Positions 1 through 60,787 of a stretch of 60,787 nt of DNA are shown one piece after another. The stretch is from Rhodospirillaceae bacterium (GTDB taxonomy: Bacteria > Pseudomonadota > Alphaproteobacteria > Thalassobaculales > Thalassobaculaceae). The stretch covers positions 1 to 60,787 of the forward strand of contig JABIRP010000403.1 in NCBI GenBank assembly GCA_018699735.1. The letters run 5' to 3'. Below the pieces are notes generated by a model. It had not been told where the DNA came from, searched no databases, and was given only the letters and a program-made list of their open reading frames with translations. Every line of letters starts with the position of its first letter. Position 1 is the stretch's first letter. The position numbers were made by a program, and so were the translations under genes.

Positions 1-173
1 AATCCGGCCGTTTCGCCCGCGACTGGATGCTCGAGAACAAGGCCAGCCAGGCCAGCTTCAAGGCCCAACGCCGCATCCACTCCGAGCACCCGATCGAGGA
101 GGTTGGCGCCAAGCTGCGCGCCATGATGCCCTGGATCGCCGAGAACAAGCTGGTGGACAAAGAAAAGAACTAG
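1..173 (+). CDS. ilvC: Ketol-acid reductoisomerase, C-terminal end (partial)
   Basis: Only the last 56 codons are present; the gene enters from the left edge. IlvC converts acetolactate or acetohydroxybutyrate to the dihydroxy acid in valine, leucine and isoleucine synthesis, using NADPH and Mg2+ in the cytoplasm. The visible tail contains [18 protein letters not shown] and the closing block [17 protein letters not shown], which are characteristic of the knotted C-terminal domain of class I IlvC. It ends at TAG and is followed 28 nt later by a strong hairpin terminator, so it closes its transcription unit. Identification is firm although the catalytic part lies outside the window. Confidence 0.95.
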
Positions 174-200
174 TCTCGGATCAGAGACTGGATATGCAGC

Positions 201-233
201 GGGCCGTCCTTCGGGGCGGCCCGTTTGTGTTTT
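201..233 (+). terminator. Rho-independent terminator after ilvC
   Basis: GGGCCG (201-206) pairs with CGGCCC (217-222) around a TCCTTCGGGG loop region, followed by the T-rich run TTTGTGTTTT (224-233). It sits just beyond the ilvC stop and before the convergent toxin gene, so it may limit read-through in both directions. Confidence 0.85.
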
Positions 234-239
234 GGGAGT

Positions 240-548
240 TTACTGGCCCGAAACGTGGCGCGTCGGATCCATACTGTCGTGCAGGATCCGTACAACTTCA
301 ATCACGTCAGCCTTTTCGCGATATAAGACTAGATGTCGTCCGGCGACTTGGGACCGCAAGCCCTTCGCAAGTTCTTCTCGACTCCTTCCAATGCTCGGTG
401 AGTCGCGCAATTGGCGGAAGGTAACGCGGAGGATTTTGAGATATCGCTCCTTCTGTGCCGAACCCCATTGGCTTTCGGTATAGGCGGCAATCCTTGTTAA
501 ATCCGTGAGCGCTGGACCGGACAGGTGAAGCGCTTTAGAGCTCGGCAA
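240..548 (-). CDS. ParE/RelE-family toxin
   Basis: Small basic protein of about 102 residues with the ParE/RelE fold signature: an N-terminal strand LSGPALTDL, two helices (IAAYTESQWG and ERYLKILRVTFRQL), then SREELAKGLRSQVAGRHLVLYR and the closing strand VIEVVRILHDSMDP. ParE-type toxins act on gyrase or, in RelE, on ribosome-bound mRNA; the target cannot be told here. The frame opens at TTG 578, but TTG at 548 is preferred because it gives the N-terminus [10 protein letters not shown], has a GGACCGAG stretch upstream and overlaps the antitoxin end by 14 nt, as usual in these pairs. The paired antitoxin gene lies directly upstream on the same strand. Confidence 0.8.
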   Translation of the reverse strand: MPSSKALHLSGPALTDLTRIAAYTESQWGSAQKERYLKILRVTFRQLRDSPSIGRSREELAKGLRSQVAGRHLVLYREKADVIEVVRILHDSMDPTRHVSGQ

Positions 549-783
549 ATACTCGGTCCAATGTTTCGTCGTCCACAATCTCTACGAAATCACCGGTAGC
601 CAACGCCTCGTCCCCTTCGCGAACCGCGTTACGTAAGCGCTCCAGTTCTATTGACCGCCGTTCTTCGACCCGCTTCATTAGACGAAGTGCCTCGCGAACG
701 ACTTCGCTCGCGTTATTGTAATCGCCGGACGAAGCCCGATCGCGGACGTATTGTTCCAAGTTGGGTGTCAGGCTGAAGTTCAT
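535..783 (-). CDS. ParD-like antitoxin (ribbon-helix-helix)
   Basis: Protein of 82 residues starting [16 protein letters not shown], followed by [18 protein letters not shown], the classic ParD/CopG ribbon-helix-helix sequence (strand, then two helices). The C-terminal half ([22 protein letters not shown]) is the acidic toxin-wrapping tail. The ATG at 783 was chosen over an upstream start at 846 because the family begins at this strand. It should bind its own promoter between 784 and about 850 and repress the operon. It is co-transcribed with, and overlaps, the ParE-type toxin gene. Confidence 0.85.
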
Positions 784-903
784 GGTTCTAACCTCCGGAA
801 ATTCATAGTTCGTACTGTATTTATTTATGTCAAAGATTGCTATCAAACTTTGTTATTGCCATCTTCTTGCCTCATCGCCCTGCTGCCGCATACCCTCGCA
901 TCC

Positions 904-1485
904 ATGGCCAAACTCTATTTCTACTATTCCACCATGAATGCCGGAAAAAGCACGGTGCTGCTGCAGTCCTCGTACAATTACCGCGAGCGCGGCATGCATA
1001 CGCTGCTGTTTACCGCTGCGCTCGACGATCGTTACGGCACCGGCACCATTGCCTCGCGCATCGGGCTGGAGGAGGCGGCTGAGCTGTTCGCCGCCGGTGA
1101 TGATCTCTTCGCTCGTATCGAGGCGGCGCATACCAAGACCAAGATCGATTGCGTGCTCCTGGATGAGGCGCAGTTCCTGGAGCCGGCACAGGTCGACCAA
1201 CTGACCGATGTCGCCGACCGGCTCGGCATTCCGGTGATCGCCTACGGGCTGCGCACCGATTTTCAGGGCAAGCTCTTTCCCGGCAGCGCCCGGCTGCTCG
1301 CCATCGCCGACGAGATGCGGGAAATCAAGACGATCTGCCATTGCGGGCGCAAGGCGACCATGGTCGTGCGCCTGGACGAGGCCGGCAACGCGATCATCGA
1401 CGGTGATCAGGTGGTGATCGGCGGCAACGACCAATATGTTTCGCTCTGCCGGGTGCACTGGAAGGAGATGACGGGGCGGGTGTAG
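904..1485 (+). CDS. tdk: Thymidine kinase (type II)
   Basis: Phosphorylates thymidine (and deoxyuridine) with ATP in the pyrimidine salvage pathway. The 193-residue product starts [17 protein letters not shown], carrying the P-loop MNAGKST. It has the Walker B-like block [10 protein letters not shown] with the catalytic Glu, the lasso/thymidine-binding region and zinc-site cysteines in CHCGRKA and near LCRVH. Length matches bacterial type II kinases. The ATG at 904 is chosen because the upstream extension has no family similarity. It is divergent from the toxin-antitoxin pair and is not obviously in an operon. Confidence 0.95.
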
Positions 1486-1511
1486 GGGCGGTAGGATTTC
1501 CTAACCAGACA

Positions 1512-1570
1512 CCGCTTCCCGGCCGAGTATCGCGAGATCCCGGCTCTCCCTTCGGTCGGCCGGGAAACGG
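1512..1570. repeat. Family A palindromic repeat, copy A1 (short form)
   Basis: Left arm CCGCTTCCCGGCCGA (1512-1526) and right arm TCGGCCGGGAAACGG (1556-1570) are inverted repeats with one mismatch, with GAGATCCCGGCTCTC between them. The same arms recur at about 43.9, 54.1, 56.4 and 60.5 kb. It lies in the leader of the VOC gene, 29 nt before its start. Confidence 0.85.
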
Positions 1571-1598
1571 TAATATTTTGAATGAAGGAAACCAGACC

Positions 1599-2357
1599 AT
1601 GCCCAAAACCGCCCAACTCGACCACGTTGTCATCAATGCTCGCGAGCAGATGGATTTGGCCGAAGCTGAGACCAAGGACCTCGGGTTCATCGTCACGCCG
1701 CGCGGCTATCATACCCTTGGCTCAATCAACCATCTGATGATCCTGGGCACGGATTACCTGGAGTTGCTGGGCACGCCCGAAGGCAAGGGCGATGCGCGGC
1801 CAGAACTGGCGGCGGCACCGCTGGGGCTGAACGGGTTGGTATTCAAGACCGAGAATGTCGACGATACGTTTGCGCATCTGCAAGCCATCGGCATGGCCGG
1901 CGATCCCCCGCGCGCCTTTAGCCGGCCGGTCGATCTTGGCGGCAGCGAACAGGACGCCAAGTTCCGCACCGTCACAGTGCGCCCAGACGTCTTCCCCTAC
2001 GGCCGGATCTATTTCTGCGAACACGGCACGCCGGAGCTGGTCTGGCGCTCGGAGTGGCAGGGCCATGCGAACGGCTCGCGCTCTATGCCGGAGATGGTAA
2101 TTGTGGCCGAAGATCCCAGTGCTGAGGCCGACAAGTATGCGCGCCTGCTGCAGGCCCCGGCAGAGAGCGACACAGTTGCGATCGACAGGTTTAAACTCAC
2201 CATGCTTTCGCCCGAGGCCTATCGTGGACGCTACGGCGATCTTGCTTGCGACATGGCGGGGCGCTCGGCAATGTTCGGCTCGATCGTGGTTCAGGCGTCC
2301 GCGGCTAAGACCGTGCGCATGCCCAGTTTCGATACGCTATACGAATTCATTGCCTAA
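1599..2357 (+). CDS. VOC / glyoxalase-like domain protein
   Basis: A 252-residue protein beginning MPKTAQLDHVVINAREQ, the typical first strand of a vicinal-oxygen-chelate fold (LDHVV), followed by LGFIVTPRGYHTLGSINH and YLELLG. These segments match the glyoxalase-like 3 type, in which N- and C-terminal beta-alpha-beta modules form one metal site. Family members include glyoxalases and extradiol dioxygenases; the substrate is unknown. ATG 1599 was chosen because GAAGGAAAC precedes it. The next gene, an Ldh-family dehydrogenase, follows after 26 nt on the same strand, suggesting a two-gene catabolic unit. Confidence 0.8.
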   Translation: MPKTAQLDHVVINAREQMDLAEAETKDLGFIVTPRGYHTLGSINHLMILGTDYLELLGTPEGKGDARPELAAAPLGLNGLVFKTENVDDTFAHLQAIGMAGDPPRAFSRPVDLGGSEQDAKFRTVTVRPDVFPYGRIYFCEHGTPELVWRSEWQGHANGSRSMPEMVIVAEDPSAEADKYARLLQAPAESDTVAIDRFKLTMLSPEAYRGRYGDLACDMAGRSAMFGSIVVQASAAKTVRMPSFDTLYEFIA

Positions 2358-2383
2358 ACCGTCTTCCATCAGGACCCAAGCCC

Positions 2384-3415
2384 ATGGATAGCTCTGCCCT
2401 CTCGCCTGCCCGTATGACCGACCTGCTGCGTGATGCGCTGGCCGCTGGCGGTTTCACCGACCGCTCTGCTGTGGCCATCGCCACCCACTTGGTCGATGCC
2501 GAAATGAAAGGTGTCGCCTCGCATGGCACCAACCGCCTTGGCCTCTACCTTCGCGAGGCACGCGACGGCGTTATCGATCCGAAGGTGGAGCCGGCGGTGA
2601 CCGAGGCCAAACCCGGCATCATGCATGTTGATGGTATGGGCGGGCACGGTATCACCGCCATGACCCGGGCGACCGAGGTGCTGATCGAAACCGCCAGCGC
2701 GCGCGGCATGGCGGCGGTTGGTGTTGTGAAATGTGGGCACACAGGGCGTATGGGTGCCTATGTTGAACAGGCGGCCGAAGCCGGATTGTTCGCCACCTGC
2801 TTCGGCGGTGGCGGCCGGCGGCTCTGGGGCAACGTGGTGCCGTTCGGCGGCCTCGATCCGATGATGAGCACCAACCCCTATACCATCGGCGCGCCAGGGC
2901 GGCCGGGGGATCCAGTGGTCTGTGACTTCGCGATCTCGACCCTGCCGGCCGGTAAGGTCGCGGTCGCCCGGGTCAACGGTCAACACCTGCCCGAGGGCGC
3001 GATTATCGACAAGACCGGTCAGCCGAGCACCAATCCCGAGGATTTCTACGACGGCGGCGCGCTGTTGCCGGCGGCCGGCCCCAAGGGCAGTGGCCTTGGG
3101 GTCATCGCCGAGTTGATGGGCGACGCGATGCTGGGCGATGCGACGGAATATAACTGGACCATGATCGCACTCAAGGTCGATGCCTTTCGGCCAATGGCGG
3201 ACTATGCCGAGGCTGCGAGCGGTTTCATGGACGAAGTCCGGGGCAGCCGTCCGGCTCCGGGTTTCGACAAGGTGATGCTGCCCGGTGAGCGCGAGACCCG
3301 CTTGGCCGAAGCAGCGGCCGAAGCCGGGTTGAACATCGAGGCTGGTGTTTGGAACGGCATCGTCGAGGCGGCGAGCGGTGTCGGTATCGACGCCGAGAGC
3401 TACTTCTCGGGATGA
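2384..3415 (+). CDS. Ldh-family NAD(P)-dependent 2-hydroxyacid dehydrogenase
   Basis: A 343-residue member of the malate/L-lactate/ureidoglycolate/sulfolactate dehydrogenase family, which is structurally unrelated to Rossmann-type LDH. Supporting segments are VDAEMKGVASHGTNRL (the conserved SHG with catalytic His), GHTGRMGAYVEQAAEAG, NPYTIGAP (nucleotide binding) and PKGSGLGVIAELM. It oxidises a 2-hydroxy acid to the 2-oxo acid with NAD(P). Substrate preference cannot be read from sequence. It sits directly behind the VOC gene, so the two may act on the same compound. Confidence 0.9.
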   Translation: MDSSALSPARMTDLLRDALAAGGFTDRSAVAIATHLVDAEMKGVASHGTNRLGLYLREARDGVIDPKVEPAVTEAKPGIMHVDGMGGHGITAMTRATEVLIETASARGMAAVGVVKCGHTGRMGAYVEQAAEAGLFATCFGGGGRRLWGNVVPFGGLDPMMSTNPYTIGAPGRPGDPVVCDFAISTLPAGKVAVARVNGQHLPEGAIIDKTGQPSTNPEDFYDGGALLPAAGPKGSGLGVIAELMGDAMLGDATEYNWTMIALKVDAFRPMADYAEAASGFMDEVRGSRPAPGFDKVMLPGERETRLAEAAAEAGLNIEAGVWNGIVEAASGVGIDAESYFSG

Positions 3416-3439
3416 CGAAGATTTTTGCTTGAAGAGTCC

Positions 3440-3718
3440 TCAGACCCGGTCGTCGTGTTTGCCTTGGATGTAGGAGCCGTCCTCGGACTGTATCAGATCG
3501 ATCACGCCATCATCCTTTGAGGGCCCGCGAGCCTCGGCGTGCCCCTGGTCGCGCGGCTGCTGCTGTCCTTGCGCTCCGCCTTGTGCCCCACCTTGCTCGC
3601 GCGCTTCATCGCGCACCTTGCGTTTGCGGGCGCGATCCAGGCGGCCGATCATCTTGAAGCCGTACCAGACGGCCACCAGGATCATGCCGAGAATGAAGAT
3701 CTTGTTAAGACTGAACAT
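3440..3718 (-). CDS. Small single-pass membrane protein, unknown function
   Basis: The 92-residue product has one N-terminal membrane helix (KIFILGMILVAVWYGFKMIG), then a basic stretch (RLDRARKRKVRDEAREQ), a Gly/Gln-rich flexible segment and a short conserved-looking end (DDGVIDLIQSEDGSYI). The layout resembles small alphaproteobacterial proteins in which a C-terminal CxxCG-type motif follows DL, but here no cysteine is present. ATG 3718 has AGAAGAG five bases upstream. It is convergent with the Ldh gene and divergent from the flavoenzyme operon. I do not recognise a function. Confidence 0.65.
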   Translation of the reverse strand: MFSLNKIFILGMILVAVWYGFKMIGRLDRARKRKVRDEAREQGGAQGGAQGQQQPRDQGHAEARGPSKDDGVIDLIQSEDGSYIQGKHDDRV

Positions 3719-3849
3719 GGACACTCTTCTAGCGGATTCGAGCCGAATGGCAAAGGGTGTGCAGCAGTTTCCTAATTTGGGCGAATGACAGTGTTCCCTC
3801 GGGCGTGTCGTTGCTAAGCTGCGACGAACATTCCGAGAAGCACGAGAGC

Positions 3850-4578
3850 ATGGGTGATACCATAACAGAGACTTTGGCCGTCGAGGTCTGGCGCGGCCGC
3901 GATGAGGGGCAGTTCGAGACCTTTGAGGTGCCGCACCGCGAGAGCCAGACCGTGCTCGACGTCGTCACCTGGATCCAGCGCAACGCCGAGCCGGCATTGG
4001 CCTATCGTTTCGCCTGCCGGGTCGGCATGTGCGGCTCATGCGCCATGACGGTGAACGGTCGACCACGTTGGACTTGCCGCACCCATGTCTCCGAGGTTTT
4101 GGACGGCGGGCGCCTGCGCATTGAGCCGCTCGCCAATCTGCCGCGCATCAAGGACCTGGTCTGTGATCTGACGCCGTTCTTCGAGAAATGGCAGACCGCG
4201 CGCGGCCGATTTGAACCCTCGGCCACCCGCCATGACCCGATGGTCCCGGTCTCGACCGAAAGCCCCGAGCGCCGGGCCGCAGATGCCGGCATCGAGTGTA
4301 TCAACTGTGCGGTCTGTTACGCCGCTTGTGACGTGGTGCGCTGGAATCCGGATTACGTCGGCCCGGCCGCGCTCAACCGCGCCTGGACCCTGGTCAACGA
4401 CGAGCGTGATGGTGACCGCAATGGCGTGCTGCAGGCGGTGTCGCAAGCTGGCGGCTGCCATTCCTGCCATACCCACGCAAGCTGCCTGGAGCATTGCCCG
4501 GTCGGTCTGAACCCAACCGCTGGCATCGCCGGGCTAAAGCGACTGACAGCGCTGGCCGCATTCGGCGGGGGTGACTGA
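3850..4578 (+). CDS. Succinate dehydrogenase/fumarate reductase-like iron-sulfur subunit
   Basis: A 242-residue electron-transfer subunit of the SdhB/FrdB type. Domain 1 is a plant-ferredoxin fold with the [2Fe-2S] ligands in CRVGMCGSCAMTVNG and a later Cys (WTCRTH). Domain 2 carries CINCAVCYAAC for the [4Fe-4S] cluster and CHSCHTHASCLEHCPVG for the third cluster, two residues longer than the usual CHxxxNCxxxCP. It passes electrons between the flavoprotein and quinone at the membrane. It is the first gene of a four-gene unit with overlapping membrane subunits and the flavoprotein last, an order unlike the usual sdhCDAB. Confidence 0.9.
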   Translation: MGDTITETLAVEVWRGRDEGQFETFEVPHRESQTVLDVVTWIQRNAEPALAYRFACRVGMCGSCAMTVNGRPRWTCRTHVSEVLDGGRLRIEPLANLPRIKDLVCDLTPFFEKWQTARGRFEPSATRHDPMVPVSTESPERRAADAGIECINCAVCYAACDVVRWNPDYVGPAALNRAWTLVNDERDGDRNGVLQAVSQAGGCHSCHTHASCLEHCPVGLNPTAGIAGLKRLTALAAFGGGD

Positions 4579-4907
4579 TGCTGGAAGCGAGGCTCTACCT
4601 CCTGCAACGGGCGACGGCTCTTCTGTTGGCGCCGTTGGTGGTCGTGCATCTCGTGGTCATTCTGCTTGCTGTGCGTGGCGGGTTGAGTGCCGCCGAGATC
4701 CTGGCGCGCACCCAAGGCAGCACAGTTTGGGCCGCATTCTACGGGGTATTCGTCATAGCCGTGGCGCTGCATGCGCCGATCGGGTTGCGCAATCTGCTCG
4801 GCGAGTGGCTCGGCTGGCGAGATGGATCGCGCGACCTCGCAGTGTTGGTGTTTGGGTTGGCGTTGCTCGGCCTCGGCCTGCGCGCAGTGTGGGGCGTGAC
4901 GACATGA
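4578..4907 (+). CDS. SdhC/D-like membrane anchor subunit 1
   Basis: A 109-residue, three-helix hydrophobic protein. The first helix region LLQRATALLLAPLVVVHLVV and the later ALHAPIGLRNLLGEW carry histidines placed as in the haem/quinone-binding anchors of succinate:quinone oxidoreductases. Its start overlaps the last base of the iron-sulfur subunit stop, and its end overlaps the next gene (ATGA), indicating tight translational coupling. It probably forms, with the next protein, the membrane anchor for the flavoprotein/iron-sulfur dimer. Assignment rests on context plus the histidine pattern. Confidence 0.75.
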   Translation: MLEARLYLLQRATALLLAPLVVVHLVVILLAVRGGLSAAEILARTQGSTVWAAFYGVFVIAVALHAPIGLRNLLGEWLGWRDGSRDLAVLVFGLALLGLGLRAVWGVTT

Positions 4908-5263
4908 TCGGCGATGGGATTGTTCGGGCATCCCGCAATCACGCCGGCTTCTGGGCGGCTTTGGCGCACCGGCTTTCCGGTCTGGCTTTGATCTGTTTCA
5001 TCCCCCTGCATTTCCTGGCACTCGGCTTGGCGATCGAGGGTGAGGCGAAGCTGGATACCATGCTCGCCTGGTCGGATAACCCCTTGGTAAAGATCTCGGA
5101 GTGGGGGTTGGTGGTGTTGCTGGCGCTGCATCTGGGGTTGGGATTGAGGGTTCTAGCGCTCGAATGGCTGCCCTGGCGTGACCCGCGAAAAGGCCTGATC
5201 GCCATCGGCGCCGGCGGGGCTGTTGTGGTCGGGTTGGTCTTTGCGTTGAACTTGGCGGGGTGA
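4904..5263 (+). CDS. SdhC-like cytochrome b556-type membrane anchor subunit 2
   Basis: A 119-residue protein with three predicted membrane helices. It contains AHRLSGLALICFIPLHFL, matching the SdhC HRxSG signature, and LALHLGLGLRVLALEW, matching the HxxxGxR signature that supplies a haem axial ligand. It pairs with the preceding anchor protein to bind quinone and haem b. The start ATG 4904 overlaps the previous stop. It is followed after 25 nt by the flavoprotein gene. Confidence 0.85.
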   Translation: MIGDGIVRASRNHAGFWAALAHRLSGLALICFIPLHFLALGLAIEGEAKLDTMLAWSDNPLVKISEWGLVVLLALHLGLGLRVLALEWLPWRDPRKGLIAIGAGGAVVVGLVFALNLAG

Positions 5264-5288
5264 GGGCGATGACGATGGAGCGCGCGAA

Positions 5289-7031
5289 ATGAACATCGAA
5301 CGCAGCAGCACCGACATCCTGATCCTCGGCTCCGGCGGTGCCGGCCTCTTCGCGGCCCTGCATGCGCTGAAAGCGAACTCGGACCTGGACGTGACCATCG
5401 CGGTCAAAGGCCTGCTCGGCAAGTCTGGCTGCACGCGCATGGTGCAGGGCGGCTATAATGTGGCGCTGGCGAGCGGCGACTCGGTCGAACGCCATTTCAT
5501 GGACACCATCGTCGGCGGCAAGTGGCTGCCGCGCCAGGATCTTGCGTGGAAACTGGTCGAGACCGCTGTCGAGCGCATCCACGAGCTGGAAAACGAAATC
5601 GGCTGCTTCTTTGACCGCAACCCGGACGGCTCGCTGCACCAGAAGGCCTTCGCCGGCCAGAGCTTCGACCGCACCGTGCATAAAGGCGACCTCACCGGAA
5701 TAGAAATCATCAGCCGCCTGATGGAACAGGTCTGGGCTCGTGGCTTCAACAAGTTGGAAGAGCACCGCGCCATATCCCTGGTTCCAGCCGCTGATGGCTC
5801 GGGGCTTGCGGGCGTGCTGCTGATCGATATGCGCACCGGCGGCTACCGGTTCGTTCGGGCCAAGGCGGTGCTGCTGGCGACCGGCGGCGGGCCGACCATG
5901 TATCTCTATCACACGCCCTCCGGCGATAAATCCTGCGATGGCATGGCGATGGCGCTCCGTCTCGGGCTCGGCCTGCGCGACATGGAGATGGTGCAGTTCC
6001 ATCCAACCGGCCTGCTCGCCGGAACCGACACCCGGATGACTGGCACAGTCTTGGAAGAAGGCCTGCGCGGCGCCGGCGGGTACCTGCTGAACGGCGATGG
6101 CGAGCGCTTTATGAGCCGCTACCACGAGCATGGCGAGCGGGCGACGCGCGATGTGGTCTCGCGTTCGATCCAGGCAGAAATGCGCGCCGGCCGCACCACC
6201 CCGAACGGCGGCGTGCATATCCAGATGAGCCACCTCGGGCCGGAGGACGTGGCCAAGCGCTTCAAGGGCATGGTTGAGCGTTGCGCCGATTGCGGCTTCG
6301 ATCTTGCCGGCGGTCTGGTCGAGGTGGTGCCGACGGCGCATTACATGATGGGCGGCTTGGAGTTCGAACTCGACGGCTCGACCGCCCTGCCGGCCCTGTT
6401 CGCGGCCGGAGAGGATTGCGGCGGCGTGCACGGCGCCAACCGGCTCGGCGGCAACGGTGTCGCAAACTCCACCGTCTACGGCGGCATTGCCGGCGACGCC
6501 ATGGCGGCGTACGTGGCGCGCGAGGGGCTCTTGCGCGATGCCGATGAGACGGTGATCGAGGCGGCGGTCGGTCGGGCCGAGCATCCGTTCTCGGTGACAG
6601 GCGGCGACCTGAACGAACTGCGTGACCGGCTCTCTCGGTTGATGTGGGACGATGTTGGCATCCTGCGCGACGTGGCTGGATTAAAGCGCGCTCTCTCGGG
6701 GCTGGACGATCTGGCGGCGGAATTGGAGGCCACTGGCGTCGCGGATGGCGACCGCGCCTTCAACCTCACCTGGCACGATTGGCAAAACCTCGACAGCCAG
6801 ATCCAGACCAGCCGCGTCATAGCCCAGGCGGCCTTGGCGAGAGACGACAGCCGAGGCGCCCACTTCCGCGAGGACTTCCCGGAGACCGGGGATCTGGAGG
6901 GATCGACCAACACCCGTGTGACGGCGGATTCGGATGGTGAGGTTACGGTGGAGATGGTGCCGGTTGAGTTTTCGGTGGTGAAGCCGGGCGAGTCGCTGAT
7001 TGCCGGAGAGGCTGGGGCGCCGCCCACATAA
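5289..7031 (+). CDS. Succinate dehydrogenase/fumarate reductase-like flavoprotein subunit
   Basis: The 580-residue protein begins with the FAD-binding Rossmann motif ILGSGGAGLFAAL. It keeps the active-site blocks QFHPTG, ERATRDVVSRSI (catalytic Arg shuttle), AHYMMGG and SRGAHFREDFPE, which together define the succinate/fumarate active site. The usual covalent-FAD histidine (SHTxxAQGG in SdhA) is absent; the aligned segment reads GKSGCTRMVQGGYN, so FAD is probably bound non-covalently, as in L-aspartate oxidase. It is the last gene of the B-anchor-anchor-A operon. The physiological substrate may be succinate, fumarate or a related dicarboxylate. Confidence 0.88.
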   Translation: MNIERSSTDILILGSGGAGLFAALHALKANSDLDVTIAVKGLLGKSGCTRMVQGGYNVALASGDSVERHFMDTIVGGKWLPRQDLAWKLVETAVERIHELENEIGCFFDRNPDGSLHQKAFAGQSFDRTVHKGDLTGIEIISRLMEQVWARGFNKLEEHRAISLVPAADGSGLAGVLLIDMRTGGYRFVRAKAVLLATGGGPTMYLYHTPSGDKSCDGMAMALRLGLGLRDMEMVQFHPTGLLAGTDTRMTGTVLEEGLRGAGGYLLNGDGERFMSRYHEHGERATRDVVSRSIQAEMRAGRTTPNGGVHIQMSHLGPEDVAKRFKGMVERCADCGFDLAGGLVEVVPTAHYMMGGLEFELDGSTALPALFAAGEDCGGVHGANRLGGNGVANSTVYGGIAGDAMAAYVAREGLLRDADETVIEAAVGRAEHPFSVTGGDLNELRDRLSRLMWDDVGILRDVAGLKRALSGLDDLAAELEATGVADGDRAFNLTWHDWQNLDSQIQTSRVIAQAALARDDSRGAHFREDFPETGDLEGSTNTRVTADSDGEVTVEMVPVEFSVVKPGESLIAGEAGAPPT

Positions 7032-7034
7032 TCA

Positions 7035-7150
7035 CCGCTGCCCGGTTTGGCGCACCAAACACCGGAGGCCAAGACCGGAATCTGGATCCGAAGAGAACTC
7101 TCCCGTGAGATCCCGGATCTCCTCCCGGCTCAAGGCCGGGGCTCATCCAG
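7035..7150. repeat. Diverged palindromic repeat region, possibly family A
   Basis: The spacer between two same-strand genes carries CCGCTGCCCGG near its left end and the hairpin CCCGGCTCAAGGCCGGG (7124-7140), plus GAGATCCCGGATCTC (7107-7121), a near-perfect palindrome. These words occur inside the better-preserved family A copies, but terminal arms are not cleanly paired here. It could act as a terminator for the preceding operon. Confidence 0.45.
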
Positions 7151-7234
7151 GAACCGGTATGTGGTGAGGCCACCCCCTCCCGTGCTACCGTTCTCGCTCG
7201 ACCTCTCCCCGCAACCATCCCGGATACCCAGCTC

Positions 7235-8404
7235 ATGCGTCCCGATCGTCTCCGTTTTGGCATTTTCTTGGCCCCGTTCCATCCGACCCACGAGGACCCA
7301 ACCGCGGCCCTCGATCGCGACATGGAGCTCATCGAGCATCTCGATCACCTTGGCTATGACGAGGCCTGGATCGGTGAGCATCATTCCGGCGGCTTTGAGA
7401 TCATCGCCTCGCCGGAGCTGTTCATTGCTGCCGCCGCCGAACGCACCAAACATATCCGGCTCGGCACCGGGGTTTCCTCGCTGCCCTACCAGAACCCGTT
7501 CATGAATGTCGACCGGATGATCCAACTCGACCATATGACCAAGGGCCGGGTGATGTTCGGTGTTGGGCCGGGCGCGCTGGTTGGCGACGCGTTCCGCATG
7601 GGCATCGACCCGTCCGACCAGCGGCGCATGATGAATGAGGCGCTGGACGCCATCATGCCGCTGCTGCGTGGCGAGCGGGTATCGATGAAGACCGATTGGT
7701 TCGAGCTGCGTGAGGCTCAACTGCAGCTGCCGAGCTATCAGTCGCCACATCTGGAGGTGGCGGTCGCGTGTTCGCGCTCTCCGGCGGGAGCATTGGCGGC
7801 CGGCAAGTACGGGCTCGGCATGTTGTCGATTGGCGGCACCTCTGATGATGCACTGAAGGCGCATGCCAAGAATTGGCAGTTGGCGGAGGATACCGCCGAC
7901 GAGCACGGCCAGACCGTCGACCGCAACAACTGGCGCATGGTCATGCTGGCGCATATCGCGGACACGCGCGAGGAGGCCAAGCGCAACGTGCAATATGGGA
8001 TTGACGATTTCGCCCGGTATTTCCGCGAGATTGCCACCTTCCCGATCGTGCCGCCGGAGATCGACGACCCCTACACCTATCTGACCGAGAGCAAGATGGC
8101 GGTAATCGGTACGCCGGACGATGCGATCGCACATATCGAGGCATTGCTAGAGGGTTCCGGCGGGTTTGGTGGGGCTCTGGAGTTGGCTCACAATTGGGCC
8201 AATTTCCCCGCCACCAAGCGTCACTTCGAGTTGATGCAGCGCTATGTGGTGCCCCATTTCCAGAAAAAGAATGAGTTGCGCCAGATCAGCTACGACTACA
8301 GCAACGCCAATCGCGAAGTCTTTGTCGGCTCGGCGCAAAAGGCGGTCGAGACCGAGATCGCCAAGCAACAAGCCCGCGAGGACGCGAAGAAAGCGGGGGA
8401 GTGA
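7235..8404 (+). CDS. LLM-class flavin-dependent monooxygenase (LimB-like)
   Basis: A 389-residue luciferase-fold TIM-barrel enzyme that uses reduced flavin supplied by a reductase to oxygenate its substrate. It opens LRFGIFLAPFHPTHEDP, then LIEHLDHLGYDEAWIGEHHSGG and IRLGTGVSSLPYQNP, followed by DHMTKGRVMFGVGPG, the sequence hallmark of the group often annotated as limonene 1,2-monooxygenase or alkanal monooxygenase. No dedicated flavin reductase gene is seen next to it. It is followed by a convergent PhyH dioxygenase. Substrate unknown; a terpene or alkane-type compound is possible. Confidence 0.88.
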   Translation: MRPDRLRFGIFLAPFHPTHEDPTAALDRDMELIEHLDHLGYDEAWIGEHHSGGFEIIASPELFIAAAAERTKHIRLGTGVSSLPYQNPFMNVDRMIQLDHMTKGRVMFGVGPGALVGDAFRMGIDPSDQRRMMNEALDAIMPLLRGERVSMKTDWFELREAQLQLPSYQSPHLEVAVACSRSPAGALAAGKYGLGMLSIGGTSDDALKAHAKNWQLAEDTADEHGQTVDRNNWRMVMLAHIADTREEAKRNVQYGIDDFARYFREIATFPIVPPEIDDPYTYLTESKMAVIGTPDDAIAHIEALLEGSGGFGGALELAHNWANFPATKRHFELMQRYVVPHFQKKNELRQISYDYSNANREVFVGSAQKAVETEIAKQQAREDAKKAGE

Positions 8405-8428
8405 GGCTGGGCCTGTCGAGCGTTACTT

Positions 8429-8463
8429 CCGCTTCCCGGCCGAGCACCGCGAGAGCCGGGACC
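8429..8463. repeat. Family A palindromic repeat, half copy A2
   Basis: CCGCTTCCCGGCCGA is followed by GCACCGCGAGAGCCGGGACC, matching the left half of the other family A copies. The right arm (CCGGGAAGCGG) is missing; the sequence runs into the end of the convergent PhyH gene. It is a truncated copy between two gene ends. Confidence 0.75.
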
Positions 8464-8488
8464 TTCTGGCCAACTACACTGCAACCCC

Positions 8489-9376
8489 TCACCCAGTCGC
8501 GGAATTTTGACCTTGGACTGTGAAGAACGACGCTGACTTCGGTTGTTGCGGCAGTTCGACTTCGATGTCGATCATGCGCGCGCGCGGTGCCGGTTGGCCG
8601 CGCACGATCAGGCCCTCGTTGCGGTTCGGCATTGGGTTGCGGGCGATCGGCACTGCGTCGGCGGCGGTATAGACGCAGATATAAAGCCCGCGATACCGGT
8701 CGGCTGAAGTGTTCGGGCCGGAGCCATGCATGACCCGGGTGTGCATCAGACAGACCGAGCCCGCTTTGCCGGTGATCGGCACCGCACCTGCCTGCATCTC
8801 TGCCTCGACCTCGTCGGTTACCCGGCCGACGAATGCACCGTCCTGGAACAGTGTGTACATCGGCCCCGTGTGGCTGCCGGGCACGACATAAAGGCAACCG
8901 TTCTCCTCGTCCATGTCGTCGAGCAGCAGCAGGGCCGTCACTACATCGTCATTGGTATGCGGCGTGAAAGCAAAATCCTGGTGGTGTGCCACGAAGGTGT
9001 CGGAGGCGGGCATCTTGACGTTGATCTTGCAGTGATGGTGTTTGACGTCCGGGCCAACCAGATCGGCCACCATGTCGGTCATGCGGGAGTTGCTCATCAC
9101 CTCGAAATAGGTGTCGGATATCTCCGAAGGATTGTTGGCCCGGCGCAGCGCTGGACGCTCGGCGGTATGCTCGGCCCCCATATCGAAGCGCGCCCGGCCG
9201 TCCACGGTCTCAGGCCCGAACGGATCGGTGTGCGCCCGACTTTCATCGGCCCAGCCGCGCAGCTCGTCGACCAAACCGGCAAGCTGGTCGGGCGTCACGG
9301 CATTTTCGGCGAGAAGGTATCCGTCGCGACGATAGGTTTCGACCTGAGCCTGGGTCAGCGCTTTTGGTGCGGTCAT
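8489..9376 (-). CDS. Phytanoyl-CoA dioxygenase (PhyH) family protein
   Basis: A 295-residue Fe(II)/2-oxoglutarate-dependent oxygenase. The N-terminus AQVETYRRDGYLLAENAV is typical of PhyH proteins. Iron ligands are in HHQDFAF (HxD) and the distal His in LMHTRVMHGSGPN, with the 2-oxoglutarate Arg shortly after (DRYRG). The segment DMDEENGCLYVVPGSH is the family core. ATG 9376 was chosen over upstream starts because similarity begins at MTAPKALTQ. It likely hydroxylates a small organic substrate; the neighbouring LLM monooxygenase and thioesterase suggest a catabolic role. Confidence 0.88.
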   Translation of the reverse strand: MTAPKALTQAQVETYRRDGYLLAENAVTPDQLAGLVDELRGWADESRAHTDPFGPETVDGRARFDMGAEHTAERPALRRANNPSEISDTYFEVMSNSRMTDMVADLVGPDVKHHHCKINVKMPASDTFVAHHQDFAFTPHTNDDVVTALLLLDDMDEENGCLYVVPGSHTGPMYTLFQDGAFVGRVTDEVEAEMQAGAVPITGKAGSVCLMHTRVMHGSGPNTSADRYRGLYICVYTAADAVPIARNPMPNRNEGLIVRGQPAPRARMIDIEVELPQQPKSASFFTVQGQNSATG

Positions 9377-9467
9377 TGGGTTGCTTCCTTCTGCGGTACG
9401 CTGGTCGGTATAGTGCGTCGCCTCGGCAGTGATGGCCAGTTTCTTACTCGGGCTCTTACACAGGCTC

Positions 9468-9923
9468 TTACTCGGGCTTTTCGTCGCGGATTCGAAAGGT
9501 CCCCTCACCGGTTGCCAGCAGGGTGCCGTCGTCGGAGAAGACTTCACCTCTGGCGAAGAAGATCCGCCTGCCGCCGCCGGTGCGCGTGGCGAGACAGGTG
9601 ACGCGGCCGGCCTTGGTCTGGCCGATGAAATTGGTGCTGATCGAGAGCGATAGCGCCCGGCATTTGGGCTCCCCTTCAGGCCGCCAGACGCCGGTGAAGC
9701 CGCAAGTGGCGTCGAGGATCGTCATCAGCAGACCACCATGCACGATACCGGAGCGATTTAGCAGGCGTGGCACAAGGTCCAGTTCCATCTTGGCGGCACC
9801 GTCGGACCATTCCGTCAGATGCAGGCCGAGATCGTCGTTGAAGCCGACCAGATCTTCCAGAGAAGTCAGCGGAGCTGAGGTGTCGGGTTGGGGGGCTGGG
9901 ATGTTGGGTTGGGTTTGACTCAT
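9468..9923 (-). CDS. PaaI-type hotdog-fold thioesterase
   Basis: The 151-residue protein contains NRSGIVHGGLLMTILDATCG, the PaaI/4HBT hotdog core in which the HGG turn and following Asp act in acyl-CoA thioester hydrolysis. Later segments ALSLSISTNFIGQTKAGRV and SDDGTLLATGEGTFRI complete the fold. Such enzymes release stalled acyl-CoA intermediates in aromatic or fatty-acid breakdown. It lies 91 nt upstream of, and in the same direction as, the PhyH gene, so the two may be co-transcribed. It is divergent from the SOS-controlled imuA gene. Confidence 0.88.
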   Translation of the reverse strand: MSQTQPNIPAPQPDTSAPLTSLEDLVGFNDDLGLHLTEWSDGAAKMELDLVPRLLNRSGIVHGGLLMTILDATCGFTGVWRPEGEPKCRALSLSISTNFIGQTKAGRVTCLATRTGGGRRIFFARGEVFSDDGTLLATGEGTFRIRDEKPE

Positions 9924-9940
9924 GATCCAGTCATCGGTTA

Positions 9941-9955
9941 GAACAAAAAGAGAAC
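9941..9955. promoter_or_regulatory. LexA (SOS) box, GTTC-N7-GTTC type
   Basis: GAAC AAAAAGA GAAC on the plus strand reads GTTC-N7-GTTC on the minus strand, the alphaproteobacterial LexA recognition sequence. It lies 24 nt before the chosen imuA start, in the divergent promoter region. It predicts DNA-damage induction of imuA. Confidence 0.85.
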
Positions 9956-9978
9956 AAATTTATCACGGGATGTCATGC

Positions 9979-10878
9979 ATGCCCGATCTCACCTCTCCTT
10001 GCAAGCTTGCCGCTCTCTCGAGTTTGCGCAATCAGGTGCGCGCGATCGAACGCGGCGACACTTCACGGGATGTCGGTGCGCCCGACCCCCACATGAGCGG
10101 GGCCCATACGAACGACACTAGAGTACAGCCTTTCGGCCTTGGTGAAATTGACTCCCTCTTGCCAGAAGGCGGATTGGTGCGTGGCCGGGTGCATGAGGTT
10201 CTTGGCGAGTCCCGCTCCGAAGTACGGGATGCGGCTTGTTTTGGGTTTACCGCTGCGTTGGCGGGGATCTTATCGGATGAGGGTGGGGCCGGGACGGCTC
10301 TTTGGTGTACCCGCCAAGCGAATGTGCTGGGCGGTGGTTTGTACGCGCGCGGGCTGGTTGGGCTTGGGGTTGATCCAGGGCGATTGGTAGAAGTGGTCGC
10401 ACCCTCGGCGGCGGAACGGTTGCGGGTTATGGAAGAGGCGTTGCGTTGCTCTGGCCTTGCCGTTGCGATCGTGGAACTGGATGCGACACGCGGCGGTGAG
10501 GCGGAGCGCATTGCCCTTCGCCGGTTGCGTCTGGCGGCCGAGGATGGCGGTGTGACCGGCCTGATCCTCCGCCCCCGGGCCGGCGAGGCAGAGCGCCACG
10601 CCGGGGCGGTCGAAACCAGATGGATGGTAAGCGCCGCACCTTCCCCAAATTTGTTATCCTCAAATCCATCATCCCAGGATTCGTCATTTCAAGATTGGGC
10701 ACCGCATTGGCGGGTTGAACTCGCACATGCCCGCAACGGCCGCCGGGGTGCTTGGACACTGGCTTGGCGGTCCGAAGAGCGCCGGTTTATGATCGCGGAT
10801 CCTGGGAACAAGCTGCCGATGTCAGTTTCAACCATTGGAAACAGCGGGATTCGTAATCTAATATCCAATGTGGCCTGA
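9979..10878 (+). CDS. imuA: ImuA-like translesion-synthesis accessory protein
   Basis: A 299-residue RecA/SulA-like protein. It has PFGLGEIDSLLPEGGLVRGRVHEVLG, the ImuA equivalent of the RecA N-terminal core, with weakened Walker features, and a conserved LRRLRLAAEDGGVTGLILRP block. ImuA normally acts with ImuB and the polymerase DnaE2 in error-prone repair. ATG 9979 was chosen because the LexA box lies upstream and would otherwise fall inside the coding region. Neither imuB nor dnaE2 follows; the next gene is a PilZ protein. The C-terminal 60 residues look poorly conserved, so the end may be diverged. Confidence 0.8.
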   Translation: MPDLTSPCKLAALSSLRNQVRAIERGDTSRDVGAPDPHMSGAHTNDTRVQPFGLGEIDSLLPEGGLVRGRVHEVLGESRSEVRDAACFGFTAALAGILSDEGGAGTALWCTRQANVLGGGLYARGLVGLGVDPGRLVEVVAPSAAERLRVMEEALRCSGLAVAIVELDATRGGEAERIALRRLRLAAEDGGVTGLILRPRAGEAERHAGAVETRWMVSAAPSPNLLSSNPSSQDSSFQDWAPHWRVELAHARNGRRGAWTLAWRSEERRFMIADPGNKLPMSVSTIGNSGIRNLISNVA

Positions 10879-10994
10879 TATTTGCTCGATAGGTAAGGGA
10901 CTTGGTCGCCGAATGAATCGCCACGGTGTCGCCCCGGATACCAAACAGACTAATTGGCCAAACAACCGATACTTCTGCTAGACTGGACCACCCA

Positions 10995-11552
10995 ATGCAA
11001 CGAGCCAAAGCAAGGTCAATGGTTGCTGAAGATGCAGATATGGTGACGGAACTTGTTCCGTCAGCCGAGCAGATATCGCTTGATCGTAGTGGACGGGACC
11101 GCCGCCAACACGGCCGCTGGGAAGTCAGCGGCGCAACGGTCTCTATCGAGGACGAAACCTTCTCGGTGGTCGATATTTCGATCGGCGGCTTCCAGGCCCG
11201 CATTGAGGGCGGGGTGTTTCATGTCGGCCAGGATCTTGACGGCATGCTCGTCCGTGCCGGGAAATCCACACGAAACCACCTTGATTTTTCAGCTCGGATT
11301 GTCCGTGTCGACGATGAGAGCGATTTGTTCGCCGCTGCATTCGAGCCGCTTGAAGGTCAACAGATTGACCGCCTGCTCAGTCTACTGAGCAGCATTGATG
11401 CCGAGCGACGTAAGGACAAAGAGCGCATGCATCGCGCCCGGGATCGCGGCCGCCGGATCACTCGTATCGCCGTTGCTTTCACCATTGTGGCCGTCATCGC
11501 AGTCGGCGCCTGGTTCGGATTTGGTAAAACCCTCATGAGCTTAATAAGTTAG
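10995..11552 (+). CDS. PilZ-domain protein with C-terminal membrane helix
   Basis: The product is about 185 residues long. A PilZ domain is indicated by RDRRQHGRW (the RxxxR part) and VVDISIGGFQA (the D/NxSxxG part), the two motifs that clasp cyclic di-GMP. After a basic, helical stretch (ERRKDKERMHRARDRGRR) comes a single membrane segment IAVAFTIVAVIAVGAWFGFG, so the sensor domain is probably cytoplasmic and tethered at its C-terminus. The start is uncertain; ATG 10995 and 11022 are both possible. It is flanked by imuA and pyrE with no obvious operon link. A role in motility or envelope control is inferred only from the family. Confidence 0.78.
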   Translation: MQRAKARSMVAEDADMVTELVPSAEQISLDRSGRDRRQHGRWEVSGATVSIEDETFSVVDISIGGFQARIEGGVFHVGQDLDGMLVRAGKSTRNHLDFSARIVRVDDESDLFAAAFEPLEGQQIDRLLSLLSSIDAERRKDKERMHRARDRGRRITRIAVAFTIVAVIAVGAWFGFGKTLMSLIS

Positions 11553-11722
11553 AAATCCACCACGCTCCGAACAACTTTCTAGACCCTTTTCCCGCCAAAA
11601 CGCTTTGACCCTATCTCGAATTTTCCGAACTGCCCGGGAAAGCATTGAGCCTGCGGGCTGAGCGGCGTAAAACCCGGGCGACGCCAAATCTAGAATTCGG
11701 GCAAGACATTCGGGAGACAGAC

Positions 11723-12424
11723 ATGGACGAGACACCCAGCGCCGAGATACCCAGCGCCGACTATCGCAAAGCCCCGGCGCATATTGCCGCCGATATCCTG
11801 CTTGAGATCGAGGCGGTGCACATCCGTCCCGACGATCCCTTCACCTTCACCTCGGGGCGCTTGAGCCCAGTCTATGTCGATTGCCGCAAGATCATCTCGT
11901 TTCCCCGCGCCCGCGCCCGCCTGATGGATATGGGTGTCGACATGCTGGCCCAGATCGCCGGGTTGGAGGAGTTCGACGCTATCGCCGGCGGTGAGACTGC
12001 CGGCATCCCGTTTGCCGCCTGGATCGCTGAGCGCCTTGGCCTGCCGATGCTCTATGTCCGCAAACAGCCGAAAGGGTTTGGCCGCAACGCGCGCATCGAA
12101 GGAACTTTCGAAGACGGCGCGCGGATTTTGCTGGTTGAGGATCTGGCGACCGACGGTGGCTCGAAGCTCGGCTTCATCGATGCCATCCGCGAGGCCGGCG
12201 GTGAGATCGCGCACTGCTTCGTCGTCTTCCATTACGGCAACTTCCCGGAGAGCATCACCAACATGGCCGAGAAGGGTGTGGCGCTGCATGGGCTTTGCAC
12301 CTGGTGGGACGTTCTGGCTGCGGCCGAGACCCGCGGTTATACCGCCGACCAGTTGAACCAGGTCCGCTCTTTTTTACGTGATCCCGACGGTTGGGCGGAG
12401 GCCCGGGATACGGTTGAGGTTTGA
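11723..12424 (+). CDS. pyrE: Orotate phosphoribosyltransferase
   Basis: Transfers ribose-5-phosphate from PRPP to orotate, giving OMP in pyrimidine synthesis. The 233-residue protein has FTFTSGRLSPVYVDCRKIIS (orotate/PRPP loop), YVRKQPKGFGRNARIEG (catalytic flexible loop with Lys and Arg) and the PRPP motif ILLVEDLATDGGSK, whose VEDLxTDGGSK form is usual in alphaproteobacteria. ATG 11723 has CGGGAGAC upstream. The 170 bp leader upstream shows no clear attenuator. It is followed after 18 nt by an enoyl-CoA hydratase gene. Confidence 0.95.
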   Translation: MDETPSAEIPSADYRKAPAHIAADILLEIEAVHIRPDDPFTFTSGRLSPVYVDCRKIISFPRARARLMDMGVDMLAQIAGLEEFDAIAGGETAGIPFAAWIAERLGLPMLYVRKQPKGFGRNARIEGTFEDGARILLVEDLATDGGSKLGFIDAIREAGGEIAHCFVVFHYGNFPESITNMAEKGVALHGLCTWWDVLAAAETRGYTADQLNQVRSFLRDPDGWAEARDTVEV

Positions 12425-12442
12425 CCTTCAGGAGCACAAGAC

Positions 12443-13243
12443 ATGACCGAAACCAATGACCTTGTCCTCGTCGAACGCAACGGGCACGCAGCCACCGTCA
12501 TCCTCAACCGACCGGAAAAACTGAACGCGCTGAACAAGGCAATGTGGGTCCAGCTTGGGGAGGCCATGCAAGCGCTGCATCATGATGAAGATCTGCGCTG
12601 CATCGTGCTGCGTGGTGCCGGCGACAAGGCGATGGGTCCGGGTGCTGACATCAAGGAGTTCGAAACCGAGCGTGCAAACGCCGCCCAGGCAGCCGAGTAC
12701 GGCGCTATCATGCACACTGCCATGGCTTCGATCGGAGACTGCCGGCATCCGGTGGTGGCCATGATCAAGGGGCTCTGCATCGGCGGCGCCTTGGAGTTGT
12801 CCCTGATGTGCGATCTTCGGATTTGTGGTGCTTCTTCGCGCTTTGGCATCCCGATCAACCGATTAGGCCTGGTCATGTCATACCCCGAGATCGAGGCCCT
12901 GATCGCCACGGTCGGCCGATCGACGGCGCTGGAGATCCTCTATGAGGGCCGGGTGTTTGGGGCCGAAGAGGCGCTGGCGAAAGGTTTGGTCAACCGCATC
13001 GTCGCCGACGACGAGGTCGAAGGTGAGGTCGGTGAGACGGTGGCGCGAATCTGTGCCGGGGCCCCGCTGGTCAACCGCTGGCACAAGGCTTTCGCCAACC
13101 GGATCGCACGTGGCATCCATGAAGGGCAACCGCTTGACCCGTCGGAAGCCGCCGATGGCTTTGCCTGCTTCGATACCGCCGATTTTAACGAAGGCTATCA
13201 GGCTTTCGTAGAAAAGCGCTCGCCGGTGTTCAAGGGTCAATGA
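12443..13243 (+). CDS. Enoyl-CoA hydratase/isomerase family protein
   Basis: A 266-residue crotonase-fold protein. The CoA-binding/oxyanion segments are GPGADIKEFE and KGLCIGGALELSLMCDLRI; a second acidic position lies in LGLVMSYPE, so both glutamates expected of a hydratase appear present. It probably hydrates or isomerises an enoyl-CoA in acid degradation. A good ribosome site (AGGAGC) precedes ATG 12443. A P450 gene follows 55 nt later, suggesting the pair belongs to one catabolic unit, while the preceding pyrE is housekeeping. The substrate chain cannot be defined. Confidence 0.9.
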   Translation: MTETNDLVLVERNGHAATVILNRPEKLNALNKAMWVQLGEAMQALHHDEDLRCIVLRGAGDKAMGPGADIKEFETERANAAQAAEYGAIMHTAMASIGDCRHPVVAMIKGLCIGGALELSLMCDLRICGASSRFGIPINRLGLVMSYPEIEALIATVGRSTALEILYEGRVFGAEEALAKGLVNRIVADDEVEGEVGETVARICAGAPLVNRWHKAFANRIARGIHEGQPLDPSEAADGFACFDTADFNEGYQAFVEKRSPVFKGQ

Positions 13244-13298
13244 CCCCGAGGCAAGACCGGTTTAAGGTCACATCGGATAGACTTTCCGAGGTGGCGAG

Positions 13299-14528
13299 AT
13301 GGATGACAAAATTGCGGTAACCGAAGCAGAGGCGGAAAGCTTCGATCTGGCAAACCTGCCGTCGGATTACATCGCCGACCCGTACCGGTATTTCGCTGCC
13401 TTGCGCGGTTATGACCCAGTACACCGGATGGCCGATGGCTCCTACCTGCTGACACGGTACGATGATCTCTCCACCGCTTACCGAGACTCGAAGGTCTGGA
13501 GTTCCGACAAGAAAGTCGATTTCAAGCCGAAGTTTGGCGACAGCCCGCTCTACGAACACCACACCACCAGCGTCGTCTTCAGCGACCCGCCGGATCACAC
13601 CCGCATCCGGGCGCTATTCCAAGCCGCCTTCACCCGCAAGGCGTTGGCGGCGCTTGAGCCCCGGATCCACGAACTGGTCGACCATTATCTCGACGAGTTG
13701 GCGGACCGCGGCGAAATGGAAGTGGTTTCCGACTTCTCATTCAAACTGCCGGTCGAGATCGTCTCGGTCATGCTCGGCGTGCCAACGGAGGATAGGATCC
13801 TGATCCGCGATTGGGCCCTGGTCATCTTGGGTGGTCTGGAGCCGGTGCTATCCCCCGAAGCATTCGACGCCGGCAACAAGGCGGTCGATGACTTCAAGGC
13901 CTATCTGCGCGGCCTGGTCGCCCACCGCAAGGCGCATCCGACCGACGGGCGATCCGGTGAAATCCTGACGGCCTTAATTGAGGCCGAGGAAGATGGTCAG
14001 AAACTGACCGAGCTGGAACTGCTGCACCAGTGCATCTTCATGCTCAACGCCGGGCACGAGACCTCGACCAACATGATTTCCCACGGCGTGCACGAGATGC
14101 TGAGCCGGCCGGAGGAAGTGGCGCGGTTGCGAGCCGAGCCGGCATTGATCAACTCGGCCGTCGAAGAAATCCTGCGCTATCAGGCGCCGATCCAGATCAA
14201 CAACCGCCGGGCCAAGACTGCGACCGAACTTGGCGGTGTCGCCTTGCCTGAGGGCGCACAGGTGCATCTGATGATCGGCGCCGCTAACCGCGACCCGGCG
14301 CAATTCCCGGACCCGGACCGATTTGACATTTCCCGGCGCAACAACCGGCATCTGTCCTTCGGTCTTGGTATTCATGTCTGTGCCGGCAATGCGCTGGCCA
14401 GGATCGAAGGCGTGATCGCGTTCGGTAAGTTGTTCGAACGATTCCCCGGATTGCATCTGACGGGCCCGGCAAAACTGTCGGAACGTGTGCGCTTCCGCGA
14501 GATCTGGGAGTTGCCGGTGGCAGTTTGA
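13299..14528 (+). CDS. Cytochrome P450
   Basis: A soluble bacterial P450 of 409 residues. The I-helix oxygen motif is AGHETSTN, the ExxR motif is in VEEILRYQ, and the haem-thiolate loop is LSFGLGIHVCAGNALAR with the axial Cys. N-terminal PSDYIADPYRYFAALR is typical of class I bacterial P450s such as the CYP107/CYP153-like clans. It needs a ferredoxin and a reductase, neither of which is beside it. It follows an enoyl-CoA hydratase gene, consistent with hydroxylation of a lipid or terpenoid before beta-oxidation. Confidence 0.95.
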   Translation: MDDKIAVTEAEAESFDLANLPSDYIADPYRYFAALRGYDPVHRMADGSYLLTRYDDLSTAYRDSKVWSSDKKVDFKPKFGDSPLYEHHTTSVVFSDPPDHTRIRALFQAAFTRKALAALEPRIHELVDHYLDELADRGEMEVVSDFSFKLPVEIVSVMLGVPTEDRILIRDWALVILGGLEPVLSPEAFDAGNKAVDDFKAYLRGLVAHRKAHPTDGRSGEILTALIEAEEDGQKLTELELLHQCIFMLNAGHETSTNMISHGVHEMLSRPEEVARLRAEPALINSAVEEILRYQAPIQINNRRAKTATELGGVALPEGAQVHLMIGAANRDPAQFPDPDRFDISRRNNRHLSFGLGIHVCAGNALARIEGVIAFGKLFERFPGLHLTGPAKLSERVRFREIWELPVAV

Positions 14529-14606
14529 GGAAATTGGGTTTCTTGACACGGCTTGGCCATGCACTCAGTGTCAGCGTCTCATTGACCCAGAGCGTGTGAC
14601 CCTGCG

Positions 14607-15899
14607 ATGCCGCATTCCGGTGAACCTCCGTCACTGCAATCCGAAGTCGAACGGCTAACCGCTGAGCTCGATAGCGCGCAGCAACATTTCACCGACGTGG
14701 TGATGTCCGTACAAGAGGGCTTTGTAATTTTCGACAGCGAGCGGCGGTTGTTGCTATGCAATGACGCCTACCGGCAATTCTACGTTGATGCTGTCGGTCA
14801 GGATGTCGCCAACTTGATCGTGCCGGGCGCGCAGCAATTGGAATTCCTGACGGCCGCCTTCGAAGCCGGCATGTTTCCCGATATCGAGGGCACCACCGAG
14901 CAGTATGTCGAGCAGCGGCGCTTACGACAGAAAGAGCTTCGCCGCGCTGTGGAAATTCGCTTTTCAAGCGGCGCCTGGGTTCAGGTAAACGAACGGCCGA
15001 CCCACGACGGCGGATATGTCGCCATCTATACCGATATCACCGAATTGAAGCGGCGCGAGGCTGAACTCGCAGGAAAAACCAACACGCTGGAGCAGTTGTC
15101 GAACCAACTGGCGAAGTACCTCTCGCCGCAAATCTACCAGTCGATCTTCAGCGGGCGGCAAGAGGTCAAGGTCGCCAGTAGCAGGAAGAAACTGACGGTG
15201 TTCTTCTCCGACATCGCCGATTTCACGGAAACAGCGGACAAACTCGAGTCCGAGGAATTAACCCAGTTGCTCAACCACTATCTAACGGAGATGTCGCAGA
15301 TCGCGCTCGAATACGGCGCCACGATCGATAAATTCGTCGGTGATGCCATCATGATATTTTTCGGTGATCCGGAAACTAGGGGCGTCAAGCAGGATGCTCT
15401 GGCCTGCGTTCAGATGGCCGTCGCGATGCGGGACCGGATGAGCGAACTGCAGAAGGTTTGGCGCGAGACCGGCATCGAAAAACCGCTGCGCTGTCGAATG
15501 GGTATTCACACCGACTATTGTACGGTCGGCAATTTCGGCAGCAACGATCGCATGGACTACACGATCATCGGCAGCGGCGTGAACCTGGCATCCCGGCTTG
15601 AAGCCGCCGCAGAGCCGGGCGAGATCCTCATCTCGTACGAGACCCAAGCGCATGTGAAGGACCAAGTCCAGTGCGAGGAACATGGTCAAATGGATGTTAA
15701 GGGCATGGCGTATTCCGTCGCTGCCTATCGCGTGATCGACCTGTATGAGCGGCTGGACAGTGCTGAGCGACCAATTCATGCCGAGTTGCCGCACTTTCAA
15801 CTCGATATCCAGCTTGGCGAGATGTCTGATGACGAGCGGCGCGAGGCGGCGGCGGCATTGTCGAGCGCCTTGGAAAGATTATCGAGCGACGGTAAATAG
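14607..15899 (+). CDS. PAS-domain class III adenylate/guanylate cyclase
   Basis: A 430-residue signalling enzyme. Residues about 5-30 form a short coiled coil, about 30-145 a PAS domain (VQEGFVIFDSERRLLLCND ... GYVAIYTDITELKRRE), a linker helix follows (LEQLSNQLAKYLSPQIYQSI), then the class III cyclase domain from about 195. Metal-binding aspartates lie in VFFSDIADFT and VGDAIMIFFGDP; the transition-state region is MDYTIIGSGVNLASRLE. No membrane segment is seen, so it is probably cytosolic and senses a ligand through PAS. It is a stand-alone gene after the P450. Product cAMP is most likely. Confidence 0.92.
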   Translation: MPHSGEPPSLQSEVERLTAELDSAQQHFTDVVMSVQEGFVIFDSERRLLLCNDAYRQFYVDAVGQDVANLIVPGAQQLEFLTAAFEAGMFPDIEGTTEQYVEQRRLRQKELRRAVEIRFSSGAWVQVNERPTHDGGYVAIYTDITELKRREAELAGKTNTLEQLSNQLAKYLSPQIYQSIFSGRQEVKVASSRKKLTVFFSDIADFTETADKLESEELTQLLNHYLTEMSQIALEYGATIDKFVGDAIMIFFGDPETRGVKQDALACVQMAVAMRDRMSELQKVWRETGIEKPLRCRMGIHTDYCTVGNFGSNDRMDYTIIGSGVNLASRLEAAAEPGEILISYETQAHVKDQVQCEEHGQMDVKGMAYSVAAYRVIDLYERLDSAERPIHAELPHFQLDIQLGEMSDDERREAAAALSSALERLSSDGK

Positions 15900-15939
15900 A
15901 CCGTGAAAAGTACATCGATATTGAAAAGGTCTATCGCAA

Positions 15940-16407
15940 GTGACGTTCAGAATTCGCCGGGCCCGGCTTGATGAAATCGACGTGCTAACAAAACTCAGCC
16001 TGCGGTCCAAGCAGTCAAATGGCTATGACGACGCCTTCATGGAAGCGTGCCGGGAGGAACTAACGGTGACGGAAGAGCGGATGCAGTGCGGCGAATATTG
16101 GGTCGCTGAGTCTGATCGTGTGCGGGGATGTGCCTGTCTCGTTGCCGACCTCAGCAAACGCACTGGCGAGGTTCACGCGTTTTTCATAGACCCGGACAAC
16201 CAGCGCCAGGGGATAGGGCGGATGCTTTGGCAAAAACTGGTTGAGCGGGCAAAGCAAGAAGGCCTGATGAGCCTTCACCTTGATGCCGATCCGTTCGCCG
16301 TTCCATTCTATGAGGCGTTGGGCTTCAAATCAGTCGGCATGTCACCCTCCGGCTCCATTGAAGGACGCAGCATCCCATATATGACGATCTCGTTTCCAAT
16401 GGCATAA
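15940..16407 (+). CDS. GNAT-family N-acetyltransferase
   Basis: A 155-residue acetyltransferase with the acetyl-CoA pyrophosphate loop PDNQRQGIGRMLWQKLVERA and the closing FYEALGFKSVGMSPSGS. It starts at GTG 15940, with GAAAAGG upstream. The substrate may be an amino group on a small molecule or protein; nothing in the sequence narrows it. It is convergent with the following flavoprotein disulfide reductase (10 nt between stops) and follows the cyclase gene by 40 nt. Confidence 0.88.
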   Translation: MTFRIRRARLDEIDVLTKLSLRSKQSNGYDDAFMEACREELTVTEERMQCGEYWVAESDRVRGCACLVADLSKRTGEVHAFFIDPDNQRQGIGRMLWQKLVERAKQEGLMSLHLDADPFAVPFYEALGFKSVGMSPSGSIEGRSIPYMTISFPMA

Positions 16408-16417
16408 GGCCGCCGGA

Positions 16418-17788
16418 TTAAAGCAGGTTCTTCACATCCGATGAAAACGTCGGGAACGCGAACTGGTCATCCTTAAGTTTACTCACCGGAATGTCGTGGC
16501 TCATCGCCAGGGCAAATAGATGGATCAACTCCTCGCCGTGGTGGCCGACCATATGAGCGCCGACGATCCGATCCTTCGCCCGATCGACCAGGACCTTGGC
16601 CCAGGCTGCAGTCTCGGCGTAACTCTTGGCCGAGAACCAGCCGGTCATGTCGTTGGTCGAAACGTCAACCTCCAGGCCGCTGGCACGCGCTTCCTGCTCG
16701 GTAAGCCCAACGCTGGCAAAGGCCGGCACGGTATGTACGCAGCTCGGCACATTTGCATAATCCGGCGAGTGTTTGGCACCGTCGACGATGTTGCGCCCGA
16801 CGATGCGCCCCTCGACGGTCGCGAGCGGTGAGAGTTGCGCCGGCCCAACCAAGGCATCGCCGCAAACCCAGACCGACGGGTTGGTGGTTGAGCGTAGATA
16901 GGCATCGACCTCAATCCGGATGCCGTCATGTGAGATCCCGCCGGCCGCAAGATCCAGAGTATCAACATTGGCGACGCGGCCAGCACCGTTGACCACCCGG
17001 TCGGCGTCTAGAGTATGCACGGCCCCATCGTGTTCAAACAACACCTGCAGGCGGCCGTTTGATTTCGTGATTTGGCTCACCTTGACCCCGGTCTTGACCG
17101 TGATGCCAATACGCTCGCTTTCCTCCTGCACCTTGGCGACCGCGTCGGCGTCCAGGCGTGGCAGCAACCGGTCCATGACCTCCAAGATTGTGACCTTGGC
17201 CCCGGCGCGGGCGTAGACGTGACCGAATTCCAGCGCGATGACACCGCCGCCGACGAAGACAACTTCCTCTGGCAACTCGCGCTCGGTCAGCATTTCGTCC
17301 GAGGTGATCATGAGCTCCGCCCCAGAGATCGGCAGGGACATCGGTTTGGAGCCGGTGGCGACGACGATGTCCTTGCCTTCCAGGATTTGCGCGCCGTCAG
17401 GGCCATCGACCTCGCCTCGGACCTCAATCGCGTTGGGTCCGACGAACTTGGCATGGCCGTGATAGACATCACCGCGTTTCTTGGCCACACCCTCCATGGC
17501 GTCCGGGATGAAATCGACCATGCCGCGCTCTCGGTCGATCAGCTTGGCCCAGTCGAGTTTGGGCTTGCCAACATCGATGCCGTGAGCGGCGGCGAGTTTG
17601 ATCTCATGCAAAGCGTGACCGGCGGCGACCAGAACTTTCTTCGGCGTGCATCCACGATTTGGGCAAGTGCCGCCAAAGTCGCGTTCCTCGACAAAGGCGA
17701 TGCTGCGGCCCGCCTCATGGACGACCGCTGGGACGCCAAAACCGGCGTTGCCGCCGCCGAGGATGATGACATCGTATCGTTCCGCCAT
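16418..17788 (-). CDS. FAD-dependent pyridine nucleotide-disulfide oxidoreductase (glutathione-reductase-like)
   Basis: A 456-residue class I flavoprotein. The N-terminal FAD motif is VIILGGGNAGFGV and the redox-active pair is GGTCPNRGCTPKK. The NAD(P)-binding motif is VVFVGGGVIALEFG, with a central FAD contact in VWVCGDALVG. The C-terminal dimer domain contains GAHMVGHHGEELIHLFALA, where the His-Glu pair corresponds to the catalytic acid/base. It reduces a disulfide (glutathione, mycothiol-like or metal substrate) with NADPH or NADH. The start MAERYD at 17788 is preferred. It is downstream of the FdrA operon on the same strand. Confidence 0.88.
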   Translation of the reverse strand: MAERYDVIILGGGNAGFGVPAVVHEAGRSIAFVEERDFGGTCPNRGCTPKKVLVAAGHALHEIKLAAAHGIDVGKPKLDWAKLIDRERGMVDFIPDAMEGVAKKRGDVYHGHAKFVGPNAIEVRGEVDGPDGAQILEGKDIVVATGSKPMSLPISGAELMITSDEMLTERELPEEVVFVGGGVIALEFGHVYARAGAKVTILEVMDRLLPRLDADAVAKVQEESERIGITVKTGVKVSQITKSNGRLQVLFEHDGAVHTLDADRVVNGAGRVANVDTLDLAAGGISHDGIRIEVDAYLRSTTNPSVWVCGDALVGPAQLSPLATVEGRIVGRNIVDGAKHSPDYANVPSCVHTVPAFASVGLTEQEARASGLEVDVSTNDMTGWFSAKSYAETAAWAKVLVDRAKDRIVGAHMVGHHGEELIHLFALAMSHDIPVSKLKDDQFAFPTFSSDVKNLL

Positions 17789-17880
17789 GGCTCGCACTCC
17801 CGCCGTCCGTTAACTATAAGGCGACCATGCCACGCGGCCCGATCACGGGCACTTCACGATTATGAAATCAGGAGGGATTG

Positions 17881-18654
17881 TTAGGTCTTGAGCACATCTC
17901 GCAAGCCGGCCAAGGCATCCCAACCGGAACTGTGCCCGATCCGATCGATCCGCTTGAGTGCGTCCGTCACACCGCCGACCCCCGATAGTGCCAGCAACAG
18001 ATCATGAAGCGCCGCTGACGCCAGTCCGCGTGCACCGGCTGCAAGGTGCGCTTGGCTGATGGCGTTGGTAAGATCCGGCGCCAGTGACTGGATCCGTTGG
18101 TAAAGACGTTCAGCCACCAACTTTTGCCCAGTTGTCTGTAGCCCCAGCATCCAGCCAACCAACAAATCATCACCGGCTGGCGTCAATCCCTCGCCCAATC
18201 CGAGCAAGGCACGGATGGGTACCTCGGGGGGGAGTGTCTCGCGATCGGACCTATACCAATCCACCAACGCCTCGCGTGCCGGATCCGTACGCTGAGAGAC
18301 AGGCGTTTCATCTTTTACAGCCAGCCCTCTGGGGGGCACCACAACCATCCCCGCGTCAAGCCTGGCAAGGGCGGCTTTGGCCCGCCCGCCGGACAGGTTC
18401 ACGGACGTGGGCGCCCAAGGTGTTGCTATCGAAAGATCGATCTCGATATCTGCGCCGACGGAAAATCGGTCGTTGAACTCAGCCAGGATGTTGAGAGGGC
18501 CATCGCCGATTACCAGGTGGCCGAGGCAAATCAGACCGCCGGTCTCGCATTCCAGATAAAGGCTCCGCTCGAACTTCGCGATCACCGTGAGCCGTTCGCC
18601 TGAGTTAATCAGCTCGCCAGCGATTGGACCGTAGCTTTGTGCCTGGATTGTCAT
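17881..18654 (-). CDS. DUF2877 protein (AllH/YlbF-like)
   Basis: A 257-residue protein with the DUF2877 core RALLGLGEGLTPAGDDLLVGWMLG. In Escherichia coli the DUF2877 protein YlbF (AllH) is encoded beside FdrA (AllF) and YlbE (AllG), and the three have been assigned to oxamate carbamoyltransferase in anaerobic allantoin breakdown. Here it follows the fdrA-like gene by 11 nt on the same strand, so the same complex is likely. ATG 18654 is preferred to the in-frame ATG at 18696, which would overlap the preceding gene. Confidence 0.8.
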   Translation of the reverse strand: MTIQAQSYGPIAGELINSGERLTVIAKFERSLYLECETGGLICLGHLVIGDGPLNILAEFNDRFSVGADIEIDLSIATPWAPTSVNLSGGRAKAALARLDAGMVVVPPRGLAVKDETPVSQRTDPAREALVDWYRSDRETLPPEVPIRALLGLGEGLTPAGDDLLVGWMLGLQTTGQKLVAERLYQRIQSLAPDLTNAISQAHLAAGARGLASAALHDLLLALSGVGGVTDALKRIDRIGHSSGWDALAGLRDVLKT

Positions 18655-18665
18655 GCGAGATCGTA

Positions 18666-20171
18666 TCAGGCCGAATTCAAGATCCCGAGCGTCCATTCGG
18701 CTGCAACCGCGTTCGAAGGAGCGACCCGCACACCGGCACGCGTGAGTGCCGAAACCTGCTCGGAATGGATTTGTGGATCCTCCTCCGTCCCGGTTACCGA
18801 GGCGATGACGACCGGGCGCCGTCCCGTGCTGGCGTCGATCGCTTGCGCGATGCCGCCGGCCGGGTCGGGGTGGGCGCCGTATCCCAACAGAACATCTAGC
18901 AAGACGACGCGCACCGTCGGGTCACCCAGCATCTGTCGCAACATTGTCTCGCGAGGCTCGGGATCGATCATCGGGTGCGGCCGGTTACGGGTGAACTCAT
19001 CAGCACCGAGATCGAGCAGGCGAATGGCCGCCGCCGCATCGTCGCTTCCGGCGCCGGGGATTGGAGCGTTAGAAGCCACAACATGGCCGGCACCCATCAA
19101 GATTGCCTGGGCCTCACCGCAAAGCGTGCCGCCGGAATACAAGCCGACCACTCTCTGGCCATCCATTTGGCCATCCATTTGGCCATCGGATGAAACCGCG
19201 TTTGCAGGCGGTACATCAATTCGATCTTGGCCTACCGCGAGTGCTGCCGCATGGGCAAGGGTATCAGCGTGCTGCGCATTCGCTGGTAAATCCCCTGCAA
19301 CGCTGCCAAGGAAATGCACAACGTATGGCTTGCGGCTCCGCTGGATCTCCTCGACGACCCGCGCCACAACTTCAGGCGCCGGTGGTTTCGAGATCAACAC
19401 GATCCGTTTGGTTGCCGGGTCCCGTTCCAGCGCCGCCATCGCCGCGAGCGTGGTCAGGCCGCCGACGTCTGTTGAGAGATCCCGACCGCCGGTTCCGATT
19501 GCGTGCGATATACCGCCGCCGGCCCGGTGCACCAGGCATGAGACCTCTTGGATGCCGGTGCCGGACGCGCCAATGATCCCAACATCGCCGCGCCGAACCT
19601 CATTGGCAAAACCGATCGGTGTGCCGGCGATGATTGCCGTGCCGCAGTCAGGGCCCATCATCAACACCCCGTGCTCCGCCGCCAGGTGTTTCAGTGAGAT
19701 TTCGGCTTCGACCGGGACGTTGTCGGAAAACACCATGACATTGAGCCCCCGCTCGATCGCCTTGCGGGCCTCGGCGGCGGCGAAATCGCCCGGTACGGAA
19801 ATTAATGCCAGATTGGCGGTCGGTAAGGCCATGACCGCCCCGCGTAGAGTTCGTGGAACCCAACCGCTGGTCCCGTCATCGGCGGTTTGGCGGGGTGCTG
19901 AGAGCAGACGCTCGGCCTCGACCAAAGCCGCATGCGATGCTGATTCGTTTTTGGCTCGAACAGCCAGAATCAGGTCACCGGGTTTAGCGGTTTCTCCTTC
20001 GGGGGCAAGCAACCCAGCATCCCGCAGAATTTCCCGGTTGGCCGGCGTGCCGGTCATCACGGCCGCATCTTCGACACCGCTCAGACCCGCCACCTCGCGA
20101 GACAGGCGCATCAGAGCGATCGAGTCCATATAGGTTCCGGCCAGAACCAAATTAACGACAACCGCACTCAT
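18666..20171 (-). CDS. FdrA-like acyl-CoA-synthetase-fold protein (AllF-like)
   Basis: A 501-residue protein of the FdrA family, related to the succinyl-CoA synthetase alpha/beta fold. Recognisable parts are LMMGPDCGTAIIAGTPIGFAN, VGIIGASGTGIQEVSCLVHRAGGGISHAIGTGGRDLS and VVGLYSGGTLCGEAQAIL. It probably forms, with the DUF1116 and DUF2877 partners, a carbamoyltransferase converting oxalurate plus phosphate to oxamate and carbamoyl phosphate, or the analogous reaction on another ureide. The start overlaps the previous stop (ATGA at 20168-20171). Residues about 328-338 read DGQMDGQMDGQ, a short in-frame repeat expansion. E. coli FdrA is longer by about 55 residues, which matches the separate 59-residue gene upstream. 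Confidence 0.88.
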   Translation of the reverse strand: MSAVVVNLVLAGTYMDSIALMRLSREVAGLSGVEDAAVMTGTPANREILRDAGLLAPEGETAKPGDLILAVRAKNESASHAALVEAERLLSAPRQTADDGTSGWVPRTLRGAVMALPTANLALISVPGDFAAAEARKAIERGLNVMVFSDNVPVEAEISLKHLAAEHGVLMMGPDCGTAIIAGTPIGFANEVRRGDVGIIGASGTGIQEVSCLVHRAGGGISHAIGTGGRDLSTDVGGLTTLAAMAALERDPATKRIVLISKPPAPEVVARVVEEIQRSRKPYVVHFLGSVAGDLPANAQHADTLAHAAALAVGQDRIDVPPANAVSSDGQMDGQMDGQRVVGLYSGGTLCGEAQAILMGAGHVVASNAPIPGAGSDDAAAAIRLLDLGADEFTRNRPHPMIDPEPRETMLRQMLGDPTVRVVLLDVLLGYGAHPDPAGGIAQAIDASTGRRPVVIASVTGTEEDPQIHSEQVSALTRAGVRVAPSNAVAAEWTLGILNSA

Positions 20172-21424
20172 GAAATGCCAAGCTCCGCCGCCAGGACTTC
20201 GAGTGCCTGGGTGAAGCAGTCCATCGGTGCCTTGACCACGCCGGCGCCAACCTGACCGATGCCGGGCTCACGGTGGGCTATGCCGGTATTGATGGTCGGT
20301 GCAATGCCGCTCTCGACCACCAGACGGACATCGATTGCCGTCGGAACGCCGGCATAGTCGAGGGATGGGATCGTCCACTCAGGGTTTTCGGAAAGCGTGA
20401 TCTCGCGCATCGATCGGGTGAAATTCGCTGCCTCCGAGGCCCGTCCCGCACCGACGAAGCCTGCGACCGCCGGTGCGGCCGCCATTGCGAAGCCGCCCAG
20501 CCCGACGGTCTCGACGATTGTGCTGTCGCCCATGTCGGGATTGGCATGGCTCTCATCATAGCCTGGGAAGTAGAGACCTTGCGGCATCTCGACTGGCGCC
20601 GTGAACCAGCGGTCGCCAGTGCCGGAAACCCGGATGGCAAAGTCGGTGCCGTTGCGGCTCATGGCGGTGACGACGCTCGAACCCTCAATGCCGCGTACCG
20701 GATCCATGATCGCCTTGCCCATGGCCATGGCGATATTGAGGAAGAACTGATCGTTGCCGCCGGCGAACGCCAGTGCGCGGGACAGCACCGCGTTATCAAG
20801 GTTCAACTCTGCCGCCGCTTCGACAAGAGCCGGTCCAAGCTGGCGCACCAACAGGCTGGAGCAGGCGACATTGCGCTGGTGCATCTCGTCGCCCATGGTC
20901 AGGCCGCGCCCGACCAGGGGCTTGAGCTCTATGCCACCGGTCCGGCGCAAGGCGGCACCCAGCAGTGGGCCAAATTCATCACGCAGCCAAGCGAGCCGGG
21001 AGAGCACTTCGGCATCGTTGCCACCAAACCGCATGACCTTGCCAAGGCCTTCATTGATCGTGCAATAGGCGCGATTACCGAACGCCCGGTTCTCGACGAT
21101 CATCACCGGTTGCGACATCGTCGTCATGCCGGTCATCGGGCCCACGGCATCGAAGTCGTGATTGGGGCGAAGGGTGATGCTATCGACTTGGCTCTCGGCG
21201 TCTGCCAGATCCGATGCCCATCCTTCGAACACCATGATCCCGGCGACAGCACCTCGCATAGGCCCACACATGCGCGACCACTCAATCGGCGGGCCGGCGT
21301 GCAGGATCTGACGCTCTCCCAGATCGGGCATGACCTCATGCGCCGGGCGCACATCGACAAGCACCGGATCACCGCCAAGCAAGCGCTTCAGGGCCTCGGC
21401 GTTGGCTTTTTCTATGATCTCCAT
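20168..21424 (-). CDS. DUF1116 protein (AllG/YlbE-like)
   Basis: A 418-residue member of DUF1116, the YlbE family. Characteristic stretches are PPIEWSRMCGPMRGAVAG, NHDFDAVGPMTGMTTMSQP, GLGKVMRFGGNDAEVLSRL and FAGGNDQFFLNIAMAMGKA. In E. coli the homologous subunit belongs to the oxamate carbamoyltransferase with FdrA and YlbF. The ribosome site GAGGGGCGG precedes ATG 21424. It overlaps the FdrA gene by four bases, showing translational coupling. A dedicated carbamate kinase, which would use the carbamoyl phosphate, is not seen in the window. Confidence 0.88.
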   Translation of the reverse strand: MEIIEKANAEALKRLLGGDPVLVDVRPAHEVMPDLGERQILHAGPPIEWSRMCGPMRGAVAGIMVFEGWASDLADAESQVDSITLRPNHDFDAVGPMTGMTTMSQPVMIVENRAFGNRAYCTINEGLGKVMRFGGNDAEVLSRLAWLRDEFGPLLGAALRRTGGIELKPLVGRGLTMGDEMHQRNVACSSLLVRQLGPALVEAAAELNLDNAVLSRALAFAGGNDQFFLNIAMAMGKAIMDPVRGIEGSSVVTAMSRNGTDFAIRVSGTGDRWFTAPVEMPQGLYFPGYDESHANPDMGDSTIVETVGLGGFAMAAAPAVAGFVGAGRASEAANFTRSMREITLSENPEWTIPSLDYAGVPTAIDVRLVVESGIAPTINTGIAHREPGIGQVGAGVVKAPMDCFTQALEVLAAELGIS

Positions 21425-21433
21425 GACCGCCCC

Positions 21434-21613
21434 TCAAATTCCGAGTTTGGCGAGCAGTTCCGCCAGCTTGGCGTCGCCGCCGGCCGGTGGACGCCAGTCC
21501 GTAGCTTGAACCGCCTCGCCACGCGCCTCCAGGTCTTGTGCGAACACATCGAGGCCAAGGTTTATCACTTCGACAGGCCCGCTCAGCAGGCGGTCAACCG
21601 CTTCATCGCTCAT
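21434..21613 (-). CDS. Small FdrA-domain-like protein (59 residues)
   Basis: Short open frame starting MSDEAVDRLLSGPVEVINLG and ending GDAKLAELLAKLGI, with the central words INLGLDVFAQDL and VQATDWRPPAGGD. It is first in the DUF1116-FdrA-DUF2877 operon, nine bases before the DUF1116 start. The pattern of a short strand-turn-helix with DWRPPAGGD looks like a module I associate with FdrA-type proteins; 501 plus 59 residues is close to the length of E. coli FdrA. I infer a detached domain acting in the same complex. Confidence 0.72.
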   Translation of the reverse strand: MSDEAVDRLLSGPVEVINLGLDVFAQDLEARGEAVQATDWRPPAGGDAKLAELLAKLGI

Positions 21614-21711
21614 GGTTTGAGTGCTCTTGAGAATTGTTGCAGCTCTCTTAAACGACTAACCCCTGGATACGGTTCGGGCAAGGCCAAGGTCTTCGTGATA
21701 GGAGATAAAGA

Positions 21712-22947
21712 ATGAAAACTATGGATGTCGTAATCATCGGTGGCGGCGTGATCGGGGCATCGATCGCCTATCACTTGACCCGCGCCGGGGTGCGCGACGT
21801 TGTGCTGCTGGAACGAAATGAGCTCGCAACGGCGGCATCCAGTCGGGCGGCGGGGCTTGTCTTGGAAGTTACCGGGAAGCCTGCGAAACAACCTTTGGTG
21901 CACCAAACTCTCGCCGATGCTTACGATCTGGAAGAAATGTTGGGAGAGGATATCGGGTTCCGCCGCGTTGGCAGTTTGCGCGTCGCCCAGGCATCCGACC
22001 GCATCGTCGAACTTGACCGAATGGCTAAGGTCGCAGAGCAAACCGGTGTGCGCTTCGCGTGGTTGACGCCGCAGGCGGCGGGTTCGCGGGTTCCGTGGTT
22101 GGCGACCGATGAGACCTCGCGCTACGGATATTTCCAGGACGACGCCTTCGCCGATCCTTACCGCTTGGCCATGGCGTATGCCAAGGCGGCTCAGGCCGGA
22201 GGCGTGTCCCTCAAGCCACGCACGAGCGTCTTTGGGATCGAGATCGAACAAGGCCGTGCTGTGGCCGTCACGACCAGCGAGGGCCGGATTGCCAGCGGCT
22301 CAGTCGTCAATGCGGCTGGTGCTTGGGCAAACGCGTTGGTGTCGCCTGTAGACCAACCCTTGGCATTCACGCCGGTGCGCAGTCACTACTGGCTTGTCCC
22401 GCCGACGGCGGGATACCCGCCCGATCATCCAATTACCGTTTTGCCGGACGTGCCCGGTTACACCCGACCCGAGTTGGGTGGGCTTCTGGTTGGCGTGCAA
22501 GAAAATCAATCCTTGGCCTTTGACGCCCGAACCCTCGCCGGTGACGAGACAGCGCATACGATCGCCGAACGCGAGGATCATTGGGATGTCCTGGTCGAGA
22601 AAATGCCGGCGCTAAGCGCTCTAGCACCCGAAGCGGAGAACTGGGAGATTGCGCATTATGTCGCCGGTCTATCGTGCTACACGCCCGATGGTTTGTTCCT
22701 GCTCGGCGCGTCGCCCAGCATCGAGGGGCTGTTCGTTGCCGCCGGTTGTTGCGGATCCGGTGTCGCCGCGTCTGGGGGAATTGGCGCCGCCCTCAGCGAA
22801 CGTGTGACCGGTTCAACTCTAAGCTATGACCTCGGACCTTTCGCCCTGGACCGGTTCGGTTCCATCGACCCGAATTCGACCGAGTTCCAAGCGCGCTGCA
22901 CCGACGCCCGCGCCCACAAGGCCACCGGCTCAAACAGATCCGCTTAA
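21712..22947 (+). CDS. DAO-family FAD-dependent amino acid/sarcosine oxidase-like protein
   Basis: A 411-residue flavoenzyme of the D-amino-acid oxidase superfamily. It opens DVVIIGGGVIGASIAYHLTRAGV (FAD Rossmann), continues with LLERNELATAASSRAAGLV, the SSRxxG turn next to flavin, and ends with the FAD-proximal GLFVAAGCCGSGVAASGGIG. Family enzymes oxidise secondary or tertiary amines (sarcosine, dimethylglycine) or D-amino acids. Ribosome site GGAGATAAAG precedes the start. It is divergent from the FdrA operon; a ureide or amine pathway could link them. Its stop overlaps that of the convergent GMC oxidoreductase gene by three bases. Confidence 0.88.
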   Translation: MKTMDVVIIGGGVIGASIAYHLTRAGVRDVVLLERNELATAASSRAAGLVLEVTGKPAKQPLVHQTLADAYDLEEMLGEDIGFRRVGSLRVAQASDRIVELDRMAKVAEQTGVRFAWLTPQAAGSRVPWLATDETSRYGYFQDDAFADPYRLAMAYAKAAQAGGVSLKPRTSVFGIEIEQGRAVAVTTSEGRIASGSVVNAAGAWANALVSPVDQPLAFTPVRSHYWLVPPTAGYPPDHPITVLPDVPGYTRPELGGLLVGVQENQSLAFDARTLAGDETAHTIAEREDHWDVLVEKMPALSALAPEAENWEIAHYVAGLSCYTPDGLFLLGASPSIEGLFVAAGCCGSGVAASGGIGAALSERVTGSTLSYDLGPFALDRFGSIDPNSTEFQARCTDARAHKATGSNRSA

Positions 22948-24560
22948 CGATCCGCCAGCATCATGTCCGATGCCTTCTCGGCGATCATGGTCACCGGGGC
23001 ATGGGTGTTGCCCGAGGTGATGGTCGGCATGACCGAGGCGTCGGCGACCCGCAAGCCCTCGATGCCGTGCACCTTCAAGCGATCATCCACGACCGCCATG
23101 TCATCAGCGCCCATTTTGGCGGTACCAATGGGGTGGAAAATTGTGGTGGCGATATCGCCGACCGCCCTGACGATGTCCTCGTCGCTTGTCACGTCCGGCC
23201 CGGGCTTGATCTCGGTTGGTGTGAATTCAGCCAGGCGCTTGGTCGCCATCAGCTTGCGGGCATGGCGAATGCTGCTGGCTGCGACCATTCGGTCGGCCTC
23301 AGTCGACAGGTAGTTCGGCCGGATTGCCGGCGGCACCCGAGGGTCGTTCTGGGTGATGTGGCAGTCACCGCGGCTCTCGGGCCGAAGATTGCAGACCGAC
23401 ACCGTGATCGCAGGGAAGGTATGCAAGGGCTCACCGAACGCGTCCAGAGACAGCGGTTGAACGTGATACTCGATATTGGCGGTCTCGTAGGACGGGTCAG
23501 ATTTGGTGAAGATGCCGAACTGGCTGGGCGCCATTGCCATTGGGCCGGACCGATTGAATAGATAGCGCGCCGCGATGGTCGCCTTGCCGAGCAGGGTGCT
23601 TTGCATCTCGTTCAGCGTCTCGGCGCCGGAGATCTTGAAGATGGTCCGGATCTGCAGATGATCCTGCAGGTTGTCACCGACACCCTTCAACTCGTGGAGC
23701 ACCGGGATGCCCAGGTCATTCAGCAATCCACCCGGCCCGATGCCGGAGAGTTGGAGGATTTGCGGCGTGCCGATGGCACCGGATGCCATCACCACCTCTT
23801 GGTTTACGCTCACGGATTTTCGGGTGTTGCCGTGGCGAAGGATCAGGCCAGTTACCCGACGGCCTTCGAAGACCAGCTTCTCGACATGCGCGTCAGTCAC
23901 GACCTGCAGATTACTGCGCCCCTTGGCCGGATCGATGAAGGCTTTTCGCGCATTCCACCGGATGCCGCTTTTCTGGTTCACCTCGAAATAGCCGGCGCCC
24001 TCGTTGTCGCCGGTATTGAAGTCCTGGGTCGGCGGAATACCGATTTCTTGGGCCGCCTGCTGCACCGCATCCAGGATCGGCCAGGACAGGCGTTGTTCTT
24101 CCACTGGAAGCTCTCCGTCGGAGCCGTGAAATTCGTCGGCGCCGCCAAAGTAGCTCTCGGATTTCTTGAAGTAGGGCAGGATGTCGTCCCACCCCCAGCC
24201 GGTGTTGCCAAGCTGGCGCCAATGATCGTAGTCGCGCGCCTGGCCGCGCATGTAGATCATGCCGTTGATTGATGAACAGCCGCCAAGCACTTTGCCACGC
24301 GGATAGGCAAGCACGCGGCCGTTTAGACCCGGTTCGGGCTCGGTCTTGAAGCACCAGTCGGTCTTGGGGTTGCCCATGCAGTAGAGGTAGCCGACCGGCA
24401 CATGGACCCAAAACCTGTTGTCGCTGCCACCGGCCTCCAGCAGTAGGACCTTGTTGGACGGGTCGGCACTTAACCGATTGGCCAGCACGCAGCCGGCCGA
24501 TCCAGCCCCCACGACCACATAATCGAAACTTCCCAGATCCGGCAAATTCTCGGTACTCAT
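22944..24560 (-). CDS. GMC-family oxidoreductase (choline dehydrogenase-like)
   Basis: A 538-residue flavoenzyme with FAD motif DYVVVGAGSAGCVLANRLS. GMC signature 1 is GGCSSINGMIYMRGQARDYD. Signature 2 is ASGAIGTPQILQLSGIGP. The C-terminal active site is FHPIGTAKMG and SGNTHAPVTMIAEKASDM, with the His-Asn pair (NTH). It oxidises an alcohol to an aldehyde or acid. Relatives include BetA and polyethylene-glycol dehydrogenase; substrate unclear. Start ATG 24560 is preferred over a longer form with 22 extra residues lacking similarity. Confidence 0.92.
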   Translation of the reverse strand: MSTENLPDLGSFDYVVVGAGSAGCVLANRLSADPSNKVLLLEAGGSDNRFWVHVPVGYLYCMGNPKTDWCFKTEPEPGLNGRVLAYPRGKVLGGCSSINGMIYMRGQARDYDHWRQLGNTGWGWDDILPYFKKSESYFGGADEFHGSDGELPVEEQRLSWPILDAVQQAAQEIGIPPTQDFNTGDNEGAGYFEVNQKSGIRWNARKAFIDPAKGRSNLQVVTDAHVEKLVFEGRRVTGLILRHGNTRKSVSVNQEVVMASGAIGTPQILQLSGIGPGGLLNDLGIPVLHELKGVGDNLQDHLQIRTIFKISGAETLNEMQSTLLGKATIAARYLFNRSGPMAMAPSQFGIFTKSDPSYETANIEYHVQPLSLDAFGEPLHTFPAITVSVCNLRPESRGDCHITQNDPRVPPAIRPNYLSTEADRMVAASSIRHARKLMATKRLAEFTPTEIKPGPDVTSDEDIVRAVGDIATTIFHPIGTAKMGADDMAVVDDRLKVHGIEGLRVADASVMPTITSGNTHAPVTMIAEKASDMMLADR

Positions 24561-24659
24561 TCGGCGCGTTCCTCTTGTCCGGTCCATAGCGAGGCTTGTT
24601 ACGCGGTGATGATACGTGGTTACCATCGCTGAGGTAAATCAAACACATGGGGACGCGCA

Positions 24660-25049
24660 ATGACATCACTGAGAGAAACAGGCCGACGCATTCTAGGTGA
24701 AGTGCTCGGAGCGGATTATTTGGCCAAGCGCGATGCTTCGACGACAGACTTCAACGCACCGATCCGGGAGTTCTCGGAGACCGCCGCCTTCGGCATGCTG
24801 TGGAGCCGGCCGGGCTTGGAGCGCAAGACCAGGAGCCTGCTCTGCCTGGCAATGCTGACGGCGCTCAACCGACCGAACGAACTACGCATGCACTTGATGA
24901 GCGCGCTGAACAATGGCTGCAGCGTCGAAGAGATCCAGGAGGCGCTGCTGCACACAGTAGGCTATTGCGGCATCCCGGCGACCCGGGATGCCTTCGAGGT
25001 CGCCGAGGCCTTCTTGACCGAGCGTGGGTTGCTGTCCGGGGATGAGTAA
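24660..25049 (+). CDS. Carboxymuconolactone decarboxylase family protein
   Basis: The 129-residue all-helical protein has the CMD/AhpD-like core: RKTRSLLCLAMLTALNRPNEL, then HLMSALNNGCSVEEIQEALLH and YCGIPATRDAFEVA. It resembles PcaC, which decarboxylates 4-carboxymuconolactone in protocatechuate breakdown, but lacks the CxxC of AhpD peroxidases. A GGGGACG ribosome site precedes ATG 24660. It is divergent from the GMC gene and convergent with the TRAP operon; the palindrome C1 lies just beyond its stop. Confidence 0.85.
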   Translation: MTSLRETGRRILGEVLGADYLAKRDASTTDFNAPIREFSETAAFGMLWSRPGLERKTRSLLCLAMLTALNRPNELRMHLMSALNNGCSVEEIQEALLHTVGYCGIPATRDAFEVAEAFLTERGLLSGDE

Positions 25050-25057
25050 TGGAAAAA

Positions 25058-25096
25058 GGGGACATTCTGCATTTTCCCAAAAAGCAGAATGTCCCC
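25058..25096. repeat. Family C palindrome, copy C1
   Basis: GGGGACATTCTGC (25058-25070) and GCAGAATGTCCCC (25084-25096) are perfect 13 bp inverted repeats with an A/T-rich centre. A second copy lies at 28136-28182, on the other side of the TRAP transporter operon. Placed between two convergent stops, it could also serve as a transcription terminator. Confidence 0.9.
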
Positions 25097-25115
25097 ATTA
25101 TTGCGGTATTGTGTC

Positions 25116-26159
25116 TTAACCGTAGCGATAGGGCCGACCGGCCTTCTCCATCGCCGCGTTGTAGTCCTTGAGAATTTGAACGACCTTGGCCTTGGTCTCG
25201 GACTCAGACGCGATTTCATCCCAGAACTTGACCGCCGCCGCCTCGACCGTTGCCCACTCGGCGTCCGGGATCGAGGTCAGTTTCATCTTTGTGCCCTTAG
25301 TCCTGAGATGTGCCTCGCCGCCCCAGTACCACCACTGGCGATAGTAGTGCGAGCTGTCCATGGTGAGCTTCAGGAGCTCCTTCAGGTGGTCGGGAAGCTC
25401 ATTGTAGCGGTCCATATTGGCGAAGAACGAACCTGCCCAAGCGCCCGAGATGTTGTTGGTCAGGAAGTAGTCGGTCACATTGGCCCAACCGACTGTGTAG
25501 TCCTCGGTAATGCCGGACCAGGCGATCCCGTCAAGTTCGCCGGTCTGTACCGCGACCTCGATATCCTCCCATGGCAGGGTCACCGGCACGACGCCGAACT
25601 GGGTTAGAAACCGCCCGGCGGTCGGAAAGGTGAAGACGCGCTTGCCTTTCAGGTCTGCGAGCTTGTGGATCGGATCCTTGGTTGCGAAATGGCACGGATC
25701 CCAGGCGCCGGCGGACAGCCACTTCACGCCGACCTTGGAGTATTCGGAATCCCATATTTTGTCGAGACCGTATTGGTTAAACAGCACCGGCACGTCGAGA
25801 GAGTATCGGCTGGCGAATGGGAAATACCCGCCAAACACTGTGACTTCTGTTGGCGAGGCCATGCTGTCGTCGTCCGACTGGACAGCGTCGATCGTGCCTT
25901 TTTGCATGGCTCGGAACAGCTCGCCGGTCGGCACCAGTTGGTCGGCCAGATAGAGCTCGATTTCCATTTCGTCGCGCGCGATCTTATTGAAGCTGTCGAT
26001 CGCCGGCTTGACGACGTGTGCGGCCAGCGCCGCGCCAGCATAGGTCTGGAGCCGCCACTTAATCTTGGAGGCGCCATGAACCGCTGGCGATGCCAGCGTT
26101 GCAGCACCAGCGACCCCGGCCACGCCAGCGGTCGCGAGAAACTTACGTCTTGTTGTCAT
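25116..26159 (-). CDS. dctP: TRAP transporter substrate-binding protein (DctP family)
   Basis: A 347-residue periplasmic binding protein. It starts with a Tat-type signal (TTRRKFLATAGVAGVAGAAT, cleavage near the ASPAVHGAS region). The mature part has IKWRLQTYAGA, MQKGTIDAVQSDDDSMASP, LADLKGKRVFTFPTAGRFL and GELDGIAWSGITEDYTVGWA, consistent with DctP/TakP-type receptors. The carboxylate-binding Arg of the family is probably that in KRVFTFPTAGRFL. It feeds the DctQ and DctM permeases encoded directly upstream. Ligand, probably an organic acid, is not known. Confidence 0.92.
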   Translation of the reverse strand: MTTRRKFLATAGVAGVAGAATLASPAVHGASKIKWRLQTYAGAALAAHVVKPAIDSFNKIARDEMEIELYLADQLVPTGELFRAMQKGTIDAVQSDDDSMASPTEVTVFGGYFPFASRYSLDVPVLFNQYGLDKIWDSEYSKVGVKWLSAGAWDPCHFATKDPIHKLADLKGKRVFTFPTAGRFLTQFGVVPVTLPWEDIEVAVQTGELDGIAWSGITEDYTVGWANVTDYFLTNNISGAWAGSFFANMDRYNELPDHLKELLKLTMDSSHYYRQWWYWGGEAHLRTKGTKMKLTSIPDAEWATVEAAAVKFWDEIASESETKAKVVQILKDYNAAMEKAGRPYRYG

Positions 26160-26223
26160 GTGAAACTCCCCAATGTTTGTTTTCGATGGCCGTCGCTCGA
26201 CGGGTCATTATTGGGTGACCGGA

Positions 26224-27546
26224 TCATTTAGCGTAAACGGTGTCCGGTAACCATAATGCAATCTCGGGGAATATCATGACGATGGTCAAGGCCAGAATCA
26301 TCACACCGACAAAGGGAATAATGGAGCGGTAGATGTCCGTGAGCGAGATTTTCGGAGGCGCCATGGCGCGCATCAGGAATAAATTGTAGCCGAAAGGTGG
26401 CGTCATGTAGGCGATCTGGGTGGTAATCGTGTAGAGTACACCGTACCAAATCAGGTCGAAGCCAAGCATATTCACCAACGGCACGTAGAGCGGTGCGACA
26501 ATTACAAGCATGGCAGTGTCGTCGAGAAATGTGCCCATCAACAAGAACGACAACTGCATCAGGATCAGGATCGTCCACGGCGACAGCCCGAGCCGATCGA
26601 CGAACAAGCCTTCGATCGCCTTGACGGCGCCCAAGCCGTCGAAGACCGCGCCGAAAGCGAGCGCGGCCAAAATGATCCACATGAACATGCAAGAGATGCC
26701 AAGCGTCTTGCGCACCGAGTCCTCGAAAACCTGCCTGGTCATCCGCCGCTTCAGAACCGCAGCCAAGACCGCCGTCAATGCGCCGATGGCCGAGCTTTCC
26801 ACAAGACTCGTCCAGCCATTGATGAATGGCACCATCATTGAGGCAAAAATCGCAAATGGCAGTAGACCGGCGCGCAATAGCCGGAGTTTCTCCGCCAATG
26901 GTATATTCCGCGACACTTCGGGCAGCGCCGGGCCGATCTCCGGCTGGAGCCTGCAGCGGATGTAGATGTAGGCGATAAACATTGCCGCCATCATCAACCC
27001 CGGCAAAATCCCGGCCAGCCACAGCTGCCCAACCGGCTGTCGGGCGATCATGGCGTAGAGCACCAGCACCACCGACGGTGGTACCAGAATACCGAGCGAC
27101 GAACCCGCCTGGATCACGCCGGTCACCATGATCTTGTCATATCCACGCTTGAGCAACTCCGGCAACGCGATCGTCGCTCCGATTGCCATGCCGGCCACCG
27201 ACAGTCCATTCATCGCCGAAATTAGGACCATCAGCCCGATCGTACCAATGGCGAGCCCGCCCTGGACCGGCCCCATCCAGACATGGAACATACGGTAAAG
27301 GTCGTCGGCGATCCGCGACTCCGATAACACGTAGCCCATGAAGATGAACATCGGCAATGTCAGCAGCGGGTACCACTTCATCAACTTCATGGCGGCGGAG
27401 AAAGCCAGGTCTGACCCGCCGGTTCCCCAAAGCGTCAGCGACGCAACCATGGCCACCGCGCCGATAGCCCCGAATACGCGTTGTCCTGTCATGAGCATCA
27501 GCATCATCGACGAGAACATCAAGATGGCGATCAACTCGTAGGGCAT
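26224..27546 (-). CDS. dctM: TRAP transporter large permease (DctM family)
   Basis: The 440-residue polytopic protein has about 12 membrane segments. Typical DctM blocks are FIFMGYVLSES, NGLSVAGMAIGATIALPELLKRGYD, QAGSSLGILVPPSVVLVLYA and FLLMGTFLDDTAMLVIVAPL. It is the Na+-driven transport subunit. Its ATG overlaps the stop of the small permease gene (ATGA). The substrate receptor gene follows after 64 nt. Confidence 0.95.
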   Translation of the reverse strand: MPYELIAILMFSSMMLMLMTGQRVFGAIGAVAMVASLTLWGTGGSDLAFSAAMKLMKWYPLLTLPMFIFMGYVLSESRIADDLYRMFHVWMGPVQGGLAIGTIGLMVLISAMNGLSVAGMAIGATIALPELLKRGYDKIMVTGVIQAGSSLGILVPPSVVLVLYAMIARQPVGQLWLAGILPGLMMAAMFIAYIYIRCRLQPEIGPALPEVSRNIPLAEKLRLLRAGLLPFAIFASMMVPFINGWTSLVESSAIGALTAVLAAVLKRRMTRQVFEDSVRKTLGISCMFMWIILAALAFGAVFDGLGAVKAIEGLFVDRLGLSPWTILILMQLSFLLMGTFLDDTAMLVIVAPLYVPLVNMLGFDLIWYGVLYTITTQIAYMTPPFGYNLFLMRAMAPPKISLTDIYRSIIPFVGVMILALTIVMIFPEIALWLPDTVYAK

Positions 27547-28055
27547 CAGATGTCGACCCCACGAAGGCGGGCGATGTCTTTAATGAACTCGGCGACAGCT
27601 TGAAGCAACATCATGAAAATCGCGAAACACATCGCGACTTTGATCGGCCACATATAAGGCCGCCAGGCTGAGTAGCTCCGCTCGCCGTATTCGATGGCGT
27701 AACTCGTGCTGTCTATTCCGCCATACAACAGAACGCCGAGGTAAAAGATGAGAAAGAGCACGGTGACGGCATCAAACCACGCTTTCTTGCGCGGCGGCCA
27801 ATCGCCATAGAACAGGTCCATTCGGACATTCGAGCCGAGTTGAATGGAATAGGGTCCGCCGAGCAGGTAGTAGGCGACCATTGCGAACTGCGCCATCTCG
27901 AGCGTCCAAAGCGACGGCAGAAAGAATGTTTTAGATACCGAAGACCAAAGCAGGATCCCCATCATCACGAAAATCAGGTACATCGCGATCCGGCCGATAC
28001 GGTAGTTCACGGCTTCGACCCATCGCACGTAGCGCCTTATTGCACCTGGCATCAA
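27546..28055 (-). CDS. dctQ: TRAP transporter small permease (DctQ family)
   Basis: The 169-residue protein has four predicted membrane helices (MYLIFVMMGILLWSSVSKTF; EMAQFAMVAYYLLGGPYSI; WFDAVTVLFLIFYLGVLLYG; PIKVAMCFAIFMMLLQAVAE). The charged word LGSNVRMDLFYGDW matches the DctQ family. It is first of the dctQ-dctM-dctP unit and overlaps dctM. A family C palindrome lies 81 nt upstream of its start. Confidence 0.9.
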   Translation of the reverse strand: MMPGAIRRYVRWVEAVNYRIGRIAMYLIFVMMGILLWSSVSKTFFLPSLWTLEMAQFAMVAYYLLGGPYSIQLGSNVRMDLFYGDWPPRKKAWFDAVTVLFLIFYLGVLLYGGIDSTSYAIEYGERSYSAWRPYMWPIKVAMCFAIFMMLLQAVAEFIKDIARLRGVDI

Positions 28056-28135
28056 TCATTCCCCCGCCCCAATCGTGCCCCCGCCCCTGTCGTGCCCCTT
28101 CGCCCAGGCGATGAGCAGTTTAGACCATAAAGAAG

Positions 28136-28182
28136 AAAAGGGGACGTTCTGCTTTATTCTGAAAAACAGAATGTCCCCTTTT
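28136..28182. repeat. Family C palindrome, copy C2
   Basis: AAAAGGGGACGTTCTG (28136-28151) pairs with CAGAATGTCCCCTTTT (28167-28182) with a single G/T wobble. Core GGGGACATTCTG/CAGAATGTCCCC is shared with copy C1 at 25058. The pair brackets the three-gene TRAP operon. C2 lies between the TRAP promoter region and the end of the M20 peptidase gene. Confidence 0.9.
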
Positions 28183-28198
28183 CCTGTAGCCACTTGGA

Positions 28199-29590
28199 CT
28201 AGTGCTGCCAATCCGCCGCATCCGTCTCGCCCAGGCGCCGCATCAGTGCTGTCCAGGCGGCCAAGCCTTGGTCGATCGAGGACAAGCGGAAGAATTCGTT
28301 CGGTGCGTGGAAATCCTCGTCGGCGGTCGAGAACGAGAACATCACCGTATCCAGGCCAAGTTCTCGGCGGATCATGTCGGACATTGGCAACGTGGCGCCG
28401 ATGCGCACCCGTCGTGGCTTCTCCCCCACCGTTTGCTCTAGCGCATCTTCGACCGCCAGCAGCAGTGGGTGTGTCGGTGGCACCTCGTAAGCGGCGGAAC
28501 TGCCGCGTTCATCATCGAAGTCGAGGCGGACGCCGTCTGGACAAACCCGTTTCAGATGTGCCTGTACCAAGCCCGAGACCGCCTCAGGGTCCTGGCCCGG
28601 GACCAGTCGCAGGGTCAGTTTGGCATGTGCACGGTCGGCGATCACGGTTTTGCCACCAGGCCCGGTATAGCCACCCCACATACCGTTCACATCCAGGCAA
28701 GGGCGCAGCCAGAGCCGCTCCAGGGCGGTATATCCAGCTTCGCCCTCGGCTACACCGCCAATGGCATCCAGGAATACGGCCTCATCGAAAGGAATATCGG
28801 CAAGCGTGGCGCGTTCGGCGTTGCTGACCTCTGCGACCCCGTCGTAAAACCCATCCACCGCAACGGCACCGTCTGGCCCGTGCAGGCCGGCGACCAATCC
28901 GGCCATGACGTGCAGTGCATTGGCCACAGCACCGCCATAGCGGCCGCTATGCAGATCCTTGTCGGCTGTGGTGACGGAGAACTCGAAACCGGCATTGCCG
29001 CGCGAGCCGACATTCACCGTGACCAGGTCAGGGCGCCAGCGCGCACCATCGGCCGAAAGTACGGCATCGGCTGCTAACAGATTGCGGTGGTTGGCGAGGA
29101 TCGCCGGCAGACTGGCGCTGCCCACTTCTTCCTCGCCCTCCAGCAGGATTTTCACATTGACCGGCAACCTGCCTTCGACCGCGAGGAAGGCAGCGATGGT
29201 CTCGATTGCGATCGAGGACGGCGCCTTGTCGTCCGACACCCCGCGTCCGTAGATACGCCCGTCTCGGACCTCCGGCTCGAAGGCCGGTGAATGCCAAAGT
29301 TCGGTCGGGTCCGGTGGTTGCACGTCGTAGTGGCCATAGACCAACAGTGTCGGTCGTCCGGGTGCGCCGAGCCACTCGCCGTAAAGTGCCGGGTTTCCGC
29401 CGGCCTCCAGCCGCTGAACATTGGCGAGCCCCATCGCGGTCAGCCGACCGGCGAGGAGTACGCGGGCGGCTTCCATACCTTCGCCGTAGGCCGGATCGGT
29501 CGAGACCGAAGGGATGCTGACCAGTTCCAGAACCCGCTCGATGATCGCCGGCGTCTCGGATTTCAGATGGGTCAGTACCGGGTCGGTCAT
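28199..29590 (-). CDS. M20-family metallopeptidase (dipeptidase)
   Basis: A 463-residue zinc peptidase. Active-site words are VYGHYDVQPPDP (Zn ligand His and Asp), RGVSDDKAPSSIA (bridging Asp), LLEGEEEVGSASLP (catalytic Glu) and TADEDFHAPNEFFRL (late His ligand). Such enzymes hydrolyse dipeptides, N-acyl amino acids or carbamoyl amino acids in the cytoplasm. ATG 29590 overlaps the stop of the preceding SDR gene (ATGA), so it is translationally coupled to it. Confidence 0.92.
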   Translation of the reverse strand: MTDPVLTHLKSETPAIIERVLELVSIPSVSTDPAYGEGMEAARVLLAGRLTAMGLANVQRLEAGGNPALYGEWLGAPGRPTLLVYGHYDVQPPDPTELWHSPAFEPEVRDGRIYGRGVSDDKAPSSIAIETIAAFLAVEGRLPVNVKILLEGEEEVGSASLPAILANHRNLLAADAVLSADGARWRPDLVTVNVGSRGNAGFEFSVTTADKDLHSGRYGGAVANALHVMAGLVAGLHGPDGAVAVDGFYDGVAEVSNAERATLADIPFDEAVFLDAIGGVAEGEAGYTALERLWLRPCLDVNGMWGGYTGPGGKTVIADRAHAKLTLRLVPGQDPEAVSGLVQAHLKRVCPDGVRLDFDDERGSSAAYEVPPTHPLLLAVEDALEQTVGEKPRRVRIGATLPMSDMIRRELGLDTVMFSFSTADEDFHAPNEFFRLSSIDQGLAAWTALMRRLGETDAADWQH

Positions 29591-30342
29591 GATCGCCCAC
29601 CGTCCACCGAGAGAATTTGGCCGGTGATCCATCCGGCAGCATCGCTGGCCAGGAATAGCACTGCCGCCGCGATGTCGTCGGCCGTGCCTAAGCGTTTGGT
29701 GTGCAGCCCGTCGACTAACCGCTTCTGACCCTCCGGGCCATAGCTCTCCCACTGTTTGATGGTGGACGGATTGGAAAGCACGAAGCCGGGGGCGACCGCA
29801 TTCACCGTCACGCCCGAAGGTGCAAACTCCCAGGAGAGCTGCTTGGTCAGGCCAACCAGCGCATGTTTGGCTGAACTATAGGCCTGGATGCCGGTCAGGC
29901 TCGGGCGTAATCCTGCACCGGACGCGATGTAGACGATGCGCCCGCGGCCGCGCGCCGTCATGCCCGGGCCGACCGCTTGCGCCAACCAGAACGCGGCGTC
30001 CACGTTGGCAGCGAAGACCGAACGCCAGTCGGCCTCCGACACCTCGGCGATCGGGCGTCCGACCTGACCGCGTACCCCACCGGCGGCACTGGCTAGAATA
30101 TCGATCGCACCATGCTCGGTTTCGATCCCGGATACTGCTGCCGCAACAGCCTCGCGATCACCGAGGTCTAGAGCGGTGAAACTGGCGCCAAGCTCGGCCG
30201 CCGTGGCGGCGACACCGTCCGCGTCGATATCGAGCAGATGCACCTTGGCGCCGGCATCTCTCAGGCCGGTAGCGATCGCTTTGCCAATGCCTTGAGCGGC
30301 GCCTGTGACGACGGCGAGTTGGTTGTCGAAGGTTATGTTCAT
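29587..30342 (-). CDS. Short-chain dehydrogenase/reductase
   Basis: A 251-residue classical SDR with nucleotide-binding loop VVTGAAQGIGKAIA and Asp in LLDIDADG, favouring NAD(H). The catalytic Ser is in VYIASGAG and YxxxK in AYSSAKHALVG. The usual NNAG appears as ASAAGG, a mild variation. Its stop overlaps the start of the M20 peptidase, so they form an operon. A family D palindrome lies upstream. The substrate is unknown, likely a secondary alcohol or sugar acid. Confidence 0.9.
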   Translation of the reverse strand: MNITFDNQLAVVTGAAQGIGKAIATGLRDAGAKVHLLDIDADGVAATAAELGASFTALDLGDREAVAAAVSGIETEHGAIDILASAAGGVRGQVGRPIAEVSEADWRSVFAANVDAAFWLAQAVGPGMTARGRGRIVYIASGAGLRPSLTGIQAYSSAKHALVGLTKQLSWEFAPSGVTVNAVAPGFVLSNPSTIKQWESYGPEGQKRLVDGLHTKRLGTADDIAAAVLFLASDAAGWITGQILSVDGGRS

Positions 30343-30419
30343 AGCGTGTCGGGTCCTGGAGGTGGCTGTGTAACAAAATGAAGGGTTTGAGCGGGTGCTT
30401 TATAGAGACATGGTGAAAA

Positions 30420-30545
30420 CGCCCTTCGACACGGATCTCGGTTCGCTCCACTCACTCGATCTGGCTCAGGATGACGACCAAAGGGTAAATTAAATTCCGT
30501 CATCCTGAGCCGAGTTGAGCTTGTCGAAACCCGTGTCGAAGGACG
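30420..30545. repeat. Family D palindromic repeat
   Basis: The 126 bp element has outer arms CGCCCTTCGACACGG (30420-30434) and CCGTGTCGAAGGACG (30531-30545), with one mismatch. Inner arms are GGCTCAGGATGACG (30463-30476) and CGTCATCCTGAGCC (30498-30511), perfect. GAGCTTGTCGAA-type words are common in proteobacterial intergenic palindromes. It fills most of the gap between the SDR and ketopantoate-reductase-like genes. Confidence 0.88.
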
Positions 30546-30556
30546 CTCTTCAACCT

Positions 30557-31606
30557 CTACTCACATACCGCCAGCAAAGCGCCGAAAGTCTCCATGGATT
30601 GCTCGCGCCGGCCTTCCTCTATGTCGTGGATCAACTCGACCAGCTTGTCGATGGCCGGCGTCTCGACACCGACCTCGCCCGCCAAATCCGCGATGATCTT
30701 GATTTGCATGTCGATCTCTGTCGTCCGTTTGCGCACCGCAAGATCGCGCCAGATCCCGGAATGGGTTTTGGCCGAGTGGCGGTTGAAGTCGGCAAGTTTG
30801 GCGATGCTGTCTCGTGCATCGGCTTCGCTTGCCGAGGCGCCGAAGCAATGCGGTTCATAACCATTGAATCCAACCGGTTCGATTTTGCGCGCTGCCGTCG
30901 CCGCCAGCACTTCGGCACCAAGTTTACGCCAGACTGGGAAGCGGGCCGGGTCGTCGAAATTCGCCGTCATGCTATCCATGTTGAGGGCTGTGGCGAACAG
31001 CATGGAGCCGTAGGCAAGCTTGCCCCAGAGATAGCCCCAGATGTTGTCGGTCAACACCGCATCCGGTTCGAAAATCTTGAGCAGTTCGAACATTGCGTGG
31101 GTGCGTTCTCGGGTTGGCCCTTCGGTTTCACCTACGACCACCGCACCTCGGCTGCCGAACATGATCCGGCCTGGCCCGTGCCAATCCGCACTGAAATTCA
31201 CGAAGCAGCCCATGACCCGGTCGGCGCCCACATGGCGTGCGATCTCGATCTCGTTCAATCCGTTCTGGGCCGAAAGGACATAGCCGTCCGCCGCCAGATG
31301 CGGTGCCAGTGCTGCGGCTGCAGCCGGTGTGTGTTGCGCTTTCACCGACAGAACAATGCGAGAGAATGTTCCCGTGAGTTCTTCCGGCGTGACCGCCGGG
31401 ATCGCGATCTTGAATTCCTCGACCGGTCCTTCGATCGCCAGACCGTCGGTTCGGCAGGCCTCGACATGTTCCGGTACGATGTCGACCAACAGCACGTCTT
31501 GCCCGGCGCGGGCCCAGTAGGCGGCGAGGGTGCCGCCGATTGCGCCGGCCCCCCAGATCAGGATTGGGTCTGTGTTTAGGTCGGCCCCAGTATTTATTTC
31601 GGCCAT
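30557..31606 (-). CDS. Ketopantoate reductase-like (ApbA/PanE family) oxidoreductase
   Basis: A 349-residue NAD(P)-dependent enzyme with ILIWGAGAIGGTLAAYWARAG at the N-terminus, KAQHTPAAAAALAPHL, the conserved Lys-bearing QNGLNEIEIARHVG and the helical C-terminal domain (LAYGSMLFATALN). Family members reduce 2-dehydropantoate or related 2-oxo acids. The clustering with a creatininase-like gene (13 bp overlap) suggests a catabolic paralogue rather than the pantothenate enzyme. Confidence 0.82.
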   Translation of the reverse strand: MAEINTGADLNTDPILIWGAGAIGGTLAAYWARAGQDVLLVDIVPEHVEACRTDGLAIEGPVEEFKIAIPAVTPEELTGTFSRIVLSVKAQHTPAAAAALAPHLAADGYVLSAQNGLNEIEIARHVGADRVMGCFVNFSADWHGPGRIMFGSRGAVVVGETEGPTRERTHAMFELLKIFEPDAVLTDNIWGYLWGKLAYGSMLFATALNMDSMTANFDDPARFPVWRKLGAEVLAATAARKIEPVGFNGYEPHCFGASASEADARDSIAKLADFNRHSAKTHSGIWRDLAVRKRTTEIDMQIKIIADLAGEVGVETPAIDKLVELIHDIEEGRREQSMETFGALLAVCE

Positions 31607-32298
31607 GGTCCCTCCAACATTTCTCGGGTTTCCTCAACGCCGGTCGCCCAAAGCGCCAGCATCTTCTCATCTTCGATTTGATAGGCCCCGCCGAAGCAAC
31701 CATCACCCAAGAGCTCTCTTGCGCCGGCCGGCGAGGAAAGCTTGAGGGCGGTGAAATCCACCATCGGTTTTTCTTCGCTCGGCATGGCGATATTGGCGAG
31801 GCGCGTCCAGGGGAAGTTCTCAAACCAATTGGCATGCGACGGGTTGGCGTGGACCTCTTTGGCCTTGGCCATGGTGCGTGGGGCGGCATACCAGGCGTGA
31901 AATTTGATCGACATGTCGGTGTACTCGGCCATTAGCTCTTGGGTCAGATTGCCGACGGCAGAGTTGCCGCCATGCCCGTTGACGATCATTACGCGCCGGA
32001 AACCCGAGGTATGCAGCGAGGCCACCAAATCCCGTGCGACGGCCAATAAGGTCTCCACCCGAAGCGATATCGAACCCGGGAAAGCCGAAAAATACGGCGC
32101 GCAACCGAAGGGCATGGCCGGGTAAACCGGTACACCCAGCGGCTCAGCCGCTTCGATAGCAACCCGTTCGGAAAGGATGGCGTCGACGCAGAGCGACAAC
32201 GGCCCGTGCTGTTCGGTCGAGCCGATCGGCACGATACATCGGTCGTCGCCGGCGAGGTAATCCTCGACCTGCATCCAGTTCATGTCAGCGATACGCAT
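31594..32298 (-). CDS. Creatininase-family amidohydrolase
   Basis: A 234-residue protein with the creatininase signatures IVPIGSTEQHGPLSLCVDA (metal His, Asp) and VMIVNGHGGNSAVG (HGGN). Family enzymes hydrolyse cyclic amides such as creatinine, or formamides in the FapyR/MftE/ArfB branches, with two divalent metals. It overlaps the ketopantoate-reductase-like gene by 13 bp, suggesting one operon. Substrate undetermined; a lactam or cyclic imide seems likely. Confidence 0.88.
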   Translation of the reverse strand: MRIADMNWMQVEDYLAGDDRCIVPIGSTEQHGPLSLCVDAILSERVAIEAAEPLGVPVYPAMPFGCAPYFSAFPGSISLRVETLLAVARDLVASLHTSGFRRVMIVNGHGGNSAVGNLTQELMAEYTDMSIKFHAWYAAPRTMAKAKEVHANPSHANWFENFPWTRLANIAMPSEEKPMVDFTALKLSSPAGARELLGDGCFGGAYQIEDEKMLALWATGVEETREMLEGPWPK

Positions 32299-32339
32299 TT
32301 TATCCAGTCCGTCAGATGGTTGAAACGCTCTAGCGTGTT

Positions 32340-32963
32340 TTAGGTGAGCGGGATATCGAGCACATGTTCCTTGAAAGCCGGGCGCTCAGCGCAGCGAGCG
32401 TACCAGGCCTCGAGATTGGGCATAGCCGGGCGGTCTTGGATCAGCGTTGTCCAGCGATAGCACTGAATGGCAACCGGGATGTCGGCCATGGTGAGCGCGT
32501 CGCCCATGATGTACTCGCGCCCGGCGAGACGATCATCGAGGATCTGCCAGACCTGGATGCCGCGAAGGCGCGCCTGATCAATCGCATCCAGATCACGCTC
32601 TGCCTCAGGTGTGCGCACCAGACCCCAAAATATGGGCAACATGTTAGGTGCGACCGTGGTTTGCTGCCAATCCATCCAGCGGTCGGCGTCGGCATAGGCT
32701 TGCGGGTCGGTCGGCGCCAGAGTACCGTTTGCGTGCTTGCTCACCAGGTATCGGGTGATGGCATTCGATTCCCATAGAACGAAACCATCATCGACGATCG
32801 TCGGTACCACCGAATTCGGGTTCATCGCGATGTAGTCGGCGTCCTTGGTCCGGCCGAAGGCGCCACCGATATCCTCGCGCTCAAAGGCGAGACCGATTTC
32901 ACCACAAACCCAGGTGACCTTCTGTACATTGCCGGAATTCGGGCGTCCGAGGATCTTAAGCAT
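32340..32963 (-). CDS. Glutathione S-transferase family protein
   Basis: A 207-residue GST. The thioredoxin-like N-domain is LKILGRPNSGNVQKVTWVCGE (Ser in the glutathione-activating position) with the cis-Pro segment NSVVPTIVDDGF and ESNAITRYL. The all-helical C-domain contains IMGDALTMADIPVA, the GST N-capping box. It uses glutathione on electrophiles. ATG 32963 is the start of the fold. It lies on the same strand as the creatininase-like gene, 41 nt upstream of it. Confidence 0.92.
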   Translation of the reverse strand: MLKILGRPNSGNVQKVTWVCGEIGLAFEREDIGGAFGRTKDADYIAMNPNSVVPTIVDDGFVLWESNAITRYLVSKHANGTLAPTDPQAYADADRWMDWQQTTVAPNMLPIFWGLVRTPEAERDLDAIDQARLRGIQVWQILDDRLAGREYIMGDALTMADIPVAIQCYRWTTLIQDRPAMPNLEAWYARCAERPAFKEHVLDIPLT

Positions 32964-33031
32964 GGTGGTATTTCCTTGGTTGGGTGTTCGGCGGGATCGA
33001 AGGACTACGGTGCCCAACTATACCGTTATCG

Positions 33032-33838
33032 TCAGCGTTGCGAAGGGGGTGAGGGCTCTGCTACCGAAATATCCGGAATTCCGACCACGCGGTTCTTGAC
33101 CGAGTAGGTTTTATCAACCTCGCCCCTCGGGGCTATATCCCAGAACCATTCCTGGCCAACCCAAGGCAGTTCGGCATCCAACAATGCGGTGACGACATAA
33201 GCCCATTCGTCACCCTCCTTAAGCGCCGTCATCTCGCGCTCGATATCGGTAATCAAGCAAACCGGCACGGCGAATCGCGAGAGGTACTCGATATGTCGGT
33301 CGATTAACGCTCGTCCAACCTCTTCGGCTTCCTCATCCCGCATGCCGCGCTTTTCCAAATAGGACATTGGCGAAATTGGCAGTTGTGAGAGAAGGTTGGC
33401 TGAAATCACCAACGAAATTGACGGGTCATCGAGATAGCGCTCGGGTTTGCCAATCTCTGCGCGGCCTTCTGCAATCGCTTCCAGGCTTTCCGTCACATCC
33501 CATGCAACCAGCTTTACGTTTGGGTATCGCCGGGCCGCGCGCCGAGCCGGCCGCATATGGACTAGATCGATCAGCTGCACAGTCTTGAAGGCGGCCGAAA
33601 GCGCATCCATCGGCAGGTCGTAGACGAGACCGGCGCCTAGCACGACAACCGTTTCGCCGCCGCCGCTCATCTCGATCGCCTTGCGGATTGTCTCGTGGCT
33701 TTTCTCCAAATGTGGGGCCCAGGCTCGGCGGTGCCGGCGATACCGGCTTTCGATGCCGACTGCCTCACGCAGATAGCCCATGGCACGCAGATGACGTGGG
33801 CAGGGGGTTGTCAGATATGTCAGCCATTCGATCAGCAT
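33032..33838 (-). CDS. Conserved protein with Rossmann-like core, unknown function
   Basis: A 268-residue protein starting MLIEWLTYLTTPCPRHLRAM. After a basic helical region (RYRRHRRAWAPHLEKSHE) it has a Rossmann-type segment TVVVLGAGLVYDLPMDALS with an acidic end of strand 2 in VQLIDLVHMRPARR, a pattern seen in SAM-dependent methyltransferases. Later SLVISANLLSQLPISP resembles motif IV. No precise family is recognised. It is divergent from the TPP-riboswitch operon, with about 65 nt between its start and the riboswitch. Confidence 0.7.
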   Translation of the reverse strand: MLIEWLTYLTTPCPRHLRAMGYLREAVGIESRYRRHRRAWAPHLEKSHETIRKAIEMSGGGETVVVLGAGLVYDLPMDALSAAFKTVQLIDLVHMRPARRAARRYPNVKLVAWDVTESLEAIAEGRAEIGKPERYLDDPSISLVISANLLSQLPISPMSYLEKRGMRDEEAEEVGRALIDRHIEYLSRFAVPVCLITDIEREMTALKEGDEWAYVVTALLDAELPWVGQEWFWDIAPRGEVDKTYSVKNRVVGIPDISVAEPSPPSQR

Positions 33839-33865
33839 GGGTCTACAATACCTGATCCTGGCGAG

Positions 33866-33894
33866 TTGACACTGCCCTCGACTGGCATCACGAT
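33866..33894 (+). promoter_or_regulatory. Candidate sigma-70 promoter of the riboswitch operon
   Basis: A perfect -35 TTGACA (33866-33871) is followed after 17 bp by CACGAT (33889-33894), a weak -10. Transcription would start at about 33901, immediately before the P1 stem of the riboswitch. That agreement supports the assignment despite the weak -10. Confidence 0.6.
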
Positions 33895-33901
33895 TGCCAT
33901 T

Positions 33902-34008
33902 GTGATGCTGGGGTGCCCCGACGGCCATGACGACCAGGATGGCTGATCGGGACTGAGAGAAAACCCATCGAACCTGAACCGGGTGATTCCGGCGTAGGGA
34001 GACGTCAC
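33902..34008 (+). promoter_or_regulatory. TPP (thiamine pyrophosphate) riboswitch
   Basis: All hallmark elements are in order: GGGGTGCC (33910-33917), P3 stem CCCGA/TCGGG (33917-33921 with 33947-33951), CTGAGA (33953-33958), ACCC, GAACCTGA (33970-33977), and GCGTAGGGA (33992-34000). P1 is formed by GTGATG (33902-33907) and CGTCAC (34003-34008), six pairs including one wobble. It lies 72 nt before the start of the liv-type receptor gene. The Shine-Dalgarno GGGGAGG (34067-34073) and an upstream CGCCCC (34038-34043) could pair, suggesting translational control, though this part is inference. High TPP should switch the operon off. Confidence 0.95.
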
Positions 34009-34080
34009 CGGGCATGCCGCCCGTTCGATGGTTCCACCGCCCCTAGCGTTTTGAGTTGCTCCGAACGGGGAGGCGAATCC

Positions 34081-35217
34081 ATGCGGAAGATCATCGTAGC
34101 GACAGCCCAAATTGCGTTTCTTGCAGGCGCCCTCTCAAGTGGGTCCGCCCTGGCCGAGAGTGTCGATATTCCCATTCTTGTGCCGATCACCGGGTTTATC
34201 TCATTGGAGGGAACCGCGCAGCGCAATGGTGCGGTTCAGGCATTGGAGACCCCACCGGCCGGTGTATCGGTCTCTTACGAAGTCTCCGATACCTCAACGT
34301 CACCAGAAGTTGCGGTTAATGCGTTGAGGCGGGCGATCTCCAAGGGCAAGCCGGTCGCGGCCGCCGCATCCATCTTCGGCACTCAGATGTTGGCCATGCT
34401 GCCAATTGCCAAGCGGGCCGGTCTGCCATTGATCACGGTTTCTGGTACAGCCAAACTGACCGAGCTCGGCAACCCGTACATCTTCCGCTTCTTCCCCGGC
34501 GATGCCGTAGTCAAAGTGGCGCATGCGCGTTACGCGGTCGAGGAACTGGGCGCCAAGCGTCCGGCGATAATCTACCAGACCACATCCTACGGTCAGAGCG
34601 GCCGCGCCGAGCTTGCCCGCATCCTCACCAAACTCGGTGCGCCCCCGGTGTTCGAGGAGGCGCTGTCGGTGAAGGTGAAGGATATGCTGCCGGCGATCAC
34701 GAGGGCCAGGGCCGCCAAAGCTGACATGCTGTTGCTGCACTTGCATTCCGGGTCGACGGCGCTGGTCGTGCGCCAGGCTCGCGGAGCCGGATGGGATGTT
34801 CCAATCGTTGCCGGCTCGGCCATGCATCAACCGACCACGGCGGCATTGTTGCGTCCGGCCGAATTGAAGGGGGTTTGCGCCGAAAGCGCCTCTTCGCCGA
34901 TCTCCGAGAGCACTGCCGACGTCAAGGCGTTCACGGCCGAATTCCGCAAGCGCTTCAAGACGGAACCAGACGCCTTTGCACTCGGTCAATATGACGGTAT
35001 CCGCATGGTTCTGGCCGCGCTCAAGGACGGTGCCAAGGATGCCGAGGGTGTTCGCGCCTGGCTTTCAAGCCATACCCATAAGGGCCTAGCCATGACCTAC
35101 AAATCCGACGGCAAGGGCAACATGGCGCATGACGCCTTGATCCTTTGCTATGACGGATCGGGAAATGCGCCGCGCATTGTCAAACGCTACGATAATGTGG
35201 ATGGGGTGCTGGAGTAA
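34081..35217 (+). CDS. Liv-type ABC transporter substrate-binding protein under TPP control
   Basis: A 378-residue periplasmic receptor of the branched-chain amino acid binding family (Peripla_BP_6/LivK-like). The signal peptide is KIIVATAQIAFLAGALSSG with cleavage after ALA. Mature sequence has VPITGFISLEGTAQRNGAVQ, VAAAASIFGTQMLAMLPIAKRAGLPLITVSG and PDAFALGQYDGIRMVLAAL. The ATG at 34081 has GGGGAGG seven bases upstream and follows a TPP riboswitch. Regulation implies uptake of thiamine, HMP, thiazole or a related compound, though the fold is usual for amino acids, amides and urea. First gene of the K-H-MG-F operon. Confidence 0.88.
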   Translation: MRKIIVATAQIAFLAGALSSGSALAESVDIPILVPITGFISLEGTAQRNGAVQALETPPAGVSVSYEVSDTSTSPEVAVNALRRAISKGKPVAAAASIFGTQMLAMLPIAKRAGLPLITVSGTAKLTELGNPYIFRFFPGDAVVKVAHARYAVEELGAKRPAIIYQTTSYGQSGRAELARILTKLGAPPVFEEALSVKVKDMLPAITRARAAKADMLLLHLHSGSTALVVRQARGAGWDVPIVAGSAMHQPTTAALLRPAELKGVCAESASSPISESTADVKAFTAEFRKRFKTEPDAFALGQYDGIRMVLAALKDGAKDAEGVRAWLSSHTHKGLAMTYKSDGKGNMAHDALILCYDGSGNAPRIVKRYDNVDGVLE

Positions 35218-35243
35218 TGGTGCGAAATGTTCGCTGACTCCAG

Positions 35244-35322
35244 ATCGTCATTCCCGCGTAAGCGGGAATCCACTCTTGGCCCAGCTGCTGGTCTGGATTC
35301 CCGCTTACGCGGGAATGACGAT
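35244..35322. repeat. Family B palindrome, copy B1
   Basis: Perfect 29 bp inverted arms, ATCGTCATTCCCGCGTAAGC... (35244-35272) and its complement (35294-35322), with an inner pair CCAGC/GCTGG. Each arm itself holds the hairpin ATTCCCGC/GCGGGAAT. It lies between the receptor and first permease genes of the riboswitch operon. Copy B2 is at 48112. Confidence 0.95.
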
Positions 35323-35369
35323 GGGCGAAAACCGAGGTGGCGTCCACGCCTAGCCGGCCCGTCCACCAC

Positions 35370-36260
35370 ATGATAGACGCGCTGGCACAGCTGACCGTCA
35401 ACGGCATCGCGCTCGGTGCTGCCTATGCGCTAGCGGCGCTTGGGTTCGTGCTGGTGATCAACGCGGTTGGCGCTGTCAATTTTGCGCATGGTGATTTTGT
35501 GATGGCTGGTGGCTTCCTCGCGGTCGCGATCTCCGGTTATCTGCCCGCTGATCTGGAGCTTCCGGGGTTGGTGGTCTTACCGTTGACCATGCTGGTTGCG
35601 GCGGGTCTTGGGCTGCTGCTCTCGTTGATTGCCTATTTCCCGTTGCGGGGCCGGCCGCCCGTATCGGTTTTTATCTCCACCATCGCAGTCGCGATTATCC
35701 TGCAGCACGGAACCAATGCGATCTTTGGCCCAGCCCCACGGGCTGCACCGCCTGTGTTCGGCGACGGGCAGGTTGATCTTGGCATCGCATCCGTGTCGAT
35801 GCAGCAGGTCGCGGTGATCGTGGTCGCGGCGGTGTTGATCGGGGCCGTGGCGCTGGTCCTCTCGCGCACACGATTCGGACGGCGGCTTCGCGCTGCCGCT
35901 CAGGATCCCGAGATGGCCGAGGCGATCGGTATCGATGTGCCCCTAATGATTGCCGTCACCTTTGCTCTTGCCATTTCGTTGGCGGGGGCCACCGGCGCCT
36001 TGCTCGCCAACCAGTTCTTCGTCAGCCCGGACGACGGTGGGAACTATATGCTGAAGGCCTATATCGCGGTCGTTATCGGCGGTTGGGGGCGGATCCATGG
36101 CGCCGTGCTCGGTGCGTTGTTGATCGGAATGTTCGAGGTCGTGGTCGCCGCTGCCGCTTCCTATGTGGTTGCTGAGGCGTTGCTCTACGGTGCGTTGCTG
36201 GCGGTTCTGGTCCTGCGTCCGCAAGGTCTGTTCGGCGAGGCTGAGGGTAGGCGGGCATGA
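35370..36260 (+). CDS. Liv-type ABC transporter permease (LivH family)
   Basis: A 296-residue permease with about eight membrane helices. It opens ALAQLTVNGIALGAAYALAA, has the LivH signature AVNFAHGDFVMAGGFLAV, the loop RTRFGRRLRAAAQDPEMAEAIGID, and VIGGWGRIHGAVLGALLIGM near the end. It overlaps the following permease-ATPase fusion gene by four bases. ATG 35370 is preferred over the in-frame GTG at 35337, which would overlap the palindrome. Together with the MG fusion and LivF it forms the membrane pore and motor. Confidence 0.92.
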   Translation: MIDALAQLTVNGIALGAAYALAALGFVLVINAVGAVNFAHGDFVMAGGFLAVAISGYLPADLELPGLVVLPLTMLVAAGLGLLLSLIAYFPLRGRPPVSVFISTIAVAIILQHGTNAIFGPAPRAAPPVFGDGQVDLGIASVSMQQVAVIVVAAVLIGAVALVLSRTRFGRRLRAAAQDPEMAEAIGIDVPLMIAVTFALAISLAGATGALLANQFFVSPDDGGNYMLKAYIAVVIGGWGRIHGAVLGALLIGMFEVVVAAAASYVVAEALLYGALLAVLVLRPQGLFGEAEGRRA

Positions 36261-37999
36261 GATTGGCACTCGCCATATTGGGTTCAGCCCTGCTCGCCGC
36301 CTGGGGCGTCGGGTTTGCCGGGCCGTATGAGCAGCAGGTGTTGACAATTGCCGGCATCAACGCGCTGGCAGTGCTGGGGTATCAGTTGGTCTTCGGCCGT
36401 CTTGGCGCATTGTCTTTGGCGCAAGGCATCTTCTTCGCCGTCGGTGCTTACGCGACTGGGTTACTGGCGACGCGTTGGGGGTTGTCTTTCCCGGTCACCT
36501 TTCTGGTCTCGATCTTGGCCCCGATGCTCGTCGCGCTGGTGGTCTCAATTCCGGTGCTGCGGCTTGGCTCGCATTACTTCGCTTTGGCCACCCTCGGGAT
36601 TGCTCAGCTTGGCACTTTGGTGGCGGTCAACTGGGAAGATGTGACCGGTGGCGCCAATGGTATTTACGGCGTGCCTGAGATAGCCGCGTTCGGCCAGACA
36701 GTACCGGTGGGTTCGGCGATGTTGGTGTTGGTCTGGGGCTTGGTGGTGTTCGGTGTGATCCTTTTCGGCCTGTTGACCCAAGGTGCCAGAGGCGCTCGGT
36801 TGGCGACTTTGGAGCGCTCGCCTCTGGCTGCCGGTGCCATCGGCATCGATGCTGGCCGGACCCGGTTGACGCTGTTCCTGATCGGTGCCGGGTTTGCCGG
36901 TGCGGCTGGGGCCTTGCAAGCCCATGCGGTTGGTGTCGTCTCGCCTGCGGTTGCGCGATTTGACGTCATGGTAGCGATCCTGGCGATGGCGGTCATCGGC
37001 GGGCGGGGCAGTGCGCTCGGCGCAGTGCTGGGGGCTGTGTTGTTGACCCACCTGCCGGAATGGTTCCGAGCGTTTGAGAGTTATTACCTGATCGCTTACG
37101 GCGTCGCGGTTTTGGCCACGGTTATTCTGTTGCCGAGCGGTCTAGCGGGGCTGATCCGGCGTACTCCGGCTCGACCGCCAACTCGGCCACCGAATTGGGT
37201 CGCGACAGGACCTTTGGCTAAGTCACAAACTGGCTTTGCTCGACCGGCCGGGCTTGCTCGGCGGCCACCTGCGACGCTGACGGTTGCTGGTGCCGGCAAG
37301 CGCTTCGGCGGTCTCATCGCACTGGAAGGCGTCGACCTGCACATCTCCCCCGGACGCATAATCGGCCTGATCGGTCCGAACGGATCCGGCAAGACGACGC
37401 TGCTGAACCTGATCTCGGGGCTGGAACGCGCCGATACCGGCCGGGTTCGGCTCGACGCGGTGGATATCTCTGGCTTGCCGGCCAATCATATTGCCCGGCT
37501 TGGGGTTGCGCGCTGTTTTCAGCATCCGGACCTGCCGGGCGAGTTGACCGCGTTCGAGGCAGTATTGGCGGCGACCCCAGGTGACGCTAGTGCTGTTGAC
37601 CGTGCTGCTGACAGTGCTGCTGACCGGGCAATCGGTTGTTTGCGAGAGCTGGGCATAGACATGCTGGCGAGCCGCCGGGTCTCGGATTTGGCGGCGGCAG
37701 AGCAGCGTCGCCTGGAAATTGCCCGGGCGCTTGCCACCCAGCCGAGGGTCTTGTTGCTTGACGAACCCGCCGCTGGGTTAGGCGAGAACGAGCGCGTTGA
37801 TCTCGCTCGACAGCTGCGTCAACTCGCGGAGGGCGGGCTCGGAATTCTGGTGGTCGAGCATACGATGGACTTTCTGCTGCCGCTGGCAGACCGGGTCGTT
37901 TGCCTAGTTGCCGGGCGGCGGGTGGCCGAGGGAGAGGCCGCCGAGGTTGTTCGTGACCCGGCCGCTATCTCGGCCTACTTCGGGGAAGCGCCCGCATGA
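36257..37999 (+). CDS. Liv-type permease-ATPase fusion (LivM-LivG)
   Basis: A 580-residue fusion. Residues 1 to about 300 are a LivM permease (LGYQLVFGRLGALSLAQGIFF; ALAMAVIGGRGSALGAVLG-like end). A Pro/Arg/Ala-rich linker covers about 305-340. Residues about 342-578 are a LivG ATPase with Walker A LIGPNGSGKTT, Walker B VLLLDEPAAGL and the H-loop VEHTMDF. The ABC signature, normally LSxGQ, reads LAAAEQRRLEIARAL and lacks the Ser and Gly, so one ATP site is likely weakened. A repeated Ala/Asp run (DRAADSAADRA) precedes it. Coupled by a 4 bp overlap to LivH. Confidence 0.92.
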   Translation: MRLALAILGSALLAAWGVGFAGPYEQQVLTIAGINALAVLGYQLVFGRLGALSLAQGIFFAVGAYATGLLATRWGLSFPVTFLVSILAPMLVALVVSIPVLRLGSHYFALATLGIAQLGTLVAVNWEDVTGGANGIYGVPEIAAFGQTVPVGSAMLVLVWGLVVFGVILFGLLTQGARGARLATLERSPLAAGAIGIDAGRTRLTLFLIGAGFAGAAGALQAHAVGVVSPAVARFDVMVAILAMAVIGGRGSALGAVLGAVLLTHLPEWFRAFESYYLIAYGVAVLATVILLPSGLAGLIRRTPARPPTRPPNWVATGPLAKSQTGFARPAGLARRPPATLTVAGAGKRFGGLIALEGVDLHISPGRIIGLIGPNGSGKTTLLNLISGLERADTGRVRLDAVDISGLPANHIARLGVARCFQHPDLPGELTAFEAVLAATPGDASAVDRAADSAADRAIGCLRELGIDMLASRRVSDLAAAEQRRLEIARALATQPRVLLLDEPAAGLGENERVDLARQLRQLAEGGLGILVVEHTMDFLLPLADRVVCLVAGRRVAEGEAAEVVRDPAAISAYFGEAPA

Positions 38000-38012
38000 T
38001 GGATTCGGCATG

Positions 38013-38714
38013 ATGGCTCCTTTGTTATCGATCGAAAACCTGACGGTCCAGAGCGATGGTGCGGTGGCGGTTGACGGCCTGTCGCTCTCGGTCGCAGCGG
38101 GGGAAGTCGTTGCTGTATTGGGGGCCAATGGGGCAGGTAAATCCTCGCTTCTGCGGTCGATTATCGGTCTTGAGAACCCGTCGGCTGGGCGCATTCTGTT
38201 CGGTGGACGGGACTTGTCGCGGTATGCAACCCATCGGCGGGCCAGGCTCGGTATCGGATATTGCCCCGAGGGCCGACGTCTCTTTAACGCAATGACGATT
38301 GCCGATACCCTGGATGCCGCCGGGCCATCGGACCCCGAGGAGCGCATCAGACGGAAAGCGGCAGTCCATGATCTCTTTCCGCAATTGGTCGAGCGATCGG
38401 AGGCGCTTGCCTGGCAACTTTCCGGCGGCCAACAGCAAATGCTCGCCATTGCCCGAGCGCTCATGGGGGCACCACGACTCTTGCTTTTGGACGAGCCGTC
38501 TCTCGGTCTGGCGCCTGCGGTTCTTGGTGAACTCATGGAGGTGGTCGGGAAGCTCGCCTCGCAAGGTGTCGGGGTGCTGTTGGCGGAGCAGGCGGCGGCG
38601 CGCGCCCTGGCGGTTGCCGACCGGGTTGCGGTGATGCGGCGCGGTCGGGTCGTGCTGGACGCGGCGGCTGACACGCTGGAGCGCGACGCCGTAGCGCGGG
38701 AGATGTTGGGCTAG
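38013..38714 (+). CDS. Liv-type ABC transporter ATPase (LivF family)
   Basis: A 233-residue ATPase with Walker A VLGANGAGKSS, Q-loop region, the LivF words GIGYCPEGRRLFNAMT, a canonical signature LSGGQQQMLAIARAL and Walker B LLLLDEPSLGLAP. It supplies the intact composite site paired with the degenerate LivG domain of the preceding fusion. ATG 38010 and 38013 are adjacent; the latter is used. Last gene of the riboswitch-led operon; the next gene starts 78 nt later after an A/T-rich stretch. Confidence 0.95.
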   Translation: MAPLLSIENLTVQSDGAVAVDGLSLSVAAGEVVAVLGANGAGKSSLLRSIIGLENPSAGRILFGGRDLSRYATHRRARLGIGYCPEGRRLFNAMTIADTLDAAGPSDPEERIRRKAAVHDLFPQLVERSEALAWQLSGGQQQMLAIARALMGAPRLLLLDEPSLGLAPAVLGELMEVVGKLASQGVGVLLAEQAAARALAVADRVAVMRRGRVVLDAAADTLERDAVAREMLG

Positions 38715-38792
38715 GATATTCTCTAATTGGCGGTTTTGGGGTTTTATTCTGCTCATAACGCCTCATACTGGAATTATTCTATTTGGGAGGGA

Positions 38793-39560
38793 ATGATGGA
38801 TAGACGACAGGCTCTTACGTTCCTTGGCGCTGCTGTCGCGTGCCCGACCTGCGCCGCAATTGCCAATGCCTCGGAAGACAAAGGAGGCCAAAGCTGGGGT
38901 TATGAAGGCGAATACGGACCCGAACGTTGGGGTGCCGTCAGCCCTGCTAACATCACGTGTTCGATTGGGCGCCAGCAGTCACCGATCGATTTGCGCAATC
39001 CGATCCCGGCCGAATTGTCGGATATTCAAGTGCATTTCCGGCCCTCCAAATTAGAAGTACTGAACAACGGGCACACGATCGAGGTCGTGGTTCCAAAGGG
39101 TAGCTTCATGGTGCTCGATGGCATGCGCTACGAGCTTTTGCAGTTCCATTTCCACCACCCGAGCGAGCATCTGGTTGAGGGTTCATCCTTCCCGATGGAG
39201 GCGCATTTCGTACACAAGTCGGCGAAAGGCGACCTTGCTGTGCTTGGTGCCTTTATTGCCGCTGGTGAAGAGCATCCGATGCTTAAACGGGTTTGGGACC
39301 GGATGCCGATGGAGGGTGGAAAGACCGTGCGCGACGCCACCATCGTGCGCCCGTCCGATTTGCTGCCGGACGATCACGAGCATTTCCGCTACGCCGGATC
39401 TTTGACCACGCCGCCATGTTCGGAAATTGTCAGCTGGATCGTGTTCAATGAGCCGATCGAAGCCTCAAGCGCGCAAATTCAGAAATTCGCCGGCTTGTTT
39501 CCGTTGAATGCCCGGCCGGTGCAACCGATGAACCGCCGGTTTATTCTGGGCTCGTTCTAG
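38793..39560 (+). CDS. Alpha-class carbonic anhydrase, Tat-exported
   Basis: Hydrates CO2 to bicarbonate in the periplasm. The 255-residue precursor starts with DRRQALTFLGAAVACPTCAA, a twin-arginine signal. Catalytic blocks are IGRQQSPIDLR, LQFHFHHPSEH (two Zn histidines), MEAHFVHKS (third) and GSLTTPPCSEIVSWIVF (Thr/Glu gate and substrate pocket). GGGAGGG precedes ATG 38793. It lies behind the riboswitch operon but with its own leader, so a functional link is uncertain. Confidence 0.93.
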   Translation: MMDRRQALTFLGAAVACPTCAAIANASEDKGGQSWGYEGEYGPERWGAVSPANITCSIGRQQSPIDLRNPIPAELSDIQVHFRPSKLEVLNNGHTIEVVVPKGSFMVLDGMRYELLQFHFHHPSEHLVEGSSFPMEAHFVHKSAKGDLAVLGAFIAAGEEHPMLKRVWDRMPMEGGKTVRDATIVRPSDLLPDDHEHFRYAGSLTTPPCSEIVSWIVFNEPIEASSAQIQKFAGLFPLNARPVQPMNRRFILGSF

Positions 39561-39576
39561 AGTTCCGTGGTTCGTT

Positions 39577-40449
39577 TTAGAGTTCTGTCGCCCGTTCGAC
39601 CAGCAATCTCTGGAGCTCCGATTGCATCGCCGATTGATCGGCTTTGAGATCGGTCATGAGTTCGAACGCCGCCACCGCTTGGCCGAGCGCCATGCCGTCG
39701 CCGGTAACCACCTCAAGATCACGCTCTCGGGCGGCGGCGATCAGCTCGGTCTCGAGCGGGGTGTAGATCACATCACCGACCCAGAGTCCCTCCCGCAGCA
39801 ATGATGTTGGTATCGGTGTGCCTGGATGCCCGAACATGCCGATCGGTGTTGCATTGACCACGCCGGTGGCGCCGTCCAAAGCTTCATCGAGGCTCGCCGC
39901 TGCCTTGAATTCGATGTTTGGGAAGGTCGGCGAGATGTCAGTAATCAATCCGTCGACCTGCGCCTTGGCGGTGTCGTATACGAGCAGTGACTTCACGCCC
40001 AGGTTTGCCAAAGCATAGGCAACCGCTCGTCCAGCCCCACCAGCCCCGACGATCGCAATTAGGTCGAGACGCTGGCCGGACTTGGGAAGCTGCGTGGTAA
40101 CCGCATGCCCGAACCCAATCCAGTCGGTGTTGAAGCCGAAAGCGCGGCCATTTCTGAACCGTACCGTATTGACCGCACCGATCGTCGTCGCCGCCGGCTC
40201 GATCTCGTCGAGCAGTGGGATGACGCTTTGTTTGCAGGGATAGGTCACGTTGGTGCCAGCAAATCCGGCAAGCTTCACCGCATCCAGCAAGGCGGGCAGG
40301 TCGTCCGGCGAAAGATAGAGCTGGTCGAGATCCATGGAATGATAGAACCCCTCCGCTCCGGCGCGCGCGAAAGCGAGATCGTTGATCGCCGGTGCCAGCG
40401 AGTTCCCGATATTGGCCCCGATGAGGCCGATGAGTGTGCGGTTTGTCAT
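39577..40449 (-). CDS. Shikimate/quinate dehydrogenase-like protein
   Basis: The 290-residue protein has GLIGANIGNSLAPAINDLAF (substrate Ser site in slightly altered form), the catalytic Lys in NVTYPCKQSVIPLL, GAVNTVRF with FNTDWIGF, and the NADP loop AIVGAGGAGRAVAYALA. It ends GMALGQAVAAFELM. The altered KxSxSP-type first motif suggests a catabolic quinate/shikimate or related enzyme rather than the AroE of aromatic synthesis. It is divergent from an acyl-CoA synthetase gene. Confidence 0.85.
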   Translation of the reverse strand: MTNRTLIGLIGANIGNSLAPAINDLAFARAGAEGFYHSMDLDQLYLSPDDLPALLDAVKLAGFAGTNVTYPCKQSVIPLLDEIEPAATTIGAVNTVRFRNGRAFGFNTDWIGFGHAVTTQLPKSGQRLDLIAIVGAGGAGRAVAYALANLGVKSLLVYDTAKAQVDGLITDISPTFPNIEFKAAASLDEALDGATGVVNATPIGMFGHPGTPIPTSLLREGLWVGDVIYTPLETELIAAARERDLEVVTGDGMALGQAVAAFELMTDLKADQSAMQSELQRLLVERATEL

Positions 40450-40551
40450 GGGTATCGCAATAGCGCACCTTGGTAAGACTGGGAAGCCTTGAACTGCTTG
40501 AGCCCGCGGGTCAAAGTGCGAGAAAGTTAAGAAACGGGAGCTGAGTTGCCC

Positions 40552-42159
40552 ATGCCCTGGCCAAATCAAGACGGTTACTCGGTCCGCGAGGAAGCTCATT
40601 TCGGAACGCGGGTGTCGCGCTGCTATTCCGAGCGCCTAGGCAGTATCGGTGCGCTGCTCGCCGGCGTTGACCCGGCGAGCGAAGCGCTGGTCGAGGGCTC
40701 CAGGCGCGTTACTCATGGCGAGCTCGCGGACCAAATCCGCCGGGTTGCTGCCAATATGGCCGCGCTCGGCGTGGCGCCGGGCGATCGGGTGGCGATCCTG
40801 CTGGCCAATCGGGTCGAGTTCGTTGTCACGTTGCTCGCGGCAGAACGGGTCGGCGCTATCGCGGTTCCACTCAATGTGCGCGAGCAGCATGACGAGTTGG
40901 TCTATGTGCTGGCCGACAGCGGCGCCCGCATGCTGGTGCATGAAGCCGATCTCGCTGATCGATTGCCGACCGTGGCTGAAATGCCGAAGCTAGTGCATCG
41001 GTTCTCGGTCGGTGGGTCGGTTGCGGGTTCGCGCGAGTTTGGTGATCTGTTGGCAGATGGTGCTCCCGAACCGCCGGTGCATGCGGTCGACGAGGAAGAG
41101 ACCGCAATCATTCTATATACATCCGGGACCACCGGTCAGCCCAAAGGCGCGATGATCGCCCATGTGAACATGGTTCACTCCGTCATGCATTACACCCACT
41201 GTCTGGGGTTGGCGGCGGGCGAGCGCGCTATGTTGGTGGTACCGGCGAGCCATATCACCGGCTTGGCGGGGATCTTGTTGCCGATCTTGGGGTCTGGTGG
41301 CTGCGTCATTCTGCAATCCGAGTTCAAGGTCGAAAGCTTCCTTGCCACCGCCGCCGCCGAGCGCATGACCCACACCATCCTGGTGCCGGCAATGTACAAT
41401 CTCTGCATCCTGCGATCCGAGCCGGGTGAGTATGACCTCTCGGCCTGGCGGGTTGGCCTCTATGGTGGAGCGCCGATGCCGGAGGCGACGATTATGGCCC
41501 TGGCCGAACGCTTGCCAAATTTGCAGCTAGGCAATGCTTATGGCTCCACCGAAACCACCTCTCCAACCACGATCATGCCGTATCGCGATACCGCTCGTCA
41601 TGCCGACAGCGTCGGCCGCGTGGTGCCCTGTGCCGAGATCCTGATCATGGACGAGGACGGCCGCGCCGTCCCTGACGGCGAAACCGGCGAGGTCTGGATC
41701 AAGGGGCCGATGGTCGTTCGTGGCTATTGGAACAAACCGGAAGAGACAGCAGAAAACTTTGTCGGCGGTTACTGGCGCTCGGGCGATATCGGGATGATGC
41801 GCGACGGTTTTCTGCATGTCCGCGACCGATTGAAGGATATGATCAACCGAGGCGGCTACAAGATCTTTTCGGCCGAGGTTGAGAACGTGCTGACCTACCA
41901 TCCGGATGTGGCCGAGGTGGCCGTCGTCGGGCGCCCGGACCCGGTGTTGGGCGAGCGCGCGCATTGCTTTGTCGTGCCGAAAGGGTCATCGGTCGATACG
42001 AAATCGGTGCGAGACTTTGCCGCCGAGCGGTTGTCCGATTACAAAGTGCCGGAGGGGTTCACGGTCATCGATCATGCTTTGCCGCGAAATGCGAATGGCA
42101 AGGTGCTGAAACGACTGCTCGCCGTGCGAGCGCGGTTCGAAGCAGAGGGAGACGTTTGA
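40552..42159 (+). CDS. AMP-dependent acyl-CoA synthetase
   Basis: A 535-residue adenylate-forming ligase that activates a carboxylic acid with ATP and CoA. Motifs are the P-loop YTSGTTGQPKGAMIAH, GNAYGSTETTSP (acid-binding A5), YWRSGDIGMM (A7), RDRLKDMINRGGYKIFSAEVE (hinge, A8) and LPRNANGKVLKR with the catalytic Lys (A10). GGGAG precedes the start region; TTG 40546 is an alternative. It is followed two bases later by an agmatinase-like gene and is in a run of plus-strand catabolic genes. Confidence 0.93.
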   Translation: MPWPNQDGYSVREEAHFGTRVSRCYSERLGSIGALLAGVDPASEALVEGSRRVTHGELADQIRRVAANMAALGVAPGDRVAILLANRVEFVVTLLAAERVGAIAVPLNVREQHDELVYVLADSGARMLVHEADLADRLPTVAEMPKLVHRFSVGGSVAGSREFGDLLADGAPEPPVHAVDEEETAIILYTSGTTGQPKGAMIAHVNMVHSVMHYTHCLGLAAGERAMLVVPASHITGLAGILLPILGSGGCVILQSEFKVESFLATAAAERMTHTILVPAMYNLCILRSEPGEYDLSAWRVGLYGGAPMPEATIMALAERLPNLQLGNAYGSTETTSPTTIMPYRDTARHADSVGRVVPCAEILIMDEDGRAVPDGETGEVWIKGPMVVRGYWNKPEETAENFVGGYWRSGDIGMMRDGFLHVRDRLKDMINRGGYKIFSAEVENVLTYHPDVAEVAVVGRPDPVLGERAHCFVVPKGSSVDTKSVRDFAAERLSDYKVPEGFTVIDHALPRNANGKVLKRLLAVRARFEAEGDV

Positions 42160-42160
42160 C

Positions 42161-43120
42161 ATGGCAGGTCACGGTTACCAGAGCGGGCGGTTGAACTTGC
42201 CTTTCGTCGGACATTGCACCTTCGCGAAGTCGCCGCCTTGTCTGGATTGGACGGCAATCGACGCTGATGTCGCTGTGCTGGGCGTGCCATACGATATGGG
42301 AACACAATATCGCCCAGGGGCCAGACTGGCGCCGCGGGCCATCCGAGAAGCCTCGACCCTGTTCTCATTCGGCCATGCCGGCGCCTACGATTACGAAGAC
42401 GATACCGTTTACCTGGAACCGGATAAGGTCCGCATGGTCGATATCGGTGATGCCGATATGGTGCACACCGACAGTGAAGCCTGCCGCGCCAATACCGAGG
42501 CTGCGGTGCGCGCGATCCTGGCGTCGGGTGCGATGCCGGTGGTGCTGGGCGGTGACCATGCGATCTCGGCGCCCTGCATCGCCGCTTTCTCCGAACACGG
42601 GCCGGTCCACGTGGTGCAGATTGATGCCCATCTCGATTTCGTCGATGAGCGCCACGGCGTGCGCTACGGTCACGGCAACCCGATGCGCCGGGCGTCAGAA
42701 ATGGATCACGTCACCGGGCTCTCGCAATTTGGCATCCGCAATGTTTCTTCCTCGAACCGCCAGGACCATGACGACGCCCGGGCGGCGGGCTCGACCATCC
42801 TATCGGTGCGCCAAGTGCGGGCACTCGGCCGAGAAGGCGTACTGGCGAAAATTCCCGATGGTGCGCGCTACTACGTCACCATCGACATAGACGGTTTCGA
42901 CCCTTCGATCGCGCCTGGCACCGGTACGCCGAGCCATGGTGGGTTCTTGTACTACGAGGTGCTGGAGATCATGCAGGGGTTGGCGTCAAAGGGAGACGTG
43001 GTCGGCATCGATCTGGTCGAAGTGGCACCGCCCTATGATCCATCCGGCATCACTTCAATTCTTGCGGCACAACTACTGATGAACATGATCGGTTTCGTGT
43101 TTAAGGCACGCGAGGGATGA
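42161..43120 (+). CDS. Agmatinase/ureohydrolase family protein
   Basis: A 319-residue manganese enzyme of the arginase superfamily. Mn ligands lie in VVLGGDHAIS, QIDAHLDF with the following GVRYGHGNPMRR, and YYVTIDIDGFDPSIAPGTGTP. It releases urea from a guanidino substrate such as agmatine or guanidinobutyrate; specificity cannot be set by sight. It begins two bases after the acyl-CoA synthetase stop, so they are co-transcribed. Confidence 0.9.
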   Translation: MAGHGYQSGRLNLPFVGHCTFAKSPPCLDWTAIDADVAVLGVPYDMGTQYRPGARLAPRAIREASTLFSFGHAGAYDYEDDTVYLEPDKVRMVDIGDADMVHTDSEACRANTEAAVRAILASGAMPVVLGGDHAISAPCIAAFSEHGPVHVVQIDAHLDFVDERHGVRYGHGNPMRRASEMDHVTGLSQFGIRNVSSSNRQDHDDARAAGSTILSVRQVRALGREGVLAKIPDGARYYVTIDIDGFDPSIAPGTGTPSHGGFLYYEVLEIMQGLASKGDVVGIDLVEVAPPYDPSGITSILAAQLLMNMIGFVFKAREG

Positions 43121-43158
43121 CGGAATTTTTGTATTTTAAGCTGTAGGAAACCTGATCC

Positions 43159-43920
43159 ATGACCACCAAATTCGATCTCGCCGGCAAGGTAGCGCTGGTC
43201 ACTGGCGCATCTCAGGGGTTGGGGACTCGCTTTGCCAAGACCCTTGCCGATGCCGGTGCGGCTGTGGGCTTGGCGGCCCGGCAAGCCGACAAGATCGCGG
43301 ACCTCAAGACCGAGATCGACCAGGCGGGCGGCAGTGCCGTTTCGGTGCGCATGGATGTGACAGACGCCGCTAGCGTTGCCGACGCGATCACGGCGGTTGA
43401 GGCAGGACTTGGGCCGATCGATGTGCTGGTCAATAACGCCGGCATCGCGATCACCAAGCCGTTCCTTGAGATGGAGGAAGCCGATTATGACCAGGTGCTC
43501 GACACCAACCTGAAGGGCTGCTTCCTGGTAGGCCAGGCGGTGGCTCGGCGGATGACCGAACGGGGCGAGGGCGGCTCGATCATCAACATCACCTCGATAC
43601 TGTCGACCGAGGTTATGGGTCAGCTCTCGACCTATTGCGCCTCGAAGGGCGGGTTGACCCAGCTCACCCGAGGGATGGCGTTGGAATTGGCGCGGGCGAA
43701 AATCCGAGTGAATGCGATCGCGCCCGGTTACATCGAAACACCGATCAACTCCGAGTTCTTTCAGGGCCCGACCGGTCAGGCGCTGGTCAAGTCGATCCCG
43801 CAACGTAGGCTCGGCCAGGAGCCGGATCTGGATGGCGCGCTGCTGCTGCTCGCCTCGGACGCATCGGCCTATATGACCGGGAGCACGATCACTGTCGACG
43901 GCGGCTTCGTGCTGCGCTGA
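43159..43920 (+). CDS. Short-chain dehydrogenase/reductase
   Basis: A 253-residue classical SDR with VALVTGASQGLGTRFAKTL, an Ala/Arg after strand 2 (GLAARQADK) that fits NADP(H), DVLVNNAGIAITKP, the Ser in IINITSILS and YCASKGG. The C-terminus ASAYMTGSTITVDGGFVLR is usual for the family. A beta-oxidation role (3-hydroxyacyl-CoA) is possible, as acyl-CoA ligase and acyl-CoA dehydrogenase genes flank it. Confidence 0.92.
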   Translation: MTTKFDLAGKVALVTGASQGLGTRFAKTLADAGAAVGLAARQADKIADLKTEIDQAGGSAVSVRMDVTDAASVADAITAVEAGLGPIDVLVNNAGIAITKPFLEMEEADYDQVLDTNLKGCFLVGQAVARRMTERGEGGSIINITSILSTEVMGQLSTYCASKGGLTQLTRGMALELARAKIRVNAIAPGYIETPINSEFFQGPTGQALVKSIPQRRLGQEPDLDGALLLLASDASAYMTGSTITVDGGFVLR

Positions 43921-43947
43921 GATCATGGTTCTCGCTCCTCCAATTGC

Positions 43948-44052
43948 CCGTTTCCCGGCCGCAGCAAAGCGAAGAGCCGGGATCTCGATCAAATGTTTGC
44001 ACACTATCCCGTCGAGGCCCCGGATAGCCGCTTCGCGCCTTCCGGGGAGCGG
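43948..44052. repeat. Family A palindromic repeat, copy A3
   Basis: Left arm CCGTTTCCCGG (43948-43958) and right arm CCGGGGAGCGG (44042-44052). The interior has AGCAAAGCGAAGAGCCGGGA and CCCCGGATAGCCGCTTCGC, words shared with copy A4. It fills the spacer and ends 29 nt before the acyl-CoA dehydrogenase start. Confidence 0.85.
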
Positions 44053-44081
44053 AAGCACTGTTTCAAATGGAGTGCGATAGA

Positions 44082-45872
44082 ATGGTTCTCGCTCCCCGCC
44101 CGGAAGATCTCGACTTCATCCTGCACGACATGTTGCGAGTGGAGGAGCTTGCCGAATACCCGCGCTTTGAGGAGCACGGGCGCGAGACTTTCGAGGCGGT
44201 GTTGGAGACCGCGCGACGCATTGCCGAGGACAAGTTTCAGCCGCATAACCGCGCCGCCGATCTGGCTGAACCGAAGCTGGTGGATGGCAAGGTTGAAATC
44301 ATTCCCGAGATTGGCCAGGCGATCGAAGCGTTCAATCAGGCCGGCTTCTCGGCGGCACATCACGACGAGGCGCTCGGCGGCATGCAGTTGCCCTGGACCG
44401 TGGTGCAGGCCGCCTTTGTGCATTTCCAGGCGGCCAATCTCTCAACCGCTGCCTACCCCTTTCTCTCGATCGCGGCCGCAAACCTGATCCGGGCACAAGG
44501 CACGGATGCGCAGAAGGCGCGCTATCTGGGACCGCTGTTGAAGGGGCGATATTTCGGCACCATGGTGCTTTCCGAGCCGCATGCGGGGTCTTCGCTTTCA
44601 GATGTCCGCACCACCGCCAAGCCTGACGGCAATCAAGGGTACCGGCTTACCGGCTCTAAGATGTGGATCTCTGGCGGCGAGCACGAGATGGCGGAAAATA
44701 TTTTGCACCTGGTTCTGGCGCGGATAGAGGGGGCGCCGGCTGGGGTCAAGGGGTTGTCGCTATTCCTTGTGCCGCGGATCCGAGAAGACGGCGCCTTGAA
44801 CGACGTGCGTCTGGTCGGGCTCAATCACAAGATGGGTTATCGCGGCACGGTCAACACGGCTTTGGCCTTCGGAGATGGTGGTGATTGCCACGGCGAATTG
44901 ATCGGCGAGGCGAATGAAGGCCTCGCCTATATGTTCGGGATGATGAACGAGGCGCGGATCGGTGTCGGCCTCGGCGCAATAATGTTGGCCTATCAGGGTT
45001 ATCTCACCAGTCTCGACTACGCTCGTGAGCGACCCCAAGGCCGGCACCCGGGCGAAAAGGATCCGGACGCGCCGCAGGTCATGCTGATCGAACATGCCGA
45101 CATCCGGCGCATGTTGCTGAAGCAGAAAGCGGTGGCCGAGGGCGGTTTGGCGCTTGGCCTCTGGTTGGCGCGGCTGGTCGACCGGCACGGTCAGGACCCC
45201 TCCGAGCGAGAGCGCATCGAAGCCGGTCTTCTGCTCGATATCGTCACCCCGATCATCAAGGCGTTCTTCTCCGATCAGGCGCTTGCGGCAAACGATGCCG
45301 CGATACAGATCATGGGCGGCGCCGGTTACACCCGCGACCATCCGGTTGAGCAATATTGGCGCGATAACCGGTTGAACCCGATCCACGAGGGCGCCAACGG
45401 TATCCAGGCGATCGACTTGCTCGGCCGCAAGGCGACTATGCGCGACGGCGCCGCCTTCGGGTTGCTAGTTCGCGAGATCGAGGCCGAGACCGTGACGGCC
45501 CGTCAGGCGCCAATGCTGGAGGATTTGAGCGACCAGCTTTCAAGTGCTCTCAACCGTGTCCGGCACGTGACCTCGGTGCTGACCTCGGCCCAGCTTGGCC
45601 CGATGAAGATGCTGGCGAATGCGTCAGAATATATGGAAATGATGGGGCATTTGGTGCTGGCCTGGATTTGGCTGCGTCAGGCAAGTGCTGCTGTAGAGGG
45701 GTTGCGTGGCGAAGATGGGGGACATGTTGGCGACCGAGAGGATTTTCTGAAGGGCAAGTTACACACCTGCAGATATGTCTTCGCTCGGGAGTTGCCGAAA
45801 ATCAGTCCGCTGGCCGATACCCTGGAGCACTTCGATATGACCACATTCGATATGGATACCGAATGGTTCTGA
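44082..45872 (+). CDS. Long acyl-CoA dehydrogenase
   Basis: A 596-residue FAD enzyme of the long (about 600 residue) acyl-CoA dehydrogenase group, with an extra C-terminal helical domain. Key words are GTMVLSEPHAGSSLSDVRT, YRLTGSKMWISGGEHEM, the FAD-binding IMGGAGYTRDHPVEQYWRDN, and NPIHEGANGIQAIDLLGRK, whose Glu is the likely catalytic base. It oxidises an acyl-CoA to trans-2-enoyl-CoA and passes electrons to ETF. An alternative start is ATG 44067. The gene immediately follows a family A palindrome and its stop abuts that of the convergent permease gene. Confidence 0.93.
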   Translation: MVLAPRPEDLDFILHDMLRVEELAEYPRFEEHGRETFEAVLETARRIAEDKFQPHNRAADLAEPKLVDGKVEIIPEIGQAIEAFNQAGFSAAHHDEALGGMQLPWTVVQAAFVHFQAANLSTAAYPFLSIAAANLIRAQGTDAQKARYLGPLLKGRYFGTMVLSEPHAGSSLSDVRTTAKPDGNQGYRLTGSKMWISGGEHEMAENILHLVLARIEGAPAGVKGLSLFLVPRIREDGALNDVRLVGLNHKMGYRGTVNTALAFGDGGDCHGELIGEANEGLAYMFGMMNEARIGVGLGAIMLAYQGYLTSLDYARERPQGRHPGEKDPDAPQVMLIEHADIRRMLLKQKAVAEGGLALGLWLARLVDRHGQDPSERERIEAGLLLDIVTPIIKAFFSDQALAANDAAIQIMGGAGYTRDHPVEQYWRDNRLNPIHEGANGIQAIDLLGRKATMRDGAAFGLLVREIEAETVTARQAPMLEDLSDQLSSALNRVRHVTSVLTSAQLGPMKMLANASEYMEMMGHLVLAWIWLRQASAAVEGLRGEDGGHVGDREDFLKGKLHTCRYVFARELPKISPLADTLEHFDMTTFDMDTEWF

Positions 45873-45873
45873 G

Positions 45874-46848
45874 CTATCGCTCTTTCACATAAGGCATGCC
45901 GATCGCCTTCGGTGCGACCGCTTTGCCGATGAAGCCGGCGAGCAGGATCACGGTCAGGATGTAGGGCAGCGCTTGGATTGCCTGGACGGGAATTTCGCCG
46001 ATGCCCGGTATCGCTATCCCTTGTAGGCGAATGGCGACCGCATCGAGAAAGCCGAACAATAGGCACGCGCCGAGTGCCGGGCCGGGCCGCCACTTACCGA
46101 AAATCATGGCGGCAAGGGCTATGAACCCCTTGCCCGCCGTCATGTCGCGCACGAAGGAAGCTGAATGCGCGGTCGAGAGGTAGGCGCCGGCGATACCGCA
46201 CAGCACGCCGCAGCAGGCAAGCGCGCCATACCGCAGCGCCGTCACTGAGATGCCGGCTGTATCGACCGCCTCTGGCGCTTCCCCAACCGCCCGCAGGCGC
46301 AACCCAAACCGGGTCCGCTGCACCACGTACCAGGTCAGCGGCACGATAGCGAGAGCAGCGTAGACCAAGAGGTTGTGGCCGCTCAGCAGCTCACGATAGA
46401 TCGGTCCCAGGATCGGAATGCGGCCGATCTCTTCGGCGAACGGCCAGATGATCGGGGTGAAGCGCGCCTCTGTCGGTAGGGCCGGTGTCTGGCCACCTTG
46501 GTGAAACCAGGCGATGCCGAGCACAACCGTCAACCCGGCTGCCAGGATGTTGATCGCGACGCCACTGACCACCTGATTGCCGCGGTGTGTGATGCAGGCA
46601 AACCCGTGCAGCATCGCGAGCGCGAATGAGACGGCGATCCCAGCGCCAAGCCCGAACCAGTGCGAGCCGGTGACGTAAGCGGTTGCGGCGGCGGCGAAGG
46701 CGGCAGCCAGCATTTTACCCTCGAGCCCAATGTCGATTATGCCTGAACGCTCGGAAAACAGCCCGGCCATCGCCGCCAATATGAGCGGTGTTGCGACCCG
46801 AAGTGTGGCGTCGAATGTCAGGAGCGTGAGGAGCCAGGCGTCTTCCAT
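45874..46848 (-). CDS. BMP-type nucleoside ABC transporter permease (NupQ/YufQ-like)
   Basis: The roughly 324-residue permease has nine or so helices. It opens LLTFDATLRVATPLILAAMAGLFSERSG and has IDIGLEGKML, the family word next to it. Later FGLRLRAVGEAPEAVDTAGI and GKGFIALAAMIFGKW match BMP-family permeases. It pairs with the preceding permease gene (7 nt gap) and presumably with the ATPase and receptor encoded 4 kb upstream on the same strand. Nucleoside uptake is the usual role. GTG 46851 is an alternative start. Confidence 0.9.
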   Translation of the reverse strand: MEDAWLLTLLTFDATLRVATPLILAAMAGLFSERSGIIDIGLEGKMLAAAFAAAATAYVTGSHWFGLGAGIAVSFALAMLHGFACITHRGNQVVSGVAINILAAGLTVVLGIAWFHQGGQTPALPTEARFTPIIWPFAEEIGRIPILGPIYRELLSGHNLLVYAALAIVPLTWYVVQRTRFGLRLRAVGEAPEAVDTAGISVTALRYGALACCGVLCGIAGAYLSTAHSASFVRDMTAGKGFIALAAMIFGKWRPGPALGACLLFGFLDAVAIRLQGIAIPGIGEIPVQAIQALPYILTVILLAGFIGKAVAPKAIGMPYVKER

Positions 46849-46855
46849 CACCGCC

Positions 46856-47986
46856 TCACTCGCCCGGTGCCGGGGCGGTTTGCGAAAACAGGCGTGCCAT
46901 CACTGGGTTGAACATATAAGCCAGCGCACCGGAGAACAGAATGACCAGGCCCTGGATCACCAATACCATGTCGCGGGTGATGGAGTGGAACTCGAAATCC
47001 AGCTCGGCGCCGCCTTGATAGAGTGCGCCGAACAGCAGGCTCGCCAGCACGATGCCGACCGGGTGGTTACGCCCCATCAGGGATACGGCGATGCCTGTAA
47101 ACCCGTAGCCGGCGGTGAAGTCGAGCAGCAAGCGATGTTGCACGCCCATGATCTCATTGACGCCGACCAGCCCTGCCAATGCGCCCGAGACCGCCATGGT
47201 CATGACGATGACGCGCCGAGTGTCGATGCCGGCATAGCGCGCTGCTGTATCGTTGAACCCGACGGTGCGGATTGCGTAACCAGGGCGCGAACGCCAGATG
47301 AAGAACCAGACGAAGACGCAAGCCAGGAGCGCTAGTACGAAGGAAAGATTGAGCGGCGATCGGCTGACCTCAATCCCAATCCAGGCCAACACCTCATGCA
47401 TGAACGGCAACCAGACGCCAGGCTCGAACTCGCGGCTTTCCGGCGACATCTGACCTGGCTTGATCAGTACATTGACCAGCAGATAGACCATCAGCGCCGA
47501 GGCGATGAAGTTGAACATGATAGTGGTGATGACGATGTGGCTGCCGCGATGCGCCTGCAGCCAGGCGGGAATATAGGCCCAGCCGGCACCGAAAGCGGCG
47601 GCCGCCAAAATTGCCGCCGGGAGCACCAGTCCGGCCGGTAAATGCCCGTCCAGCCCAAGCGCCACCAGCCCGGCCCCAAGCCCGCCGATATAGGCCTGTC
47701 CTTCGCCGCCGATGTTAAACAACCCGGCATGGAAGGCGACAGCGACAGCGAGACCAGTGAAGGTAAAATTGGTTGCATAGTAGAGCGTGTAACCAATCGC
47801 CTCCTCACGCCCGAAGGCGCCAGCGACAAGCACCTGGAGTGCCTCCAGCGGATCTTCACCGATGATCAAGATGATCAGCCCGGAGACCAGAAACGCGGCC
47901 GCGATGTTCAAAAGCGGGATCAACCCGACATCGACCCAACGTGGCGGCTGGCCGGATTGCGTCACAGGATGGAACTTTCGTCGCAC
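46856..47986 (-). CDS. BMP-type nucleoside ABC transporter permease (NupP/YufP-like)
   Basis: A 376-residue permease. Features are LLNIAAAFLVSGLIILIIGEDP, ATNFTFTGLAVAVAFHAGLFNIGGEGQAYIGG, GSHIVITTIMFNFIASALMVYLL and the coupling loop AIRTVGFNDTAARYAGIDTRR. These match the first permease of BmpA-type nucleoside transporters. GTG start at 47986. The ATPase gene that usually precedes it is 3 kb away beyond an opposite-strand cassette. Confidence 0.9.
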   Translation of the reverse strand: MRRKFHPVTQSGQPPRWVDVGLIPLLNIAAAFLVSGLIILIIGEDPLEALQVLVAGAFGREEAIGYTLYYATNFTFTGLAVAVAFHAGLFNIGGEGQAYIGGLGAGLVALGLDGHLPAGLVLPAAILAAAAFGAGWAYIPAWLQAHRGSHIVITTIMFNFIASALMVYLLVNVLIKPGQMSPESREFEPGVWLPFMHEVLAWIGIEVSRSPLNLSFVLALLACVFVWFFIWRSRPGYAIRTVGFNDTAARYAGIDTRRVIVMTMAVSGALAGLVGVNEIMGVQHRLLLDFTAGYGFTGIAVSLMGRNHPVGIVLASLLFGALYQGGAELDFEFHSITRDMVLVIQGLVILFSGALAYMFNPVMARLFSQTAPAPGE

Positions 47987-48320
47987 ATGCGTCTGATTTT
48001 CCCGGTCTTTCTTTACGATACCACTTCACGATGCGCGATGGCTGTCCGTCAAGACAATTGGCAGCGGATGTGTTGTGATGTGGGGTGGATCCTGTGACTC
48101 TCTAAATTTACCGTCATTCCTGCGAAGGCGGGAATCCAAGCTTGTATTGGAGCCAGATTCTGGATTCCCGCCTTCGCAGGAATGACGTAAGAGAGCGGGC
48201 GGGGTCGGCAAAAAGGTCCGCAGTGTTTTGGGGTTAATCAATTTCACAGATATATATTCATGTTATCATATGTACGATAAAACCTTGCTTGCATGGACAT
48301 GATTGGGAGATGCCAAAGCC
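47987..48320. other. 334 bp intergenic region with palindrome B2 and an A/T-rich promoter zone
   Basis: No open frame worth reporting. The left part holds the divergent start of the permease gene. The centre holds the B2 palindrome (48112-48187). The right part, 48236-48290, is strikingly A/T-rich for this genome (GATATATATTCATGTTATC) and precedes the YeeE-like gene; it is a candidate promoter or repressor site. This is also the left edge of the cassette that splits the nucleoside transporter operon. Confidence 0.7.
48112..48187. repeat. Family B palindrome, copy B2
   Basis: Perfect 27 bp inverted arms (48112-48138 and 48161-48187), beginning CGTCATTCCTGCGAAGGCGG. Same family as B1 at 35244 (CGTCATTCC-GCG-AAGC-GGGAATCCA), with compensating base changes that preserve pairing in each copy. 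Confidence 0.95.
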
Positions 48321-48752
48321 ATGGAGAATTTCACACCAATTTCGGCGTTTGCCGGGGGACTGATGATCGGCGGAGCGGCGATTGTTCTGCTGTTGTTCAA
48401 TGGACGTGTCGCCGGTATCAGCGGTATCGCGGGCGGGTTATTGGCCCCAATGCGAGGTGATGCCCTGTGGCGGATTGTGTTTCTGGCCGGTCTCGCCGTC
48501 GGCCCGGTGCTGTATTCTCTGGCCACAGGCGAGGCGATTTCGATCGATGTCACCAGCTCAGTGCCGGCCCTCATTATCGGTGGATTTTTGGTCGGCTTTG
48601 GCAGCAGCGCCGGAAGCGGATGCACCAGCGGCCACGGTGTGTGCGGTCTCGCGCGGTTCTCCAAGCGATCCTTGGTGGCCACCGCGACGTTCATGGCCGC
48701 AGCACTGATCACCGTCTATTTGACCCGTCATGTCTTTGGAGTGCTGTCATGA
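48321..48752 (+). CDS. YeeE/YedE-family membrane protein, first half-transporter
   Basis: A 143-residue protein with four membrane segments. It carries GRVAGISGIAGGLLAP and the signature GSSAGSGCTSGHGVCGLARF, whose cysteine is used for thiosulfate or sulfide-related transport in YeeE/YedE proteins. ATG 48321 has GGGAG upstream. It overlaps the second half-transporter gene by four bases. Such pairs in alphaproteobacteria are often linked to sulfide or thiosulfate handling. Confidence 0.88.
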   Translation: MENFTPISAFAGGLMIGGAAIVLLLFNGRVAGISGIAGGLLAPMRGDALWRIVFLAGLAVGPVLYSLATGEAISIDVTSSVPALIIGGFLVGFGSSAGSGCTSGHGVCGLARFSKRSLVATATFMAAALITVYLTRHVFGVLS

Positions 48753-49198
48753 CCCGCGTCATTGTTGCCGGGCTGGCCGGCATTCTGTTTGGCGTTGGTC
48801 TGACCGTTTCCGCCATGATCAACCCGGCCAAAGTCTTGGGCTTTCTCGATCTCGCCGGGAACTGGGACCCGAGCCTGGCCTTTGTGCTTGCCGGTGCGAC
48901 CGGGATCGCGGCACTTGCCTTTCGAACCATCCTCAAGCGTGACAAACCGGTGCTGAGCGACGGGTTCCAGGTGCCGACCGTTAGCGCCATCGATCGACCC
49001 TTGGTCTGGGGGTCGGCGGTTTTCGGCATCGGCTGGGGCATTGTCGGGCTTTGCCCTGGGCCGACCTTCTCGACCTTGTTGCAAGGGCGGTGGGAGACTG
49101 GGTTGATCTTTTCAGCCATGATCGTCGGCATGGCGGTCCACCGCTTATTGCGCCGGGTCGTATCACGGAACCAGGCAACCACGATTGAAGCCGAGTAG
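48749..49198 (+). CDS. YeeE/YedE-related membrane protein, second half-transporter (DUF6691-like)
   Basis: A 149-residue protein with four membrane segments and the words GVGLTVSAMINPAKVLGFLDLAGNWD and GWGIVGLCPGPTFSTL, the second carrying the conserved Cys. It normally pairs with a YeeE/YedE-like half to form one channel for a sulfur species. The ATG overlaps the preceding stop (ATGA). A metallo-hydrolase gene follows 14 nt later and is probably in the same operon. Confidence 0.88.
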   Translation: MTRVIVAGLAGILFGVGLTVSAMINPAKVLGFLDLAGNWDPSLAFVLAGATGIAALAFRTILKRDKPVLSDGFQVPTVSAIDRPLVWGSAVFGIGWGIVGLCPGPTFSTLLQGRWETGLIFSAMIVGMAVHRLLRRVVSRNQATTIEAE

Positions 49199-49212
49199 GA
49201 CGGGGGAAGACG

Positions 49213-50094
49213 ATGAACCATTTACGCGTCGGCGATGCCGAGTTGTTTCGGATCGAGGAGATGATCGACACCAGCTTCGTTGCGACGGACTTCATTCCCT
49301 CCTTCGACGAGGCTGCCCTGGCGCCGCACATGGACTGGCTGGCGCCCAACCATTACAACCCCGCCACCGGCGGGTTGTCGCTCTCGATGCATGCCTGGGT
49401 GGTCCGGACCGGCCGGCACACGGTCTTGATCGATACTTGCGTTGGTAACGATAAAGACCGCATGCCGCGCGCCCATTGGCATCAGATGGACACGCCCTTC
49501 CTCGACCGCCTGCGGGCCACCGGCGTTGCCCCGGAAGATATCGACTACGTCATGTGCACGCATCTGCATCCTGACCACGTCGGCTGGAACACCAAGCTCG
49601 AAGACGGTCGCTGGGTGCCGACCTTCCCCAATGCCAAGTATCTTTTCGGCGAGGTCGAATATGAGCATTGGCTGGCCAACCCGTCGGATAATTCGGTGCG
49701 CCAGAACGCGATCAACGACAGCGTGCTGCCGATCGTTGAGGCCGGCCGTGCCGAGATGATCCGGGATGGTCATGATGTTGACGGCAGCTTCACCGTCGAG
49801 GCCTCGCCCGGACACACCCCCGGCCATCACGATTTCCGCCTGGTCTCGGACGGTAAGGACGCCCAATTCACCGGCGACGCCCTCCACCACCCGGTGCAGA
49901 TCTACAACGTCGACTGGTCCACCAGCGCCTGCTCCGACCCATTATTGGCCGCGAAATCACGCCGACGCATCCTGGAGAAATGTTGCGAGCGCAACTCGCT
50001 GCTGCTACCGGCCCATTTCCTGACCCCCAGCTGCGGGCATGTGGTCGATGCGGGTGGAGGTGAATTCGGGTTTGATTGGGGGCAGGGGGAATAA
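49213..50094 (+). CDS. Metallo-beta-lactamase-fold hydrolase
   Basis: A 293-residue MBL protein. The zinc motif is CTHLHPDHVGWN (HxHxDH), with further ligands in EASPGHTPGHHDF, TGDALHHPVQI and LLLPAHF. The size and the N-terminal layout (VVRTGRHTVLIDTCVGNDK) resemble the lactonase/alkyl-sulfatase-like MBL subgroup that includes AHL lactonases. Its position after two sulfur-related membrane proteins could suggest a thiol-linked substrate, but the sequence is not that of a persulfide dioxygenase. Confidence 0.88.
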   Translation: MNHLRVGDAELFRIEEMIDTSFVATDFIPSFDEAALAPHMDWLAPNHYNPATGGLSLSMHAWVVRTGRHTVLIDTCVGNDKDRMPRAHWHQMDTPFLDRLRATGVAPEDIDYVMCTHLHPDHVGWNTKLEDGRWVPTFPNAKYLFGEVEYEHWLANPSDNSVRQNAINDSVLPIVEAGRAEMIRDGHDVDGSFTVEASPGHTPGHHDFRLVSDGKDAQFTGDALHHPVQIYNVDWSTSACSDPLLAAKSRRRILEKCCERNSLLLPAHFLTPSCGHVVDAGGGEFGFDWGQGE

Positions 50095-50102
50095 AGTATA
50101 TG

Positions 50103-50119
50103 TATAGCATAATGCTATA
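50103..50119. promoter_or_regulatory. Palindromic operator candidate of the TacAT-like pair
   Basis: TATAGCATAATGCTATA is an inverted repeat with only the centre base unpaired. It lies 41 nt before the antitoxin start in an A/T-rich promoter zone. Ribbon-helix-helix antitoxins of this type repress their own operon through such sites. Confidence 0.65.
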
Positions 50120-50159
50120 AATTGATTATATTGCTACCTACAGTGACACGAGCGATGCC

Positions 50160-50456
50160 ATGACCGATGTAGCAAACCCTCGCGATGCAAATCTTCCGGC
50201 AAACCGACAGGTCAACCTGCGGCTCGCTTCGGATCGCCTTGATGTGATTGATAGAGCAGCGGCAATCGAGAATACCTCGCGCACGGAGTTCATGACCAAT
50301 ACAGCTTACCGCGAGGCCGAAAGGGTGATCTCCGAGCAATCGCTGCTACGCATTTCCTCGGACGCATATGAGAGCCTAGTCGATATGCTGCGCCAGCCGG
50401 CAAAGCCAATTCCTGAAATACAGGATTTGATAGCGATCCGCTCTCCGTGGGAGTGA
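50160..50456 (+). CDS. TacA-like antitoxin (DUF1778)
   Basis: A 98-residue protein. RQVNLRLASDRLDVIDRAA followed by NTSRTEFMTNTAYREAERVI is the DUF1778 ribbon-helix-helix sequence. The C-terminal SLLRISSDAYESLVDML and later Pro-rich tail bind the acetyltransferase toxin. It overlaps the toxin gene by 10 bp and is preceded by a palindromic operator. Together they form a type II system in which the toxin blocks aminoacyl-tRNA. Confidence 0.9.
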   Translation: MTDVANPRDANLPANRQVNLRLASDRLDVIDRAAAIENTSRTEFMTNTAYREAERVISEQSLLRISSDAYESLVDMLRQPAKPIPEIQDLIAIRSPWE

Positions 50457-50992
50457 CCTACGCGAAGCCCGAACCGATTACGTTGTCGCATGAACTGAGC
50501 AATTTCCGCTGCGGAGACGATCGAATTGACAGGTGGTTGCGCGATCACGCTGTCTCAAATGCCATAAAATTAGCGGGTTCAGTCCGAGTGGTTTCCGTGA
50601 GTGATACACGTGAGGTTGTCGCCTTCTACGCGCTGTCCCACAAAGTGATTACGGGGCGAAGCTTGCCTGGGCGGATGCGCCGAAACATGCCGCCCGAGAT
50701 CCCGGCGGTTTTTATCGGCCAGTTCGCCGTTGCCCTGGATCACCAGGGCAGCGGGCTCGGCAAGGCGTTGCTGAAGGACATGTTCAATCGGATTGTCCAT
50801 TCGCTTGCGGCCATTCCGGCACCATTGATCGCCTTGGATGCCGCGAACGAGGAGGCCGCACGGTTCTGGCGACATTGGGGTTTCCGGCCCTACCCGGATT
50901 TGATGGACACCGCTTATGTGATGCGAACGGTCGATCTTCTGGCGTCGATGGGATTGAGCTACGAGGCTGTGTTGGAGGGCCTGCGTGATTGA
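50447..50992 (+). CDS. TacT-like GNAT toxin
   Basis: The roughly 181-residue acetyltransferase toxin has LSHELSNFRCGDDRIDRWLRDHA (the TacT N-terminal word), REVVAFYALSHKVITG, the acetyl-CoA loop VALDHQGSGLGKALLKD and RFWRHWGFRPYPDL with the catalytic Tyr region. TacT-type toxins acetylate the amino group of charged tRNA and halt translation. GTG 50447 and GTG 50453 (overlapping the antitoxin stop) are both possible starts. It is the last gene of the cassette inside the transporter operon. Confidence 0.9.
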   Translation: MGVTYAKPEPITLSHELSNFRCGDDRIDRWLRDHAVSNAIKLAGSVRVVSVSDTREVVAFYALSHKVITGRSLPGRMRRNMPPEIPAVFIGQFAVALDHQGSGLGKALLKDMFNRIVHSLAAIPAPLIALDAANEEAARFWRHWGFRPYPDLMDTAYVMRTVDLLASMGLSYEAVLEGLRD

Positions 50993-51029
50993 AGCGTCAG
51001 TCCGCGTAATCACATTTTTCCGCCTTTCC

Positions 51030-52619
51030 TCACCCCACTGTCACATTCGCCATCATCAGCCCGAGCGTTCGTTCATCCGCTTCCGCTGCCGCCACCTCGC
51101 CGACGATCCCTCCGGCTGACATGACCAGGATGCGGTCGGCCAGGGACATGATCTCATCCAACTCGACCGAAACCAATAATATCGCAACCCCAGCGTCGCG
51201 CATGGCGATTAGGCGTTTGTGGATAAACTCGATGGCACCGATGTCGACGCCGCGGGTCGGCTGGCCAACCAGCAGCACATCCGGGTGGCGCTCCATCTCA
51301 CGGGCCAGAACGATCTTCTGCTGGTTGCCGCCGGAGAAATTGGCCGACAGCAAGCTGGGATCGGGGGGGCGTACGTCATAGGCGGCCATGCGGTCGGCGC
51401 ATTCCGACAGAATAGCATCCTGATCGATCAGCGGTCCCGAAACGTAGGCCGGGTCGTCATGGTGGCCGAGGATGGCGCATTCGCAGGCATTGAACTGCAT
51501 GACCAGACCCATATGCCGGCGGTCTTCCGGCACATGCGCCAGACCGAGCTGTCGCATGTCAGCCGCGTTCATTGGCCGCTCTTTGGTTATCTCCGTATCG
51601 CCAAGCCGTATGGTGCCTCGGCTCGGCGGGCACATGCCGGAGAGTGCCTCCAGCAGCTCGCTTTGGCCATTTCCGGAAACCCCCGCGATCCCGACAATCT
51701 CTCCGGCGCGAACCTCGAAGGATACTTGCCGCAAGCGCTCGACGCCGGCCGCGTCGGTGATGCCGAGATCGCTGATCGAGAGCGCCGGCGCACCGGGTCG
51801 GGCCTCGGTGCGTTCGACCCGGAGCAGCACTTTGCGGCCAACCATGAGCTCTGCCAGTTCCTCGCGATCGGTCTCTGATGTGGCTCGATGTGCCACCATC
51901 TCACCGCCGCGCATGACCGAAACGGTATCGGTGATCGCCATGATTTCGCGCAGCTTGTGTGTGATCAGAATGACGGTAACGCCGCGCTTGCGAAGGGCGC
52001 GGAGGATCTCGAACAACTGCTCGGTCTCGCCGGGGGTGAGTACGCCGGTCGGCTCGTCCAAGATCAGGATACGAGCGCCGCGAACCAAGGCCTTCAAAAT
52101 CTCGACCCGTTGTTGTGAGCCCACCGGTAGGTCGGCAACCACCGCGTCCGGGTCGACCGAGAGCCCATAGTCGCGCGCCAGATCTTCCAGCTCGCCTCTG
52201 ACACTGGCAGCATCGGGCGCCAACCGCCAGTTCCGCTCCATACCGAGCATGACGTTCTCAAGCACCGTAAATGTCGGCACCAACATGAAATGCTGATGCA
52301 CCATGCCGATCCCCTGGGCGATCGCGTGCTGGCTGTCGGTGATCACGACGGGAACGCCATCGACCCGGATCACGCCCTCGTCGGCCCGGTAGAAGCCGTA
52401 GAGGATGCTCATCAGTGTCGATTTGCCGGCGCCGTTCTCTCCAATAATGCCGTGAATTGTCCCGGCCTGAACGTTAAGCGAGACCGCCCGATTGGCCTGT
52501 ACCGCGCCGAAGCGCTTGGAGATGCCGGCAAGTTCGATTGCCGGTGGCGGTGTAGAATTGGAAACGGCGGGAGAAGTGCCTTCCCCCGCCGTCACCGTAT
52601 CTGTCGTTGTGCCAGTCAC
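51030..52619 (-). CDS. BMP-type nucleoside ABC transporter ATPase (NupO/YufO-like)
   Basis: A 529-residue tandem ATPase. The first domain has GENGAGKSTLMSILYGFYR, signature GSQQRVEILKALVRGA and LILDEPTGVLTPGE. The second has GVSGNGQSELLEALSG (Lys-less P-loop), FSGGNQQKIVLAREM and LVGQPTRGVDIGA. This degenerate second half is usual in sugar/nucleoside ABC ATPases. GTG start at 52619. Its receptor gene is 18 nt upstream; the two permease genes are separated from it by a 3 kb opposite-strand cassette. Confidence 0.95.
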   Translation of the reverse strand: MTGTTTDTVTAGEGTSPAVSNSTPPPAIELAGISKRFGAVQANRAVSLNVQAGTIHGIIGENGAGKSTLMSILYGFYRADEGVIRVDGVPVVITDSQHAIAQGIGMVHQHFMLVPTFTVLENVMLGMERNWRLAPDAASVRGELEDLARDYGLSVDPDAVVADLPVGSQQRVEILKALVRGARILILDEPTGVLTPGETEQLFEILRALRKRGVTVILITHKLREIMAITDTVSVMRGGEMVAHRATSETDREELAELMVGRKVLLRVERTEARPGAPALSISDLGITDAAGVERLRQVSFEVRAGEIVGIAGVSGNGQSELLEALSGMCPPSRGTIRLGDTEITKERPMNAADMRQLGLAHVPEDRRHMGLVMQFNACECAILGHHDDPAYVSGPLIDQDAILSECADRMAAYDVRPPDPSLLSANFSGGNQQKIVLAREMERHPDVLLVGQPTRGVDIGAIEFIHKRLIAMRDAGVAILLVSVELDEIMSLADRILVMSAGGIVGEVAAAEADERTLGLMMANVTVG

Positions 52620-52637
52620 GTGCTGGTCACGCGCCGG

Positions 52638-53630
52638 TTATGGGCACTTGCTGTCGGCCATGTAGTCGTGGACCTTGATGGAGCCGGACAGAATGCCTTT
52701 CTCGGCCTCCGCGACCTTGGCTTTCATCGGCCCGGTAACCAGCTTGGCGTTGTTGTCATCAAGCGCCCAACCGACACCGTTCTCGGCCAGCCCCAGAACC
52801 TGGATGCCGGCTTTCCAAGTGCCGTCCTTGGCGCCCTTGAAAGCCGCGTATGCAGCCACATCGACGCGTTTGAGCATCGAGGTCAGCATGGTGCCGGGCT
52901 GGATATGGTTCTGGTTAGAATCGACGCCGATCGCGAGCTTGCCGGCATCCTTGGCGGCCTGATAAACGCCGATGCCGGTACCGCCGGCCGCCGCATAGAC
53001 CACGTCAGCGCCTCGGTCAAACTGCGAGCGGGCGAGCTCGGCGCCCTTGGTCGGATCATTCCAGGCCGATGGCGTCGTGCCCGTCATGTTCTGCAAAACA
53101 CTGGCACTGCCATTGGCCCATTTCACGCCCTGAACGTAGCCGCAGGCAAATCGCCGGATCAGCGGAATGTCCATACCGCCAACAAAACCGACCTTGCCGG
53201 TTTTTGAGGCTTCGGCCGCCATCACACCGACCAGGAACGAGCCTTCCTGTTCCTTGAAGACCACCGACTGCACATTCGGCAGGTCGACCACCATGTCGAT
53301 GATGGTGAAGCGGACTTTCGGGAATTCCTTGGCGACTTTCTCGATTGCCGGGGCTTGCGCGAAGCCGACGCCGAGGATTGGATTGGCACCCTTCTGCGCC
53401 ATGCGACGGATGGCCTGTTCGCGCTGGCTCGGGTTGGTAACCTCGAACTCGCGATACTTGATCCCGGTCTCTTTGGCGAATTTCTCGACGCCGTTATAGA
53501 CACCCTCGTTAAAGCTCTTGTCGAACTTTCCACCCATATCAAAAACGACGGCTGGCTTGATTTCTTCCGCTTGTGCGCTGACGGCCGTCAACATGGCGGC
53601 GGCGGTAGCGGCGATTAGAGTTACCCGCAT
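52638..53630 (-). CDS. BMP-family nucleoside-binding lipoprotein-like receptor
   Basis: A 330-residue periplasmic receptor of the BmpA/Med family. The signal peptide is TLIAATAAAMLTAVSAQA. Core words are FDMGGKFDKSFNEGVYNGVEKFAKE, NPSQREQAIRRMAQKGANPI, KTGKVGFVGGMDIPLIRRF and VVYAAAGGTGIGVYQAAKDAG. It has no Cys lipobox, so it is probably soluble in the periplasm. It binds a purine nucleoside or similar compound and delivers it to the permease pair. GGGAGC precedes ATG 53630. Confidence 0.93.
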   Translation of the reverse strand: MRVTLIAATAAAMLTAVSAQAEEIKPAVVFDMGGKFDKSFNEGVYNGVEKFAKETGIKYREFEVTNPSQREQAIRRMAQKGANPILGVGFAQAPAIEKVAKEFPKVRFTIIDMVVDLPNVQSVVFKEQEGSFLVGVMAAEASKTGKVGFVGGMDIPLIRRFACGYVQGVKWANGSASVLQNMTGTTPSAWNDPTKGAELARSQFDRGADVVYAAAGGTGIGVYQAAKDAGKLAIGVDSNQNHIQPGTMLTSMLKRVDVAAYAAFKGAKDGTWKAGIQVLGLAENGVGWALDDNNAKLVTGPMKAKVAEAEKGILSGSIKVHDYMADSKCP

Positions 53631-53734
53631 TTTATTTGCTCCCTGCTTTGTTTATGTCGCGCACTGTAGAGAAACAGCGTGGCGGCGCCTATACTGAATC
53701 GTTCCCAGCAACCGACATTCGAGTACCCAACACA

Positions 53735-54070
53735 ATGTCGAACAGATTGAAATCCGGCCTCCTAGTGCGTGCCGGAGCGCGAACCTGCAATGCGCGCGGC
53801 GTGCCGGCATTCGTCGTGCGAAAGGGCGACGAGGATGCGGGCGCGGTTTACGTGAAGCTCAATCACATGAACGGCGATTGCGTGGTCTTGAGCCAGGTTC
53901 GCACCCAAGACGGAGATGCCGCCTGGATGCGCGCCACCGGCCCCGACCCGGTTTCAGAAGGCGATGCCGATGCCTATATCGAGCGGCAGGCAAAATATGA
54001 TCCAGACCTCTGGGTACTCGAGGTCGAGACACCGGACGGCTGGCACCCCTTTGTTGGGCCGGAGGTCTAG
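53735..54070 (+). CDS. DUF1491 protein
   Basis: A 111-residue protein typical of alphaproteobacteria. It has RLKSGLLVRAGARTCNARG, then VVRKGDEDAGAVYVKLNHM, AAWMRATGPDPVSEGDADAYIERQ and DPDLWVLEVET. No function is known for the family. The start ATG 53735 was selected because similarity begins at RLKSGL. It is divergent from the BMP receptor gene and followed by a family A repeat. Confidence 0.9.
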   Translation: MSNRLKSGLLVRAGARTCNARGVPAFVVRKGDEDAGAVYVKLNHMNGDCVVLSQVRTQDGDAAWMRATGPDPVSEGDADAYIERQAKYDPDLWVLEVETPDGWHPFVGPEV

Positions 54071-54097
54071 GAACTGTTAAGTCTTCGCCACTAGAGA

Positions 54098-54200
54098 CCG
54101 CTTCCCGGCCAAGCGAAGCGAGAGCCGGGACCTCGATCAGACTCCGTGGCATCGTCTCCGCGAGACCCCGGATAGCCGCTCCGCGTCTTCCGGGGAGCGG
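54098..54200. repeat. Family A palindromic repeat, copy A4
   Basis: Left arm CCGCTTCCCGG (54098-54108), right arm CCGGGGAGCGG (54190-54200), total 103 bp. The interior words AGCGAAGCGAGAGCCGGGA and CCCCGGATAGCCGCT also occur in A3. It lies between two convergent gene ends. Confidence 0.88.
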
Positions 54201-54242
54201 CGTGGGGGGAGGCGTTGAGACGTTCGATTATGGAGGCAGTCC

Positions 54243-55142
54243 TCAGCGTCGCCTCTCGCGAATGGAGGCCCATTGCATCAGGACTATACCGCCGATGACA
54301 AGAATGGCCCCGGCCCATCTCTCAGGCGTTAGGCTCTCGGCGAACAGCAGGTAGGCGGCGGCGATACTGGTCACCGGCTGCAGGTTGTTGGTGACACCGG
54401 CGCGCTCGGGCCCGATGCGGTCGACGGCGGCATAGAAGAATGGCAGCCCAAGCGCTTGTAGCAGAACCACGGCGATCGCTCCGTACCAGCCCATATTGGT
54501 GACTGGCAAGGCCAACTCGCCGGTTGCGGTGGTCAAGAGCCCAAGCGTAACAGCGGCAACCACCGACATGTGGAAGATATTGACCAACGCGTCGGTGCCG
54601 GCGAGCGTGCGGCTGATCCAGGTGATGTTGAGGGCGCAGGCGAGTGCGGCCGAAAGGGCAATGGCGATACCGCGTATATCCAGGTCTTCGCCGTCGACGG
54701 AACCGACGCCGAGCATGATGGCCAAGCCAATGAACGCCCCAATCACCGCTATACTGCGAAGCGTTCCGGGCCAGCGGCGATCGATCACGGCGGCGAGGAT
54801 CACGGCCATCGGCGGATAGGCGAAAAACAGCAACGCGCCCACCGTCACCGGGATATAGGCAACCGCACCGATGTTGCCGTAGTTCATATGCGCCAACAAC
54901 ACGCCGAGGCCGACCAAATGCAGCCAATGGCGCCAGGACACGGTGAGACGCTTGCCGAGCATCAGGCACCAAATCCCGAGCATGCCGGAGCCGACGACAG
55001 CGCGCGCGAAGGAGACACTGAGGCCGTTGGTCCCGCCTTCGAATGCGAGGCGCGCAACCGGGATCGCCAGACCGAGCCCGAGCGACGCGATCATCGCGAA
55101 TGCGAAGCCGCTCCAGAGGGGATGTGATGAATGGGTCGTCAT
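54243..55142 (-). CDS. EamA-family (DMT) transporter
   Basis: A 299-residue protein with ten membrane segments in two repeats of five. Typical parts are ASLGLGLAIPVARLAFEGG, SFARAVVGSGMLGIW, ALLFFAYPPMAVILAAV and, in the second half, ERAGVTNNLQPVTSIAAAYLLFAESLTPERWAGAILVIGG as the conserved EamA end. It probably exports or imports a small metabolite. It lies 12 nt downstream of the stop-side of the oxidoreductase pair on the same strand. Confidence 0.9.
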   Translation of the reverse strand: MTTHSSHPLWSGFAFAMIASLGLGLAIPVARLAFEGGTNGLSVSFARAVVGSGMLGIWCLMLGKRLTVSWRHWLHLVGLGVLLAHMNYGNIGAVAYIPVTVGALLFFAYPPMAVILAAVIDRRWPGTLRSIAVIGAFIGLAIMLGVGSVDGEDLDIRGIAIALSAALACALNITWISRTLAGTDALVNIFHMSVVAAVTLGLLTTATGELALPVTNMGWYGAIAVVLLQALGLPFFYAAVDRIGPERAGVTNNLQPVTSIAAAYLLFAESLTPERWAGAILVIGGIVLMQWASIRERRR

Positions 55143-55154
55143 TTTGACGCTTCG

Positions 55155-56336
55155 CTACAACAGCGTCACCGGCTCTTCTGCACCGCCATTGGCGGCAGAG
55201 ACGTAACCGCTGTAGATGGTGGCGATGGTGTCGGATGCGAGTTGGCTGTCGCTCTCAACATCGTCGCCATGGCCGACAGTGCGATAGAACGCCTCCATCT
55301 CCTGCGGGAAGCCGTGGCTGAAATCCTCGTCAGGCGCGGTCATTGCCCAGCCCTGTTTGGTGCCGATTTTCTCGACCACGTAGATGTCGTCGAACTGGGA
55401 TTCGACCGGATTGTAGGTCTGCATCTGGTTCGAGGGGTTGAGGTTGCAGATGGTCCGGTGATTGGTGGCGCAAACCTCAAGCCAATTGTGCACCCCGCCG
55501 AGCACGATCTCCGAGGCAAAGACGGTGGCGATTGTCCCGTCCTCGAAGGTGACGTGGGTCATGCCGAAATCCTCGATGTCGAAATAGTCGGCGCGGATAT
55601 GGCCGTCGTCGACGAAGTTCGGTAGCTGGGTCAGCGCATGGATGCGCGCGGTGACTGATGCCGGCCGGATCGGCTTACCGAACCGAGCCCGACCCTCGAC
55701 CTTTTTCAGATACAGCGCCGCCGTCAGCGGGTGACAGCCCTTGCCGATCATGGCACCGCCGCCACCGTGCTTCCAATATCCGTAAAACGGCGAGTGCGAG
55801 CCCGAATGCGCTTCCTCGCCGTGCATCCAGAGAACCTGGCCTTTGGTTTTCTCAAGCACTTCGCGTTCTTTCTGGATGGTCGGCGCATAAACCCAGTTCT
55901 CGGCATAGAGGATGCGGGCCTCGGATGCGGCTTCGGCCTCGAGCATACGCTTGATGCTGTCGAGGGCGCCGTCGCGCGCGACCTCCATTGAGTCGTTCCG
56001 TCCATCGTAGTCCTCGCTGCCGTCGCCGAAGCGGCCGGTTAGCGGTTTCTCGACAATCGGATAGACGCCGCGCTCCAAAGCTCGGATCGCCATTTCTTCG
56101 TGCAGGGCGGGTGGCACGCAGACATGCAGTACATCGATTTGATCGAGCAACGCGTCAAGGTCGTCGAAGGCCTTGATACCATGCTTGTCGGCATAAGCGT
56201 TCAGGCTCTCCGGCGTTTTGGAATGCACGCCGACGACCTCGGTGTTGACGCCGTAGACGCGATGCACGGATTCAATGTGAAAGCTGGCGGCAAATCGGGC
56301 GCCGATGATGCCGGTGCGAACGGTTGGCTTTTGCAT
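55155..56336 (-). CDS. Gfo/Idh/MocA-family oxidoreductase
   Basis: A 393-residue NAD(P) enzyme. The N-terminus TGIIGARFAASFHIESVHRV is the Rossmann motif, then LLDQIDVLHVCVPPALHEEM and the EKP motif in YPIVEKPLTG. The active-site region is GGGAMIGKGCHPLTAALYLKK, with the conserved Lys/His. It oxidises a sugar or inositol-like substrate. ATG 56336 is preferred to a longer frame that runs through the A5 repeat. Its neighbour is an epimerase gene on the same strand. Confidence 0.9.
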   Translation of the reverse strand: MQKPTVRTGIIGARFAASFHIESVHRVYGVNTEVVGVHSKTPESLNAYADKHGIKAFDDLDALLDQIDVLHVCVPPALHEEMAIRALERGVYPIVEKPLTGRFGDGSEDYDGRNDSMEVARDGALDSIKRMLEAEAASEARILYAENWVYAPTIQKEREVLEKTKGQVLWMHGEEAHSGSHSPFYGYWKHGGGGAMIGKGCHPLTAALYLKKVEGRARFGKPIRPASVTARIHALTQLPNFVDDGHIRADYFDIEDFGMTHVTFEDGTIATVFASEIVLGGVHNWLEVCATNHRTICNLNPSNQMQTYNPVESQFDDIYVVEKIGTKQGWAMTAPDEDFSHGFPQEMEAFYRTVGHGDDVESDSQLASDTIATIYSGYVSAANGGAEEPVTLL

Positions 56337-56359
56337 GGAGTTCAATTCCCTAAGTACGT

Positions 56360-56457
56360 CGCTTCCCGGCCGACCAAAGGGAGAGCCGGGATCTCGCGGC
56401 AAGAGGTACCTTTTGCTTCGAGATCCCGGATCTTCGCTACGCTTCGTCCGGGAAGCG
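56360..56457. repeat. Family A palindromic repeat, copy A5
   Basis: CGCTTCCCGG (56360-56369) and CCGGGAAGCG (56448-56457) form perfect 10 bp terminal arms. The interior has GGGAGAGCCGGGATCTCG and CGAGATCCCGGATCTTCGC. It occupies the spacer between the epimerase stop and the Gfo/Idh start, inside a same-strand unit. Confidence 0.92.
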
Positions 56458-56489
56458 GCAAATTTTGAATGTAAGACGAACCAATCCAC

Positions 56490-57488
56490 TCACGCCCAGT
56501 AACCGTCCGCTTCATCAAGCCAGGTCTCGAAGTCTGCGAACAATGCGTCGACATCACCGGATGGGATCTCTCCGACGTCTTCGCGCAGACGGCGGGGGTC
56601 CATGGTGATCCGATCTCGATCCGAATGCAGGTTGACCGTTGGTGTTTCTCCGGCCTCAGCCATGCGATAGCTGAAATCCGGATAACGCTTCGCCAGCCGC
56701 TCGCACCAATCGAGCGTGCTCCACTCCACACCGCTGCCGATGTTGTAGGTCCGATGCTTGCGATCGGAAATCCCGATCAACGCCATCAAGGCCTTGGCCA
56801 CGTCGCGGCTGTAAGTCCAGTCGCGCGCCTCGCGGTAGGACAGCGTCGCCTCACCGCCTTGCAGCGCGATGACGGATGCCTGCATTGGCGAGCTGAGCGT
56901 ATCCCGAAGGCCGGTATCACGCTCCCAAGGCCCAAAAATCGCGGACAGCCGAACGCTCAGCACATCGAGCCCGTTCAACTCACCAACCCGGCGAGCGACG
57001 CGCTCGGTTGCATATTTGCTGACTGCATAAAGCGTCAGCGGATCCTCACGCGTGCCTTCCTCATCAAGCATGCCGGTCCATCCGGTGTCACCGAAGCCGC
57101 CAGTGCCGTAGGCCGCACCAGAACTGATATTGAGCAGGCGTTCCGCTCCGCTATCGGCTGCAGCCTTGGTTACGGCGGCTAGCCCGACCAGATTGACCGA
57201 CAAAACTTGTTCGGGATGTTCGCGCTCACGATCTGGGCCGGATGTGAGGGCCGCCCCATAGAACACGCGGCTGACGCTATGCTGTTTCATGGCGTCCGCA
57301 ACTTGCTCGCGGTCGGTGACCGAGCCCGGCACATGGCTCCAGGAGCCGTCCAGGCTGTCGAACACTTTGGCCGCAACCTCCGGCATGGCGCCTGGGTCGT
57401 ACAGCACCACGTCGTCACCACGGCGCAATGCTTCTTCAGCGATGGACAGGCCGATAAAGCCCGTCCCGCCGGCGATCAGAATGGACAA
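56490..57488 (-). CDS. NAD-dependent epimerase/dehydratase
   Basis: A 332-residue extended SDR with ILIAGGTGFIGLSIAEEAL, the Ser/Thr region LLNISSGAAYGTGG, and YAVSKYATERV (YxxxK). RLSAIFGPWERDTG and RDWTYSRDVAKALMALI are further family words. Likely acts on a nucleotide-sugar or free sugar acid. TTG start at 57488 is supported by AAAGGGGAA six bases upstream. The Gfo/Idh gene follows downstream past the A5 repeat, so the two may share a sugar pathway. Confidence 0.9.
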   Translation of the reverse strand: MSILIAGGTGFIGLSIAEEALRRGDDVVLYDPGAMPEVAAKVFDSLDGSWSHVPGSVTDREQVADAMKQHSVSRVFYGAALTSGPDREREHPEQVLSVNLVGLAAVTKAAADSGAERLLNISSGAAYGTGGFGDTGWTGMLDEEGTREDPLTLYAVSKYATERVARRVGELNGLDVLSVRLSAIFGPWERDTGLRDTLSSPMQASVIALQGGEATLSYREARDWTYSRDVAKALMALIGISDRKHRTYNIGSGVEWSTLDWCERLAKRYPDFSYRMAEAGETPTVNLHSDRDRITMDPRRLREDVGEIPSGDVDALFADFETWLDEADGYWA

Positions 57489-57500
57489 AGGAATTCCCCT

Positions 57501-58031
57501 TTAGTCTTTGGCGTCGGCAGCAACCTGCATGCGCACGATATGGTCCGGCTCAGCCGGCGGCTCGCCCTTTTTGATTTGGTCGACGAACTCCATACCGGCC
57601 GAGACGTTGCCCCAGACGGTGTATTGGTTGTTCAGGAACTGGGCGTCGCCAAAGCAGATAAAGAACTGGCTGTCGGCGCTGTTCGGATCCTGGGAGCGGG
57701 CCGCACCCACGGTGCCGCGAATGAACGGCGCGCTGGAGAATTCGGCTTTGATCTTCTGGCCGGATCCACCCATGCCGGTCCCCGTCGGATCACCGGTCTG
57801 GGCCATGAAGCCGTCAATCACCCGGTGGAAGACGATACCGTCGTAAAAGCCCTCTCGGGCGAGTTCCTTGACCCGGGCAACATGGTTCGGTGCCACGTCT
57901 GGGCGCAGGTCGATAACGACGCGGCCATATTCGGTGTCGAGAAAGAGTTGGTTCTCGGGGTCAGCTGCCCCGGCTTCATTTGCTGTCATGACAAAGATCA
58001 ACAATCCAAGAAGTTGCAGGAGGCGTCTCAT
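57501..58031 (-). CDS. Periplasmic cyclophilin-type peptidylprolyl isomerase
   Basis: The 176-residue precursor has signal peptide LLQLLGLLIFVMTANEAGA. The cyclophilin fold is shown by YDGIVFHRVIDGFMAQTGDPTGTG (catalytic Arg and Phe), DSQFFICFGDAQFLNNQYTVWG and VVIDLRPDVAPNHVARVKEL. It accelerates prolyl-bond folding outside the cytoplasm. The following TTG-started epimerase gene begins 12 nt beyond its stop. Confidence 0.95.
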   Translation of the reverse strand: MRRLLQLLGLLIFVMTANEAGAADPENQLFLDTEYGRVVIDLRPDVAPNHVARVKELAREGFYDGIVFHRVIDGFMAQTGDPTGTGMGGSGQKIKAEFSSAPFIRGTVGAARSQDPNSADSQFFICFGDAQFLNNQYTVWGNVSAGMEFVDQIKKGEPPAEPDHIVRMQVAADAKD

Positions 58032-58135
58032 CGCCTACTCCCTAATGTTAAAAGCTTGCGCGAGATCGGGCGCCCAACATAACCGCATTTTCTGGTGGTA
58101 CAAGTGCTGGCACAAGTAGGTGGGCGCTTGGGTCC

Positions 58136-59779
58136 CTATTGTGCGGCCTGAACCTCGGCCTCGTCATCGGCCTCGTCATCGGCCTCGTCTTCCGGCAGGG
58201 CATCGAACCACCAGCTCGGGCCGCCGGCTTCGCACACGACTTTCAGATGGCCGCGCCAGTTGTCGTCATCGGCCGCTGGATAGTCGGCACGGGCATGCGT
58301 GCCGCGGCTTTCCTCGCGGCGGCTGGCGGCTTGAATGATGAGGTCGGCGGCGCTGGCGGCGAGCAGTGTTTCCAGGAACTTCTCCAAGCGGCGCGGCTCG
58401 TTGATACCGCGGGTTCGGGCCGCCTCGGCAGCGATCTCTCGGATCTTCTCCAAACCGTAGGCAAGCCCATCCGCATCCCGGCGGATGCCGCCGTAAGTCC
58501 ACATGATTTGTCGAATATCGGCGCGCAGGGCGTCGGGGTCGGCTTGTGGTTCGCCGGTTTCAACTGGTGCCGCAGGTGCCAACGCTTTAACGCCCTGATC
58601 CTTGCCTTGGGCGAAAGCGGTTGCGGCCTTGCCGGCGCGTTGACCGAAGACAAGACATTCGGTCAACGCATTGCCGCCCATGCGATTGGCGCCGTGCATC
58701 CCACCGGCGGCCTCTCCTGCCGCATACAGGCCTGGAACGCTGGTGGCGCCGTGGAGGTCGGTGCGGGCCCCGCCGCCGGAGAAATGCGCCACCGGGGCCA
58801 CGCGCAGCAGTTGGTTCCAGGCGTTGAACTTCGCATCGAGGTAGGCCCATTTGGTGGCGGATATCGGGTTCTTGGACCAGGTTTCCTTGGTGACATGTGT
58901 CAGGTCGATATAAACATTGCCGTCATGCTGCTCGATCTCCTCGAACAACGCCTGGGAGAGGGCGTCGCGGGCATGGGTGGCGGCTGGGCGCACGGTGATG
59001 TCGTACTTGTCGAGAATGTCCTCCCCGTCCGCATTGACCAAGATCCCAAGGTCGGCGCCTTCCGGTTCGATCAGAAACACCGGCTTGTCCGGCTCGGCGA
59101 TGGCGACGGGATAGAACTGCACGAATTCCAGGTCCTGCATCACGCATCCGGCCTCATAGGCCAGGGTATGCGAATCGCCGCCCATGCGCTTCGGGTTGTC
59201 ATGGTGCAAAAACAGCGCGCCGGACCCGCCGGCAGCCAGGATCGCGGCACCGCCCCGCAGCTCCAGCCACTGTCTCTGACGGGCGCCGTAGGCTCTCAGG
59301 CAAACGCCGTCCTCACCGGATGCGATCGACCGGACCACGAGGTTGTCGACGAAGCGCACGCCGATCTCTTTCGCCTTGGCGACCATGCAAAGCACGATCT
59401 CTCGGCCCCAGACCGGGATGCGCTCACCCGGATCATCGGCTGGCAGGGCCATGAAGACCCCGGGCGCGGATTTCGTCGTCAGGCCCCAGTCGATGAGGTC
59501 CCGGAAGCGGTCCGGTGCTTCGGCGGCGGCGACATCGACCATATCGGTCTCGTTCAGGCCGCGCCCGGCGGTCAGAACACGGGTCTTGTACTCGTCTTCA
59601 GAAAGGCCGTCCCAGGGCCCGGCAAAAGCACCGACGGCAAAGGTGGTCGACGTGCCCTTGCCGGGGCCGCTCTTGCCGACCACGGCCACATCCGCACCCT
59701 CAAGCCGGGCTGAAATCGCCGCCTGCAATCCGGCCGCGCCCGACCCGATTACCCAGACATCCGCGTGCAAGGTTTCCAA
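58136..59779 (-). CDS. Fumarate reductase/succinate dehydrogenase-like FAD protein
   Basis: A protein of about 547 residues. The FAD motif is VWVIGSGAAGLQAAISAR and later parts are AAILAAGGSGALFLHH, GLYAAGEAAGGMHGANRMGGNALTECLVFG and SRGTHARADYPAADD. The substrate motif QFHPT of true fumarate reductases is replaced by QFYPVA, and the HYxMGG block by AHFSGGG, so a different acceptor or an inactive-like site is likely. TTG 59779 is preferred to TTG 59800 because GGGAG precedes it. The C-terminus is a triple repeat of DEAD (DEADDEADDEAE), coded by a 12 bp tandem repeat. No iron-sulfur partner is adjacent. Confidence 0.85.
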   Translation of the reverse strand: METLHADVWVIGSGAAGLQAAISARLEGADVAVVGKSGPGKGTSTTFAVGAFAGPWDGLSEDEYKTRVLTAGRGLNETDMVDVAAAEAPDRFRDLIDWGLTTKSAPGVFMALPADDPGERIPVWGREIVLCMVAKAKEIGVRFVDNLVVRSIASGEDGVCLRAYGARQRQWLELRGGAAILAAGGSGALFLHHDNPKRMGGDSHTLAYEAGCVMQDLEFVQFYPVAIAEPDKPVFLIEPEGADLGILVNADGEDILDKYDITVRPAATHARDALSQALFEEIEQHDGNVYIDLTHVTKETWSKNPISATKWAYLDAKFNAWNQLLRVAPVAHFSGGGARTDLHGATSVPGLYAAGEAAGGMHGANRMGGNALTECLVFGQRAGKAATAFAQGKDQGVKALAPAAPVETGEPQADPDALRADIRQIMWTYGGIRRDADGLAYGLEKIREIAAEAARTRGINEPRRLEKFLETLLAASAADLIIQAASRREESRGTHARADYPAADDDNWRGHLKVVCEAGGPSWWFDALPEDEADDEADDEAEVQAAQ

Positions 59780-59907
59780 ATCTTTGCTCCCACTCGCCAA
59801 CCGGCGGTATCATCGCGGGAATCGGTCAAACCGGAGTGCGACAAAAAAGCGCGGAGCAGGTTCGTCAGTTCTTGTCCAAAGGCCGCACTCAGGTTTAGAA
59901 TTTTCTG

Positions 59908-60468
59908 ATGAGACAGATCCCCTACTTCCATGCCCAAGCCTGCAACAACGCCTTGGCCAACCACCGGCTGCTAGCAGCGTGCGGGCAACTGACGAGCGAT
60001 GAGCTGGCAGCCAAGCGCACGAGCTTTTTTCCGTCGATCATTCATTCGCTCAACCACATTCTAACGGTCGATTGGTTCTATGTGAGCGCGCTGGAGGGGG
60101 CTTGCATCGGGTACTCGGCTTTCGAGCCGGAAATACCGCATCCAGACATTGTGAGCCTTGAACGCGAGCAACGGGCGATCGACCGGCGCCTGATCGCCGT
60201 CTGCGATGGGCGGAGTGAGGCGTTCCTCGTTGAGACCGCCGACCTTATCCGAGACGGCTGGATCCAGACCGAGCAGATCGGCCGCATCCTGCTCCATTTG
60301 TTCCAGCATCAAACCCATCATCGCGGCCAAGTTCATGCGATGTTGTCGGGAACATCGGTGGCGCCGCCGCAACTCGACGAGTTCTTCCTCGGGCATGAGC
60401 GCGAGCAGGCTCTCCGGAAGGAGGATTTCGCAGAACTCGGATTCGATGAGGATGAAATCTGGCGATGA
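59908..60468 (+). CDS. DinB-family protein
   Basis: A 186-residue four-helix-bundle protein. Metal histidines lie in SIIHSLNHILTVDWFYV and LFQHQTHHRGQVHAMLSG, the family pattern (H ... HxxxH). DinB-like proteins include thiol-dependent transferases and isomerases (for example maleylpyruvate isomerases). It is divergent from the flavoprotein and is followed by a family A repeat. Confidence 0.9.
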   Translation: MRQIPYFHAQACNNALANHRLLAACGQLTSDELAAKRTSFFPSIIHSLNHILTVDWFYVSALEGACIGYSAFEPEIPHPDIVSLEREQRAIDRRLIAVCDGRSEAFLVETADLIRDGWIQTEQIGRILLHLFQHQTHHRGQVHAMLSGTSVAPPQLDEFFLGHEREQALRKEDFAELGFDEDEIWR

Positions 60469-60497
60469 TCGCCGCATGCGGTGATTTACCCCACCTA

Positions 60498-60594
60498 CCG
60501 TTTCCCGGCCGAGCATCGCGAGAGCCGGGATCTCGCAGTCGCGTACTCCCCGGCCCGAGATACCGGTCTTGCCTTACGGCAAACCGGGAAGCGG
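60498..60594. repeat. Family A palindromic repeat, copy A6
   Basis: CCGTTTCCCGG (60498-60508) and CCGGGAAGCGG (60584-60594) are the terminal arms (one mismatch). The interior has GAGAGCCGGGATCTCGC and CCTTACGGCAAACCGGGAA. It lies between convergent stops. Confidence 0.9.
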
Positions 60595-60617
60595 AACGTT
60601 AAGTGGGGTTTAAAGAG

Positions 60618-60787
60618 TTACCCCAGCGGCACTTCCGCCATCTCCAAATGCAGCGCATTGTCCACATAGGGATGCGCCAGCGCCACCGCTTCATCGAGTT
60701 CGACGCCGAGCCCGGGTGCTGTCGGTGGGATGACGTGGCCGTCTTCCCAGCGGATCGGGGTCTTCAGGATCTCGGCATGAAACCCAC
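60618..60787 (-). CDS. Mandelate racemase/muconate lactonizing enzyme family protein, C-terminal end (partial)
   Basis: The last 56 codons of a gene that leaves the window at the right edge on the minus strand. The tail reads ILKTPIRWEDGHVIPPTAPG followed by LGVELDEAVALAHPY, the characteristic C-terminal capping end of enolase-superfamily dehydratases. These enzymes dehydrate sugar acids or racemise 2-hydroxy acids using Mg2+. The catalytic residues lie outside the window. Confidence 0.85.
   Translation of the reverse strand, partial: GFHAEILKTPIRWEDGHVIPPTAPGLGVELDEAVALAHPYVDNALHLEMAEVPLG

Follow-up and report, generated by a model that had tools for sequence, protein, structure and literature searches.

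A Liv-type ABC transporter behind a TPP riboswitch, very probably an importer of vitamin B1 or, more likely, of its thiazole half

Among the described systems closest to the locus reported here, ThiBPQ imports thiamine compounds and has a TPP riboswitch in front, while ThiXYZ, for pyrimidine or B1, is an ABC importer with TPP riboswitch control as well and frequently accompanies the present system in a genome. ThiW, a predicted thiazole transporter, is a single integral membrane protein. By architecture, the nearest relatives are the HAAT system LivJ/LivK-LivHMGF and the urea system UrtABCDE. A survey of RNA regulons in RegPrecise counts, in its supplement, 19 TPP-linked transporter orthologues (PMC3766115), and the B1 transporter table of PMC10881298 contains thiB, thiT, thiY, thiV, cytX, ykoF, thiPerm and omr1, with no Liv-type system in that table. 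Searching the literature by title and abstract returned no Liv-type thiamine or thiazole importer; an earlier database entry is possible. Relatives of the system are currently annotated as 'branched-chain amino acid ABC transporter'.

The window analysed, i.e. the whole stretch of 60,787 nucleotides from a Rhodospirillaceae bacterium, contains the following features.

33899..34018, + strand: TPP riboswitch aptamer (RF00059), cmscan 55.1 bits against a cut-off of 54.3
34038..34048, + strand: candidate switching segment, suggested by RNA folds of one sequence
34067..34075, + strand: Shine-Dalgarno stretch of the receptor gene, GGGGAGGCG, read from the sequence
34081..35217, + strand: periplasmic receptor, HAAT/Peripla_BP_6 subfamily (Pfam PF13458, alignments, AlphaFold2, Foldseek)
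35370..36260, + strand: LivH-type permease (NCBIfam UrtB/LivH models, below cut-off)
36257..37999, + strand: LivM-type permease fused to a LivG-type ATPase, 580 aa (PF02653 and PF00005 in one frame)
38010..38714, + strand: LivF-type ATPase (NCBIfam UrtE/LivF models, below cut-off)

The RF00059 match (E 4.5e-08) covers the full-length model, positions 1-105; nothing else in the window exceeds an Rfam cut-off. It lies barely above the threshold; copies of RF00059 upstream of orthologues score up to 67.6 bits. The original prediction, a complete TPP aptamer ahead of LivK, LivH, LivM/G and LivF genes, was confirmed both by this match and by the complete operon. The spacing of 72 nt given there is measured from the end of P1, the receptor ATG at 34081 being placed 62 nt past the end of the Rfam match. 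The LivH-type gene may instead begin further upstream, with a GTG at 35337. For LivF, inspection of the translation by eye makes 38010 or 38013 the probable start, in place of 37908, where the longest ORF begins.

With a Peripla_BP_6-type receptor (PF13458, E 5.3e-46, over cut-off), LivH/LivM permeases and LivG/LivF ATPases in one operon, the locus has the composition of a HAAT (Liv) importer. It shares with LivJ/LivK-LivHMGF the receptor fold, the two BPD_transp_2-type permeases, the two ATPases and the operon make-up, but differs in the fusion of LivM to LivG, in the replacement of a conserved Ser and Asp, and in the TPP riboswitch in front. The best NCBIfam models are those of UrtB for the LivH-type protein (161.5 bits) and UrtE for the LivF-type protein (204.4 bits), but neither score reaches the equivalog cut-off (250.3 and 285.8, respectively), and a urea importer was rejected on this ground; the LivH- and LivF-like proteins all remain under the NCBIfam equivalog cut-offs for LivH, LivG, LivF and Urt. 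PRK15404.1, below cut-off, is the only NCBIfam match of the receptor. ThiBPQ differs in receptor and permease types and is present separately in the window's genome, behind its other TPP riboswitch; the receptor does not match the ThiB-type model (TIGR01276), the single ThiB match of the genome lying elsewhere. ThiXYZ has an NMT1/SsuA-type receptor and another permease type, and ThiW, although it shares the proposed thiazole substrate, is unlike this ABC system in having no receptor.

Recurrence of the arrangement was evaluated in a class sample of 240 genomes, in which 20 carriers, each with one receptor, were detected at E<=1e-60, leaving 220 receptor-negative genomes, and in 80 public named loci. 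In the plasmid search, the best 30 of 322 rows range in identity from 61-64% (five Azospirillum) down to <30%. A TPP aptamer precedes 15 of the 20 class orthologues (14 over cut-off, one at 48.6 bits) and is found in 68/80 named loci, many of them congeneric and 27 titled Azospirillum; 3 of the 12 misses are contig-end cuts. Six of the 80 come from class-sample genomes, and their elements are contained in the 14-element search model or are near-identical to relatives there. The 68 elements are the sole matches at E<=0.1 in 1.28 Mb, both strands included. A chance match was rejected in view of this recurrence. Service to another gene was also rejected: all 68 are located just upstream of the receptor and on its strand, ending 19-171 nt ahead of the aligned start, with the exception of L093, where the overlap is 9 nt. 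The expectation that orthologous operons carry the riboswitch is thus borne out for most loci, but not for 5/20 class orthologues and 9/77 testable named loci.

Gene order was compared at the 91 loci, window included, where the gene caller found the receptor; the caller gave none for 8/98 loci, and in L156 and L164, which belong to these eight, the stretch itself does not contain it. A LivH-type gene directly follows the receptor in 86/91 loci, the LivM/G fusion is the second gene past it in 75/91, some others being cut by contig ends, and a LivF-type gene is the third in 66/91. Orotate phosphoribosyltransferase genes, close behind the operon in several loci, were rejected as partners, the 3 proteins scanned being ordinary members of that family. 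In Azospirillum a conserved gene of about 420 aa follows LivF, without a Pfam match in the 2/2 proteins scanned.

RNA folding makes a TPP switch for the downstream gene plausible. In the free minimum-energy fold of this one sequence, 34039-34048 pairs with the aptamer 5' strand, 33906-33916; once the aptamer is masked, 34038-34044 pairs with the Shine-Dalgarno stretch. Pairing probabilities of the latter are 0.27-0.99 in the free fold, with 5/9 positions at <=0.36, and 0.74-1.0 at 8/9 positions with the aptamer masked, the bulged A being at 0.0. The plain fold of the riboswitch region is not unusual (z-score only -0.98). TPP binding would make the aptamer 5' strand release the downstream segment, which would then cover the Shine-Dalgarno stretch and stop translation. 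In the absence of TPP the operon would be translated, and the importer would be made only at TPP shortage.

The receptor model (AlphaFold2, pLDDT 91.5) has LivJ (4gnr) and LivK (3td9) as best Foldseek matches. These two share a conserved Ser and Asp, which, as Ser and Asp/Glu in LivJ/LivK homologues, we take to be the amino-acid site; the receptor lacks this signature, having Gly100 and Ser246 at the corresponding positions in 65/65 alignment rows. In addition, a Tyr/Phe and a Tyr of 4gnr and 3td9 are replaced by invariant Glu43 and His222, residues that would be located in the receptor pocket if the alignment places them correctly. As a control, three outgroups (28% identical) were examined: they retain the Ser but have Gly, Ala or Pro at the Asp site, so the Asp site is not diagnostic by itself. 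A hint at the role of this site comes from an Anabaena receptor, which has Asn there in the 4obb sequence and Asp in the N280D mutant; the 4obb ligand, titled 3-methyl-2-..., is taken by us for a keto acid. Import of branched-chain amino acids, stepped up when TPP runs short and the enzymes that depend on it, acetolactate synthase among them, fail, would agree with the fold, the closest solved relatives and the Liv-type operon architecture, but the replacements in all rows, along with invariant Glu43 and His222, make it very improbable.

The distribution of thiamine genes was used to narrow the substrate. In gene-loss tests which are several and ignore shared ancestry, on genomes of which many are incomplete (the window's is at 91%), ThiG was found in 2/15 TPP-controlled class carriers against 110/220 receptor-negative genomes (p=0.0065), and in 6/38 named carriers with a TPP element, all six being Azospirillum or Skermanella and none of the 32 others having it. 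Single losses in TPP-controlled carriers are 6 ThiC+ThiG- to 1 ThiC-ThiG+, a count that pools a second sample lacking its own control set (3 to 1 in the class sample alone), against 8 to 45 in receptor-negative genomes; all 20 class carriers, regardless of riboswitch, give 4 to 4 against the same 8 to 45 (p=0.04). Gene losses favour the thiazole half, and the reading preferred here, with somewhat less than even confidence, is that this HAAT-type ABC system takes up a thiamine vitamer, the most likely one being 4-methyl-5-hydroxyethylthiazole or a compound closely related to it. The original inference of thiamine-related import by a Liv-type system is well supported by the conserved riboswitch, the lack of an amino-acid signature and the gaps in the pathway; as to the substrate, given there as thiamine, HMP, thiazole or a breakdown product, the interpretation is partly supported.

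According to the thiazole reading, the receptor would capture the thiazole compound, LivH and LivM would move it inward while LivG and LivF hydrolyse ATP, and ThiE would join the phosphorylated thiazole to HMP-PP, made through ThiC or from imported pyrimidine, yielding thiamine phosphate. ThiE is present in 19/20 carriers and exceeds the thiE equivalog cut-off in 4/4 tested, including the window's genome. Thi4, considered as a substitute thiazole synthase, was found in 0/20 carriers at E<=1e-10. That 13/20 carriers have a separate ThiXYZ-type importer under TPP control also speaks for the thiazole half. Several observations count against a thiazole substrate. The thiazole kinase ThiM (PF02110, E<=1e-15) was found in only 1/20 carriers, and not in the window's genome, so that phosphorylation of the thiazole taken up would fall to some unknown kinase. 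ThiC and ThiG are both kept in the Azospirillum and Skermanella carriers tested (6/6 named, plus G051), and ThiG is kept without ThiC in G079, which has a TPP element, and in G056, G182 and G186, three of the five riboswitch-less class carriers. Across the loci compared, the operon has no recurrent gene for a thiazole enzyme, and the window's genome has thiBPQ.

The main rival is import of intact thiamine or thiamine phosphates, the carriers being thiamine auxotrophs in which the Liv system replaces ThiBPQ. ThiC and ThiG are indeed both missing in 10/15 class and 29/38 named TPP-element carriers, ThiB was found in only 1/20 carriers at E<=1e-30, which leaves most of them with no further known thiamine receptor of this kind, no TPP riboswitch besides that of the Liv operon was found in G086, and a cationic ligand would be well matched by the invariant Glu43. 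However, the ThiE kept by nearly all carriers is unneeded for intact thiamine, thiamine pyrophosphokinase PF04263, the one kinase of thiamine itself covered by the search, was found in 0/20, several carriers have ThiC but no ThiG, and thiBPQ coexists with the Liv-type system in the window's genome; the explanation is considered unlikely. Import of the pyrimidine half (HMP, FAMP or AmMP) is judged more doubtful still. ThiC is missing in 15/20 carriers, and according to PMC10881298 pyrimidine vitamers enter through ThiV, ThiXYZ and similar importers, but loss of ThiC is not associated with the receptor (present in 5/20 carriers and 73/220 receptor-negative genomes, p=0.62) and four of the five ThiC-positive class carriers miss ThiG. 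Moreover, 13/20 carriers already have an additional TPP-controlled importer, of ThiXYZ type as named by architecture, and two further ones a LuxE-LuxC-ABC-SDR operon.

Some loci point to another thiamine-linked compound, e.g. a degradation product doubling as nutrient. Riboswitch-less L084, L086, L091, L092 and L101 have a di-iron oxygenase-like gene beside the operon, and an iron alcohol dehydrogenase-like gene is found at L084, L086, L101 and L099, the last of untestable riboswitch status, so that the same receptor residues occur in a catabolic-looking setting. These loci are however a minority, to which the system may have been recruited, and the riboswitch in the remaining ones points to TPP supply; such a substrate appears quite improbable. 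The key residues are unchanged in those aligned receptors that come from riboswitch-less loci, as would be expected if regulation, and not the ligand, had changed.

Taken together, the Liv-type system very probably imports vitamin B1 or, more likely, its thiazole half. It may even be, more tentatively, the first ABC system dedicated to high-affinity uptake of the thiazole half, representing a HAAT subfamily in which a thiazole site replaces the amino-acid site and which is widespread in ThiG-lacking, ThiE-keeping Rhodospirillales-like and SAR116 bacteria. If so, an unknown thiazole kinase would be implied, ThiM being missing from nearly all carriers. Thiazole auxotrophs, lacking thiG, are called rare in the samples of PMC10881298. 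A thiazole importer of this kind would provide a hidden vitamin route for many marine and soil Alphaproteobacteria, Azospirillum included, and predictions of auxotrophy would be corrected.

Within the window, the only Rfam match over its cut-off is the TPP riboswitch, at 55.1 bits against 54.3, and the aptamer predicted ahead of a Liv-type operon is borne out together with its coordinates.

33899-34018, forward strand: TPP riboswitch (Rfam)
34081, forward strand: ATG of the receptor gene, downstream of the riboswitch

The receptor gene is followed by those for a LivH-type permease, a fused LivM-LivG protein and a LivF-type ATPase. The gene coordinates of the original prediction stand, except for the LivF start, which more likely lies at 38010 or 38013. 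An alpha-type carbonic anhydrase gene (38727-39560, longest-ORF start) begins 12 bases after LivF on the same strand; it is absent among the listed neighbour clusters of at least four loci. Homologues of a glutathione transferase (32340-32963, reverse strand) occur near the operon in 13 loci including the window, at varying positions. A separate region on the reverse strand (45874-53630) carries genes for a BmpA/PnrA-type ABC receptor and an ATPase, with two permease genes beyond; the permease scanned matches BPD_transp_2, and the system is probably a nucleoside importer. In Azospirillum and its kin, LivF is followed by a conserved gene of about 420 codons, whose product has no Pfam match and has homologues in 26 further loci:

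L023, 12569-13837: gene of about 420 codons
L024, 12490-13755: gene of about 420 codons

In the free minimum-energy fold, 34039-34048 is paired with the 5' strand of the aptamer. Masking the aptamer, to mimic the bound state, leaves 34038-34044 paired with the Shine-Dalgarno sequence of the receptor gene, whose own pairing rises to 0.74-1.0 except at a bulged A. This shift of 34038-34048, in folds of one sequence, suggests that TPP represses translation of the operon. The expression platform varies, since at three loci (L118, L124, L132) no more than 5-10 nt separate the conserved 3' motif of the aptamer from the longest-frame start codon that follows it.

A protein search (E<=1e-60) detected one close receptor orthologue in each of 20 genomes, hereafter carriers, of the 240 sampled from the class; the window's genome is included, and the other 19 orthologues are 46-66% identical to its receptor. 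An upstream TPP aptamer over cut-off was found for 14 of the 20 and a weaker one (48.6 bits) for one more. No TPP element was found within 1.5 kb of the remaining five (L012, L014, L019, L020, L022), and a genome-wide scan placed no further one near them. Of the 162 relatives that an alignment scan confirmed in public genomes, the best 80 were retained as named loci; 27 of these are titled Azospirillum, and the rest include Nisaea, Thalassobaculum, SAR116, Skermanella, BAL199, other alphaproteobacterial MAGs and Betaproteobacteria MAGs. A covariance model trained on 14 of the elements, some from class-sample genomes that recur among the named loci (L044, L051, L095, L096, L098, L103), matched 68 of the 80, once per locus and always on the receptor's strand, with no additional match at E<=0.1 across the 1.28 Mb of named loci. 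The gap between the end of the element and the aligned start of the receptor is 19-171 nt, except in L093, where element and receptor overlap by 9 bases. Three of the 12 loci without a match (L027, L050, L099) are unjudgeable because their sequence extends no more than 240 bases upstream of where the receptor aligns; nine lack the element (L068, L084, L085, L086, L087, L089, L091, L092, L101). The check whether the riboswitch always precedes orthologous receptors gives 15/20 class and 68/80 named loci with it, and 5/20 and these nine without it. In a quick tree of 68 rows, the riboswitch-less receptors fall at about three places among riboswitch-bearing ones, at forks with 82-92% support, none starred, which makes any count of gains or losses tentative. 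L092, from a contig titled Klebsiella pneumoniae MAG, has a receptor very close to that of the Betaproteobacteria MAG L091, and its label is probably wrong.

Among the 30 matches listed of 322 in the plasmid search, identity drops from 61-64% (five Azospirillum) to below 30%, which marks a clear subfamily. Its AlphaFold2 model (pLDDT 91.5) ranks highest in Foldseek with LivJ 4gnr and LivK 3td9, aromatic-acid binders being lower; none of the 50 matches listed is titled for thiamine. By eye, in the printed alignments, Gly100 and Ser246 align with the Ser and Asp of 4gnr and 3td9, Glu43 with Tyr/Phe and His222 with Tyr, positions which we take to have ligand-site roles in leucine receptors; the four are candidate ligand-site residues, placed by alignment. 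Together with Thr123, Gln166 and Tyr170 they are identical in 65/65 rows, among them those without a riboswitch. At position 100 the three outgroups (28% identity) all have Ser, whereas position 43 is Asn, Ile and Ala and position 222 is Glu, Phe and Phe; they carry Gly, Ala and Pro at 246, and therefore the Asp is missing there too. The p-hydroxybenzoate binder 4ey3 has, by eye, neither Ser nor Asp. For an Anabaena receptor, the 4obb sequence shows Asn at the Asp site and the N280D mutant shows Asp, one hint on the role of the site. The residue pattern speaks for a single conserved ligand, and against that ligand being an amino acid.

In the pathway inventory of the 20 carriers, ThiE is present in 19 (equivalog in 4/4 scanned), ThiM in one (G186) and ThiB in one, the window's own genome; thiamine pyrophosphokinase and Thi4 were found in none. 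A ThiX-type permease homologue lies behind other TPP riboswitches in 13/20; the name ThiXYZ is given by architecture, the two receptors scanned matching only a sulfonate-receptor model, below cut-off. In all five ThiC carriers the thiC match is preceded within about 0.6 kb by a TPP element, and in four of five ThiG carriers the thiG match is preceded by one at about 1.4 kb, that of G186 being below cut-off. In the window's genome (91% complete, 431 contigs) a thiBPQ set follows the other TPP element; the check proposed for missing thi genes returned no ThiC, ThiG or ThiM match there. A third TPP element in G087 precedes a different type of binding protein (by eye). Elsewhere a second TPP riboswitch heads an operon for a LuxE-like ligase, a LuxC-like reductase, an ABC importer with NMT1-type receptor and a short-chain dehydrogenase, an arrangement that resembles a salvage route in which a carboxylate thiamine vitamer is reduced to aldehyde and alcohol. 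The G195 copy is about 10 kb away from the Liv operon.

L155 (G195), 3968-9774: LuxE-LuxC-ABC-dehydrogenase operon, by homology
L156 (G080), 3389-9200: LuxE-LuxC-ABC-dehydrogenase operon, by Pfam

ThiG, counted only at E<1e-60 (our choice, weaker matches looking like cross-hits), occurs in 115 of the 240 genomes: in 2/15 TPP-controlled carriers versus 110/220 receptor-negative genomes (p=0.0065, this and all p values below being uncorrected for shared ancestry and for number of tests), and in 5/20 of all carriers (p=0.037). ThiC does not differ (5/20 versus 73/220, p=0.62); among ThiC-positive genomes, ThiG is found in 1/5 carriers versus 65/73 others (p=0.0016). The named-set inventory covers 50 genomes, from 50 of the 80 loci, with neither completeness figures nor a control set of its own.

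Named genomes with both ThiC and ThiG; ThiC only; ThiG only; neither
With element (n=38): 6; 3; 0; 29
Without element (n=9): 2; 2; 2; 3
Untestable (n=3): 0; 0; 1; 2

The six element carriers with both genes are all Azospirillum or Skermanella. Single losses in receptor-negative genomes number 8 ThiC+ThiG- to 45 ThiC-ThiG+, versus 3 to 1 in TPP-controlled class carriers (p=0.02) and 6 to 1 when the named set is pooled (p=0.0004); the six include two Nisaea species, and dropping one gives p=0.0014. All 20 class carriers give 4 to 4 (p=0.04). Of their four ThiC-ThiG+ members, three (G056, G182, G186) are without the element.

HAAT importers and TPP riboswitches are each already known; no report combining them for thiamine or thiazole was found in the open-licence literature searched, in agreement with the original view that no described Liv-type thiamine importer was known. 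The main rival to thiazole import is that the importer carries thiamine itself. Against thiazole import stand the missing ThiM of carriers and the Azospirillaceae with both ThiC and ThiG, where thiazole uptake would merely spare synthesis. At five riboswitch-less loci (L084, L086, L091, L092, L101) a di-iron oxygenase-like gene adjoins the receptor region (weak Ribonuc_red_sm/AurF matches, from scans of two of the five), with an iron alcohol dehydrogenase also nearby in some; the same ligand is possibly used there as a nutrient. The favoured reading is thiazole import: carriers keep ThiE, usually together with ThiC or a ThiXYZ-type system as a source of pyrimidine, and often have none of the thiazole sources searched for, a gap that importing the thiazole half under TPP repression would fill.
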